The notes under the pieces were generated by a model, which saw only the letters and a list, made by a program, of their open reading frames with translations, had not been told where the DNA came from and made no database searches. This document shows positions 1 to 64,000 of a stretch of 64,000 nucleotides of DNA, piece by piece. The stretch covers positions 195,514 through 259,513 of the forward strand of contig MU128973.1 in the NCBI GenBank assembly GCA_014904985.1, read 5' to 3'. The stretch is from Hydnum rufescens UP504 (lineage: Eukaryota; Basidiomycota; Agaricomycetes; Cantharellales; Hydnaceae). How positions within the stretch are numbered: position 1 is the first letter of the stretch; each line of letters opens with the position of its first letter. Made by a program: the position numbers and the translations under genes.

Positions 1-1860
1 TGAGCAACCATGGCTTGGCCTTTGGAGCTCCATGAGACCGGGCCACCTGACAGGGTGAACACATAGCCAGAGACGGATTTGCGAGTTGTCGGGTCCATAG
101 CATAGTCGGAGTCAGTGTAACCAAGGAGGTTTCCACCGTCGGATCGGAAGGTAATGCCATAGTGGATAGTGCCAGCAAGGTAGTGGAGGAGGTGCTTGAG
201 AGCGGTGACATGTTTAGTGCCCGGACAAGAGGAGAATCTAGACAGTGCAGCAACAGCATAGGCGATATCGGGGCGGGTTCCAGTCATCGTGTACATCATG
301 GATCCAATCACTTCAAGGTATGGAAAATTGCGAGCGGCATCAACCTCAGCATCAGTTGCAGGCTCCAGTATGATTTTTTCTGGAAGGGGGGTTGAAGTCG
401 GTTTGCAGTCAGCCATTCCAAATCGGGTGAGTACTGTTTTCAGATACTGTGACTGTTCAACAGTGAGGGTTGAGGTTTTGAGGTTGTAGTGAACATGCAT
501 CCCAAGGATCCAGCGTACAAGTCCGAGGTCAACCATTTCGAAGCGGGACTCCAATTTGGTAACGATATGTTGCATCAGAGTCGTATTATTGTAGCCAATA
601 AGCAGGTCATCGACATACAGGGATATGACAACATAGTCGTCATTTCGGTGTAGCAGGTAGATGCAGTGGTCGGCTTGTGTGCGGGTGAACCCCAAGGTGA
701 GAAAGAAGGTGTCAATAGTGGCATACCATTCACATCCCCCTTGCTTCAGACCATATAAAGCTTTCTTGAGCTTCCAAACCCAGGTCTCCTTTCCTTGTTC
801 CTCATAGCCCTTGGGCTGGCACATAAAGATATCTTCCTTGAGGATGCCATGAAGGAAGGCGCACTTGATGTCCATGTGACGGATTTTCAGGTGGTGCTGA
901 ACGCAAAGGGCAAGGAAGACTCGGATAGCAGCAGACTTGACAACCGGAGCAAAACTTTCAATGTAGTTGATATTTTCCCATTGTCGGTCACCACGAGCTG
1001 TCAAGTGAGCTTTGTAGCAGGTAATCTGTCCGTGTTCATCATGCTTCCGGCAGAGTACCATTTTATTCCCAATGAGGTTTGGGATGCTGATAGTGTTGGG
1101 GTTTATGAGGTCATAGACATCAGCCTTTCGGATAGAGTCGAGTTCAGCACGAATAGCAGCATCCCAGAGATGGGATTCTGGTCCAGCAAGTGCGTCATCG
1201 GTGCGGGGTAGGTCAGGAAGTTCAGTATCAATATCCAAGGTATCATCTGCCCCCTTGATGTGGGCAGTGCTTAGAAGGCTGATGAGCTCCTGGGCGAGAT
1301 TGGCCTGTAGGGAACCCTCAGGTGTGTCCTTGCGAACGGTGTGTCGTAAAATGCCATAACGACCATAGTCATCAGGCTCAAGGTGCTTCGGGGCTTTGAT
1401 GGAGCAACGATCACGTAGCCTGGGTAGGGGTGCAGCAGGAGGAGGAAGGGCATCTGGAAGGTCAGGGGGAGGATCGTGTAGGGAGGGCTCACTGGCTTGG
1501 TCAGCAGGTGGTCGGTTGGCATCCTCACTGGGTGGGCCCTCAGGGGTGGTAAATTCAACGTCAGGGTGTGGGAGAGCAGTTTCAACAAACAAGGGGGAGC
1601 GGCTAGTGTATGTGTGGTGCGTAGCTGGGTCCCAGAACCAGTATCCGCTGACACCTTCTGGGTACCCCAGGAACTTTACCTTCCGAGCTCTATCACCCAA
1701 TTTTTTTGCTCCGTCACCTTTGGGAATGTGGATGTAAGCATCACAATAGAAGACTCGAAGGTGCGAGATGTCAGGTTTGCGGTTGTAGAAGGACTCGAAG
1801 GGAGTGATTCCGCCATTTGAGGATATCATGGTGCGCTGATGACAGTAAGTGGCAGTGGCC
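1..1860 (-). pseudogene. Copia reverse transcriptase and RNase H, 3' end outside the window
   Basis: After a proline-rich linker (about 1350-1680), the minus strand encodes the copia RT signature MDIKCAFLHG (about 860-890) and then LKKALYGLKQGG (about 745-780). The catalytic YVDDLL lies at about 603-620. C-terminal to it come GSMMYTMTGTRPDIAYAV (about 250-305) and the RNase H start with SVSGYVFTLSGGPVSWSSKG (about 11-75). The frame looks open across this stretch. The proline-rich linker is normal for copia between integrase and RT. It is marked as a pseudogene because the same polyprotein is broken upstream; this part alone shows no lesion I could find. Confidence 0.9.
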
Positions 1861-3295
1861 AAGGCTTTGGCCAAAGTCCTTGAGGACAATCCATGTCCTT
1901 GAGCATGGCCCGAACCTTATTTGTGAGTGTGCGATTCATCCACTCTGCAACACCATTTTGCTCAGGAGTACCAGCAACAGTGTGCTCGACTTGGATTCCG
2001 TGTTCAGTGCAGTAAGTCTCCAGCTCAATATTGATGTATTTGCCTCCATTATCGGTGCATAGGATGCCAATGTGACATCCAATCAAGTTTAGGAAGATTT
2101 TGTCCATTTTGATGAACCAAGGTGTGAAGTCGCTTTTACGTTTTAGGGAACAAGTCCAAACCATTCCAGATTTGTCATCAACAAGTGTGGCAAAGTAAAG
2201 GTTGCCTCCAAGGGACGGGATGTCCATTTCACCGCAAATGTCTGAGTGGATGCAGCCAAGGATGTCGGGCGCATGAGTGTGACCGATGTCAAAGGGGAGG
2301 CGAGTCATTTTGGCCATAATGCAGGATTCACAGGGAGTGTTGCTGACTTTGTCAAGGGGAATTCCATCAACTCCATCGACAAGTTTGTGGTGCAGCATAT
2401 CCTGTAGGGTGCGGATACTCGGATGGCCAAGACACTTGTGAAGAAGGTCTAGGGAGGGGGTGGGGTGGGTGGTCTGCAGGGCCTGGGGTGATATGGTGGG
2501 TGGTGAGGAAGGGAGAGGCAGGGCTGGGTGAGTGGGCTGAAGGTGCAGCTGGAGTAGTGTTCCATGTTCACAGGATTCTGCGATGATTTTTCCAGATTTC
2601 ATGCGAATAAGGCATTGGTTGCCTGTGAATATGGCCTCATGCCCTCAATGCATAAGGGTGCATATTGACAGCAGGGCATTCATTAGTTCGGGGACATGCA
2701 GGACCCGGGCAAGTCACAGGGTGATGTCATGGCCACTGACAATTCCAGGCAGAGATACCGGGCCCTCCCCATAGGCAAGAATGTGTGAGCCATTGGCAAG
2801 GCGCACCTTTCGAGGGATTGGGTAAGTCTCATACGAGGTGAAGTCGGTCATGGTCGGGGCCATATGGTCAGAGCATCCAGAATCAATAACCCATGTTGAT
2901 CGCAAAGGAGGTGCAAGATTGGCTTTGGCAGTAGCCACATACATTTCCACTGGTTTGGAGGGAGGACTGGCTGTGGCAGTGGCCATCATCACATCCACTT
3001 CTCCATCAATGGCATGAACAGTGACAAGGTTTGCCTGTCCCTCCTTCCCACTCGCAGAGGTTTTCTCGGGGCATTTGGCTTTTACATGGCCAGGTTTTTT
3101 GCAGGTATGGCAAGTGGCTGTCTTTAGCCATTCCTCATACTTTGCCTTCTCCTCGGGGGTTTTTGGTGGACCACATCGGTTCCCGGTATTGACCTGCAGG
3201 GCGGCTGATGAACCTTTTGAAGATGAGTCTGCAACAGACTGCTGTATGCAGGTCTCTTCATCCATTAGTGCCCCCTTGATGTCATCCAATGTCAC
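1826..3295 (-). pseudogene. Copia gag C-terminus, protease and integrase, broken
   Basis: The first frame (2714-3295) has a CCHC zinc knuckle (CHTCKKPGHVKAKCP) and an aspartic protease active-site stretch (WVIDSGCSDHM). It ends at a TGA; a second TGA follows within 90 bp. The second frame (1826-2602) has the integrase zinc finger (H-x3-H, then CESC) followed by the catalytic core: the first Asp in HSDICGEM, the second in CTDNGGKY, and Glu in EQNGVAEWMNRT. The frame is lost near 1860, and downstream coding continues in another frame towards the reverse transcriptase. The catalytic residues are intact, so the breaks are stops and frameshifts rather than active-site loss. The stops are TGA, the codon CpG deamination makes from CGA. 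Confidence 0.88.
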
Positions 3296-3867
3296 TGATG
3301 TGACACCTGTGAGTAGTGTGGTACGGACGACATTGTACGAGGCTGGCAGCCCATGGAGGAGGGCAAGGGCCAGGAGAGTGTCAGGAATGGGGGGGCACCA
3401 ATGGGACCAGATGTGATATAGTCAGCAGCAGCAGTTTCGAGAGTGGCAGCAAAGTCAGCAATGGATGTGAAGCTGGAGAGGGAGGAGGAGAATATTTTCT
3501 GGGCAGCGTAGAACTGAGCAGAAAGGCCCTTTGGCTTGTACATGCGGCGCAATTTATTCCATGCAACAGAAGGAATTTTGTCACGAGCGATGTGGGATTT
3601 CACAGCCGGTTCACAGGTGAGGATGACATTGTACAAGACGTTGATGGTGCCCTTCTCCCAGATCTCCATCTTCGATTCATACTGTGGATCATCGATTAGA
3701 GTGTCATCGGCACCAATGGTTTTCGCAGCAGGTGGGGTGGTGTTTTTCCCTTGGATCCAGGACCATTGTCTGGCATGACGAATGATGAGACACAGATCGG
3801 CAGCCCATGCAGCATAGTTCTCATGGCCACGAAGCTTCATGACAGATAGCTTGGCAGATTCAGTCAT
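3292..3867 (-). CDS. Gag polyprotein N-terminal part of the copia element
   Basis: A 191-codon open frame starts at an ATG at 3867, 82 bp inside the LTR. It opens with an LxGxENYAxW-type motif (residues 12-21: KLRGHENYAAW) and continues with a helical region containing IRHARQWSWIQG and an FxAAQKIFSS stretch, as in copia UBN2/DUF4219 gag proteins, which form the particle shell. The frame runs into 3295-3292 where the zinc-knuckle region continues in another frame, so gag and the nucleocapsid part are no longer collinear here. I infer one frameshift rather than a programmed one, because the C-terminal tail of this frame has an unrelated, serine/proline-rich composition. Confidence 0.8.
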   Translation of the reverse strand: MTESAKLSVMKLRGHENYAAWAADLCLIIRHARQWSWIQGKNTTPPAAKTIGADDTLIDDPQYESKMEIWEKGTINVLYNVILTCEPAVKSHIARDKIPSVAWNKLRRMYKPKGLSAQFYAAQKIFSSSLSSFTSIADFAATLETAAADYITSGPIGAPPFLTLSWPLPSSMGCQPRTMSSVPHYSQVSHQ

Positions 3868-3949
3868 GGCGACTGGTCAAGTAGAGTGCAAGGTGGCGAC
3901 AAAGGTTATAGCTGGTGGTGCTTTTCAGTAGGGCAATGGGCCCATAACC

Positions 3950-4316
3950 TGTAGAAACAGAAAGCCTGCAATGCGGGAACCGTAATCAATTGGTTGAAAG
4001 GTAAGTGTATATACATGGAGTTAAAGGAGGACCGGAATGCTTGCCTGCGACGCAGGAACCATAATCGATTGGTTACCGAGTCGCAAGGTCTGCATGACAT
4101 TATATAGATGAAGAGAAACAATGCATGTACACACAAAGAGAAACAATGCGCGCTTTGGTGCGCATCTGGATGAGGTGCGTTTTGCCACGGAAGTGGTGTG
4201 CAATGAGGAAGAGGTGGCGGCGGACGTTGCGGTAGTGGCAGTGTCAGAGCGTTTTGCCGTAACATGGGCTCCATGCGGCTGCGAATATGCAGCGCACAAA
4301 TAGTAGGATTCCATCA
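3950..4316 (-). repeat. 5' LTR of the copia element with adjacent primer-binding site
   Basis: The segment starts with TG and ends with CA on both strands (plus-strand TGTAGAAAC at 3950 and CCATCA ending at 4316). It lies directly upstream, in element sense, of the gag start. Immediately inside it (3938-3949, minus-strand GGTTATGGGCCC) is a candidate primer-binding site. Two imperfect internal copies of a motif around GGAACCRTAATCRATTGGTT occur at about 3976-3996 and 4056-4076. Boundaries rest on TG/CA ends and position only, because the partner LTR lies outside the window. Confidence 0.6.
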
Positions 4317-7158
4317 TGACTCTCGGCTATGTCGATTAATTCGCGATATTGTCAACGCTGCGTCACTTTTTGTTTCCTCGCCACGTTTTCCTCTCTTTGA
4401 TATTCAAGACTGTGGGCTGAAACTTCCCGCTTGCCAAAGACGATTTGTGCGATCCGCAGGTTGTCTTCCCGACCTTCGCGGGCACTGCGAGGATAGCGCA
4501 TCATAGATAATCTACAGTGGGGTATGTAAGGGCTGTTTTGCCATTGAGTGTATGATACTGTCGCACGACATTTGTACCGACCTAGGACGTATGCATGATT
4601 TCCTTTGGGTAGTATACATGGTTCTTCTTTTCATCTTCCGATGCTAACCTCCATAGTCTCTTCTCCTTCGTCCTTCTTTTCCCCTCATGAGTTCAATTGG
4701 ACCCTGCCTTCTTGAGCATACACAAACCAACTTGATGGAAAATATCCACATGACGACTGGCTTAAGAGTCGGGGATTGGCGCTTGTCGCCGCTACCCGAT
4801 ACATTAATTATAAGCGCCCCCAAGAAATTTCACGAGGCCTATCCAAGCCAAGGAATCAAAGTCGCAACAAGGCCCTATGGTATTTAACTATGGCATATTC
4901 TTGCCAGAGGGGAAAGAGGTGAAACAATTGAGCATTTCAACATCTGGAATGTCATCTTCATCAGAGTGTCCAGACCCGATGTTCTTCCTCTTACACTATA
5001 ATCTCGATCATCTTGGGTATTTCTGGCAACGAAACAATACTTCAAACAAGTATCCCTTAGGAGGAGAGATACAAGATGTATCCCTGTACAGCATTTATCC
5101 AACTGCGAGGTGACCTTTGGTGATGAAGGACAAGGAGTGTCCGGAAAATACGACACCTAACGTCACCATCAGCAAGATCTTGGATACAGGAGGATGTCTA
5201 TTTTCTCATTACGGTTGTTGATGCGCCTTCAAGATTTCCGATATGTAGGGTCGGGACTAATTAGGGATATACGAGATCAGTGGAAGGACAAACACAAACT
5301 GCTGAAAGAGGCTTAGTCACTGGGGTCGCTGAGGCCACAGCATTCAGTCTCACTTCAAAAAGTCACCATCCATTTCATGAGCTACCCTGGGAGACTCTAA
5401 AAATCGGCACGAAGGATTCCGTAATCAGCCCATGGCCTATACAACCTGATAAATAGAGAGATACGAGGTGGATTGTAGCGTGTAAAGGGTGGACTCTAAT
5501 CCCGTCGACATATGCCTGGAACGCGCTGATGTTTGTGAGCAAAGCCAGTGACCAATTTGATCCATTCCTTAATGTTAGAGTGGCAAGGGAAAAATCGACT
5601 GGTCAAAGGTGGGATTAGATGATATAAAATATTAGTACTAGAGGATTATAATTGGCATAGACCTATCCATAGCACCTACACCCTGGTGATATTGATTAAT
5701 AATCTTGCCATCATGCAGACGACAACAGCGAGCATACACACATACAATATCATCACACAGGGGGCTGCCGGGACTAAGGGGCGGGACGACCGGTGCAGTC
5801 CCAGGCGGTTTCAAATTGGGGTCACGAGGGAGCGCTGCTAGATAGTGTTCCCCAATGTGCTAGAGTATAGCATGAGGACGAAAATGCAAGTGGTCGCAGA
5901 CTTTGACAGCATCGACAAAACGTTTCTGTCTTGTGTGCCCAATAGATCACCATTCCTTGTTGACGGTTTCAAGCACGAACCGGAGGCTAGAGTTTGAACA
6001 AGGGAAGCAACAAAAGCAAAGATGAAGAGGCCAGAGATAGAGAAACGATGGAGAGGAATTTTCTTTGCCATAAAAGTTGCGGGCGAGAAGGCGGTCTTAG
6101 GCCTCCGCTGCTACATATAAGCCGCACTCGGTGCATCCTCTGCGATCTGGACCTAAGTCTTATGCTCCAGAGAGATACTCTGCATTTGTTAAGTCGCCTG
6201 TGGAACATGCGAATGCACTGCGAAAAATTATCAGGTTTTACGGGAAAGTTTCTGGCATTCGTCGGGCTCAGTGGAACATGGGTATAAGACGATTCCCGAG
6301 AGACGATCAAACCACAGCATCACCATATCGTAGGCAGCGACTTAGCGCGCCACCTTGGGCGGCAAGTCGCACCGTTGTTGTCTGGCTCGACACCAAGCTT
6401 ATAATCGATCGAAGCGTGTTGATCGACACTGTCATATACATTCGATGGTGACGTTCAGAGCTATTCGGCAGGAGAAACTAGCTTGTGCGCGAGCTTCCTG
6501 AACACACTACTCACGATTTGGGTGATTTTTTTTCCCTAGAAGAAGCTCAATAGATCAGGTGCACGTACTCTTCAATCCAGGTACCCAGCCAATCGTCGAG
6601 GTCGCTTTTTGAGCACCACTGTGATAGATTTGTGATGATAGGAAAGGTCATCTCCAATATCGTGGTGTCAATGTACGGTGCAGCATTTCCGTGAATATTC
6701 TGGATTGGGACTCAAAGGTACACCGTAAGCAAACCGTCTTAGATACCATAAGTCAAGCCGGCGGCGCCGATGCGGAATCATAGAAGGACTCTCACAACAA
6801 CAGTTTCGGCCCTTTCAGTTGGTATAAATGCTTCGTGAGGGATCAGGTCATAGAAATCCCGGTCTCTGTGTTCAGTTTATTAACAGCCTGGGTTACGAAT
6901 ATTTTAAGACTCCACCAGAAACCAGTTCACCTGGAGAACATTTTGTGCCTGACGCTGTGGCACTTCGGCAACTTGCGGCGGCCTCTCGCGTCACCACCAA
7001 CCTGAATTGCTGTTAAGCGTCAATCCACCCCATGCTGCTGTGTGGATCCAGCTCATCTTCTCCAGCGAGTTTTGGCAGAGGAAAAACAGTGCGTGTTCTC
7101 AGTGCTCATCTCACTGTAGCCCGAGGCCTGACAGCGCTAACGGTACTCTAACTCACCA
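4317..7158. other. No recognisable gene; unique-looking sequence
   Basis: About 2.8 kb with normal CpG content and only short open frames (longest about 107 codons, at 5987-6310 on the minus strand). I see no family motif, splice-consistent chain of exons, hairpin array or terminal repeat. Short TATA-like stretches (for example near 5625 and 6115) are not convincing alone. It may be an intergenic region or the remnant of a gene too decayed to recognise. Confidence 0.5.
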
Positions 7159-8555
7159 ATGGGTATGTGCGCCATCCCTTCGGGTTATCAGCTACACCGG
7201 AAACTTGTCGTTCTAGGGGATGGTGCATGCGGGAAGGCATGTCGCAATCTGCTCCAGCTTTATATATCTAGACGTAACATGGCAGTACCCCTGATGGCCA
7301 GACGAGCCTGCTGAACGTATTTACTCGAGGCTTTTTCACCCAAGTCTAGTAAGCGAACGGTTCTCTTGCCATACATCCTTACATCTGTTCGGATATGATG
7401 TCAAGGGGTAATATTCACGTCCATGCGGATCTCCAGTGAACCCACTGTTTTTGAGAATTACGTGCAAGACGTACATGTTGATGGCCAGGTAGTAGAGCTA
7501 TCGCTATGGGACACGGCTGGTAATGACTTCCTCTCTTGATTATATCTCGCTTACTGAACCGGGTTCGAATTACGAACTGATCAGGTCAAGAGGAATTTGA
7601 TCGGTACGAATATTCCCTCCCGACTACCCATTTTGCATGCGGATTAACGTGACGTTGCCAAAATCGTAGGCTGCGATCCCTTAGTTATGCTGAGACGCAT
7701 ATAATCATGGTGTGCTTTTCGGTTCGTTGGAGCTAATGATATTCCTTGCTGCACGCTTTCTATTAATCTAACTCTTCATGAAGGTCGATAATCCAGCATC
7801 ACTAGACAATGTCGAATCAAAGGCACGTTTAATTTCTGGTGCTCGATTATACGGCTGACTCATCCTAACTTCCAGTGGATAGAAGAGATCATCGAGGTAA
7901 CTATTGAGCCCTTGCCATTGGGAAGAGGAAGCTGATCGCGTTAGTATCATAGTATTGTCCGGGAGTGAAGGTATGCACTACACTCGGTAGCAGCCATTGA
8001 ACAACTGTCTAATGATTTGCGTAGTTGGTGCTCGTGGGCAAGTCAACCTCCCCATTAGTGTCGTCCCTGGCGTGAAGAACGAACTTGACTCATGCGGGGC
8101 TTCTATGCGTTAGCCCTGAAATGCGACCTACGAGATGATCCCGACCTTCAACGGCGGCTGGCAAAATATGGCGCTCGGCCGTGTGAATACGAGGAAGGGC
8201 TTGCTGTCGCCCGGAGGATACGAGCGAGCCGCTATCTTGGTGAGTGTAAATCATGGGATGCACATGGCGTGGGGTATCTTTCTCTAAGCGGATTTGATGT
8301 TTTTATCATTAACCTGTGGACCCTGCTCTCTGTAACATGTTTCTGTCCCTCTTCACCTTTTGCGTCGCCTTGCCTGCAACCTCTACTGATCTCCTTCTCA
8401 ACCTGCGCAGAATGCTCTGCAAAACACAATCGAGGAGTGAATGAAGTCTTCCAAGAGGCCGCGCGCGTCTCCATCCGGGCTCGGCCGACAGGTGGTGCGT
8501 ATGGTATTAATAAAGGTGTAGGGATAGGAGGGACGACGGTTGTGTAGTGATGTAG
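7159..8555 (+). CDS. RHO3: Rho3-type small GTPase, about 202 aa in 12 exons, with three GC-AG introns
   Basis: Rho-family GTPase, a membrane-anchored switch controlling polarity and exocytosis. Exons: 7159-7236, 7302-7348, 7437-7519, 7585-7603, 7670-7721, 7784-7822, 7876-7896, 7953-7970, 8025-8037, 8114-8239, 8411-8498 and 8531-8555 (609 nt in phase). Seen in order: P-loop GDGACGK/TS split by intron 1, effector loop [20 protein letters not shown], Rho insert region, ALKCDL, and [12 protein letters not shown]. The last motif and [19 protein letters not shown] fit Rho3 better than Rho1/Cdc42. Introns 1 (7237), 6 (7823) and 9 (8038) start with GC. The main frame runs to TTVV and stop at 8547, but CVVM-stop, a CAAX box, sits one frame over at 8541-8555. 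A 32-nt intron (8499-8530) would join them as ...GADDGCVVM; that last splice is inference. The start at 7159 is the first ATG in frame without crossing a stop. Confidence 0.88.
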
Positions 8556-8819
8556 TGGGATACACGTGGATAGCGAACCTTGGGCTTAATTCTCTGCACT
8601 GGATTTTGATTTAGGATCCTGTAAAGTACGACCATAATTATCATGAAGTGATTGATTTCTCCATCAGATAAATGCGAGCAACTCGATCACTAACTGTGGA
8701 AGCTTTATCGGATTCTCGGTCGGATGCCTTCATTGCTCCAGGGAGGTGACCATGACCCTCCACGTATACTTCGACAGTCTCAACTGCCATCATTCTGCTC
8801 CGAAATGAATAAACATGCT
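8556..8819. other. Convergent 3' intergenic spacer between the GTPase and Hsk3-like genes
   Basis: About 260 bp between two convergent genes. It holds AT-rich stretches suitable for polyadenylation on both strands, but no gene or repeat that I can support. Confidence 0.5.
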
Positions 8820-9080
8820 TCAGTAGGCCGCTCGGAGATTGGCATCGTGTTCATATCTCTGGCGCACTTGTTCGCCGAATACTAGGCCCGATGCGGACGC
8901 GATTGCGAAGATGCAGATAACGCACTGGGCAGCATGTAACGCAGCAAACTTCCCCATGGCATTCAATTGGATGGAGGTCTGGTCCATTAGATTGCGCGTC
9001 AGCTCGAGCTCTCGGCAGAGTTTGTGCAGTGTGGTGGAGAGTTGAGAGTACTGTCGCTGTTTCTGTTGTGCGAAGCTCAT
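8820..9080 (-). CDS. HSK3: Hsk3-like DASH complex subunit (small kinetochore protein)
   Basis: An 86-codon open frame. Residues 6-55 read KQRQYSQLSTTLHKL...RNLMDQTSIQLNAMGKFAALHA, which matches the short heptad-rich Hsk3 family pattern (KQRQ-SxL at the start, a coiled-coil helix, then a second helix near a xxLGxxHA-like turn). The DASH/Dam1 ring couples kinetochores to microtubules, and the family size of about 70-90 residues fits. The C-terminal part (CVICIFAIASASGLVFGEQ...) is hydrophobic. A GTGCGT...CCTAG stretch there could be a 44-nt intron, which would change the last residues, so the C-terminus is uncertain. It is divergently arranged with the TPR gene, with only 42 bp between start codons. 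The identification is from pattern recognition of a short protein and is moderate. Confidence 0.6.
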   Translation of the reverse strand: MSFAQQKQRQYSQLSTTLHKLCRELELTRNLMDQTSIQLNAMGKFAALHAAQCVICIFAIASASGLVFGEQVRQRYEHDANLRAAY

Positions 9081-9122
9081 GTTGGATTCTATGCACCTCG
9101 GCTAACTCCGTTTATACTCATC
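9081..9122. promoter_or_regulatory. 42-bp divergent promoter/5' leader between Hsk3-like and TTC1-like genes
   Basis: The start codon at 9080 (minus) and the one at 9123 (plus) are separated by 42 bp. The 5' leaders must therefore be very short or the transcripts must overlap at their 5' ends. The space is too small for two independent conventional promoters. I see no TATA box inside it. Confidence 0.55.
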
Positions 9123-10319
9123 ATGCATCCCACATCTCGCGACGCCCTGATCGAAAAGTTGAATAAAGTGACCCTACCACCAGAAATAGTCACTGCCTCT
9201 GTTAATGAAGAATGGAGTGATGGAGAGGAAGATTGGCAAGACGCGTCTGAAGCACTCCCCAACGAAGATTGCGCAGAACCGATTGCTTCCTCGTCTGCCG
9301 TAAATACAAAGGATCAAGAGGAAGAATTAAGGGTATGAACCGCCCCAACCAATAATCCTCCCATCATATATGGAAATGACCCTTGAGGGCGTAGACTTCA
9401 TTAGGCGAGGCGAACGTACTCAAGGAGCGAGGAAATGATCTCTTCCGCGAATCCAATTGGAAACGGGCTTCAGAAACGTACCTTGAGGGACTCCGTACAC
9501 TTCCTCTCCGGCCGGTCCCATCACCATCCAATGTGAAAGGGAAAGAAAAAGCCCACGAGTCTGGTGAAGATCCAATGGAAGGATCCGAGACGCCTGGTTT
9601 TCCTGATGCAGAAACGGAGAAAATGCGGGGTTTGACTCCTCTAGCTCTCCTTGAACAACAATGCCCTGTAATTCGATCGATCTTAAATGCTAACATCGCT
9701 GCCTGCCATGTTAAACTGGTATGTCAAAACCTTCATCTCGTACATTCTCGCCCATGCATATTCTACCCAAATAGGGTGATCACACTAATGCCGTGCAGTC
9801 GTGCACGGACTGTAAGTCGTCCAAAATGGGTTTTCTCGCCCGTCTTTAATACAATTGGTTTGGCTATAGCTCTTTTGGACGTCCCCACTTACGCAAAAGC
9901 TCTACATCGTCGCGCGACATCGAATGACGCTATCGGGACCTGGTCATCGCTCTCTGCTGCCGAAAAAGGTCTCTCAAATTGCTGTTGCTGGCATCTCTGT
10001 GCTTACCAAACTATCAGATTATCGGACATTGCTAGAGATGTTGCCTTCCTCGTCACCCCTGCTGCCATTAATTCGCTCTGCTCTTGTGACTCTACATCCA
10101 CGCCTCGAACGGGCTCAAAAAGCCGAAACGGACGAGATGATCAACAAGCTCAAGGGGCTAGGTGACTCATTCCTAGGTCAGCATCCTTGTTGTTACGAAA
10201 GCCCTTAGGCATATTGCCCATCCCTTTTTTTTCTGGCAGGGAGATTTGGAATGTCAACTAATAATTTCCAATTTACTCCCAATGGGCAAGGTGGTTATTC
10301 GATGAACTTTGTAAATTAG
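9123..10319 (+). CDS. TTC1-like tetratricopeptide repeat protein, 297 aa in six exons
   Basis: TPR co-chaperone-type protein related to animal TTC1. Exons: 9123-9332, 9410-9718, 9775-9811, 9870-9968, 10018-10176 and 10240-10319; phases join without a stop (894 nt). The N-terminal about 70 residues are acidic (EEWSDGEEDWQDASE). TPR helices follow: LKERGNDLFRESNWKRASETY, then SILNANIAACHVKLGDHTNAV, then DVPTYAKALHRRATS. The end carries the TTC1-type tail: LERAQKAETDEMINKLKGLG followed by FGMSTNNFQFTPN and GGYSMNFVN. That tail, which marks the TTC1 family, is recovered only when the 63-nt intron at 10177-10239 is removed. The start at 9123 was chosen because upstream in-frame codons lie over the opposing Hsk3-like gene. 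Confidence 0.9.
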
Positions 10320-10574
10320 GGTGTGCACTGCATCAGGAATGTATTCTGCGACATGCTATTAGAGAGAAGGAAAAGTACTGCTGGTGAATTTGGGGGATCT
10401 AGTCAAGCCAATGGATTAATTGAGAAAGATCATGATGACATATGCATACCATGGGGTTGATTTGTTGAACATAGGGGGACAGTTGTGAAGTCAGTGGGAG
10501 AAATGAAGGGGCCGGGTATTAGAGATATAGGGAGTTATTCCCCATTTTCTATATTAGGGGGTTTCATGCTGCAG
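10320..10574. other. 3' flank of the TTC1-like gene; no gene
   Basis: About 255 bp of AT-rich sequence between the TPR stop codon and the target-site duplication of the foldback element. CpG becomes scarce from here on. No open frame or repeat is supported. Confidence 0.5.
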
Positions 10575-11023
10575 GAATTTGGCACCTAACACACCCTCAA
10601 AAAGGTGCCTCTTAGGTGGGTTCCAGTTGCATTGGCCTTTGACCTAAGAGGTGGTTTTTATATAGGCATGTCTAGGCAGTGTCTAAAGGTGTTCAAAAGA
10701 TGAAAAATTTCTAAGTCCCTATAATAGGCATGCCTATCTGTGCCCACCACAGGCACCACTCCCAGGCTTTTTAACTATTTGATAGGCATTCTGGGGTTGA
10801 TTTAGGCATGCCTAAATCAGTTGTGTCTAATGATGTCTAGAGCTTAATTATTGACTTTGAATTGAAGAGGCTTATCCAGGGTTGATTTAGACATGCCTAA
10901 ATCAGTGATGTCTAGTGATGGGTAGAGTCAGGTGCTGCTCCAGGGGTTTTACAATGACTTGATGGACACCCTGCAGTTGATTTAGGCATGCCTAAATCAG
11001 CTGTGTCTAGTCATGTCTAGAGC

Positions 11024-11554
11024 CAGACTCCTACCCAGTCGTCTGTCATGTGTGCCTCATTTCTCCGAGAAACAGCCGAGAAATGAGAAATGAGGCAAAC
11101 CTGACAGACAACTGGCAAACTATGTGTTGTGCTCTATTTGTCCCAGAAAATTTATCGCCTTGAGGAGACCTGGAGGAAGTGATCCCCCATCATCATTTCT
11201 CTTAACCTTCACATATCCATGTAATTAGAACCCAATGCCTAGTTCTTCTCTATATTACACTGTCACTGTCAGGAGGAAATAAAGTAGCTTATGAGCTTGG
11301 TTCTCCTTTGCCCTAGTGGGAATGGGAATGATTTAGTGGATAACATTGAGGATCTCCATTATCACTCAGATATCTCTCAGTCAGTTGGATAGGAGACCAA
11401 TTCCTCCAGGTCTCCTCAAGGTGATAAATTTCCAGCACAAATAAAGCACAACACATAGTTTGCCAGTCGTCTGTCAGGTTTGCCTCATTTCTCATTTCTC
11501 GGCTGTTTCTTGGAGAAATGAGGCACACATGACAGATGACTGGGTAGGAGTCTG
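11024..11554. mobile_element. Nested MITE/foldback element (531 bp) with 9-bp target duplication
   Basis: Inverted termini start CAGACTCCTACCCAGTCG and extend about 150 bp inward with few mismatches. Flanks are GTCTAGAGC on both sides (11015-11023 and 11555-11563). The uninterrupted right arm of the host palindrome shows the empty site (inverse of ...CATGTCTAGAGCTTGC... near 12650), which proves the insertion and its boundaries. A 9-bp duplication suggests a Mutator-like mobiliser; 7 bp is possible if the first C/G pair is counted as terminal repeat. No coding capacity. Confidence 0.87.
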
Positions 11555-11689
11555 GTCTAGAGCTTGCTATATCTCATTAGAGTTTCCTGGTGTGTCCATG
11601 AGGGCTTAGTATGCAGTGTGTCTACTAGTGGATAAATTAGAACAGGTTGACCATCACCAGGAGGTGTCTAATTGTGTGCCTAAGCAAGT

Positions 11690-11815
11690 CTAAGCATGTC
11701 TAGGGGTGTCTAAGCTTGTCTGGGCATGCCTAGGTGTCCAAGCATGTCTAGGCATGTCTAGGTGTCTAGGCATGTCTAGGCATGTTTAGGCAGGTCTAGG
11801 CAGGTCTAGGCAGGT
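11690..11815. repeat. Subterminal 10-mer cluster, left arm of the foldback element
   Basis: About a dozen degenerate copies of CATGTCTAGG / CAGGTCTAGG in direct tandem. They are the mirror of the cluster at 12378-12545. Clusters of short motifs in element arms are typical transposase-binding arrays. Confidence 0.75.
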
Positions 11816-12377
11816 AACTTGGGACTGAGTTTAGTACAAATACTATGTAATTATTCCTAAATGGTATCCAGTTACATAATACATGTATCCTATCTTAAAA
11901 AAATGCCAAAATGCAGAAATTAAATGAAGTACATCCAAAGAATATTTAGGCATCCAGCCCAATGGGGGCCCAGGACCAGGGGGAGGTGCCTGGGATAGAT
12001 AGATGGACCCCTGGGGACCCTGATAAAGTGAAAAAATTAGGCCCAGGGCCAATGGTTAATCCCTGAAACAATGAGGGCAGGAAGAACAGCTCTGGAACCA
12101 CTGGAGCTGTTCTTCCTGCCCTCATTGTTTCAGGGATTAACCATTGGCCCTGGGCCTAATTTTTTCACTTTATCAGGGTCCCCAGGGGTCCATCCATCTA
12201 TCCCAGGCACCTCCCCCTGGTCCTGGGCCCCCATTGGGCTGGATGCCTAAATATTCTTTGGATGTACTTCATTTAATTTCTGCATTTTGGCATTTTTTTA
12301 AGATAGGATACATGTATTATGTAACTGGATACCATTTAGGAATAATTACATAGTATTTGTACTAAACTCAGTCCCAA

Positions 12378-12545
12378 GTTACCTGCCTAGACCTGCCTAG
12401 ACATGCCTAGACATGCCTAGACACCTAGACATGCCTGGACACCTAGACATGCCTAGACATGCTTAGACATGCCTAGACACCTAGACATGCCCAGACAAGC
12501 TTAGACACCCCTAGACATGCTTAGACTTGCTTAGGCACACAATTA
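12378..12545. repeat. Subterminal 10-mer cluster, right arm of the foldback element
   Basis: Roughly fifteen copies of CCTAGACATG with variants CCTAGACACC and CTTAGACATG, inverted relative to the left-arm cluster. The copies are less regular than a satellite, consistent with protein-binding sites under loose constraint. Confidence 0.75.
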
Positions 12546-13321
12546 GACACCTCCTGGTGATGGTCAACCTGTTCTAATTTATCCACTAGTAGACACACTG
12601 CATACTAAGCCCTCATGGACACACCAGGAAACTCTAATGAGATATAGCAAGCTCTAGACATGACTAGACACAGCTGATTTAGGCATGCCTAAATCAACTG
12701 CAGGGTGTCCATCAAGTCATTGTAAAACCCCTGGAGCAGCACCTGACTCTACCCATCACTAGACATCACTGATTTAGGCATGTCTAAATCAACCCTGGAT
12801 AAGCCTCTTCAATTCAAAGTCAATAATTAAGCTCTAGACATCATTAGACACAACTGATTTAGGCATGCCTAAATCAACCCCAGAATGCCTATCAAATAGT
12901 TAAAAAGCCTGGGAGTGGTGCCTGTGGTGGGCACAGATAGGCATGCCTATTATAGGGACTTAGAAATTTTTCATCTTTTGAACACCTTTAGACACTGCCT
13001 AGACATGCCTATATAAAAACCACCTCTTAGGTCAAAGGCCAATGCAACTGGAACCCACCTAAGAGGTACCTTTTTGAGGGTGCGTTAGGTGGAATTTGGT
13101 GGGAATTTGGCAGGAATTAATGTGGGAATCAGTTTTGGAATCTAGCAGGAATCTGGATTCTCAAGTTGAATTTCTGGGAATGCAGTTCCAGCCTGAGGGC
13201 TGGAATTGACATGAGACCAGATTCCTCCCCTCAGAATCTCATATGGACCCTGTAGATCCTGTCAATTGATTGCCAAAGAATTGTACAGTCCCTTCTGTTT
13301 TCTGTCTGCCCATATCCTCTT

Positions 13322-14747
13322 ATGGCAGGTTCTGCTGGCAAATGCAAGGCCACCATCACTGTCACAAACAATGAAACTGGCTCCAATGGTGATGGTGCTG
13401 CCAAGCTGAAAGCTAAGCAAGGTAAGAAACTCACTGATATGGTCCAACCAGTGACACCTCTGTCCAAGCCTTGCACATCTGCCTTGCCCTGGAAATCCAA
13501 GCCTGCATGGACATGGCTGCTGGTCCAGAAACTTACTGAAGACCCTCCATTTCACATAGCCCTCTTCTCAGACTCAGTGACAACAGCAAAGGTGGAAGAT
13601 TGGCCAGTCCTTAAAAATGGGGTGGCAAAAACAATACTCCACCAGGAGCTTGCAGCCTACATATTTGAGGATGATTCTGAGCAAAAGGAGAAGTATGTGT
13701 TGAAACTGAAGGAGTTTGCCAAGTCTGTGGGCTCTTGTCTTAAAATGTGTGTTCATATCCTCCCCCTCAGCAGTGTACACTAACAAAAATACCATAGTCT
13801 ACACAATGAGTACAAGGACCTGAAGGCCACCCTCAACTCCACTGGGCATGGTGTGAAACCTTTGGATGTTGAGGAAGGTACACCATTGCATAATGCAATA
13901 GGTACATCTGCAGTCTCATGGATTTACATTTTTCTGAGGTGCATCAGCCAAAATTAAGAAGACATTCCCCTGGTGGGATGAGTTCCATGCTTTTTGGATG
14001 GATCTGCTGAACTATAATCCAATTGGCATGATAAATAGTGCTAGTGCAACAGCTGAGCAGCACACTGACATGTTTAAAGAATTACTGGCTGGTGAACAGG
14101 ACATGGGGCTGAAGGTTGATGTGGGGGGTTTGCTGGCTGGGGATGGGCTTGATCATGAAGACAAACAAGAAAATCTGGAAATCATAAGTCACCCAAGTGG
14201 ACCATAAGCAGTACACTGATTTTTGGCCTAGGATTTCCTCTCACTGCCACTGTCTTTGACTCATACCCACACATGCAACCCCTCAACTGCATCATATTCT
14301 CACAGACCTTCCCCAGCACTTATACCTGATGGTAGTAGTTCCACATCAGCTTCATCTCAGCCTGTGACTCCAAATGTGGCAACTCTGGGTACATCAAAGA
14401 AGACCTCCACATCACATCACACACTCACTCCTTTAGAGCAGTTTGAAAAACCCCAGGCAGGTGATCAAGAGTTATTCAAGATAAGGCAGGAGTCAGAGGC
14501 AAGCATGAGGCTGGCCAAGATAGAGGCAAGGGAGAGGTTGTGTATAGAGGGGTTAAAGGCACAGGAACATAGGAATATCTGCCAACTTGAGTTCCAGCAT
14601 GAGTTACAGGTATGCAAGGATAATAGGTGGCATGAAGAATGTGAGTATGAGTCTGCCTGGATCCAAGCCCTCCTCTCTCTCTTCAAAGGTGAGTTGAGCC
14701 TTCAGGAGGATTTGGTTTCCCATGGGCAAGTGGGGGCCAGTAGTTAG
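13322..14747 (+). pseudogene. Relic of a SANT/Myb-like transposon-associated gene
   Basis: Three exon-like open stretches (13322-13758, about 13810-13902 and about 13945-14200) and a fourth (14256-14747) form one reading direction. The first has a basic N-terminus and a trihelix-like stretch (KPAWTWLLVQKLTEDPPFH... then VAKTILHQELAAYIF). The second has KYHSLHNEYKDLKATL. The third begins KIKKTFPWWDEFHAFWMDL, a motif I recognise from basidiomycete transposon-linked proteins. The fourth ends in a charged coiled coil (about 14470-14660). A stop/indel between exons 1 and 2 near 13787 prevents a clean joined frame, hence pseudogene. It lies directly beside the foldback element but outside its target duplication. 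Exact family unknown. Confidence 0.55.
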
Positions 14748-15084
14748 TTTTATTACACAACTATCTACTCAATATGTAGTGTGTAAAATAGTTCCCCCTT
14801 TAATTGATGTCATTGTAGGCTATTGCATGGGGTCCCCATGGGGGAATTTAAGACCTCCCACCCTGTGGGGTTGAAAACCCACCCCTGTGACTCACAGGGG
14901 CAGAAGCCATGGGATACATGATGGGGTTGAAAAACCCAAGGGAAAGCTGTGGGATTCCCACAGGACAATGTGCTCTATATGGCCCATACAGTACAGTAAG
15001 GTTATTTATTATTTATTTATTATATTATATATAATATCAGTGCATCAGATTTTGTGTGGGGGCCTTGACCATGTTCTCATCAGG
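14748..15084. other. Short GC-rich hairpins leading into the array; no gene
   Basis: Contains small inverted repeats (CCCCATGGGG near 14834, CCCCTGTGACTCACAGGGG near 14883, GTGGGATTCCCAC near 14949) and then an AT-rich run. It looks like the distal end of the hairpin-rich element family rather than a gene. Confidence 0.45.
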
Positions 15085-16314
15085 CAAGTCCCATCTATTT
15101 CCTTCAGGTGGGGTATTGCACAGTGGAGGTGCCTAGAACAATAACACCTTAGTAAAGAAAAAAAGACAGAAGGCAATGCCAAAAGAGCAGCTGGTACTGC
15201 TCTTTTGGCATTGTCATACATCCTGTAATCAAAGAAACTCACCAAATATTCCCACACACCTACCAAAGTGGGTGTGTGGTGCCATGCTTGATTTGTCATT
15301 GTATGGGTTGCAGATAGGGTCAGGGTCTTGCTGTGTGCTCCCATATTTTGTGGTGGGCTGTGAGTTTTTGTCAATCATCATGTTAGGGTGCCAGGCACTT
15401 GGGGCTTGGATGGCTGCACATTGAGTTTTGTAGTGGCTGTGTCTTCATTGGGTGGGTTTTTGGATAGGGAAGGCACCTAGAACAATGAATATTAACATAT
15501 GAGTAAAAAAAAAAGAAAACAGAGAGGTGCCAAAAGAGCAGCTTCTGCTGCTCTTTTGGCACCAGTGGAATTAGGCATACCTGATATTACCACACACCTG
15601 CCCCAGTGGGTGTGGTACAATATTTAGTCAATTAGTATTTTGGGGGCTGGGTACTTGGGCAGCTGTGCATCAAATTTTGTGGTGGGGGCTTGTCCATGTC
15701 CTCATCTGGCAGGTCTTTGCATAGGGAAGGGGCCCAAAGAACAAATAAGAATACATTAGTAAAAAAAAGAAAACAGAGGGGTGCCAAAAGAGCAGCAGAT
15801 GCTGCTCTTTTGGCACCAATGGGATTAGACATACCTGATACCACACCCACCAAAGCAGGTGTGTGGTGCTGTATTTGTTGAGTCCTTGTACACATTGCAG
15901 AAAATCGAGGGGGTCAAGGGATGTGGGTGGCTGTGTGGTTGTCAGGGCAACACTGCCATTGAAGCCACAAACAGAAAGAGGAAAGAGATTAATTAACCAC
16001 ACACTAGCACAGTGGGAATCCTGAGTATACACCACACAACAAGGGACACACAAGTCTTGCACCTATTGCAGTGGGAATCCTGAGAGATCAAAACTGGTGA
16101 TCCCCCAACTGTGATGGGCTATAAGTACTACTTCCTGCACACAGCCACCACAGCCACCACAGCCCATCAAGATGACATATCTCCATCACAGACACAGCCC
16201 ATCAGTCAGCCTCCACAGCCATCATCACTAAGCCTCACTAAGCTGACACAGCTGTGTTATGAATCCTGTGCACACCTCCACATGGCTATGCCCCAACTTC
16301 CATATGCATCCCCC

Positions 16315-16692
16315 TTAGCATATATACTTCCAAGGTAGTGCACACCTGGGTACTCCAAAGGTGTCCAAAGTGTCAAAGGACTGTAATGATGCTGATGGGG
16401 TAGGGATTGGGACAGGTGGTGTGGATTCAGGGACTGGGGGCAGAGGAGGAGGAGGGGGAGTCTGGATTGGCAACTCCATGGACTCATGTGGGGAGTGAGG
16501 GAATGACAGGTGCTGACAAGGGCGCCAATGCTGCCACTGGTTGACTACCCAGCCCATAGCCCACTGGTTGAGGCCCAATAGAATGAGGGCACTAATAATA
16601 AGAGAAATGCCAATAATGGCAAGGATGACAATAACCCCCTTACTGAATGGAGGGAGAGAGAAGACAAGAGCATTTGAAGAAGTAGGCACCAT
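16315..16692 (-). CDS. Small single-span membrane protein with proline-rich tail (hypothetical)
   Basis: A 125-codon open frame on the strand that runs outward in block I. Residues about 18-41 form one hydrophobic helix (GVIVILAIIGISLIISALIL), preceded by a short polar N-terminus and followed by a tail with PPPPPLPPVPESTPPVPIP. No family recognised. It could be a protein-coding exon carried by the array element or a chance frame in a low-complexity region. The hydrophobic helix and proline-rich tail make it better than a random frame, but there is no homologue in the window to confirm it. Confidence 0.35.
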   Translation of the reverse strand: MVPTSSNALVFSLPPFSKGVIVILAIIGISLIISALILLGLNQWAMGWVVNQWQHWRPCQHLSFPHSPHESMELPIQTPPPPPLPPVPESTPPVPIPTPSASLQSFDTLDTFGVPRCALPWKYIC

Positions 16693-17045
16693 ATGATAGA
16701 GTCAATGAAGAATGATACTCTGATGGGTAAGTCCTCAGGCAGAAGCAAATGTCAATTTGATCCTGACAGTGGTCCCATGTTTGGCCCTGGACCTGATCTG
16801 TGCATTAGTTGTGTCAGATATCACACAGTGAATGTACCTAGAATAATAATATGTCAGTGGAGAAACAAAAACAAAGGAAATGCCAAAAGAGCAGCCAGGG
16901 CTGCTCTTTTGGCATTGTGGTACACCCCATAATAAGAAAAAAACACACCTGTCAGGGCCATGCTGTGACAAGGGCACCAAACAAATATAAACACAAATAA
17001 TTCTGGCTAAGTCTGGTGTACGCAACCTGGTCAGCCACAAATGTA

Positions 17046-17097
17046 CATCTAGTTAGATACAATGAGCCTTGCATTTAAATAGTCTAACTAGATGTTT
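17046..17097. repeat. Terminal hairpin (ACATCTAGTTAGA ... TCTAACTAGATGT)
   Basis: A 13-bp perfect inverted repeat separated by about 25 bp including TGCATTTAAATAG. The same arrangement recurs inverted at about 42084-42117 (AAACATCTAGTTAGA, then ATAAATGCAATG, then CATATCTAA). In both places it adjoins a GGGGCCCC-rich stretch on the inner side, so it probably marks a terminus shared by elements of this family. Confidence 0.6.
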
Positions 17098-18217
17098 TTA
17101 GGCTGGGGCCCCTGGGGCCAGCTAACATGATTTTCATGATTCAGGCAGGGGCCCCAGGGGCCCCTGCTTCTCACCTTAGACTGGGACTTAGAGATTCTCA
17201 GACAACAGTGGGCTATACAGGCTTATTGGGGGTAGTTCCATTTATAATTATTTATTTATTATCACTATATTATACATGGGTGGGGTTTCATTCAGTGGCC
17301 CCATTATTTTATTTATTGATTTATTTAAAAATTCAATTAATATACCACACACCTGCCCAAGCAGGTGTGTGGTACTGTCCATACAAATCAAAAAGAAAAA
17401 AAAAGTACTACTTAGTAGCACCACACACCTGCTTGGGCAGGTGTGTGGTACCATCCCTCAAAATTTAAAACAAAAAAAAAGGATTGAGTAGCACCACACA
17501 CCTGCTAGGGTGGGTGTGTGGTATGGGGGGCTGGGCTTGGCAATTCACCATTGGGTGGGTTGTTGGGATGAGTTGTGGGTCATGGGTCACAGGTTGTCAT
17601 TTCAGGGGCTTCAATTTGGATCCTAAAATAATAGCATACATTAGTAAAAAAAAGATTGAAGTGACACAAGGAGCAGCTTGGGCTGCTCCTTTTGCATTGC
17701 TGTACATATAGAAATCTGAAAAAAAACCTACACACCCACCAAAGTGGGTGTGTGGTACTGATTTTGTGCCCTGGTTGCATGCTTTGTACTTGGTTTTGCA
17801 TACAGGGGGGTGTCCATTGGGGTGGGTCATGGTTTCAGGAGCCTTGATTTGATTCCTAGAATGATAGTGTATGTTAGTAGAAAATCTTCCAAGTGACACA
17901 AAAGGAGCAGCTTGTGCTGCTCCTTTTGCATTGCTGTACAGTATTTTACCACTCAATGACCACTTCTTAAATTCAGCTACTTCCACTGTTCAGGTTACAA
18001 CTCCTACTAGCTTGAACAGATATCTTTAAATGTACATTAATAGTGAACATAAGAGTCATGTGCATGTCCCCCAGAGATTCTGGCTCTGCTAGAAGACCTG
18101 TGATGTTTGTTTTTATTGATGGTTTTGATGATGAATGAGCTGGCCCCCTTTGGATCCAACTTGATTCAATGCTTCTTCATAGGTGTGGATTCTAAGGAAG
18201 TAGAATAGTGGAAGGCA

Positions 18218-18463
18218 GTGAGAAATGTGGCCCAGGACACAGTAAAGCTGGATAATGAGACTGCCCTTGCCCAGTGGGACTTGGGCCAAGCATTGGCTCA
18301 TGTAAACACTACTGTTATCCCTCTCAAGCATATTTTTGCCACTAGGAATGTGATTTGGGAGATGAAAGAGGGAGAAGATGAGGGGGAGGATGTCAGCAAT
18401 GATTTGGAGCCATCTGGGCCCCAGTCAGATAATGAGGGAGGTATTGGAGATGATGATACTTGA
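18218..18463 (+). CDS. Short acidic open frame (hypothetical)
   Basis: An 81-codon frame ending in a strongly acidic tail (EGEDEGEDVSNDLEPSG...). It has no GC-rich or hairpin character, unlike its surroundings, and lies in a gap between array units (18000-18700). No motif recognised and no clear upstream exon. It may be the last exon of a decayed gene. Low confidence that it is real. Confidence 0.2.
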   Translation: MRNVAQDTVKLDNETALAQWDLGQALAHVNTTVIPLKHIFATRNVIWEMKEGEDEGEDVSNDLEPSGPQSDNEGGIGDDDT

Positions 18464-20169
18464 AGTGGTCATTGAGTGGTGGGCTACTTTTGTGAATACA
18501 AACAGCCTCATTTACAGATTACTTTCTTGAAACCTTAGTTCTTCTCCTTTCACTTTCTAAGTCTGCACACTTATTCTTCATACATTACTCTACATATGTC
18601 CATATTACTCTTAGTTCTTTGGGTGTCATGGTGACATGCAGTGACTGTGAGAAAATATTCTCAAACCATGTGGTCATTGAGTGGTAAAATACTGTATGCA
18701 TAGAAATTTAAAAAAAAACTTTGTAGTACCACACCCACTTTGCACACCCACCAAAGTGGGTGTGTGGTACTCATTTGCACCATGGTCATGCATTTGGTTT
18801 TGCATACAGGGGCTGGTCATCATTTGGGTGGTGGTTCATTTGGCAGGTTTCTGTTCTCATGTGTTTTTTTGGTGGGCATCACAGGTCTTGATTGGAGGTT
18901 GGTTGGTTGGGTTGTAGGATCAGAGAAAACCTAGGAATAAATAATGGGTTAGTAAAAGAGAAGAAACAAAAAAACAAAAGCCATGCAAAAGGAGCAGTGT
19001 ATGCTGCTCCTTTTGTGTGATCATACTTACCCTGAGTTACCACACCCACTTTGGCAGGTGTGGTTTGTCTGGGGTCCTGTGGCATTGTATCATCTGTTCC
19101 CATTCCCAGGCTTTGTTTGGCTGGTTGCATTGTCATTTCCAAGTGGGGGGGTTCATTTGGCCAGCTCAGGCAAAAACCTAGAATAATATGATAAATGATG
19201 TGTCAGTTAAAAATTAAAATGAACAATGAATGCAAAAAAAACGGCCCTTGCTGCTCTTTTTGTGTTGTTGGGGGGTGTACTACATCACTTACCTTTTGTA
19301 GAACCACACCCACTATTGTGGGTGTGGTTCATGTGGTTTGGTGTCCCTTATTTGACACCCCGCCATTCACAGGCTTTGCTTTGCAAGCAGGTGATCACTC
19401 AGGGGAGGGGGAGGTCACTTCATGGGCCTTCATTTGTGGTGGTGATAGCCTAGAAGACTGCATTATTAGTCAAAAAATTAAAACCAGCACAAAAAGAGCA
19501 GGTGCTGCTCTTTTTGTGCCATTGCAGGTACCCAATGTTACTCACCTTGTATAGAACCACACACCTGCCATAGTGGGTGTGTGGTTCTACAGGTTTGGGC
19601 TTGGCTTGTGTCTTCATTTGGCCCATCCTCGTTTGTTGGTTGTGTTTTGGGGGCAGCCATTGTTTCAGGGGTGATTTGTTTCACTGATCTTCATTTGTGG
19701 AAGCCTAGAATAAAAGATGTATTAGTTAAATAATAATAACTGGTGCAAAAAGAGCAGCACTTGCTGTGCTTTTTGTGCCATTGGGGGTGCACAGGGTAAC
19801 TTACATTATATAGAACCACACACCTGCTGCAGTGGGTGTGTGGTTCCTGGGGCCTCCCATTGAGCAGTCTGTTGCTGGTTCTGGTTTGGCTCTTGCCATT
19901 CAGGTTCTCATCATGTGGCAACCAAATAATAAAAGCTACATTAGAATAAGACTTCAAAACAGTGCAAAAAGAGTAGCTTTCACTACTCTTTTTGTGCCCT
20001 TGTATCTACTGAAACAAAAACTCACCTTAGGACCACCCACCCACAGCAGTGGGTGTGTGGTCATGTCTGTGCCTTTCTGGGCTGTTTGTTGGGTGTGGCT
20101 GCATAGTTGTGCAATTCAATGCTGGCAATTGCCAGTCATTAAAAAGTGCCCAAGTGTAGTGCTATGAGC

Positions 20170-20860
20170 AGAATACATATTAATAACAAGTATATAGACA
20201 TAGAATCAATACTATATAATACATATTTGTCCAAACAACCAAAGAAGACAATGATAATGAGTCAGAGCTCAAATAAGGCACAATATGCCTAATTGCAGAG
20301 TGGATTGAGCCACTTCTATGGGTCATAATTGACCCAAATATAGATATAATGATGGTATATGTGAATCCCTACATGGGTGACCAGGTATATCAGATGATTC
20401 TGGTGTTTTTCAATTTTTCACACCTTCAATTCCCTAAATAGGGAATTGAAGGCATGAAACATTGAAAAATGGAGGGAGCACCTGAAATAATTAATCACCC
20501 ATGTAGGGTACATATATCCCACCAATATATTTAAATTTGAGCCAATTCTGAACCATAGAAATTGCCCAATCCACTTTGCAATGTTCATGGCTTAGTGAAC
20601 TGTGACTCATTGTCATGGTCTCTTTATTTCCTTTCAACAAATATTAATTATATGGTATTTATTTTACATTTAGTCACTTGCTACTAATGCATACTGTAGT
20701 CATGGCACTGGTGTTGGTGGGATAAATCCCTACACCATAGAATCCTCATCTGAGGCCATTTTCCTTACAAATGAAACAATTACATGTCATGGTGCTCATT
20801 TAAATTTATCATCATTCATTTATTCAAGAAATCAATTGGATTCCCACCCCTTTCCAACTC
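20170..20860. repeat. Old, eroded palindrome centre (about 20440)
   Basis: The perfect core CAATTCCCTAAATAGGGAATTG lies at about 20429-20450, flanked by TTGAAAAA-type inverted segments and more distant inverted matches (GAGTCAGAGCTC... left, ...GTGACTCATTG right). Both sides resemble the sharper centre at about 23395 (ATATTTGTCCA, GTCAGAGC, CAGAGTGGATTG). I infer an older foldback centre of the same family. Confidence 0.65.
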
Positions 20861-21059
20861 ATAATATTGCCTCATTCCTTGACCATGTCCACCAGTCAAT
20901 TTATTGACTATCCATCAGACTTCAACAGTCCTCATCAAAAAAAGGGCAGTTTATGCCCTACTTCAACTCCATTTTCTTTGGACAAGGCAATTCAACTTGC
21001 CATTCTTCCTCAAGACTGTATGGCTTGTCTGTTCTTTCAAGCCATCCGACTGCCTTAAG

Positions 21060-21500
21060 GGCAACAAATTGTGATTATGTAACAATGCGGACCAGGTCTA
21101 GTTCTGATTCTGGACTCATGGATCCATCACATGATCCAGATAGGGGCTGCACTACTCTGAAGGAGTATTTTTCTAATTTCTCTGTCATTTTTGATTGGAT
21201 CAACTCGAAACGACTGCGCCCAGAAATATATGAATTGTACCTATTGAATGGTACCAAACATGAAATGAACGAATCAAAAATTTGGTCCCTGTAACAATAT
21301 CTTGCCATGATTCATACTCTGAAGGTGTATTTCTTGATTTTCGAAGCCAATTATTATCAGATTCATTCGCGAGTACCACACCCTGAAAGCTGTTGAAAAT
21401 GCGCATCAAAAGGTACCAAGGGAAAAATGAGCGGACACGAATTACATTTTTCACAAGACAACTCCCTCCCCATGACTCCCCCTTTGCTCCACCATTCAAA
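21060..21500 (-). repeat. Diverged copy of the 145-bp cassette
   Basis: Contains the recognisable core elements of the cassette seen at 38.3-39.3 kb: TTCTCTGTCATTTTTGATTG, ACGACTGCGCCCAGAAA, AATGGTACCAAACATGAAAT, and a second partial copy with CTGAAAGCTGTTGAAAATGC. Unlike its neighbourhood it retains CpG sites, which suggests later insertion. Confidence 0.6.
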
Positions 21501-22150
21501 ATAGCGAATTACTTCCGGCCCTCTTATGTCTGATGGAGAAGACCCTCAGGGCAACCTATAACACTTTTCCTTAAGGGAACTTGTCCAGGTTTGAAGGAGG
21601 AATAGCATGTAATGTGTTAATCTCCCCTTTTATCTTGAAATTGGAATATCTCCATCAGTTTTGAATATTTTAACTTTATTTCTTTTTCTCTGTGTGTCCC
21701 TTACATCCGACTTTTTCACTTTCTATTGAGTCAAAGTCTGGATTGTATATTAGGTGCAGCTAGCACACAAATTCATTAGTTCTCCCCCTCCCTCCAGTTT
21801 GAAGCTTCTTGAACAGCTGCTGGTCCCTGGGTGATTTCTCACTACAAAAAGTAAATTCTAACTACACTTTGACTAAGGTCTCAAGAAGGGATTCTTAGGG
21901 TGTGGTAATTTGACTGAAACACACATTCTCACTTAATTGCTTGGGCTTTGTTGGCTCACTGCAATTTCCCCTGTTCAAAAGACCTTCCCCCACTTGGACC
22001 TGAACATCCAGATTAGTTCTGCAATTCCCCCTTTTGTCCCCAGCTCAACATCATGGACAGTAGTTGGATTGGTTGATAACCATCCTGCTTACACTGGCTT
22101 GTTGGTGGCCATTTGGGTGGGCATGGCTTAGTGGTTCACCATTGTGTGGG
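21501..22150. other. Spacer without recognisable gene
   Basis: AT-rich sequence with only short frames; no hairpin unit until about 22250. Confidence 0.45.
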
Positions 22151-23057
22151 TCATTTGGGGGTTGCAGCTGTCTGTTGTCATCATTTCAAGAGCTTCAAAT
22201 TCAACCCTAGAATTGAATGATAATGAACATTAGTAAAAAAAATTCAAAGTGATGCTGAAGGGGCAGCTTGCACTGCTCCTTTGGCATCACTGTAGATGTA
22301 GAAAGTTTTAAGAAAGAACCCTGTAGTACCACACACCTGCATTGGTGGGTGTGTGGTACTCATTGTTGCCCAGGGTTGTGTACCTTTGACTGCTGGTTTT
22401 CTGTACAGTTCTCAGGGGGGTTGGGTTGGTTTTGGGCATGTACTCATTTGGGGGGAAGGAAGATCTAGAATACAAAAATTTAGATCAGTAAAGTTAACAC
22501 AACACAAAAAGAGCTGCCTTTGCAGCTCTTTTTGTGCCATTGGGGGTGCATTACATTACATACCTTGTATAGAACCACACACCCACAGTAGTGGGTGTGT
22601 GGTTTGTCTCTTCATGTGGCACATCATCATTTGTGGATCCTGTTTGCAGGTGTGTTATTGTTCTGGGGGGTTGCTTCATGGGTCTTCATTTGTGGCAATA
22701 CCTATAATAAAATAATATTAGTTAAAAAATGTAAAGTGACACAAAAAGAGCAGCCTTCACTGCTCTTTTTGTGCAGCTGCATCTATTGGGGGGGAGGAGA
22801 CTCACCTTACAGTACCACCCCTGCTGCAGTGGGTGTGGTTCCTGAGCCCACTCATTGGGCAGCCTGTTGTTTGTTTTGGTTTTGACCTGGAATAATAAAG
22901 GCTACATTAGTATAAGATTCATAGCAGTGCAAAAAGAGTAGCTTGTGCTACTCTTTTGCACTATTGTATCTACTGAGACAAAACTTGCCTTATGACCACA
23001 CACCTGCTGATGCAGGTGTGTGGTTGTGTGGTTGTGGTCATGCAGTCATGGTCATGT

Positions 23058-23131
23058 ACTGTTGCTGCTGCTGTTGCTGCTGTTGCTGTTGCTGCTGCTG
23101 CTGCTGCTGCTGCTGTTGCTGTTGCTGTTGT
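23058..23131. repeat. CTG/TTG triplet microsatellite
   Basis: About 24 uninterrupted CTG/TTG triplets in the left palindrome arm. The corresponding CAG/CAA tract in the right arm (about 23653-23676) has about 8. Such repeats form hairpins themselves. Translation would give poly-Q, poly-A or poly-C by frame; none belongs to a credible gene. Confidence 0.9.
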
Positions 23132-23751
23132 GTTGGGGTCATGTGGTCACATTTCTGTTGCTGGGTGTGGCTGCATAGTTGTAAATTCAATGCCAGCAAT
23201 TGCCGATACTCAAGAAGCACCCAAATGCTGGCACTGCAAGCACAGCACACAATAGTACCAAGCATGTATATTTAAAATAAATACTATATAATGAATATTT
23301 GTCCAGGAAAACCTGAAGAAGGTGATGATAATTAGTCAGAGCCCAATAAGGCATGAGATGGAAAATTTCAGAGTGGATTGGGCCAATTTGGATGTGTAGA
23401 AGTGGCCCAATCCACTCTGAAATTTGCCATCTCATGCCTTATTGGGCTCTGACTAATTATCATCACCTTCTTCAGGTTTTCCTGGACAAATATTCATTAT
23501 ATAGTATTTATTTTAAATATACATGCTTGGTACTATTGTGTGCTGTGCTTGCAGCACCAGTGCTTGGGTGCTTCTTGAGTATCAGCAATTGCCAGCATTA
23601 AATTTGCAACTACACAGCCACACCCAGCAACAGAAATGCAACCACATGACCATGACACAACAGCAACAGCAGCAGCAATGGTGCATGACCATGACTGCAT
23701 GACCACAACCACATGACCACACACCTGCTGATGCAGGTGTGTGGTCATAAG

Positions 23752-24731
23752 GTAAGTTTTGTCTCAGTAGATACAATAGTGCAAAAGAGTAGTGCAAGCT
23801 ACTCTTTTTGTGCTGCTATGAATTTTATACTAATGTAGCCTTTATTATTCCAGGTCAAAACCAAAACAAACAACAGGCCACCCAATGAGTGGGCTCAGGA
23901 ACCACACCTGCTGTGGCAGGTGTGGTACTGTAAGGTGAGTCTCCTCCCCCCCAATAGATGCAGCCACACAAAAAGAGCAGCTTTTGCTGCTCTTTGTGCA
24001 TCACTTTACATTTTTTAACTAATATTATTTTATTATAGGTATTGCCACAAATGAAGACCCACAAAGCAACCCCCCAGAATGATAACATGCCTGCAAATGG
24101 GATCTGTGAATGATGATGTGCCACATGAAGAGATGAACCACACACTCACAGTAGCAGGTGTGTGGTTCTATACTTGATACGTACCCCTGATGATGCAAAA
24201 AGAGCAGCTTTCACTGCTCTTTTTGCATCACTTTTAAGTATTTTTAACTAATGATTTTTTATTCTAGATATCATCACAAAGGAAGTGCCACAAAACAACC
24301 CCTTGACAGAACAAAAACACCCCTGCAAACAATGATGCAGCATGAAGAGAACCACCCACCCACAGTAGCAGGTGTGTGGTTCTATGCCAGTATGTAATGT
24401 TCCCCCAACGATGCAAAAAGAGTGGTGAAAGCTGCTCTTTTTGCATCACTTTTAATTTTTTAACTAATGATTTTTTATTCTAGGTACAGTATTGTCACAA
24501 ATGAAGACCAAAGACCCATGAAGCAAGCCCCCCCCACAATGATGACATGCCTGCAAAGGGGACCCCCAAACAATGACATGCCATGTCAAGAGACGAACCA
24601 CACACCCACCAAAGTGGGTGTGTGGTAATTTTAAGGTGAGCATATAACCATGCAAAAGGAGCAGCATACACTTCTCCTTTTGTGTGGCTTTTCTTTTTTC
24701 CTTTTTACTGATGTATTATATGTTATTTTAG
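23752..24731 (+). other. Series of predicted spliceosomal introns, each containing a hairpin
   Basis: Right arm of the palindrome. Intron-like intervals: 23752-23853 (GTAAGT, TATACTAATG, CCAG), 23935-24038 (GTGAGT, AACTAATA, TATAG), about 24175-24267 (donor mutated, AACTAATG, TCTAG), 24390-24483 (GTATGT, AACTAATG, TCTAG) and 24636-24731 (GTGAGC, TACTGATG, TTTAG). Lengths are 94-104 nt. Each holds one AAAGAGCAGC-type hairpin between donor and branch motif. The left arm has the mirror intron at 22702-22805 (104 nt). Exon-like intervals (e.g. 23854-23934, 81 nt) end a few nt after the CCACACACC hairpin. Splicing is predicted, not shown. Confidence 0.65.
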
Positions 24732-25105
24732 GTTGTCTGAACCCATGACCCCACCAAGCAAACACATGAGAACAGCAATGGACCTGCCAAATGAACCCTG
24801 TGAGAGTTCAAACCCCCAACATGATGACCAAGCCCCATACCAAGTATGAACTGCATGACTGTGGTACAAACCAAGGACCACACTTTGGTGGGTGTGGTCC
24901 TACAAGGTTTTTATTTTTTTTATTTGATTTCTATCTGTACAATGATGCAAAAAGGAGCAGTGCAAGCTGCTCCCTTTGCATCACTTTGAATTTTTCTACT
25001 AATCAAGAGTCCAACTGAAGCCACACCAAAAGAAAACCTGATGAATGCACCACCAAACCCTGCCGAATGAAAAACCAATGCAAACCAGACACCCACCCAC
25101 CTTGG

Positions 25106-27870
25106 TCAGTCATCTAAGCCTACCAAGTTAGGTACCACTTCTGGGGCAGATAATGGTACCTAAGTAGGTCCCATCACTATTTTGGCTGAAATGGCTGAAA
25201 ATTGGCTGAAACTGGGACTTAGAGAATCTCAGACTTGGAGCAGGTCATACAGGCATACCAGGGATAGTTCCATTTATAATTATTTATATTATACATATAC
25301 CCCCAGTCAGCAGGGTTTCCTTCAGTGGTCAGTCCTGTTATTGACTTGTTTATTTATTGGTATATTTATTTAAAAAATTCAATTAATATACTACACCTGC
25401 TTGGGTGGGTATGGTACCATCCCTCAAAATTAAAAAACAAAAATAAGTAGCACCACACCACCCTAGTGGGTGTGGTACTGTCCATACAAATCAAAAGAAA
25501 AAAAAGCACTACTTAGTAGCACCACACACCTGCTTGGGTGGGTGTGTGGTACTGTCCCTCAAAATTTAAAAAAGAAAAAAACTAAGTAGCACCACACCCA
25601 CTTGGGTGGGTGTGGTACAGGGGGCTGGGCTTGATGATTCATCATTGGGTGGGTTGTTTGGATGAGTCATGGGTTGTCATTTTGGGGGCTTCAATTTGGA
25701 TCCTAAAATAATAGCATACATTAGTAAAAAAAAAAATTCAAAGTGATGCAAAGGAGCAGCCTGGGCTGCTCCTCTTGCATCACTGTATATATATATAAAT
25801 TTTTTTTTAAATACCTTGTAGTACCACACACCTGCTTCAGTGGGTGTGTGGTACTCATCTTGTACCATGGTTGCTGTGTAGTTTGGGCTTGGTTTTCCAT
25901 TTCATGGGTCAGCTCAGATCCTAGAATAATAAAAATGATTTGAAGTGAGCAAAAGGAGCACCACAAGCAGCTCCTTTTATGTCACCATACATGTAGAAAG
26001 TTTTAAAAAATACCTATAGTACCACACCCACTTTGGTGGGTGTGTGGTACTTGTTTTGGCCACAGTTGTGCACCCCCCACCATCAGTTTTTCATACAGGG
26101 CTCAGGGGGGCTGGGGGGTTCTTGGGCATGTACTTGTTCAGGGGGAGCAAGATCTAGAATAAAAAAATTTAGATTAGTAAGAAGTTAAAGTGACACAAAA
26201 AGAGCAGCTGTCACTGCTCTTTTGGTGCCACTGTATATATGGTGAATGGGACTCACCTTAGATGACCACACACCCACTGCCACAGGTGTGTGGTCTGGCC
26301 CATTTGCCCTCAGTTTGCTGGTCAGGTGTGGTGAGTTGCATCATGGTTGCAGTTTGCAGGTATTTTTTGGTGGGGTCATGGGTCCTTTTTGGCAGGGTTG
26401 TGGGTCTTGATTGGAGTGTTTTGGGGGGGGGGGGTTGTGGGTTTAGATGAGAACCTGGCACCGGATAATACATAAATAATATGTTAGTAAAAAAGAAAAA
26501 AAGAAAAAGCTATGCCAAAGGAGCAGCATATGCTGCTCCTTCAGTGCCACTATATGTTATGAGAATACTTACCTTAAAATTACCAACACCCACCAAAGTG
26601 GGTGTGTGGTTCCATCTGGGGTTTATGGGTCTTGTGTTGTGTGTTCCCATTTGCAGGATTTGTCTGGTGGGTGTTCCTTGGCCAGTCATCATTTGGGGGT
26701 TTTGTTCAGTACTTGTTGTTTTGGTGGGTTGCATTTGTGGCTTTCCTTTGGTGGGGGCATTGTTATTTCCATGGGGGGGAGTTCATCCAGGGATCTTCAT
26801 TTTGCTGTTTGGGGTTCAGGTGATACTGTAACCTAAAATAATAAATCACATGTTAGTTAAAAAGTAAAATGAGTGTGAAAGAGCAGCAGATGCTGCTCTT
26901 TTCATGCCATTGTGGGTATACAATATTACTTATCTTATAGAACCACACACCCACCATAGTGGATGTGTGGTTCATGGGGGTTCTGGCATCATTCACAGGT
27001 TTCATTTTGCTGGTGGGTTATCATTTCAGGGGGGGGGGGGGTTGTTTCATGGCTCTTCATCTGCAGTGATAACCTAGAATGGATGTATTAGTTCAAAAAT
27101 TAAAAGCAGTGCAAGAAGAGCAGCAAATGCTGCTCTTCTTGCACTGTAGGGGATGTATAAGTTTACTTATCCTATATAGAACCACACACCTGCTGTGGCA
27201 GGTGTGTGGTTCACATCATTGCCACCTCTTGCCCCTTCGTTTCACATGGTTTTGTTGGGGTGTGGTTTCATCTGGTGTGGTTTCATTGGGCATGGCTTCG
27301 TTTGCTGTGGTTCAGTTGCTGTGGTGGTGTGTGAGCCCTAGCCTGTTGGGCCCCATCATTGGGCACCTGGGACCAGGCCAAAACCTAGAATCATCAAAGT
27401 AGTTACTAAAGAAATTTAAACCAATGCAAAAAGAGCAGCTTTCACTGCCGTTTTTGTGCTGTAGGGTATAGAACTTACATAGAACCAGACACCCGCTGTG
27501 GCAGGTGTCTGGTTTGGGTCAGTTCCTTGGTGGGGTGTTCATCAGGTTTTCACTTAGCACAGTTTCAGTTGGGGCTCATATGGATGTTGGTTGGTTGGGG
27601 CTTGTAGGGTATTGGTGCAGCTTGAGACCTAGAATATTAAAATATTAGTTAGAAATTCAAAGCAGCGCAAAAGGAGCAGCTATTGCTGCTCCTTTTGCAC
27701 AGCTGTATCTATTGGGGGGGGGAACTCATGTTAAACAGTGCCACACACCCACCACAGCAGGTGTGTGGTTCCTGGGGCTACCCATAGGGTGGTCTGTCAT
27801 AAACTTACCTTATGACCACACACCCACAGCAGCAGGTGTGTGGTCATGTGGTCGTGGTCACCTCGGTCAG
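25106..27870 (-). repeat. Twin-hairpin exon/intron-like array, block III
   Basis: Begins with TTGGTCAGTCATCTAAGCC (about 25102), a terminus-like sequence that recurs inverted at about 37376-37394. The next 400 bp (25210-25620) parallel 17170-17530 of block I. Intronic hairpins lie at about 25744-25782, 25947-25985, 26191-26229, 26511-26551, 26873-26910, 27108-27145, 27424-27463 and 27665-27703, with exon-side hairpins such as 25823-25852, 26027-26052, 26268-26294, 26942-26972, 27182-27213 and 27812-27846. The unit at 27108 has AAGAAGAGC pairing with GCTCTTCTT, a paired variant. Orientation is minus, as in block I. No coding frame spans units. Confidence 0.8.
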
Positions 27871-28150
27871 CCACTTGGACTGATCTCAAAAGACATGTCG
27901 AACCGCATCAAATTAATTGCCTATGAGGCATCAAAATCCTTTGATCTCAAATAATTTCAATGCCATGACCTCAGGTGACAGACATGGTCTTTTGATCTCA
28001 AATAATATCAACATGGGGACTTAGACTACATAGATCAATGTATCAATGAGCTTCCAAGTTAAATTAATCAGTGTACATCTATTATCTATTCAAGAGACGA
28101 GAAACTACAAGATTGACAAGGACATGAATCCAACAGGATGACAAAAGAGC
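27871..28150. other. Array edge; CpG reappears; no gene
   Basis: About 280 bp between the last hairpin and the stop codon of the next minus-strand gene. CG dinucleotides, scarce since about 10.3 kb, return here. Nothing else recognisable. Confidence 0.45.
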
Positions 28151-30298
28151 TCAAAATAAGGAGGATCCAGCAAACACATTCAATCCAAGGCCCAAATCAG
28201 GATATTGTGCAAGCAATGCATCAAAGTCGCTAGGAGGGACATCATTTGGCACCACAGGGTTGTACACTCCAGTGTTCAGCCCATTTTCCCAGTTAACTGG
28301 CACAGTGAATGGGTCAGGTCCTGAGGCACTGCCAGAAATACCACCAAGTGATGCATCAAATGTAGATGCCCCCTGCTCTTCAGGCTCTTCATCTGACTCT
28401 GCTATGAACTCGCTGGATATCACGTCCCTAGTGCCCTTCTTCCTGCCACCACGAACCCGTTTCTTCTTCTGGACCGGTCCCCCACTCGTATCAGACCTTC
28501 GCTTTCAGGATCTAGATGAGCCTGTGGCAACTGAATTTGACTGTGGGTTGTTGGGTTCTGGGGGGGGGAGCATTTTCAGTGGCTGAAGAACCCACCCCAT
28601 TCACACCATTATGACTTTCTGGTCCACCTGAGCCCTCAGATTCGTATGCTTGCCCAGTGGTAACATGTATTGCATTATATCAATCCACAACAATAGCAGT
28701 GTCATCTGGCAATCTCGTGTCATCCACCAACTGTAGAATTCAAACCCGCTGCGAATCATCCTTTGGTTCAAAAAATGCCCGCCACAGTTTCTTCCAACTA
28801 TCCATTCGGACCACTGATACATCAAGTGACATTAGATTCGGAAAGTCCAACTCTGTGACCCAATTCTCCATCTTCAGATGATTGTTGGCAAGGAATCTGG
28901 GTAGAGTTGCCCATGGCACCCTAGGGACATGGCCAACAAATGGCTTCAGAAGATTTTGGAGCTCTTCTGAAATCTCCTTCCGCATCATGTGCATAGTTTT
29001 TGGGACCTTCCGCCTCATGTCCCTTTGCAGCCGCTGCTCCCCCTGATAGACTAGGATGTGAGAATGAATCATCTTCAGCAACGTGCTGTCCTTGGGAAAT
29101 GATTCATCCAGCCATGCTTTCATCACCGGTGTCCCAGTAAACACAGCATTGTGTTTGGATGCTGCCTCATCAGGAATGCCGCTAAACAATGCACAGAACC
29201 CATGGATGTTCATAGTAGCCATCCATTTCAAATCATTGGTCCAACATTTTGTTGTTTGCTTGATGACTTTACCCATAGCGGCAGGAGATAGTGCGATCGC
29301 AGCGGCCTGGGCAGCCTTTGAAGCATTGTGTTGTTCCACAAGTTCTTTGGCCTTCTTCTTCCACTCAGCAGAGTCTTCACCACCATGTTCAAGAATGAGC
29401 GAACGGTATGCAGGCTGTATAACCTTCTCCACATACTCATGATGAGGCCGAATCCGGGTCAGAATCCTTCTCATACGAGTGATGAAATGCATTCCACGGA
29501 TTCCCTCCACTTTGTCAGTTCTCTGGTATTGATGCCAAGGTTGCCAATCCGCATCACTGACTCCAGAGGTCGCTCCCATTCCTTGGCCTTTTGCTCTAGC
29601 TGTTGATTCATAGCATCAACTATCTCCCTAATCTCAGCAATTTGTTGCTCAGTAAAGGGGCCTCCAAGAGATTTGGCCAGGACCTCATTCGCCACTATCA
29701 ATGTCTCCACCATTCTCAAGACCATGGTCAATCTCATCCTCACTTCCTTCCCCATCATCAAGGAACAGGGGAGTATCATCCCTATGGTCTTGAGTGGGAG
29801 TGGGAGTGGGAGTGCAGAAATCAAAATCCGGTTCGTCAAAATAAAAGGCAAGGGGCGAATGCAAGTGGGGCGAACGCAACTGGAGCGAAGAGTGGTACGG
29901 AGAATTGCCAGGGGAAGCTGGGGAACTGTGAGGAGAGCCCAAGGAATTCCGAGGGGCCAGAGAACTGCCCAGTAGAGAGGGCTGGAGAATTCGACAGTAT
30001 TGTGGACCAGGGAATTGGCAACAGAGCTGACAGGTGAGTGAGCAGGACTTACATCCGCCATGGATTGGATTGGGGGGTGGAGGGCCCCTGACGACAATGG
30101 TGCATCCGACTGTTGTGGTGGTATTTCAACACTCCATTTCATGTGAGGAGCTGCTGACTGTTGAACTAGATCACCAACTACACTTTTCATGGGTGCATCA
30201 GATGACCCTGTTGCTCTGGGCTTAGTGGAAGGCCTGGCCATAGAAGACTCTGCCATTTTACCCTTAGAAAAGGCTGGGCTGGCAGTCGGCACTGTCAC
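28151..30298 (-). CDS. Unrecognised large nuclear-type protein, several exons or frames
   Basis: Minus-strand open stretches 30298-29980, about 29942-29685, about 29700-29540, 29579-28740 and 28423-28151 line up into one product of more than 600 residues. The start at 30298 is followed by a basic, proline/serine-rich region and an acidic region (LFLDDGEGSEDEIDHG). A helical central domain follows (HFITRMRRIL... then WKKKAKELVEQHNASKAA, VPWATLPRFLANNHLKMENW and RMDSWKKLWRAFFEP). Then come a basic NLS-like KKKRVRGGRKKGTR and an acidic, hydrophobic tail (DALLAQYPDLGLGL). Frame changes near 29700 and 29560 may be introns or lesions. I do not recognise the domain. The upstream 30402-30885 minisatellite would lie in its promoter. 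Confidence 0.6.
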
Positions 30299-30401
30299 CT
30301 GTTTATTTCTCTTATACGTTTTTCATGCTTTTGGTGGCATAGCGAATGTGAAGGAGTATGTTGTTATGGAACTTGGGATTTTAGCAGCAGGGGAGTGCAA
30401 T

Positions 30402-30885
30402 AGGTGCAGTGTCAAAATCCAAACCACGATGGCTGGATGGAAAACCAGATATTAACACAGCCGGAGTTGGGAGCACAATGCAGTGTACTGTCAAACTCCA
30501 GGCCACGACGGATGTGTGGAAAAGTTGAGACTAGGGTAGTCAGAGTTGGGAGCGCAAAGCACTGTCAAACTCCAGACCACAATGGATGCATGGAAAAGTT
30601 GAAGTGAGTGCAGCCAGAGTTGGGAGTGCAAGGCACTGTCAAACTCAACCACAACAGATATGTCAAAAAGTTGGGAGTGGAGCAGTCGGAGTTGGGAGTG
30701 CAAAGCACTGTCAAACTCCAGACCACAACAGAGAGATTCTAGGAAGTCGAGTGTAGTGTGGTCGGGGTTGGGAGCACAAGGCACTGTCAAACTCCAGACC
30801 ACAAGATTTATGTAGAGACGGTGTAGTACGGTCGGAGTTTGGAGTGCAATGTGCTGTCAAACTCCAGACACGGTATCAAGAGATA
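30402..30885. repeat. Minisatellite, about seven copies of a 67-78 bp unit
   Basis: Each unit contains GCACTGTCAAACTCCAGACC and GGAGTTGGGAGTGCAA. Units start near 30403, 30479, 30558, 30630, 30700, 30778 and 30850 with irregular inserts. It sits upstream of the minus-strand gene starting at 30298. TGTCAAACTCC and GGAGTTGGGAGTG are partly complementary, so each unit could fold. Confidence 0.85.
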
Positions 30886-31246
30886 AGACGCTGAGAACGA
30901 ATCGATATTGGCGATTGCTGTAATTTCTCCAGGTCTGAATGAAGAGCGTGTTGGTCGGAATTCTCATTTACATACCACATAGGCTCCCACAGGGGGCCAA
31001 GAGTGGTTCAACTACATACTCGAAATTATTCTAAGGGTGGGTGGGAAAATGTAGAGTGGGTGGATGACTATATTCATCCTAGATGTATCATTACATACAT
31101 ACATCAGAAATGAAGGAGAAAAACGTAATGCCAAGGGGGGGAAGGAGACGAAGATGATGATAATGGGGCGATGATGAAGATGACGATGATGACGGAGGTG
31201 ATGAAGGTATTGACAACAAACAGGTTGATGACAAAGAGGAAGAGGA
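30886..31246. other. Intergenic spacer with purine-rich GATGA repeats
   Basis: About 360 bp. The part at 31110-31250 is a run of GATGATGA/GAGGAAGAG on the plus strand, immediately beyond the stop codon of the next minus-strand gene. No gene seen. Confidence 0.5.
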
Positions 31247-33830
31247 CTACACAGTGGGCTTGAAATACCGAGGTTGATCCAGCTCTGGTTCCAATATTAT
31301 TCGCCACGCTGGTCGAACTTTTGTATGTGCAAAACTCTCCAAATTTGAAGAAACACTGCTGCTGCTGAGATCAGCAACTGCCCACCTCGCGATCTGGCGA
31401 ATGTCTGAGTTCATTGTGCCCCCAATGGTTGGCCAGATATTCAAGTTGAAACTGAGTGGGGTACCCTTGACAGGTGTTTTATGTGCAATCAACTGCATCT
31501 CCATATGTTGCATCCCAACAGTCACAGAAGCTGGGTTTCCCTGGCATGCACTATAGAGTCGCCTGCTTAGCCATTCTGTGTCAAATTCAACAGAAGTCAT
31601 GGGGCGACTTTGCTGTGGACCAGGGCAGGGATCTATCAGAGCCGGAAACCGCTTGTAATCCAGCATCTCATCAATGGCATCGAGGGGTATCAAGTAGGGG
31701 ATTGGACCAACGGCCAGAAGCTCCTTAACCTCAGCCATAGAATGGGCATTGACGTAGGCCTCCTGCATGTACCGCACTCCCATCACTCCTAAGCAGTTCA
31801 CCAGGTCATTTTCATACTGGAAAGACTCCACCTGGTTGTTGACCAGAGACCCTGCCAATATCTGGAGACAGGAATCGCACTTAGCCATGTCCTTGAACAG
31901 GAGGTACATGTGGTATTGCGCCCCCTTCCTTCGATTCGGCCTCAGCCTGCGAGCTGCAAGGACCCCATGCTCAGAATATCTCCACACCCAATCCATAGGC
32001 TCCTCTGTGCAATCAATCCCTTCAATATCCAACGCTGGCCAGTGAGCCATTCTCAGGCACTCGGGTGGGGGCCATGATACATTGTTACCAGGCTTCATTG
32101 CACTAGACAATGGTCCTGCCACTAAGGGAGTCAAATGAGACTCCAGCCCCGAGTTGGGTGGGGGAGGCAAAGAGTGAGGAGAACGCCCTCGACTTTGCAG
32201 TGATCCCAGCCCATGAGCTCCTGGCAACAGGGATTGTCTTTGTGGAGATCAGGAGTGCCATCGTCTTGGCAGAGTCTGCGACCGGGAGCATCGTTGTGGG
32301 GACCGAGAGCATCATTGATGTGGTGGTGTCCTCGACCGAATATGTCTCCATGGAGACAGAGAGGATCGCCTTCCAGCTGGACATCGAAGGGACTCAGACA
32401 GCCCCCTTGACGATCCGGCCTGTTTGGTGGCTCTGTCCTGATCTCGTTGGCTCCGATTGTCCCACAATGGTGCAAGAGAATCACGTCGCCGTTCTTGGAC
32501 CCTTGGGGGCTCCCAGTGGCCTCTCAGGGGAATAAGCATACCCCAAGGTGCTCTTGGGGGTTCTCGAGACATGGGGACAGGACGAGGCTCAGGGGGACGG
32601 GCAGCAGAACGACGATATGAAGAGTCCAGGGCAAGGGGGGGGATGCCAAACAGGGGCCACAGGGCGTGGAGCGTTGACATCAGGAAGTCCAGGAGCAGGT
32701 GCAGGGGGTCAAGGAGGTAGTGAGGCAGGGCCAGTGGTAGAGGCAGTGGGGGCATGCTGAGTGGAGCCAGAGGCGGCAGGGGGATGATGGGGTGCAGGTG
32801 TAGGTGGTGGTGGTGGTGGTGGTGGTGGTGGAGGCGCAGATGAGACAGTAGGAGCACTCTGGCGAGATTGAGAGGCTTCACGTTCACGCTGCTCGACTTC
32901 ACATACATGTGTTTCTGCTTCCCATCTAAGCTCCTCTGCTTTCGACTTTTCTACGGCTTCCAACTCATTTCTGCTTCGATCTGCCTCTGCATAATCCTTT
33001 GCACGTCAAGCCTGCTTCGCACGGTGCCTTGCATCATTCTCGCGTTGCCTCTCTTCTTTCGTGGATGACCTCCATAGCCTCATGAGTGCAGTCTCAAAGT
33101 CACTCTGGGTGGGTTTCCCATTACGTGACTTTCCCCTTTTCTTCCCATGAGCCCCTCTCAGCGCGAGTTCAATTCTCTGCCATGCACTATCATCCCCATT
33201 TTCTGCAGCCAATATGAGGGCCTTCGCAGCATTCTCTTGACCAGGATCCAAGGGGGATGGTTCTCTCCGATAATCATCGTCTTCATCATGGCCGTCATAA
33301 GTGTCATCGAATTCTGTGTCGAAAGGGTTCCCCATGATCGCCCCAAAGATGTCCATTCTGTCATCGTCATCCACACCACTGCTTGCTGCAGGTTTCAGTG
33401 CACTGAACATTGGATCATCCTCCTCGTTATTGTAGACTTTGATCCTTTCCCCGTACTCATACACCCAATGGAATCCCGGCACCACGTATGTCTGGGCAGA
33501 GGGCCATGGACCAGGGCCAAGCAAGTCGCGCAAGATGGCCACATGTGTTTCACACATATCATTGGCACCAAACATACGGCTTGCAATGTACGATAGGGAG
33601 TGTTCTTCATCATCACGACTGGATTTGCCAGGATATCCCTCATGTGGTCTTATATGCCATGGATTGGGGCACGAGACATGGATCAGAGGAATTTCAACAT
33701 GCACCACACACTCCTCAACTTGGAGCCTATCCACCTTCCACTGCTTCATCACAGCAGCAGACTCTGCATCTGCAGCTGCTGACGCCTCGGGAGATTCGGG
33801 AGTGCAATTGGGAATAATATCATGACAAAC
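31247..33830 (-). CDS. Unrecognised protein gene, 5' end cut by the foldback element
   Basis: Two clear open stretches on the minus strand. 33752-33006 has EECVVHVEIPLIHVSCPNPWH, SLSYIASRMFGAND, FHWVYEYGERIKVYNNEEDDP, a long acidic part (DDTYDGHDEDDDYR) and a basic helix. 32227-31247 has IDCTEEPMDWVWRYSEHG, AQYHMYLLFKDMAKCDSCLQIL and RQIARWAVADLSSSS. Between them lies a proline/arginine-rich, GGT-repeat-containing stretch (32300-32960) where several frames are open, probably including an intron or disordered linker. The frame stays open upstream to about 33830, 30-40 bp from the foldback element, so the gene appears truncated by that insertion. No family recognised. Confidence 0.55.
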
Positions 33831-33865
33831 CCAGGATGGATACTCCTGAACACCAAAGACTGGTC

Positions 33866-36800
33866 AGGCTGGTCAGTCACATAGGGGACCTAATTTAGGT
33901 ACCACTTTCGGGGCAGAAAATGGTACCTAATAGGCTCGTAGGCCTTTGCGAATTCGGTCAAAAATCATTCATTCAATTCACTAGCTCACAGCCATTCTGG
34001 GCTATTTCGGGCATTTTTCAGGCAGTTTCAGCATTTCAGTATGCTCTATTGAAGTCTCTTCCTCAACTCTTCAGGTGAGACCTGACTGAAATTTGCCCAA
34101 ATGAGGACTTGGAAAAATCAACTAGCTAATATCTACAAGGCTTCCCTAGGTGAGGGGGAGGGCAGAAACCACAAGTTGAGGAGAAGCAAGGGCAAGGACA
34201 CTTGAGGCCTGAAGTCGTGAAACCCATCCAATCCCCCTGAAGATAATATTGGAAGAGATCCCAAACTGAGGGATTTCTATCAAGCCCAGTAGCCCCCCAT
34301 AGTACACTGCTTCCATCAAACAGTGTGTGAATGACAAGGCAGATGAATGCCTTAAAGCCCAACACTAGAAATGCTCCTGCACCTTGAGTTGTTATCAGAT
34401 CGTCCTGAATGTACTGGAATTGGAATGCCATGATAAAGGCCTTTCTTCCAAGCCATATATGAGGGGAGGCATGTAGATTACATGACGAAGTGAGGGTAGG
34501 AATGAAATATCAGCTCCAAAGTGCGTTGGGAGCTCCTGAAGGTGCAGTTCGCCACGGATAGGCTCGCCAATGGTACTGTTGGAAAGCCCTAAATCACAGC
34601 TTTCGATCAAAAACAATATCGTATGTTTTGGTGGGGATTTGGCAACGAAGAGGCAGGAGGAGTACAGAGGTGATGAGGAGATCACCACTCATCTCACTCC
34701 TGAGCATGTAGTTCACCTCCAATCGTCTCACAAATGGGACCAATGGAAGCTGTGATTCACAGCTCCATGTCAAGCCTATTATGAAGACGATTGGAAACAA
34801 ACTCATGGAGATATGGGGGAAAAGGTGGGAAACAGGGCCATAGGAAAGATGAAGCCACTGTGCCCCCAATACCCCACCAAAATGCGCGATATAGGGCTTG
34901 TTTGAAAGCGTTAATTCAGGGCTTTCCATCGGGCATACGAACGCAATGAATACGGCAATTGTGCTACTCCCTGAAACCACACAGAGGTGATAATAGGGCA
35001 TGGCAACAATTAAGGACCCTGGTATGCCACCCTCCAGAAACCTCACAGAGGTGGTTTCTGGGTGTTGCAGTGGTCCATCCCCCCTCTTGTGCTACTCCCT
35101 GAAGCCACACAGAGGTGGAAACAACAGGGGAATGGCGACAGCTAAGGACTCTAGTATGCCACCCTCCAGAAACCTCACAGAGGTGGTTTCTGGGTGTTGC
35201 AGTGGTCCATCCCCCCCCCCTCTCCCCTAAAAATAAAGTTCTAATGCACCTATCACACCAAAACCATGCAGAGGTGGCTTATGGCAGTGATAGGAATTGA
35301 CACCCAGAGGGGTGTCCCCAGACCTCCTGTTGATCAGGATGGAATGTGCTCAAGTCACTGTCCACTCAGAGGTGGACAGTGACCTTGTGCAACGTTTCCT
35401 AAGGCAGCAGCTATGGGGATTGATGCCAGATCAGTAAAAATCAAAAGATAGTGCAAAAGAGCTGCACTAGGCAGCTCTTTTGGCACCAATGTATATACTA
35501 GGTAGCATATACTCACCTTACTTCCACAGCCCAGGTGTTCTAGGGTGTGGTGTTGAGTTGGGGAATAAGGGTGGTGGTGAGTTGCGAGGAAAGGCACAGT
35601 GGCTGTGCCCTTTCCTCACAACTCACCACCACCCTTATTCCCCAACTCAACACCACACCCTAGAACACCTGGGCTGTGGAAGTAAGGTGAGTATATGCTA
35701 CCTAGTATATACATTGGTGCCAAAAGAGCTGCCTAGTGCAGCTCTTTTGCACTATCTTTTGATTTTTACTGATCTGGCATCAATCCCCATAGCTGCTGCC
35801 TTAGGAAACATTGCACAAGGTCACTGTCCACCTCTGAGTGGACAGTGACTTGAGCACATTCCATCCTGATCAACAGGAGGTCTGGGGACACCCCTCTGGG
35901 TGTCAATTCCTATCACTGCCATAAGCCACCTCTGCATGGTTTTGGTGTGATAGGTGCATTAGAAATTTATTTTTAGGGGAGAGGGGGGGGGGATGGACCA
36001 CTGCAACACCCAGAAACCACCTCTGTGAGGTTTCTGGAGGGTGGCATACTAGAGTCCTTAGCTGTCGCCATTCCCCTGTTGTTTCCACCTCTGTGTGGCT
36101 TCAGGGAGTAGCACAAGAGGGGGGGATGGACCACTGAAACACCCAGAAACCACCTCTGTGAGGCTTCTGGAGGGTGGCATACCAGGGTCCTTAATTGTTG
36201 CCATGTCCCTATTATCACCTCTGTGTGGTTTCAGGGAGTAGCACAATTGCCGTATTCATTGTGTTCGTATGCCCGATGGAAAGCCCTGAATTAACGCTTT
36301 CAAACAAGCCCTATATCGCGCATTTTGGTGGGGTATTGGGGGCACAGTGGCTTCATCTTTCCTATGGCCCTGTTTCCCACCTTTTCCCCATATCTCCATG
36401 AGTTTGTTTCCAATCGTCTTCATAATAGGCTTGACATGGAGCTGTGAATCACAGCTTTCCATTGGTCCCATTTGTGAGACGATTGGAGGTGAACTACATG
36501 CTCAGGAGTGAGATGAGTGGTGATCTCCTCATCACCTCTGTACTCCTCCTGCCTCTTCGTCGCCAAATCCCCACCAAAACATACAATATTGTTCTTGATC
36601 AAAAGCTGTGATTTAGGGCTTTCCAACGGTACCATTGGTGAGCCTATCCGTGGTGAATTGCACCTTCAGGAGCTCCCAACGCACTTTGGAGCTGATATTT
36701 CATTCCTACCCTCACTTCATCATGTAATCTACATGCCTCCCCTCATATATGGGCTTGGAAAAAAGGCCTTTATTGTGGCATTCCAATGCCAGTACATTCA

Positions 36801-37393
36801 GGACGATCTGATAACAACTCAAGGTGCAGGAGCATTTCTAGTGTTGGGGCTTTAAGGCTTTCATCTGCCTTGTCATTCACACACTGTTTGATGGAAGCAG
36901 TGTACTATGGGGGGCTACTGGGCTTGATAGAAATCCCTCAGTTTGGGATCTCTTCCAATATTATCTTCAGGGGGATTGGATGGGTTTGAGGACTTCAGGT
37001 GTCGCTCAAGTGTTTTGCTCCTCCTCCCTTCTTCTCCTCAACTCTTTCTGAAGATGCAGTTGAACAGTACCATATGGTTATGATATGTTGTGTATATAGT
37101 ACTGTTATATTCTAAAAACTGTTTGATTATATCTAAAAATTCCTAAGTTTAAGTTTGATTCCTTAAAGGCGGACTTGAAGCCATCTATAATGGCCTTTAA
37201 TTAAAGTGTTCCAAGGGCTTGAGCTCTAAGTCATCATTTTGGCCAATGTTCGGCCAATTTTCAGCCAGAAGCTTGAGTGAGAGATTTCAAAGGGAAAGAC
37301 CTAAATGACCAAATTCGGCCGAAATAGTGATGGGACCATGTTAGGTCCATTATCTCCAGGAGTGGTACCTAATTGGGTAGGCTTAGATGACTG
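33866..37393. mobile_element. Giant foldback element (about 3.5 kb), centre about 35597, with one twin-hairpin unit per arm
   Basis: Arms from about 34160 to 35590 and 35605 to 37050 are near-identical inverted copies meeting at AGGAAAGGCACAG/TGGC. The outer 200-350 bp are less alike, but both termini have GGTCAGTCA followed by TTAGGTACCACT and a GGTACCTAA motif. That is also the start of block III at 25106, so these are the same family. Each arm contains several stem-loops around CCACCTCTG...CAGAGGTGG. No transposase. Open frames on the two strands mirror each other (34594-35046 and 36195-36855). No clean target duplication was found, so exact ends are uncertain. Confidence 0.82.
35411..35792. 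other. Mirrored pair of hairpin-containing introns at the centre of the foldback element
   Basis: Minus-strand intron 35411-35516 and plus-strand intron 35686-35792, each starting GTGAGTATATGC and ending TCCCCATAG. Each has a TTTTTACTGAT branch-like motif and a hairpin AAAAGAGCTGC...GCAGCTCTTTT (35451-35486 and 35716-35751). This is the unit of the 15-28 kb array with a CTGC/GCAG stem instead of CAGC/GCTG. Confidence 0.65.
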
Positions 37394-37394
37394 A

Positions 37395-38239
37395 CCAAGG
37401 TGCATACTTCACCCACACAATCCCCATCACTGTTTGATTCTCTTCAAAATAAAATGCTGCCTCTGCCTGCCTCCTGATGACATTGACATATGAGAAGATG
37501 ACAGCAAAATATGAATGAAAATGACCCTGTGCATCAATGAAGGAATTCAAACCCATGAAAAACCTAAGCAAGATTAAATGGACACATGATTATTGATCTG
37601 TGGATGCAAAAGTGACATAAAAACAAATCAAGTGACCATCCTCAAGGCACAAATCAAAAAGTGTTCACCATGCCATTGGAACTTCACACAATTATATATT
37701 GGCAATTTGATTACCCATACCCAGAACCATTCACCCATCTCAAACCCCACACGATTATCTGCTATTATCCAAATCCCAAAGTTGCATACAATGGCATTAT
37801 AAAGACAAAAAGGGTCAACTGGACAATGTATGAGTTCAGAGAACCACATAACAATTGACCCTTGTTATGCCATGATCTCAAAATTGAATTTGGTCTTCTC
37901 CTCCATGTTCCAGAAAACATGTCTGTGCCCCATTGAACCTTCTCCACAGATGCTCTCGACCTCCACCTGAACAATGCCATTCAAAGTGGGTATTTGCTTA
38001 AAAATCCTAGGATAATACAAAGGAAAAACTATTAAAAACACAGATATTAAAAGATCCTTACCCAACAATAAGTGACTTCTATCACCAAATTCGAAATGTA
38101 AACTCACAAGAAATCTTGCTTTGGTTTGACAGATGGATGTGGTGGTTCTACACAAGGAGGCATGGTCAGATCTCAATTGTATGACTGTCAAGAAAGGCAA
38201 AGAGCATTGCAAGGGGCTGCAATTAAAAGTGTTCACCAT
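37395..38239 (-). pseudogene. Unrecognised minus-strand coding remnants beside the foldback element
   Basis: Short open stretches at 37383-37571 (ending ...VWVKYAPW just before the element), 37628-37849, 37765-37980 and 37865-38239 lie in different frames. They could be exons or decayed pieces of one gene, possibly the 5' part of the gene at 31247-33830 split by the element. No catalytic or domain motif is visible. Confidence 0.3.
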
Positions 38240-39200
38240 CTGTGGAAGATAAAAACATCCAGTATCAGAAAATGAAAAATTACACTACTTCCAGCCATTG
38301 GATGATCACATGACTGATTATGAAATTAATTATAGTTACACACAGAAACCGAATTCATTCTATAACTCTGTCAGTTTTGATCGGAGAGGTACGCCCATAT
38401 AATGCTTAGAAAGCTACAATTCACACCTTTCTAATGGTACCAAACATAAGTCAAACAGACCAAAACTGCACTCTCCAGGCCAATTTTACTATCAAAATCT
38501 GGGATTTTCAGTAAAAAATGAATATCTCCATCAGTTCGCATTCAGTCCTCTCGGAACAACTGCGCCTGGAAAGATATAAAAGATACACATCCAACGGTAC
38601 TGAGCGCATGAAGAACAGATTAAAACTGAACTCTATAGAACAATATTACTATTAGAATCAATACCCATCAGTAAAAAATGAGTTTCTCTGTCAGTTTGCA
38701 TCCGATCTTCTTGGTGTGGAAGATAAAAACATCCAGTATCAGAAAATGCGAAATTACACAACTTCCAGCCATTGGACGATCACATGACCAATTATGAGAT
38801 TAATTACGGCTATGCACAGAAACCAAATTCGTTTTATAACTCCGTCAGTTTTGATCGGAAAGGTACGCCCATATAACACTTAGAAAGCTACGATTCACAC
38901 CTTTCAAATGGTACCAAACACAAGTTGAACGGATCAAAACTGCACTCTCCAGGCCAATTTTATTATTAAAATCCAGGATTTCCAGTAAAAAACGAATACC
39001 TCCATCAGTTTGCATTCAATCCTCTCGGAACAACTGCGTCTAGAAAGATATGAAAAACCCTCATCCAACGGTACTAAGCACGCGAAGAACAGATCAAAAT
39101 TGAACTCTACAGAACGATATTACTATCAGAATCAACACCCATCAGTAAAAACGAATTTCTCTGTCAGTTTACACCGGATCTGCTCGGAACCACCGCTCCC
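38236..39200. repeat. Tandem duplication with 481-bp period made of 145-bp-type cassettes
   Basis: GGAAGATAAAAACATCCAGT at about 38237 recurs at about 38718, with about 90% identity through both copies by eye. Inside each copy are two to three cassettes with CTCCATCAGTTTGCATTC, CTCGGAACAACTGCG and AACGGTACTRAGC (plus strand), repeated at about 145-150 bp. The same cassette is found once more at 39160-39240, 40395-40445 and 21060-21500. Confidence 0.8.
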
Positions 39201-39261
39201 AGAAAGCTGTTAAAAATCCGCATCGAATGATACCAAGCACGCCTATTACGGATACAAACTG

Positions 39262-39345
39262 CTGTCTCTGCATCGAATCCCACACCATGCACTTGTTCCT
39301 TTTATTAACCAGTAACAAAAACACCTTAACCACTGGACTATGCTC
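39262..39345 (-). ncRNA. tRNA-derived SINE-like head, copy 1
   Basis: The minus strand starts GAGCATAGTCCAGTGGTTAAGG. TAGTCCAGTGG is a perfect pol III A box (TRGYNNARNNG). About 55 nt downstream GGATTCGATGC matches 9 of 11 box-B positions. It is followed, same strand, by a 145-bp-type cassette. It lacks a foldable full tRNA with anticodon stem, so it is a SINE head rather than a tRNA gene. Confidence 0.55.
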
Positions 39346-40477
39346 AGATTAATCTCCAGAACCCGGAGATGTCCTTTAATTTCACTTCCCATGAGCCCCA
39401 AAACACATCACAAGATCAGTGACATCATGCTCCAACCACTCCACAAGCTCAGCAAATTAGTGACATCATTCCCTTTATGAATCCTTTTGTTCTCTTTATG
39501 AATGACATCACTATGACTTCACTATGACATCACACTCTATGGATGACTCAGCTATGACCGCATTATGACATCATTTCTTTATTACTCTTTTGTTCTACTC
39601 CACTATGACTCCCCCATGACATCACTATGATCTCATAGCTTTATTACTCTTTTGTTCTTGCTCCATGCACAGCCACCTTCAGATAGGTATATAAGCTAGC
39701 AGATTTTCTTGTTCCCCCCCATCTCCTCACTCTGGAAATCAACCACTGTCAACTACTGTCTACCATTCTGCTTAATATCTAAAGAACTGTCTATCTAAAG
39801 CCATCTGGAGCTAAGTCATCTTCAAGGTTGTTGAGACCAAGCTACTGGAAGCCATCTACGCGAAATACTGAAGCCAAGGATAGTTGCAGAACCTAAGGTT
39901 AGAGTTGCTGGACATCCAAGGAAAAGGTAAGCATAACAAAATACGAGTCAGGAAAGAAGATTGAAGCATACTAACCAAACTAACCAAGCGCTGACCATTC
40001 TATAGCCCACAGATATCCGCATTTTGACTAGGAGGACGTAAACAAGGACACACAAATATCAGTAAATGAACAAACGCAACACGAACACGTATAAGCCTTT
40101 CCACAAGCATCCCAGACGTATAAGCCTTCCTATAAGCATCCTCCACATATAAGCCTTTCTATAAGCATTCCATACAACGTATAAGCCTTCTTATAAGCAT
40201 CTACGATATATCATTGACTATTGCTAGTCCATATCACATTCCATTCTCCAATAAACACATACATATCTTGCAGAGAGTGATCAACCATCGAAGCGAACCA
40301 ACCCATTTTAATAAACAGAAACACAGTCTCCTATCTACACACTGGCTGAACCAGATTTTGATTTGACAGTCATCGGAGCTCCTAACCCTTCTTCTATATC
40401 GGAACCACCATGCCCAGAAAGCTGTTAAAAATCTGCATCGAATGATACCAAGAATGTCTATTACAGATGCAAACTGC

Positions 40478-40559
40478 TGTTTCTGCATCGAATCCCATCC
40501 CATGCACTTGTCCCCATTCTCAACCAGCAACAAAACACCTTAACCATTGGACTATGCTC
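40478..40559 (-). ncRNA. tRNA-derived SINE-like head, copy 2
   Basis: Same arrangement as at 39262-39345 (A box TAGTCCAATGG, box B GGATTCGATGC), carried by the second 1.2-kb tandem copy. One A-box position differs from copy 1. Confidence 0.5.
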
Positions 40560-41557
40560 AAATTAATCTCCAGAACCTGGAGATATCCCTTCATTTTGCC
40601 TCCCAGAATGCTCCACATGGTCAGTGACATCATGCTCCAACTACTCCACAAGCTCAGCAAACTAGTGACATCATTTCCTTTATGAATCCTTTTGTTCTCT
40701 TTATGAATGATATCACTATGACATCACACTCTATGGATGACTCAGCTATGACCACATTATGACATCATTTCTTTATTGCTCTTTTGTTCTACTCCACTAT
40801 GACTCCCCCATGACATCACTATGATCTCATAGCTTTATTACTCTTTTGTTCTTGCTCCATGCACAGCCACCTTCAGATAGGTATATAAGCTAGCAGATTT
40901 TCTTGTTCCCCCCCATCTCCTCTCTGGAAATCATCACTGTCAACCACTGTCAACTTTTCTGCTTGCCTCTAAAGAACAGTCTATCTATAAGCCATCTGGA
41001 GCTAAGTCATCTTCAAGGTTGTTGAGACAAAGCCACTGGTAGCCCTCTACGCGAATCACTAAAAGCCAAGGATAGTTGTAGGACCTAAGGTTAGAGTTGC
41101 TGGACATCCAAGGAAAAGTAAGCATAACAAAATACATATCAGGTTTTGAAGAAAGAAGGAAGAAGAATACTAACAAGACTAACCAAGCACTGACCAGTCT
41201 ATAACCCACAGATATCCACATTTTGACCAGGAGAACATAAACAAGAATACACAAATATCAGTAAACAGACCAACACAACATGAACAATGTATAAGCCTTT
41301 CCATAAGCATCCCCAATGTATAAGCCTTTCTACAAGCATCCCAGATGATATATCATTGACTACAGCTAGTCCATATCCCATCCTATTCTCCACTGAACAC
41401 CATACACATCTTGCAGAGTGTGATCAACCATTGAAGTGAACCAACCCAACAAATAACAACAGAAATACAGTCTCCCATCTACACACTGGCTGAACCAGAT
41501 TTTGATTTGACAGTCATCAGAGCTCCCAACCCTTCTTCGATACCAGCAAGCCAAACC

Positions 41558-41838
41558 CGCAACCCACCCAATGACCTGAACCTGCCAAGCTGAACCCCAC
41601 AACCCCAAACCCACCAAACAAACACCCAGTGAATGAAGATCCAGTGAGCCGAACCCCGCGACCCACCCAATGACCTGAACCTGCCAAGCTGAACCCCGTG
41701 ACCCCAAACCCACCAAACGAACACCCAGTGAATGAAGATCCAGCAAGCCAAACCTCGTGACCCACCCAATGACCTGAACCCACCGAGCTGAACCCCACGA
41801 CCCCAAACCTGCCAAACCAAGCCAAACCCCCCCACATG
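41558..41838. repeat. Tandem repeat of about 100 bp, three copies, ending at a splice-like donor
   Basis: CCCACCCAATGACCTGAACC recurs at about 41564, 41663 and 41762, each followed by AGCTGAACCCC and CCAAACCYRCCAAAC. Three copies precede CACATGAAG|GTAAGG at 41841/41842. In the minus strand the repeat would read GW-rich (SGHWVG, SSFTGC). It looks like an expanded exon part of a twin-hairpin unit. Confidence 0.75.
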
Positions 41839-41841
41839 AAG

Positions 41842-42117
41842 GTAAGGTTTTTTTTTCCTTTGGCTATGATCGCGCAAGAAGAGCAGCCTCTGGCTGTTCT
41901 TCTTGGGCACATGGGTGAGCCCCACTGGGTGAGCCTATCATTGTATATAATAATAACATTAGTAATAATGATAATAATAATAAATAAATAAATAATCCAT
42001 GGCTAGGGGCCCCAGGGGCCCCTGGGCTGCTTGAGGGCTGCTTGGGGGCCCCTTGATTGTATTGCAGGGGCCCCCTGGTGTAAACATCTAGTTAGATATG
42101 ATAAATGCAATGCTCAT
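41842..42117 (+). other. Isolated hairpin-containing intron-like unit and element terminus
   Basis: GTAAGG donor at 41842, hairpin GCAAGAAGAGCAGCC...GGCTGTTCTTCTTGGGC at 41872-41908, then AT-rich sequence with ATTAGTAATAATG. Next come GGGGCCCCAGGGGCCCC (about 42007) and AAACATCTAGTTAGA (about 42084), the terminus also seen at 17046-17097. The acceptor is unclear. It directly abuts the DDE transposase relic. Confidence 0.55.
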
Positions 42118-42129
42118 CATATCTAATAT

Positions 42130-43159
42130 GATATGGAAAAGTGGCTGACCAGGCTGGGAAAGACATTGGCATCACTTCCAAAATGCATGGAGGGAATGCA
42201 TCCACTTTTGATTATGCTAAAGAGCATGGATGCAGTGCCATTCTGTCTGGTATGCAAACATACTGGGCAAATATTGGCATGCTCAAACTATTTTTCACTG
42301 ACCTTATCATTCTGTATCTTGAACATCAAATACTATGCATTGGTCTCCCTCCACATACTCAATCTGTTGTGATTATTGATGCATGGAGCATGCACCAAGG
42401 GCTAGAGCTTTGAAGCTGGGTGAGCAAGTTCTACCCTTGGATATGGATAATCTATGTCCTGGCAGGGTGTACAGGCAAATTCCAGCCATGCAATGTTGGT
42501 ATTCAACATGTCCTCAAGCTTGGAATGAAGCATGGGGCTCATGCAGACATCGTGGAAGAAGCATTGGATGCATACAGAGGTGGCATGAGTGCTGAAGACC
42601 TTCTCCTTGATAGGTCCCTCCCAACATTGCAAGATCAGTCATTCAAATGGGTGATGTTGGGCCATGAGGCTATCAATCATCCTGACCTTGTGAAGCAGGC
42701 AAGTCTTCTATTTTCTGCAGTGCCTGTTTCACCCTTCTCTAACATGGACTGCTTTTTTAGGCCTTCAAATTGTGTACCATCAAGATGAGGGGGTTATCTT
42801 TCAATCTCTCATATGAGTCTCTCACATCACATGAGGCCAGAGCTGCCCTCACCAATCTCCAAGATACAGATATGGATCGTTATCTCTGTATCATGGCTCA
42901 CTGGGCAGTTGATGATTTGACTAGCATTGATGATGCTTCTCAAGAAGAATCAGCATATGATGAATCTTGTGACACTGGAGGACCCAACCCCAGCAATACA
43001 TCAGTCAAGTCTGTAATCACCAAAATTATGAAGGCTCAGAACACTGGGGAGCCTATGCTGCAAGGATCTGGCAATGAGGCAAGCCAAACAATGGATGAGG
43101 AGGAGGACACAGACAATTCCACTGGAATCACCAAGGGGATGATGATGGTGATGAAATAA
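42130..43159 (+). pseudogene. DDE superfamily transposase C-terminal relic
   Basis: Open stretches at 42141-42410, 42420-42788 and 42770-43159. The middle one reads KFYPWIWIIYVLAGCTGKFQ followed by PCNVGIQHVLKL and HADIVEEALDAYRGG; just before it is VVIIDAWSMHQGLE. That order (IDxWSxH, YPWI, AGCTGxxQPCxVGIQ) is the DDE_1/pogo-related domain common in Agaricomycete genomes. A later exon has LSFNLSYESLTSHEAR, the family's C-terminal motif. The N-terminal DNA-binding part and the first catalytic Asp region are missing upstream, where the hairpin element ends, so this is a truncated copy. Frame changes near 42415 may be an intron or a lesion. Confidence 0.72.
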
Positions 43160-43836
43160 TCCCTGAGGATGATGTGTATGTACCCAGGGACTCATGTATG
43201 GGGCAGGAGAAGCACTAGACATGGTTCCAGCTTCATTTTCTGCAGTTTTCAGCTCTTTTTTCACTTGTGACATCTACTATAATGATATGGGCTCATGTGA
43301 CATGTGACACCAGGTCATTTAGCAATATGATATGGCCCAGTGTGACATGTGACATATCACTAAGACCATAACACTACAGTAATTTGGTTAAGGATCCAAG
43401 TAATGTGGGTCAGTGGTTCCTCCCACTACCTTACTACCTATACTGCATAGAGAAAACTGGAAATATTGTTAAAGTTGGAGTTCTCAGGCCCCATTGGGCC
43501 CCCATAGTGCCAAATACCTAGTTAGGGACCAAAACACACCTGGGATTTGGTACCTAAGGACCCAAGTTATGGTTGTCCAAGGTGCATATCTGTATGGCAC
43601 CCTTTCATCTGCAATCCATTGGATCTCCTCACTCATTGCTTTTTCAGTCTTCTCCATCAGAATATAATTGAGTTCTGCCATACAATCCATTTTATCCAAC
43701 ACAGAGTGATGGACAACTGTTGCTTAAAGCACTGACACCATTCAAGGACCACAGTGAATCATCTGGATCCCCTCTGAATCACTAGTTGTGACCTGGCATG
43801 GAGAAGGGGTCATTGCCAGTGTGAGACTGTAGTGAT
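43160..43836. other. No clear gene; short repeat-like stretches
   Basis: Contains near-repeats of TGACATGTGACA (43296-43350) and a 72-codon minus frame (43484-43702) of unknown nature. A GGTACCTAA-type motif near 43552 resembles foldback termini. Confidence 0.4.
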
Positions 43837-44761
43837 TCACATACCTGTCCAGGAGGGTTTTAAACCCATACCCCAGTGTTTGTAAACTGCAACCCCATAC
43901 ATGTAGTCCAGGAGTACAGGTGATGGAGGAGATGCTCCATGACCTTGGTGGACAACATCCTTTTCAGGAAATGTATTCAATTCAGCATCCAGAGGTTCTT
44001 CAAGGTACTGCATTGTCAGCCGTTTTGGGGGCACTGGGCCTACACCAACATAGGGCACATCTTCAGCATCCAGTGCAAAGTTTGGGGTCTGGAGGAACCC
44101 TATGATGGCTGAGGTGAAGAATGAATGGAGAGTTTTGGTCAGAAGGATCCCATTTTGAAGGGAATGGATAGTGAAGTTGGAATCCAGATCATAGAGAGCG
44201 GAACGTGCATGTACTACTTTAGTAAGGAACTGGAAGGTGATCAATATCAAATCATACAATTGGAGAGGACTAGTAGAATTACCATATTATCCCTGGATGC
44301 TGGTATGATGTGTACTGCATCACAAACTGCACTGCGCAAGTTTGAGACAACACAGCGGTCACCATCTCGAGCAATGATTTGCGTATGGAAGTCGGAATGT
44401 GGATAGGTCTGGGCCCTGGATGTGATGTGATCATGGAAAGCACCCGGGTCAATGGGATTGTATTTGCCTAAGGATGACACAAGGCATCAGCAGGAGATTT
44501 GTACATACTAGGAAGATTATTACCATCAGAGAAGTAGTAGTACTTTTTATTGAGTGGGTCAGCTGAACTGGTGTTGTAGTTGACAAGAGGTCCCTCCTGA
44601 TCTACACAGAGGTGACCCCGGGCTCCACACACAGTAAATGCAATGAATCTGAGCCACTTCAAGGGACGTAATGACAGCCGCTGAGCTGTAGAAGATGGGA
44701 TAGAGAGGAATACAATCCATTCCCCATCGAGGGTACGCAGCAAGATGTCTACATTAGACAT
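43837..44761 (-). CDS. HNH-nuclease domain protein A (fungal HNH_2 type)
   Basis: Start at 44761 (MSNVDILLRT). Exon 1 (44761-44509) carries the N-terminal fungal domain (SSTAQRLSLRPLKWLRFIAF, VCGARGHLCVDQEG). A 41-nt intron (44508-44468, GTATGT...TTAG) leads to an exon with KYNPIDPGAFHDHITS and the nuclease signature RDGDRCVVS ... CDAVHIIPASR. A further intron near 44280-44230 leads to an exon with SLQNGILLTKTLHSFFTSAI followed by TPNFALDAEDVPYV, the typical downstream motif (NGxxLxxxLHxxF, TPNFA), and the C-terminal tail with YGVAVYKHWG. Such proteins are expanded in Agaricomycetes with unknown role. Apparently intact. It ends just upstream (in gene sense) of repeats at 43.8 kb. Confidence 0.75.
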
Positions 44762-44872
44762 TATCGCAAGTGAAACTGTCAGGCTCAGGCTCAAGTGAAA
44801 GCGGGGAATGCCGATCAAATGGCCGACTCGCCGCCTCACGTGGAGCCGCAAATGCCGTACTCTACAATTGAC

Positions 44873-46118
44873 ACTCTGCGTGGGTGTCAGACTTCGAGAA
44901 GCCGTCTGCTATTCAACAGCGACCTTCTCTACCTATTGCCGCGGGGTGAGATGTGATCGCGCAGGCACAATCGGGGAACGGCCACCTCCATCTCCATCCT
45001 TCAGACTTCGGTGCGCGACACCGACCCCCGTCCTTTTCCCGACCCGAGAACTGGCGACATAAATCTAGTCAGTCCTACTTGTACTAGGCGACCATATGAA
45101 CGTGCAATGTCATGCTTGTATCGGTGGTACATCAATTGGCGAGGACATCCGCAAAGTCGACTATGGGCAATATGTAGTCTCTGGCACACCGGGACCCGTC
45201 GTTGACATGATCGGGGGATGTCATCTCTGCACGAGGAATATCGAAATCCTGTTGGACGAGGCGGATGAGTTATAGACCACAGGATTCCGCGATCAAATTT
45301 ATAGTATGTATCGTTATCTTCCCCCTGCTACCCAGGTGGGTGGTGCTCTTTATGCACCACTCCCGTATTTCCGTATGATGTGCTGGATTCTCATTAAACG
45401 TGATGAGTTGACGGTTGAAGGGATCAAGCGGTTCTTTGTGGTGAGGATTGGAAGTTCGACGCCTTGTGTAATCTGAATGACACTCACCATTACACAGGCT
45501 CATCTTTTGTAACACAAAGCCTAAGTTTGGCAGCATATCCTCGAATTTCGGCTCTTGCTGAAGATATCTCACGTCATTGATGCGCGGGGCCAATTTGACA
45601 GTATTAGTGTCATCAGTGCTGAAGTCACAATGTTTCAACTCTGGTTTACTGGCACTAAGCCCTAAGCTAACTCCCGAATTTTCGCGGCATGGAGAGATGG
45701 CGCGAAAAGAACACGACGCTATTATGGCCGAATTCCGAGGTGGATCCAGTCGAGTGCTCATTGCGACGGAAGTGTCGGCGCGCGGTATCGAGGTGGAGCA
45801 ACTCTCGCTCGTAATCTACTATGATATCTTCCCGCGATAGTGATCAGCCCACTCAGAATTCGTGAAAATTATACCCATTGGATCGGCCGTTTCGGACGCA
45901 CGAGCGTCGCAATCACTGTCAGCCACGAACTTTTTCCTATCGTCATCCAATTTCCAACTGGGTCGTTACCATCGAAGATGTACGAATATTGCGCGATATC
46001 GGAATGTTCTACAGTGCACAGATTGTGTGTTTTCCGTTTGCCCGCATTCTTTCCTCCGTGCAAATAATTGATTGTTATTTAGGACGAAATGCCTGTACGC
46101 ACCGCGGAGGTCATCTAA
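44873..46118 (+). pseudogene. FAL1: Dead copy of FAL1 / eIF4A-III DEAD-box RNA helicase
   Basis: Fragments in helicase order: FEKPSAIQQR (Q motif), DVIAQAQSG (motif I, broken after the G), PTRELAT (Ia), [16 protein letters not shown] and [13 protein letters not shown] (GG and Ib), LLDEADEL (II), [11 protein letters not shown] (III region, SAT lost), [19 protein letters not shown] and [22 protein letters not shown] (V), then ENYTHWIGRFGR (VI) and a C-terminus RILRDIGMFYSAQI...DEMPVRTAEVI with stop at 46116-46118. In-frame stops follow RELAT (TAA, TAG) and DEADEL (TAG), and frames shift several times. An intron-like stretch interrupts between MRGANLTVL and HGEMARK, so it was not made by reverse transcription. 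eIF4A-III is the exon-junction/rRNA-processing helicase; a functional copy must lie elsewhere. Confidence 0.88.
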
Positions 46119-46444
46119 GCGGAGATGACTCCTTTCCTCATCATGATATTGGTTGCTTGTTGTCTATACTGTACAATTCTACTATTTTTTTGCGAGAGAA
46201 GAGGAAAGAAAAAGGAAAATAGACAGGAGAAGCGGAAGGGGAAGGAGGGAGGCTTTGAAGATGAGGCCAGGCGTTCACACACCACTAACAGACAGACATC
46301 AGAAACCAAGTTGGCGGACGAGACGAATGGCGTGATGACACAGTAATCCTGGAGGTCCTCCATTGCTTTCAGTCTTCCCCATGAGAAAGTAAATGAGCCC
46401 CAATAAAACACGATGGATATGTGGCTTGAAGTCCCGATACCGTC

Positions 46445-47571
46445 CTAGCCCCAACGCCAATATGTAGGGGTTGAATGCCAATCTAGATCGTTTGAATCAT
46501 CCGTCTCTGAACTAGCGGCTGAGAGTTCCTCCGGAGATGGGATCTTCGCGAGCGCGACAGCATGGTTTTCGGCATAGTAGTGGCTGAGGAGTATTCCAAA
46601 TTCTCCCCCGACACCCCAATGCTTGTACGCAGCAACACCGTACATATAATCCAGAAGAAGCGGTGACGGAGGTTGGTTTCCATTGCCTCCTGTGGACGAC
46701 GTCTTTTTCGGGGAATGCGATCAATTCTTCATCGAGAGAATCCCGAGGTATTGCATGGTGAGCCGGGTTTGGGGCACTGGACCTACCCAATATAGGACAC
46801 ATCCTCGACGTCTAGCGCGAAGTTCGGGGTCTACAGATGGGTCTCCCTCTACAAACCTACCTTGCATAATAGTTGCATTGACGTACCCGTAGGAATTCAA
46901 TTATTGCCTGGCCAAAGTACGAATGCAGAGTTTTTGTTAGCAATATGACATTTTCGAGCGAATGAATGTGGATGGCTGGGTGTGGACCATGGAGTCTGGA
47001 ACGTCCATGGTGTACTTCCACAAGGTACTAGAGGGCAGTAAATACTAAATTACATGAATAGAAAGCAGTAGACAGCACCAGATTATCTTTTGACTTAGGA
47101 ACTTGACTTAGGAATGATATGTGAAGTATTGCAGCCTGAAGCACACATAGCTGAAACAACACAATGGCCACCATCTCGAGCTATGAGTTGATCATGGAAG
47201 TTCGATGGGCGAGGTGTGCGGATAGCGGAAGTGACGTGATCATTCCACGCGTCAGGGTCGATTGGGTAGTATTTGCCTATGTATGGCGTAAAACTTTCAC
47301 ACAAGATCTGGGTATAATAGAAGAACCATATACCAGTGGCGGCATAGTAGTACTCTGTATTAAGTACGCCAGTCGAGGTCGTGTCATAATCAACAAGATG
47401 TCCCTCTTGATCCATACAGAGCTCACCCTGGGCTCCGCACACGGTGAACGCAACGAATCTCAGCCACTTCAAGGGGCGTAATGACAGACGCTGAGCGGTA
47501 GAGGACGGGATAGAAAGCATTACAACCCATCACACATTGTGGAGGCGCAACAGGATATCTATGTTGGGCAT
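46445..47571 (-). pseudogene. HNH-nuclease domain protein B, degenerate paralogue of A
   Basis: Start MPNIDILLRL at 47571 parallels gene A but meets TGA after 14 codons (before WVVMLSIPSSTAQRLSLRPL). The nuclease region reads RDGGHCVVS ... CNTSHIIPKSSS. Downstream parts (TPNFALDVEDV about 46820, FPEKDVV about 46710, TSIGVSGENLEY about 46590) are in different frames with stops between. Nucleotide similarity to 43837-44761 is obvious (CTCAGCCACTTCAAGGG in both). I infer tandem duplication followed by decay; recovery by unrecognised introns is possible for some breaks but not the early TGA. Confidence 0.7.
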
Positions 47572-47809
47572 GTAAGTGGGGGAGGGCAGATAGTTCTGCC
47601 CAATTCTTCGAATGCCAAACGTTTCGAAGTTTAAATGAGGTAACATTAGTCTGATGGAATTTCCCGGCACGCGCGCTTTTTCGGTACGTGCTCAGTGCAT
47701 TCATTCTAGTGGTATCATGTTGTTCCTATACATCCCCCGGGGAGAATGTGGAGATTATCACACTTTCATCCTTGTGTTAGACAACGTGGTGTCCGGGTCC
47801 CTCAGGAGC

Positions 47810-50109
47810 CTTTTTCCTGAACCCGCATGATGAGAGCATAACCGGTGGTTCGTATTGGATGTCGTCTGCCTTTGTCATGTTGTTCAATGATCTATTTCCT
47901 ATCGTGGTTACTCTCATCAGTGATACCCAGCTCTGGTTTAGTGCAGGTCAAGGTCAGTGCCCTGTTTGGGAGGTGACCTGAACCCAAGATCCGATGACGA
48001 AGCAGTTTTGAGGGACAGGTTTGAATCATGATGTGACTTTTTGCGTGTATACAAGTAGAGAAATTCTCCCTCTAATCACAGGGGCCCCTCGCGACGACTC
48101 TTTACACTTCGTTCCATCTGCTGTAATTATAATAAATCTCAACTTGCGTTCTGTTCTGTCAGAACGATCGCATCACAGGAAATAATGAGCACAACTAGAA
48201 CTGGTACTTCAATGGCTGTGAAACGAGGCCGACGGTGTCGGCCGCCAACTTGCGTTGGACCCTCGGAACAAACCTCACAGAAACAATTAAGCCCCTATCT
48301 TAACAAAATCAAAGTGACTCCCTATCGATTTGAGGAGCATCCCATTGCAATACGAGCCAGGACCAGTGTAATCGAATCAACACCGCACTTCCAGCAACTT
48401 GTAAGCTCAAGAATACGTGTACGGGTTCTTGAGAGTCTGGAACCTGAAAAGACGAACTCACCCGACCTTCGACTCGAGCCGGCGTGGCGCAGAGCAAGGT
48501 GATGGAACGGGGAAGAATGGTTGGCAGACAATTCAATGTGTCGCAGAGAGCGTCTCCATGACACTTTCGAGGTTTGACGTATCCCGGTAGCCCAATTGGG
48601 CAAGACCCCAGGGCGTGAAATGCTCTTTCTCAATTTTCGGTGAGAAACCTCCCTTCCATAGAGTCACGCCCCGAGAGCCAGAAAACCGATAACCAGAGAC
48701 ACAAAACCAAGTCCATTGTGCCTTCGTGCAGAATAAGAGCCCACAGACCAACTGATAGAACTGGAGGGTGTGATAGACGAAAGCTTGAAGATCAAATAAA
48801 CTCAGATCATCCACTTTACCAGAGAACAGATATTAGTCTCCAAGCGAGGCTAAAATGTATGCGACACCAGTGACTCGTAGAAAACGGACTGGGCCAAAGG
48901 ATCATTGGAAAATATTGCGCATAGCTTGTCGAAAAAATAACAAAGAGCCCGACGCGGAGCTGAAAAGGATGATTGAGGGACAATCGGGGCTTGGGACGGC
49001 AGCAGGCCCTCATCTCCATGGAAGAAAAGACTTGGAGACATGATCATCAGCACAATCTGAGGCAGGATCCGCACCAACGAGCCCACAACGAGGGGTAAAC
49101 GGACAAGTCTGATCAGGCGGATAAAAGCGCGGGTCGGGGCGTTCTCCTTCGTTCAGAGGGGGGGCGCGAATATGAGAAGAATGGAGGAGGTAAGGAGAAC
49201 ATCAGCAAGGACAACCATCTCGTCGAATTGTTGTCAAGGCTCGGAGATGAAGACATATCGGTTGGGATTCAAGTAAACCGGCTATGGAGGCAGATCGATT
49301 TCATCTTGAAAGTCATGGTGGAGCAACAGCCTGTCCAGAAGGTGAAAGTCTGCCCAGAGCATAAAAATCACTGTCGTGAGGCCGAAGGTGACAGCACACT
49401 TTTAGTGAAGTGCATCGATTGGAGAGATGAGGCAGAAGAACTCCCTTAGGAGCCGTAGGCGAATCCAACTATACAAGTGCGCATGAACGTCGGAAAGCGG
49501 GCGAGACTTGCATCTTCTCCGGGCACAATTGTAAAGATCGAGCGTGCTAGTATCCCACAGGGCTGCCGCCTCCCGAGGATCTGCCACGGCTGCTTCAAAA
49601 CTTCTGATAGGTCACAGGGCGGTCACATACCGCCCGCTGTCATATGTCGCAGAGTACGGTGCTACAGGGCTTATTCGTATCGATAGGGGTATTTTGCATC
49701 ATGAGGGTGTCCAGGGTATAGTGTCATTGGAAAACACGAAATAGCACCCTCTTCACGGAATTTCGCAAATACTACTAGCTGATGACAGTCTGGAAACGGA
49801 TCTGACCGGGTCCCGCTGTAATAGAACAGGACGGGAGGCTAGTGGATTTATGCACTAAGATCTTACTTCAACAGTCCTGGGGGAATGTCTGAGAGATTCC
49901 ACTGAAGGTGGAAGCTCGTGCGTGAGAACTGGAGACCAGCGGACTGTGCCAGGCAGACGGGCGGGTGGTGGCAGAAAGCAAAAAGGAACAACTGCGAGAC
50001 TCAAGATTTCTTCAAGCCGACTGAAACATCCGGCAATCTCCGCTCCTTTACGTGCGTGGTACTCGTGCGTCGCACCACAACTCATGGTCCATCGAATATC
50101 GCAGTTGAT
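47810..50109. repeat. Segmental duplication, B part, copy 1
   Basis: Similar to 57600-59565 and 62330-64000: all three share GAGCCCTGT-type sequence near the start, CTGGTACTTC...ATGGCTGTG (48203, 57982; diverged at 62767), AGTGATAGAACTGGAGGG-like sequence, and the distal GTAGGCGAATCCAACTA (49457, 59214; 63961 with one change). On the minus strand a hydrophobic frame recurs (HTLQFYQLVCGLLFC at about 48735; HSLQFYHLMHGLPFC in copy 2), so B may contain a decaying membrane-protein gene. I cannot name it. Confidence 0.75.
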
Positions 50110-50111
50110 TA

Positions 50112-50628
50112 CAGCTGTTTGCACTTTAGTTGGCGCGGCGCAATTTGCCGATCCCTGGGATATCAAAACCGCTGAAAAAGTAATTTTGTGTTTTCTTCTC
50201 AACAACACTAGATACAAAGAAGCAGTTTGCTGTGCTGAGTTCGTAATAAAAATCCCCAGGACCTGTTTTTTTTATTTTTGATTTAGCTTCAAAATGGAGA
50301 TTCTGGATTTTAGTACAGTAATTCGTGATTTCTGAGAGAATGGCTGGGCCAAATCATTCAAAAAGTTACATGCTTGGAGAGAAAAAAAATACCCCGGACC
50401 TGTTTTTTTTGCTAAGCGAAATGGGCAGTTTTTGGTGTTCACCAATTCAAGGCTCGTGCGCCTATATGGATATTTCAGTGTGGCTCCCACAGAAACTTCC
50501 AAACATCTCCGTTGTGCTTTTGATCTGTTTCTATGACCACTTTGAGACCCCCGGAGTACATTCCGTGTGTCCACGGAACACCATTTGCCTGTCCTTTGGG
50601 CCCTTGCCAGTACTACCGGAAGCAAATA
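50112..50628 (+). repeat. Left terminal inverted repeat of the Tc1/mariner element
   Basis: About 515 bp, near-identical inverted to 54258-54771. It ends internally at CAGTACTACCGGAAGCAAA. It contains two GGACCTGTTTTTTT-type motifs 120 bp apart. Confidence 0.9.
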
Positions 50629-50655
50629 GGTTCTCTTTCATCGGTTCTAAGTTCT

Positions 50656-51884
50656 ATGGTGCCGTCACCTTATTCCACTGACACCAAGGCTCTCCTGGTC
50701 CGTTTTGCCAGTATCTTACCTCTGCAGCAAGTAGTTGCAATCTCTGGTGTTGGCTTGCGAACTATTCAGCGATGGATGGCACAATTTCAAGAAACTGGGT
50801 CCATAGACACTCCAGTCGGGAGAAATGTACAGTGTGGTCCCCCCCGCAAGTTGAATGAGGCAGATATGCTGGTGTGCTCTTGGTGAATTGGTTTGAGCAT
50901 AGGACAAGCACTAATCCTGCCGGTGCTAGTTTTTAGATGGGACTCTCAGTCAACGGCCAGACTACTATCTGGATGAGCTTCAGAAGAAGCTACTACGATA
51001 TAGATCTAAGCAAGTCTCTCTTTCTACAATTTGGCGTGCTTTACGGAATCATGGGTATAAATTAAAGAAGGTAAGGATGTGTTATTACTGAGAACGGTAC
51101 TGTACTGGAAGTTTGTTGCCATAGCTTCACCGCCTTGCTGTTGAACAGAATGAGAAACTACGAGATAAATATCGCCGGCGAATATATGACTCATATTTGG
51201 CAGAACAGCTTGTTTTTATAGACGAGTGTTCGCTGGACAGGAAGACTACGTATCGACTATGTGGCTATGCAAAGGGTAACAAGCGTGCTTGCCGACGAGC
51301 ACATTTCCTCCGAGGCAAACGGTTTGTCCTTTTTTCATCTCAGATTGACAGTATTCCCTCTAAAATTTGTCCAAAATTCAGATATTCTATACTTCCTGCC
51401 CTTTCTCTGGATGGCCTGGTTCATATCGACATTTGTGAGGGGGCATACCGTAGGAAGTCATTCAAACAATTCCTATGTGATTTGCTCAATGAGATGAACC
51501 CATTTCTGGGCCCAAACTCAGTGATAATTCTTGACAATGTCGCAATACATAAACACCATAGTATCATAAACATGGTAAAAGCAAAGTACGGATTATCTAT
51601 CTGCATTAGTTTGTGCTTTGCAAGGTTAAGGAATGGATTTTCACAGAGGATGTCATATAATCTTCCTTCCACCATACTCGCCAGACCTAAATCCAATTGA
51701 AGAAGCATTTGCCAAGCTAAAAGCTTACCTATGACGGCATGGTGCAAGGATGCGTGTGGCAATGGGAAAGAAGGATGGCGAGCAGCATGTGCATGCCCTT
51801 ATCATGGAAGGGCTGCACAGCATCAGTACAGGCGATGCTGCTGGGTGGTTCCGTGACTCAGGCTATGATGTAATAGATGAGTAG
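50656..51884 (+). CDS. Tc1/mariner DD34E transposase, one premature stop
   Basis: Exons 50656-50871, 50930-51070, 51125-51585 and 51647-51884. The HTH part ([20 protein letters not shown]) leads to the catalytic core: [11 protein letters not shown] (first Asp), [14 protein letters not shown] (second Asp), and after the 61-nt intron [20 protein letters not shown] (Glu, 34 residues after the second Asp). Downstream AKLKAYL is followed by TGA at 51732-51734, then the frame continues to ...[12 protein letters not shown] and a natural stop at 51882-51884. The single TGA replaces what is probably CGA (Arg), a CpG-type change. The protein cuts and pastes the element at TA sites. Intact apart from that stop, which removes only the C-terminal about 50 residues. 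Confidence 0.85.
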
Positions 51885-51997
51885 ACGAGGAAATGCTTGA
51901 TTAGCTAAACTCCTAATCAAAGATACCTTGGGGGATGAAGTAGTAGTCATGGTAAATAGATAAAGAGTACGGTACATAAGAACATTGTAACCAAGGC

Positions 51998-54240
51998 TTA
52001 TGAAGTATGTTCATTCCCAGACTCCCATTTCTTATGAATCTCACGCACATCATGCTTTCCCCACTTAAAAATTAGATCCGCCTCACCTTCACCCATTCCG
52101 ATCCCAAGTTTAATCAAATAAGAATCCTTATCATCACCACATTTCCCTATGAGGTGATCGAGCCGTGTGAACCCCTTTGCAAGCAATAGGTCGCCAAATC
52201 TAGTAAGATTTAATTTGTCGGGGCACTGGCAAGTGTCATTTTCAAGGTTTGAGAGCCATTCTGGGATACATGGGAAGATACTTGAGGGTGGAGGCTCCGG
52301 ACCATCACTGCTGGCAAACTGAACATGCTGGTTGCGGCCCTTTTTTGGAACAGCATAACTCTTGTCAATAATCATCTCCATGAATGGATCCTGGACCGGG
52401 GGGTACCACGGAGATGTAGGAGGATTTGGCATAACTGGGGGAAGTGGAGGCATGTGCACGTTAAATGTCATTGGAGGAGGGACTGGAGTTTGAAGGGGAT
52501 GGGCAGAGGATCCAAGGATGATTTTTTTCACAATGAACCTCCACTTTGTCGCCCAAGAGGTGGCGGCATGTTTCTCTGCTGTTCAGCAACCTCGGAAATA
52601 GACACAGGGGGCTCGTCAAAAGTCGCAAGACCCATTTTCTATGAGACAGTCAATATTTTGACATCTGGCCATATAGAAATCCTAGTCACATACCAAGCAT
52701 TGTGCCCATTTCTTCATGTCATCATGTGAATAAAGCGCATGCTGACCAACTTGATCATTGCCAGCAAGAACACGGCATGGAAGTCCAGGATGCTGTTGAC
52801 ATTGCTTCCCAAGATGCATGCGAAGCTGTTCCACAATGACAGGAATTGTAACACCCTTGAATCTTTCCAAACCTTTCCCTTTCAACTTCTTTGCAAGTGA
52901 GGGAGCCATGGATGAATCGGATGAGTCCAAGTCAGAGTCCTCGCTAGTGCTGTTGTCACTCCCTGAATCGTTCTTCTTCTTCCCCTTCCCCTTCCCCTTC
53001 CCCTTCCCCTTCTCCTTTGACCGGCTTTTCAATGACAATTGCTCGTCCTGTACAGAAATATTACTCAGCTCTCCCTTTCAGCTTGGATATGAGCGAGGCT
53101 GGCCCATATACCTTGTTCAGTACTTCCAATAAAATCTCTCTAGCATTAGTTCTGCTATTTCGCTTTCGTTGTTTGAAGTTCTCACACATAAGACTGATCA
53201 TCCGCTCATAGTCTTCTTCATCGTCAAGGGCGTCATATGTCTCTGCCTTTGTAGCGCTCGTGAATTTCCAGCCTAATTCAAGCCTCCACCTTCCTGTTTC
53301 TTTCAACCCGCTGAGCTCGACAGAATTCTTCCGAAAATCATCGAAGGTGAGACTGGACTTCCATTTACAAGTGATGTTCTTTTTCGCCATGACCATTTTG
53401 TACATGATATCGAATACTGGATCATCCTCAGGCTCTGGTTCAGACTCGGCAGTGGTTGGCTTCGGTTTATCTCCCTGGTCTATGAATTGATATTGATCTC
53501 AGCGGTGTTCATGTATCTAATTCTGGAACCCTGACTTATCACTTTTGAATGTCCAATTTTTCGGGCATTCTGCATTATAGGCCGCACACTTTTGGGTCTC
53601 TTTATCCTCGGCGCTTATTTGAATAGAGTATGAGTTCATTTAATATTCTATATGAATTCAATGGTATTTATAGGCATTCTCACCATCATCTTTATCCTCT
53701 GGGGCTATGATGTTGCCATATGAGCCTATATCACTGCCATCATCTGCATATCATCATAATCAGATTGGTTCTCACAATTCCATGGCAGATGACTAACCAG
53801 CAGGTCTTTTTCCACCACTACCGCTTGTTGGCGTTAGGTCTAATTCATTGTTTAGCTCAAAATATTCGTTTCCCGCGGGGCTGGGTGAATTGTGCATATC
53901 ATCAAATTGTACTGTAGGATCCATGGAGGGGCCTTTGGCCCTAACTTTCGATAGTCCAAGGGGTGGGAGAAGGAGTCAATGTGAGAATCCTCTGTGGCAT
54001 GGGAACCAGTAGACTGGGGGTGTCCATGGCTTCCTGATTTTCTGGTAGGTTCCCTCCGGGGATCACCGTTGAATTGTCCACTGTGCTATAGCGGGGCTTT
54101 GGTCGGGGTCTGGGAGCAGAGACATTTCCATCAGGAAGCTCAGAGGAAGAAGCAGGAGACATATCACAGGGAGTGAAGATGGCCTGAAAGTGGGACTGTT
54201 TCTCCTTTTTAGTTAGTTTGTTGAGCGCTTTCTGGGACAT
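51998..54240 (-). CDS. Passenger gene of the Tc1/mariner element, unknown function
   Basis: Start near 54240 (MSQKALNKLTKKEKQ), then a proline-rich exon to about 53941. Further exons: about 53420-53061 with VMAKKNITCKWKSSLTFDDF and MISLMCENFKQRKRN, about 53040-52682 with a lysine/glycine run (KGKGKGKGKGKKK), an acidic-serine run and GVTIPVIVEQLRMHLGKQCQ followed by HPGLPCRVLAG. The last exon, 52531-51998, has a proline-rich start and a possible SAM-like helical end (LTRFGDLLLAKGFTRLDHLI). The order resembles a basidiomycete family of transposon-associated proteins that I cannot name. It faces the transposase tail to tail with a 113-bp gap. Confidence 0.6.
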
Positions 54241-54257
54241 GAATTACGGATGGGACT

Positions 54258-54771
54258 TTGCTTCCGGTAGTACTGGCAAGGGCCCAAAGGACAGGCAAAT
54301 GGTGTTCTGTGGACACACGGAATGTACTCTGGGGGGCTCAAAGTGGTCGTAGAAACAGATCAAAAGCACAACGGAGATGTTTGGCAGTTTCTGTAGGAGC
54401 CACACTGAAATATCCATATAGGTGCACGAGCCTTGAATTGGTGAACACCAAAAGCTGCCCATTTCGCTTAGCAAAAAAAACGGGTCCGGGGTATTTTTTT
54501 TCTCTCCAAGCATGTAACTTTTTTGAATGATTTGGCCCAGCCATTCTCTCAGAAATCACGAATTACTGTACTAAAATCCAGAATCTCCATTTTGAAGCTA
54601 AATCAAAAATAAAAAAACGGGTCCTGGGGATTTTTATTACGAACTCAGCACAGCAAACTGCTTCTTTGTATCTAGTGTTGTTGAGAAGAAAACACAAAAT
54701 TACTTTTTCAGCGGTTTTGATATCCCAGGGATCGGCAAATTGCGCCGCGCCAACTAAAGTGCAAACAGCTG
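54258..54771 (-). repeat. Right terminal inverted repeat of the Tc1/mariner element
   Basis: Inverse of 50112-50628, with scattered single-base differences (for example CACGAGCC context and poly-A lengths), so the insertion is not brand new. Confidence 0.9.
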
Positions 54772-55438
54772 TAACTGAGAACATGGCCGGAAAGGCATGA
54801 TGCCAGTTGTAGATTATTTTAGATATTCTGATATCCGCTGCAACTTTGTCATGCGCCCAGTTCTCGTATTTATAGTCCATTCTGTTATAGATGTATAGCT
54901 CATTGGTGCGACTGAGAGGAGCGGAGGCCCCGTGAATGGAACGATCTAGCCACCGAAAGTGTCTAAGGGAACTTGGTAACTACAGTACAGAAGAATTACA
55001 CCGCCGTATTGGGAAAGGAACCAGGATCCCAGGATCTATCCGTCTGCTCAAAGAAATCGATTCGAGGACTCCTTTTGTCCACCGCAGTCATTGTGGAGGC
55101 ACTGTATTTAGAGGTAAACGAGAACCGGCGTTTTCCTGCGGATTACGCGGAATGCCAACCGTGAGACCACAGTCGTGGAGCAAATCCTCTTCTTCCGTGT
55201 AAACACGACAGTCGGGGGGACCTCTCTTTATATTTGGTCATTAATCATTAATTCTGTCCTCCCTGATCTATGGTGAATTATGTCGGGATAACCTCAAGCC
55301 GTCCAAGCTCAAGCAAACCAGTTGCAGAAGAATCATCGCATCTCCGATACTGTTCACTCCACACTTCATTTAGCTCTCAATTGAGGTGATATGTAACACA
55401 TCTGAGCTTTCCATTTCCTTCCCCGATTTTCCTTCGTC

Positions 55439-57513
55439 ATGGAGATAATGAACCTCACTCGGGTCAACCTCTTTGGTGGCTCGTTCTTTGGTAACCTCAT
55501 CACCGCTCTGTCGGTCTCCTCCAGCCTTAAGGATGGGCACTGCAGCACTGACCTAACGCATTTGTAAGATGCTTCGGTGTCCTCACTGTCCAGACCTCTA
55601 GCTATTATCATGCATTCCCAAATGACGGAAGGCCGTTGAAACTGGTGGTACGTCTCTCCCTATTTCCTTGAAATGCGTATTCATCGCCCATTATCCGTCC
55701 CTTTCTCAGGTCGCCTTTTTATGGTGAGCATTGCACCCACTTATCTTTCGAGGCATATTCCTCATCTTCCACTGTAAAGGATATTGGAAGCGTTTCAACT
55801 GTTGGTATCTCCTTTTCGGCGCTCTTCCACTATTGCCAGGAAATAATGTGGAGGCTTACTGTTGGTCGACACCATGTACATTATACAGTGCATGCATTAC
55901 CCAGTCTTTATATTGGTGGTTTGTCGCGAATGACGATAATTCTTCGACTCTGGGGTGGGCGACATGGTGCGTATCGGGTGTCTCGCGGCCGTTGACCGTT
56001 CCTTCTCCTACCAACTCTCTCCACCCATGAAATCATTGCATATTTATAGGGAATTCCTAACATATCAAATCAACACAGTAAGTACTGAGTCAGTTCTTGT
56101 TGCAGACGCCCTTATCGTTTCTTTTGGGCTATCTACTTCAAGGTCTGCGCATCAGTCACTGTCCAGACGTTCTTCGCGTATCGCGTCTATTCTCGTATGT
56201 CTTGCCTCATACCCTCGCTGGAGAAGCCTTGCATTCATTCTCCATGATTTCCATAGTGAGCGCCAATCTCTATATAGGAGTACTTGTAGTAAGTTGTGGT
56301 CCTGATGTCGTAATAGATCAGTCTGAAAGTCATGCGCTGATGTTGTAGCAAGCCCTGGTGTTGCTTCAGTTCGGTTAGTCTTACCCAATTATCACGGCCG
56401 ATGGGCTTCTTCCATCTGATTCCTACCTTACCAGGATTCGGTGCCGGTTAGTACTCATCTTCGTTTGTCCAGGTAGACTGTGGCTTATTGTAGTTCGATC
56501 AAATCGTGTTGGCGTGGTGCAGTGACCGCTGTCAAAGCGTATGCATCCCTGTATTCTCTTCGACAACGCCACAGCTAACAACTTGTTGGTCTAATTTGGT
56601 CGTATCTCCCCCTGTTGTAGAAACATGAATCTGGAATTTCAAGTGATGATTAAGGAATGTACATGGCTTATTGTGTTATGGCTCGCTATTCAGGTGCGTC
56701 TTGGCCACAATCTATCTGCCCTTGTTTCTAACACGCACCCTCTCGCCTTCGCTGATACATGGTACATGGTGTGATTATGTGGCTTTCAGGCAATCGCGGA
56801 TATTGTGATTACGACATGCATGTGTCTCTTATTGCGACGTCGACGGACCGGGTTCCAGAAGTGCGTGTCCTGATACATTTATGATGCCACATTCATGTAC
56901 TAAACCGGGCCCTTTGTCTGATTAATGATCTCACGCATCATTGGGTGGCACAGGACTGATTCGGTAATCAACCGTATGGTATTGTACACCATTAGTACGG
57001 GGTTGATCACCAGTGTTCTCTCGTGTTTCCTTCTTGTGATGGTACATTTCAGCAATATCTTTTCGTTTCAGAGTATGATAATTCCGCTGCTGAACTAATT
57101 ATGGGGACAGTTTGCCAAATACGCGTTCCATTTTAGTGAAATCACTGTCGGCATGGTAGGTTACTCGATTTTTCCGTCTCCTGCTCGTTCGAGAATGAGC
57201 ATATCTCTATACAAGGCTAATTCCTTGATTCTTTTCTAGCCACTGGGCGCGTTCTATTCCATCACCATGCTCGCCAAGTATCTCAATATAATGCCTCATT
57301 ATACGCGCGACTCTGAACACCTTAATTTTATGTTTGACCTTTCAGTTTACACATGCGAACGACACTCCGGGCGAGGCTTGCTACACCAAGCCCCATGGAA
57401 CTAGTCAGCTACTCTGTCAAAAAGAGAATGCGGCAGAATGCAGGGGATCGTGGAAGTGTACGTGCCAATGCTGCACATATCGTGACCTTCGTAATATCAG
57501 GGGAATGAGGTGA
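55439..57513 (+). CDS. DUF6534-type multi-span membrane protein, copy 1
   Basis: Basidiomycete seven-helix membrane protein family of unknown role. Exon 1 55439-55509 (LTRVNLFGGSFFGNLITAL); exon 2 55569-55647 (CFGVLTVQTSSYYHAFPNDG). Middle exons are less certain. Exon about 56790-56860 gives ADIVITTCMCLLLRRRRTGF; exon about 56954-57041 gives TDSVINRMVLYTISTGLITS followed by VLSCFLLVM, the signature block (RRxxTGF...TDSxIxRxxxYTIxTGLxTS). A later exon has GAFYSITMLAK, and the last (57346-57513) begins FTHAND, near the family's LNAR motif. Middle helices (55.7-56.4 kb) show frame problems, so it may be decaying. It lies in duplicated segment A. Confidence 0.65.
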
Positions 57514-57599
57514 TGCTAACTGACAGTGATCGGAACTTGTCCTTTTTTCCAGGAAGAGAGGTTCCATGCTACGAGGATAAATATCACCACCGACGTGGT

Positions 57600-59565
57600 A
57601 AGCGATGCTGTGGACATGAAACCGATGGTTCGCATTGGATGTTGCCTACATTTTTCATTCAGTTCAATAATCCTCCTTCTATTCTGGTGCTCACCAGAAC
57701 GGTGATACAAAGGTGGGGTTTACTGAGGTTCAGAGCCCTGTCTTGGGGGGGGGATCTGAACCAGATTCCAAGGATTCGATGTGGCCCCGACGAATAAGCA
57801 GTGGCCAGGTTTGAATGCGATGTGACTTTGGGTAGGTAGAAGTAGAGATATTCACCCTCAATCCCAGGCGCCATTCTCCTTAACGCAACACTTATGTAAT
57901 TAAATCTAAATCTTGACTTTCTGCTCTGTCCGGGCGACCTCATCACAGGAAACAATGAGCGTTTTTGTCGCGTGCAGCAGAGCTGGTACTTCTATGGCTG
58001 TGAACAAGGGTCACGGCTTGCGTTGGACCCTGGAACAAAACTCAATAGACGCCAATGTCAAGAAGATTCCCTGTCGATTTGACTAGCACAGTATTGTAAT
58101 ATGAACCAGGACCAGTTCAATGAAATCAACTCATCGCTTTCAAGAACTCGTAAGGTTAAGAACGCGTGTACAGATTCTTGAGCCAGCTGCTAAGCTAAGC
58201 TGGAACTTGAAAAGGCAACCCCTAGACTCACCTTCCACTCGATCCCACGTACGCAGAGGAAGGTGATGGAACGGGGTAGAAGGGCTGGCAGCAGATTCAA
58301 AGCGTCGCCGAGAACGCCTCCATAGTACATTTGAGGTTTGACCTGTCTCGGTAACCCCAATTGTGCAGGAACCCGGGTCGTAAAATGCACCTTTCTTGAG
58401 TCGACCCCAATTTGCGATGAGAAGCTTCCGCAGCAGAGACACACTCCAAGAGCCAGAGACAGGGAGCCAAGTCCATGGTGCCTGCTCGCAGAATGGCAGA
58501 CCATGCATCAAGTGATAGAACTGGAGGGAGTGTCCGATCAAGGCTAGAAAATCGAGTGCAGAAATAAAGTCAGATCATCCGTTTCACCAGAGAACGGACA
58601 TCACTCTCTATGAAATGCTAAAATGACGAGACACCAGTGTATCGGAGAAAACGAACTGGGCCAAAGGAACATCAGAAAACATTCCGCATAGCTTGTCGAG
58701 GAAAGAACGAAGGGGGCCAGCACGGAGCTGTAAAGAATGATCGAGGGGAGATCGGGGCTTAGAACGGCAGAGCGCCCTCGTCTCCACGGGAGAAAAGACT
58801 TGCAGCACATGATCCTCATCACAATCTGAAGCAGCATCAAGATTCCACAGTGAGCGAAAACGAGGCGGATAAAACCTCGAATTGGGACGTTAGCCTTTTG
58901 GTTCAGAACAGGGGCTAAGACGCAACTCAGACGAGAGAACGGAGCAAAGAGCAAAGAGAACACCAGCAGGGACAAGCAGTTCGTCAAATTGCTGTCAAGG
59001 CTAGGAGATGAAGATTCATCGGCTGGGTTTCAAGTGAACCGACCATGAAAGTGGATCGATTTCATCTTAAAAATCAGGGCGGAGCAACAGCTTGTCCACG
59101 AGAAAGTCTTCCAGACCATAAAAATAAATGCCGTGAGGCTTAAGGTGAGAGCACGCTTTCATTGGAGTAGGGCAACTGGAGAGATGGGGAAGAAGAATTC
59201 CCTTAGAAGCCGTAGGCGAATCCAACTATACAAGTGCGCATGAACGTCGGAAAGCGGATGTATCTTCGCTGGGCACAATTGCAAGGATCGAGCGCGTTAT
59301 CATCCAACACGGCTTCCGTCTTCCGAGGATCCGCCACGGCTGCTGCAGAGTGCGGTACTACGGCGTTTATTAGGATCGATTGGGGTATTTTGCATCCTGA
59401 GGGTGTCCAGGGCATAGTGTGGTTGGAAAACACAAACCAGCATCCTCTTCACAGAATTTCGCAAATACAGTAGCGGATGACGGTCTGGAAACAGATCTAA
59501 CCGGGTTCGGCTGTAATAGAACTAGACAGGAGCTTATTCTGTGATCCGTCGAATATCATAGTTGA
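57600..59565. repeat. Segmental duplication, B part, copy 2
   Basis: Parallel to 47810-50109 and 62330-64000 with an offset of about 4780 bp from copy 3. No recognised gene. The minus strand keeps a hydrophobic, cysteine-containing frame at 58140-58541 similar to 48533-48814. It ends at the empty Tc1/mariner site (about 59565). Confidence 0.75.
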
Positions 59566-60178
59566 TTGTGTGCGGACGGGGGCGGGAAGGCATGATGCCA
59601 GTAGTGGATTATTTTAGATATTCCGATATCCGCTGCAGCTTTGCCATGCGCCGAGTTCTCGTATTTATATGTATAGCCCATTCGTGCGGCCGAGAGGAAC
59701 GGGGGCGTCGTGAATGGAACGATCTAGCCACCGAAAGTGTCTGAGGGAACTTGGTAACTGCAGTACAGAAGAATCTCACCGCTTCACTGGGAAAGGAACC
59801 AGGATCTATCTGTCATCTGCTCAAAGAAATCGATTCCAGCACTCCTTTTGTCCACCCCAGTCATTGTGGACGCGAGGTACATGTAAATGAAGACCGGAGA
59901 TTTCCTGCGGATTACGCGGATGCCCAGCCAGTCGTCCTATTCTCCCATGTAAACACAGCAGTCTCTTTATATTTAGCCATTAATTCTGTTCCCCCTGATC
60001 TGTGGTGAATCATGTCGGGATAACCTCGAGCCGCCCAAGCTCAAGCAAACCAGTTGAAGAATCATCGCATCTCCGATACTCTTCAACTTCACACTTCATT
60101 TAGCTCTCAATTGAGGTGATATGTAACACATCTGAGCTTTCCATTTCCTTCGCCCATCCACGCCCTCTTTCCTTCGTC
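59566..60178. other. Upstream region of the second DUF6534 gene (segment A)
   Basis: Matches 54780-55438 closely (GAACGATCTAGCCACCGAAA at 59719 and 54941; TAACACATCTGAGCTTTCCA just before both ATGs). It holds the likely promoter and 5' leader of the DUF6534 copy; no separate gene. Confidence 0.6.
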
Positions 60179-62121
60179 ATGGCAGTGGATGTCACTCGAG
60201 TCAACGTCTTTGGCGGCTCGTTCTTTGGTAACCTCCTCACTGCTTTGTCAGTCTCCTCCAGCCTTAAGGATGGGCACGACTGCACTAACCTAATGTGTTT
60301 GTAAGATGTTTCGGTGTCCTCACTGTCCAGACCTCTAGCTATTACCATGCATTCCCAAATGACAGAAGGCCGGTGAAATTGGTGGTACTCTCTCGATATT
60401 CCCTTGAAATGCGCACCAATCCCCCCTTATCTATCCCGTTCCTAGGTGGCCTTTTTATGGCGAGCATCGCACACACTTATCTTTCGAGGCATATTCCTCA
60501 TCTTCCATTGTAAAGGACTTTGCAAGCTTTTCAACTGTTGGTATCTTCCTTTCGGTGCTCTTCAATTGTTTCCAGGAAATACTGTGGATGCTTACTGTTG
60601 GCCGACGCCATGCATGCTATACAGTGTGTGCGTTACCTGGTCTTTATATTGGTGGTTGGTCATAAACTACCGTAATCCTTTGGTTCTGGGGTGGGCGACA
60701 TGGTGCGTATCGGGTGGATCACGCCCGTTCACCCTTTCCTAACGATCCCCTCTACCCACAAAATAATCCCATATATATAGGGAGTTCTCAACATACCAAA
60801 TCACCACAGTGAGTACTGAGTCCGCTCTTGTTGTCGATACTCTTATCTTGGCTTTGGCGCTATGTACTTCAAGGTCTTCGCATCAGCCACTGTCCAGACA
60901 TTCTTCGCGCATCGCGTCTATTCTCGTAGGTCTTACTACATATCTTCGCCGGAGAAGCCTCGCATTCATAATCCCACTTGATTTCCATAGTGAGCGCCAA
61001 TCTCTATGTGGGCGTGCTTGTGGTATGTTGTGGCCCTGATATCGTAATAGATCAGTCTGAAGGCCATGCACTATGGCTTTGTAGCTAGTCCTTGTGTTGC
61101 TTAAGCTCGGTCAGTCCGGCCCTATTAGCATTGCTTTCTGATGTGTTTCTTCTGTCTCATTCCCCCCGCGCTAGGACTTGGTGTGGGTTAGTACCCATCT
61201 TCGTATGTCTCTATGCATCGTGACTTATTGGATTCCGATTAAATCGATGCTTTGGCATGGTGCAGCAACCAGCATCAAAGTGTACGCATCCCCGTATTCT
61301 CTTCGGCGAGGCCACAACTTACAACTTGGTGCTCTGATTTGGTTGTATCTCTCACTGTTGTAGGAAAACGAATCTAGAATTTCAAGCGGTACTTAAGGAC
61401 TGTAAATGGCTCGTTGTGTCATGGTTTACAATTCAAGTGCGTCCTAGCCACAATCCATCTGCCCTTGTTTCTAACACATACACCCACCCCTGCACTGATG
61501 CATGGTACATGGTGTGATTATGTGGTTTTCAGACAACCGCAGATATTATGATTACGACATGTATGTGTCTCTTATTGCGACGTCGGCGGACGGGCTTCCA
61601 GAAGTGCGTATCCAGATACATTTGTGATGGCACATCCATGGCCTAAATGAGTCCCTTTGTCTGATTAATGATCACGCGTCGTTACATGGCACAGGACTGA
61701 TTCGGTAATCAACCGTATGGTACTTTACACCATTAGTACGGGGTTGATCACTAGTGTTCTTTCGGTTTTCCTCCCTGTGGTGGTACGTTTCAGTAACCTC
61801 CCTTCATTTTTCAGTATGATAATGCCAGTGCTGCACTAACGGGGGCAGTTTGCCACATACGGGTTCCATGTTAGTGGACTTGCTATCGCCCTAGTGGGTT
61901 ACCCGATTTCTCGGTCTTCTGCTTGTTCGAGAATGAGCGTATTTCTATCCGCGACTGATTCCTTTATTCCATTCTAGCCACTGCCCACATTGTATCCCAT
62001 CACCATGCTCGCCAAGTACGCCCCTATAATATGTCTCGTTATACGTGCGATGCTGAACACCTTAATTTTATGTTTGGCCTTCCAGTCTACACATGCGAAC
62101 GTCACTCCGGGCGAGGCTTGA
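60179..62121 (+). CDS. DUF6534-type multi-span membrane protein, copy 2
   Basis: Exon 1 60179-60246 (VTRVNVFGGSFFGNLLTAL) with a better donor (GTCAGT) than copy 1; the second exon has FGVLTVQTSSYYHAFPND. A middle exon near 60870 reads ASATVQTFFAHRVYS (family: VQxFFAxRIY). Exon near 61540-61607 reads TTADIMITTCMCLLLRRRRT then GFQ; exon near 61696-61782 reads TDSVINRMVLYTISTGLITS then VLSVFLPVV. The terminal exon begins 62086 (STHANVTPGEA) and stops at 62121, 44 codons shorter than copy 1. Signature residues are retained, so this copy may be the functional one. Exact internal exons are uncertain. Confidence 0.65.
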
Positions 62122-62329
62122 TACACCAACCCCCCTTGAACTAATTAGCTACTCGATCAAAAAGCGAATGCGGCGGAATGCGGCGGATCATCGCAGTGTA
62201 CGTCCCAATGCATATATCGTGACCTTTGCAATATCAGGGGGATGAGGCGGTGCTAACTGACGGTGGTCGGACCTTGTCTGTTTTTCTAGGAAGAGAGGCC
62301 CCGTGCTACAAGGATGAATATCTCCCCAG

Positions 62330-64000
62330 AGGCGATATGCGATGATGTGAACATGCAACCGATGGTTCGTGTTCGATGTTACCTACATTTTTCATGCAGT
62401 TCAATGATCCGCTTTCTATCGTGGTGACCTGTCAGAATAGAGATACGAATGTTCGGTTTGCTGTGGTTCAGGGCCCTGTTTTGGGAGGGACCTGAACCCC
62501 AGCCGGATTCGGTGTGGCCACGCTGAATAAACAGTTTTGAGATACCGGTTTGTATTTTGAATGTCGAAGTCACTTCGCGTGCGTACAAGTAGAGAAATTC
62601 TCCGTCCTTTATCAGGGGCGCCCCCCTCACGACGAATCCTTAATGCAATACGTCTTTGGATGTAACTCCCTTCTGTTATATAGATTCAATCTAGAGTTCC
62701 TTTCTGCTCTGTCCGGACGACCTCATCACAAGAAATAATGGACACTTCTATCGTGTCCACCAGAACTGTTATTTCCATGGCTATGTAACAAGACCGACTG
62801 GTGTTGGCTGGCGACTTGCGTTGGACTCATAGAAACCAATTAGACGCCTATCTTAAACGGAGATCAAAAAGATCCCTCGTCCGATTTGACTAGCACCCTA
62901 TTGTATGTAATATGAACCAGGACCAGTACAATTGAATCAACGCCCCGCTCTCGACAACCCGTAAGCTCGGGAAAGCGTGTACGGATTCTTGAGCTACCTG
63001 GCGGATCTGGTAGAGCTCACCTCACTTTCGACTCGAGCCGACTTAACGCAAAGCAAGTGGATGGAACGGGGTAGAGTGGCTGACGGATTTTAAAGCGTCG
63101 CCAAGTATGCGTCCATGCCACGTTTAAGGTTTGATGTGCCTCGGTAAACCTAATTGCGCAGGACCAGGTCGTAAAACCCCCATTCTCGACCACCGAAGGC
63201 AGGAAGCGAAGTGCACAGCGCCTTCTCTCAGAATGAGAAACCACACCCCAACAGATAGAACTGGAAAGTGTGACGGACCAAAGCCGGAAAATCGAGTGAG
63301 AGTCAGAGCATCGATTTCAGGAGAACGAATATTACTCTATGCAACGCTAAAATGAGGAGGAACTAGTGTATTGGAGGAAACGAAATGGACCAAGGGATCA
63401 TCGGAAAATATTCCGCATGGCTTGCCGAGGAAAGAACAAAGGGCCCAACGCACGGCTGTAAAGAATGATTGAGGGAAAATCAGGACTTAGAACGGCAGCA
63501 CGCCCTCATCTTCATAGAAGAAAAAACTTGACGACATGATCGTCATCACAATCTGAAGCAGGGTCCGCACCAAGAGTGCACAACGATTGAAAACGAGGGG
63601 GAAACGAACAAATCTGATCAGGCGGATAAAAGTGCGGGCTGGGCGTTAGTCTTGGTTTAGAGTAGGCGCCAAGGTGTAAGTATGAGCGGAGAACGGAGGA
63701 GGTGACAAAGAGAACCTCAGCAGGGACAAGCATCTCGTCAAATTGTCGTCAATGCGGCTCGGAGATGAAGACGCATCGGTTGGGATTCAAGTGAAGGCGG
63801 ATCGATTTCATCTTGAAAGTCATGGTGGAGCAACAGCTTGTCCAGAAGGAGAAAGTCTGCCAGACCATAACGATCAATGTCGTGAGGCCGAAGGCGAGAG
63901 CACGCTTTTATTGAGGTGCACCAATTGGAGAGATGAGGCAGAAGAATTCCCTTAGTAGCCGTAGGCGAATTCAACTACGCAAGGGCGCTTGAACGTCGGA
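62330..64000. repeat. Segmental duplication, B part, copy 3, cut by the window edge
   Basis: Parallel to 57600-59300 and 47870-49500. Shows the same landmarks (GCCCTGTTTTGGGAGG, GCGTACAAGTAGAGAAATTC, CCTCATCACAAGAAATAATG, ATGAAGACGCATCGGTTGGG). It is the most diverged internally: the hydrophobic frame of copies 1 and 2 has a stop. Confidence 0.72.

Follow-up and report, generated by a model that had tools for sequence, protein, structure and literature searches.

Non-autonomous DNA transposons are usually viewed as scarcely more than a pair of ends for a borrowed transposase. Introners are sets of many similar spliceosomal introns which, in other organisms, are tied to DNA transposons, and snoRNA host genes are multi-exon non-coding genes with structured RNA within their introns. 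The sequence-similar [D1,2] stwintrons of Hypoxylaceae, in so far as the available text describes them, are repeated fungal introns, some of which are internally symmetrical. The locus analysed here shares with introners its many similar spliceosomal introns, but these are the cargo of a larger transposon, are accompanied by an exonic hairpin, and lie in arrays at 99 of 100 listed places. Whereas the stwintrons are nested and ascomycete, the introns here are simple and belong to non-coding arrays in a basidiomycete transposon. Non-coding exons and intronic structured RNA recall snoRNA host genes, but this is a high-copy mobile element, and no Rfam model matched the window at the gathering threshold. 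A literature search by title and start of abstract, in which subscription papers are poorly covered, returned no described equivalent of this architecture.

The window is the whole 64,000-nucleotide stretch of Hydnum rufescens UP504 DNA that was analysed. Between positions 15000 and 27900 an automatic scan found 29 hairpins of the ACCACACACC type (hairpin A) and 26 of the AAAGAGCAGC type (hairpin B), one of which, at 17826, looks false; counted by eye in the window hairpin list, hairpin B also comes to 29, equal to the number of units given in the first-pass annotation. In 20 block shuffles of the same interval, hairpin A appeared 0.05 times on average (maximum 1) and hairpin B 2.25 times (maximum 5). 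Outside the interval the same scan called no hairpin A and 17 hairpin B, and the filter for hairpin B is loose in view of these 17 calls. Minus-strand units are in the majority; those at 23.7-25.0 kb form a group on the plus strand. The annotation had described a recurring twin-hairpin unit with donor, branch point and acceptor, and this is confirmed, at a fixed spacing and far above chance. It had also proposed one transcript spanning 15-28 kb, which we do not uphold: the array is composed of decayed remnants of several copies of a dispersed terminal-inverted-repeat (TIR) transposon, mixed with other repeats. The features mapped are as follows.

15085..15880, minus strand: fragment holding three units, all taken to be minus-strand (hairpins and sequence).
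17023..20711, minus strand: transposon copy I, with left terminal repeat, left arm of minus-strand units and the greater part of the centre (other genomic copies have collinear stretches at 74-94%).
18931..19030, minus strand: example intron, CAGG/GTAAGT ... TTACTAACCCATTATTTATTCCTAG (unit scan).
19485..19521, minus strand: example intronic hairpin B, in the donor-to-branch-point interval (hairpin scan).
19550..19591, minus strand: example exonic hairpin A, immediately 5' of its donor (hairpin scan).
20159..20709, no strand: palindrome at the centre of copy I, putatively a divergent promoter region (inverted repeats I3, I6 and I10; central palindrome in five complete copies).
22204..25003, no single strand: transposon copy II, with minus-strand units on the left (22204-23030), palindrome, and plus-strand units on the right (23712-25003) (repeats and units; outer limits provisional).
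22465..22563, minus strand: example intron, CAAG/GTATGT ... TATTCTAG (unit scan).
23111..23677, no strand: palindrome at the centre of copy II, with two arms of 278 nt (93%) separated by 11 nt (inverted repeat I2).
23752..23853, plus strand: example intron, TAAG/GTAAGT ... TTCCAG (unit scan).
23935..24038, plus strand: example intron, TAAG/GTGAGT ... TTATAG (unit scan).
24636..24731, plus strand: example intron, TAAG/GTGAGC ... TTTTAG (unit scan).
25098..27858, ends approximate, minus strand: transposon copy III, an arm of minus-strand units that stops where another terminal-repeat-like sequence starts (L023, L024 and L026 matches).
26154..26256, minus strand: example intron, TAAG/GTGAGT ... 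ACTAATCTAAATTTTTTTATTCTAG (unit scan).

Copy I has the left end CAACCTGGTCAGCC and lacks its right half past 20711, where other copies continue differently. A two-unit query returned at least 169 matching pieces, the window's own among them, from the 40 of 1431 candidates that were scored. Both ends were found in five copies (L012, L034, L032, L014 and L017); these are not independent, since L012, L014 and L017 are closely related. Flanks of 8 bp agree fully in L012, L034 and L032, match at 7 of 8 positions in L014 and differ in L017, which has no target duplication; four other end pairs (two in the window, one in L021 and a shorter one in L032), at which 2-3 of the 8 flanking bases match, were set aside as chance. 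In all five complete copies the units run outward from a central palindrome (33/33 on the left, 17/17 on the right), with 2-8 units detected per arm. These centres are 75-96% palindromic over 630-1112 nt and all contain TATAWA, on one arm only in L012, L014 and L017, while AATAAA occurs 37 times in sense and 9 times in antisense within the outer 700 nt. The earlier idea of an element that multiplies by copying an exon-intron pair holds as regards multiplication, but the copying is mainly of the whole transposon. Units are duplicated in tandem as well, as in L017, where a 634-nt stretch matches itself shifted at 79%. Genome-wide, strict patterns for parts of the unit gave 2402 and 2716 matches and their reversed controls gave none, suggesting a total of about 4200-4900 units on the assumption that recall among 27 similarity-chosen sources (117 and 153 matches per 237 units) holds across the genome. 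A stem B pattern had no match in viral contigs.

Within a unit, hairpin A would close the exon just before the donor, and hairpin B would lie in the intron, between donor and branch point. Units were sampled from those 27 sources (the window and 26 loci of the same genome, chosen for similarity), which yielded 276 ordered A-then-B pairs. GTRAGT lies between A and B in 165 of them, as against a mean of 5.5 and a maximum of 13 in letter shuffles, and WCTAAY comes after the pair in 222 (mean 47, maximum 65). These counts, far in excess of the shuffles, support the first-pass assignment of the signals to the fungal spliceosomal type and its picture of each donor flanked on both sides by structured sequence. 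Removal of 39 pairs without branch point and acceptor left 237 units, 166 of which have a predicted donor, branch point and acceptor together. A GTRNGN donor is absent from the other 71, young copies included: in the right arm of L017, a young copy, three of four units read AAG/ATGAGT, AAG/ATAAGT and AAG/ATAAGC at this position. Such donor-less units count against a strict need for splicing. Intron length in the 166 units is 87-124 nt (median 103), as called by a script that may pick an AG 8 nt ahead of a likelier TTCTAG. The splice signals are one-stranded, since none of 381 B hairpins carries the full set on both strands, in a scan whose donor criterion was loose. For comparisons of sequence, 225 of the 237 units were kept (even loops, length limits) and then reduced to 45 non-redundant units below 78% similarity. 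Among these the 3' part of the intron has a mean pairwise score of 17.7 (shuffled, -2.8), and the exon before hairpin A one of -0.6 (shuffled, -2.7); introns are alike among units and exons are not, and no other part of the unit is as well conserved as the intron.

We give about an even chance to the explanation that the array forms the inner part of a non-autonomous TIR DNA transposon of KDZ type, with two divergent transcription units, both spliced and non-coding, as its cargo. The element would most likely be moved by a KDZ-superfamily (Kyakuja-Dileera-Zisupton) transposase supplied from another place in the genome. This reading draws on the dispersed copies with their ends and target duplications, the outward units, the one-stranded splice signals, the paired stem changes and candidate intron-less place described below, and the lack of a conserved frame; the donor-less units, the folding result given below, the TATAWA on a single arm in three copies and the long open stretches weigh against it. 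The central palindrome would drive two transcription units outward, each a series of short non-coding exons and introns of about 103 nt, and both transcripts would stop at the AATAAA signals ahead of the terminal repeats. The most likely role of the arrays, we infer, would be to keep the element transcribed from its centre to both ends, since basidiomycete RNA rich in introns would accumulate best; in Cryptococcus, introns raise mRNA accumulation with a cumulative effect, according to the available text of that study (PMC3744415). Sustained transcription may in turn leave the element open to the transposase. Thousands of two-hairpin exon-intron modules persist within these elements even as their exons drift in sequence, a pattern suggesting that the element gains from splicing itself or from the hairpin RNA. 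As natural replicates in large number, the modules lend themselves to testing how introns, and structure around the donor, influence mushroom expression and silencing, and the elements are a possible source of new introns.

The proposed KDZ link draws on both the ends and the neighbourhood of the element. KDZ elements of basidiomycetes include Zisupton, for which the available text of PMC12730594 gives 8-bp target duplications and terminal repeats, both also seen here (the duplications in four of the five copies, one of them at 7 of 8 positions), and Kyakuja, to which that text assigns the CA..TG ends of our element but, unlike it, 7-bp duplications and no terminal repeats. End and subterminal sequence is also common to the element and to some ends beside KDZ domains in this genome. 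Of 16 KDZ transposase domains, five have the end motif facing them, 1.8-3.0 kb downstream on their 3' side, in a survey that scored 150 of 584 candidates, used motif places among those listed, on the first contigs, and covered the surroundings of domains, not whole KDZ elements. KDZ places with facing ends include C13:408733, C5:442634 and C2:730160. Three of the five facing ends share longer sequence with the element ends (by eye) and the other two share 15 bp only; the remaining 11 domains have no facing motif within 5 kb, and three motif copies lie upstream, facing away. Unlike KDZ elements, the five complete copies show no KDZ domain in ten of their 15 longest open stretches and enclose none of the listed KDZ places, and their interior consists of two divergent non-coding exon-intron arrays, a feature absent from the available KDZ description (PMC12730594). 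The 8-bp duplications fit hAT transposons as well, but we rejected hAT membership, as none of 16 hAT dimerisation domains on C1-C17 has a facing end motif within 5 kb downstream.

Tentatively, and with more doubt than belief, the element can be taken to represent a class of DNA transposon with RNA as its sole cargo: two divergent, serially spliced non-coding transcripts of a replicating exon-intron-hairpin module, which would act in trans or keep the element accessible to transposase. If true, this would be a mobile element selected for being spliced, not for any protein. It is rather unlikely that the RNA is itself the product, in the sense that serial splicing would give a long RNA whose T-poor linkers carry hairpins A at regular intervals, together with lariats bearing hairpin B. 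Both would act in trans, one possibility being that they are decoys or scaffolds for the transposase or for a silencing protein of the host. Hairpins and introns are conserved though the exon linkers are nearly unrelated, and exons contain 10% T and 35% A, as this reading would have it. Compensatory stem changes also favour it: 92.2% of stem cells in the unit alignment are paired, and stems carry 106 double changes where shuffles give 41 (none of 500 attains 106; slid structures give 15-35). The paired changes in stem B are true. In stem A, the changes between ACCTGC/GCAGGT and ACCCAC/GTGGGT seem to have arisen by decay from an ancestral ACCCGC/GCGGGT with CpG rather than by compensation, and such decay mostly explains the covariation at stem A pairs 2-3. 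Among the 45 units, GNRA loops in hairpin B number 10 in sense and 2 in antisense (mean of within-loop shuffles 4.3, P 0.0025); for strict UNCG loops in hairpin A the counts are 5 and 1 (shuffle mean 0.5). Strand-specific UNCG loops, convincing-looking in 231 units, were nevertheless rejected, since UNCG-like loops come to 13/45 on each strand once CpG-decay forms are allowed. Non-CpG wobbles in the sense strand number 31 G-U against 7 A-C, but the excess is mainly in the outer pairs of B (18 to 3; inner B 4 to 2; A 9 to 2); a larger redundant set gives 12 to 9 for inner B and 49 to 14 for A. A role for the hairpins as insulators keeping donor and branch point single-stranded was rejected, as folding of 43 units gave no gain in accessibility (donor unpaired 0.375 with intact stems and 0.382 without, P 0.92; branch point 0.561 and 0.569, P 0.82).

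Repeated subterminal binding sites are common among DNA transposons, many stems are near-perfect, and the two sides of inner stem B vary in concert, intermediates being few. The hairpins could be DNA-level palindromes, serving as repeated transposase-binding sites or sites of cruciform-driven duplication, with splice-like motifs incidental. We consider this improbable, as donor, branch point and acceptor hold their order and spacing on one strand and in one orientation per arm, and as a candidate intron-less place in the genome (a pattern match at C121:57499-57696) joins exon straight to exon, as splicing followed by reverse transcription would leave.

Independent insertion of single intron units with hairpin A, the array being built by repeated introner-like invasion, is very unlikely. 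It would suit the strong conservation of the intron within the unit and the repeated, internally symmetrical fungal introns of the available stwintron text, but 94 of the first 100 strict matches listed have another within 6 kb; five of the remaining six lie near a match to hairpin A plus donor (by eye), and a single place is isolated.

The arrays look non-coding, as the first-pass annotation had proposed, and their exons lack a conserved frame. No exon indel among 52 in six related copies compared pairwise with L017 is a multiple of three (shared indels being counted more than once, and 45 being of one base, some of them perhaps sequence errors), as is also the case for 13 intron indels in the same copies. 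The exons vary in length without keeping phase, and in L017, which like L012 and L034 is CpG-rich, three of seven contain stops in every frame. Open stretches of 239-240 residues in L014 and L012 cross exons and introns, match no Pfam family and lie in different frames over part of their length; in L031 and L033, open frames of at least 110 residues are absent or, by eye, mostly low-complexity. Coding arrays were rejected on these indels, phases, stops and non-conserved frames, and an origin of the arms from intron-rich protein-coding genes that have since decayed is hardly credible on the same grounds, although T-poor exons leave some frames stop-free and open stretches reach 240 residues. 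One open stretch of L032 contains a Tc3-type HTH, probably a nested insertion.

The first-pass annotation had described two stem-loops, an exonic hairpin A just before the donor and an intronic hairpin B between donor and branch point, and their recurrence across 15.1–27.9 kb of the window is confirmed. Read on the proper strand, each unit consists of an exon, hairpin A, ~6–10 nt, AAG/GTRAGT, ~10–40 nt, hairpin B, a T-rich stretch, ACTAAY and TTCTAG, followed by the next exon. Across the window and 26 other loci of the same genome we found 276 ordered A–B pairs. GTRAGT lies between the hairpins in 165 of them (shuffles: mean 5.5, maximum 13), WCTAAY follows 222 (shuffles: mean 47, maximum 65), and a branch point with acceptor is present in 237, of which 166 have a GTRNGN donor and 71 do not. 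In a set of 45 non-redundant units, introns resemble one another in their 3' part (mean pairwise score 17.7, against -2.8 after shuffling), while the 60 nt of exon preceding hairpin A show almost no relationship (-0.6, against -2.7). Exons without hairpin A contain 35% A, 34% C, 21% G and 10% T (n=91); introns contain 36% T. A protein encoded in the window has four relatives at E ≤ 0.001, three in Hydnum rufescens UP504 (the best with 90% identity over 87%) and one a JGI protein, which points to a Hydnum, a genus of the Cantharellales (Agaricomycetes), as the probable host. Within the 63.2 Mb genome (539 contigs), a strict B-to-CTAAC pattern matched 2402 times and a strict A-to-donor pattern 2716 times, with 0 matches for either reversed control. 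Scaled by how often the two patterns hit the 237 units of the window and the 26 loci (117 and 153 matches, respectively), these counts suggest a genome total of ~4200–4900 units. Of the first 100 matches listed, one, at C2:7611 (assembly G000), has no other unit-like match listed nearby; it may represent a lone intron within a gene.

The units are carried by a mobile element. A two-unit query matched at least 169 pieces in the genome, including the window's own, and comparison of copies placed the element ends at CAACTCAGTCAGCCA and, on the opposite side and read inward, CAGCCTGGTCAGCCA. Five copies (loci L012, L014, L017, L032 and L034) have both ends and are 5248–6171 bp long; their 8-bp flanks are identical in L012, L034 and L032, agree at 7/8 positions in L014 and differ in L017. 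The end motif CAGSCTGGTCAGYCA was matched 826 times, against 0 for its control. All five copies contain a central palindrome (630–1112 nt, 75–96%), to the left of which every detected unit is on the minus strand (33/33) and to the right on the plus strand (17/17). AATAAA near the element ends is found 37 times in sense and 9 in antisense, and TATAWA is present inside the palindrome of all five, confined to one arm in three. L032 also holds, within its complete element, a Tc3-type transposase HTH stretch (L032:1261–1893; PF01498, E 1.8e-15), which is probably a nested insertion. The window contains three partial copies:

Window 17023–20711: copy I, left arm and centre
Window ~22.2–25.0 kb: copy II, both arms around a palindrome at 23111–23677
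Window ~25.1–27.9 kb: copy III, one arm

Copy I is interrupted by a ~760-bp insertion (17937–18696) with inverted ends TACAGTATTTTACCACTCAATGACCAC, presumably akin to a Tc1/mariner-type miniature element, and in several other copies the flanks are joined directly with the insertion absent. A separate dispersed repeat at 20712–22094, ~90% identical in L018 and L022, occupies the expected place of the right half of copy I.

KDZ (Kyakuja-Dileera-Zisupton) transposase domains are abundant in the genome, with at least 154 matches (150 of 584 candidates scored); hAT has 90. At the listed places on contigs C1–C17, a comparison that leaves out one motif place on C18, the end motif lies 1.8–3.0 kb downstream of, and facing, 5/16 KDZ domains and 0/16 hAT domains. 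Three of these five KDZ domains have an extra motif copy upstream, facing away. The common sequence at the facing ends, judged by eye, is a longer subterminal stretch with a GGGGCCCC block in three and is limited to the 15-bp motif in two. Kojima (PMC12730594) gives 8-bp target duplications for Zisupton, and for Kyakuja 7-bp duplications, CA..TG ends and no terminal repeats. The source of the transposase is likely, not proven, to be a Zisupton-like KDZ element. Motif pairs around three KDZ domains (C5:442634/447009, C12:166917/171153 and C17:21488/25826) share the same orientation at a spacing of ~4.2–4.4 kb, which is odd for inverted terminal repeats.

Observed/expected CpG is 0.02–0.06 in the window arrays and 0.58 in the window outside ~15–28 kb; it is 0.79–0.99 in L012, L014, L017 and L034, and 0.51 in L032. 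Given this depletion, the alternation in stem A is mostly CpG decay. The stem pairing is real despite this decay: in a structure derived from the same 45 units, and hence somewhat biased in its favour, 92.2% of cells are paired, 20/31 stem pairs have double changes (shuffle mean 10.6) and 106 cells carry one (41 in shuffles). Sliding the partner by 1–3 columns reduces pairing to 30.5–51.1% and double-change cells to 15–35. That the splice signals lie on one strand and point outward argues for a role at the RNA level; wobble and loop tests of RNA versus DNA carry less weight. Of the non-CpG wobbles counted on the sense strand, 31 are G-U and 7 A-C, an excess found chiefly in outer B pairs; for inner B pairs in a larger set the counts are 12 and 9. 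GNRA loops of hairpin B number 10/45 in sense versus 2 in antisense and strict UNCG loops of hairpin A 5 versus 1, and the strand bias of UNCG-like A loops is absent once decay forms are counted.

The arrays appear to be non-coding. Among six related copies compared pairwise with L017, no short indel is a multiple of three in exons (0/52) or introns (0/13), and exon lengths and frames are inconsistent; in 3/7 exons of L017 every frame is interrupted by a stop. The longest open stretches (239–240 residues; L014, L012) extend through introns and are frame-shifted relative to each other, and the ten long open stretches searched have no Pfam match other than the HTH of L032.

One place in the genome appears intron-less. 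A joined-exon query with junctions at 45/46 and 203/204, and 25 bases beyond the second, gave 49 long matches. Forty-four start no later than base 57, and for 43 the start falls within bases 35–57, at or near the first junction; C121:57499–57696 alone spans it (query bases 5–205, 198 versus 201 bases, 73%), and the remaining five start at 111–116 and are uninformative on this junction. The C121 place was also recovered by another search (79% over 99 bases). None of the 49 crosses the second junction, beyond which the query has only 25 bases, and none of 121 matches crosses the next junction in a query that extends 80 bases to either side of it. The C121 join would be accounted for if spliced RNA had been reverse-transcribed; precise deletion is a possible alternative.

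We propose that a promoter inside the palindrome may fire in both directions, that the intron arrays would boost transcript accumulation, and that transcription through to the terminal repeats could keep these accessible to a KDZ transposase. For Cryptococcus, PMC3744415 reports that intron removal greatly reduces mRNA accumulation for most genes tested, and that intron number and position act cumulatively. Several right-arm units of L009, L010, L011, L012 and L017 have AAG/ATAAGT or AAG/ATGAGT at the donor place. These AT donors are common to several copies, so they were carried by a lineage that moved; their presence in young copies is evidence against a strict need for splicing. Modelled folding did not support the hairpins as donor insulators.

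Other repeats lie in the window. Between array fragments, 16019–16768 is a repeat with 88% identity to L016. A 474-bp tandem unit in two copies occupies 38241–39181, and related sequence is present in L016, L020, L021, L024 and L026. A copia-type retrotransposon survives in part at 1826–3876, with integrase core, gag-pre-integrase and Pol beta-barrel domains, and a DDE_3 endonuclease domain at 51125–51697 is a remnant of another DNA transposon.
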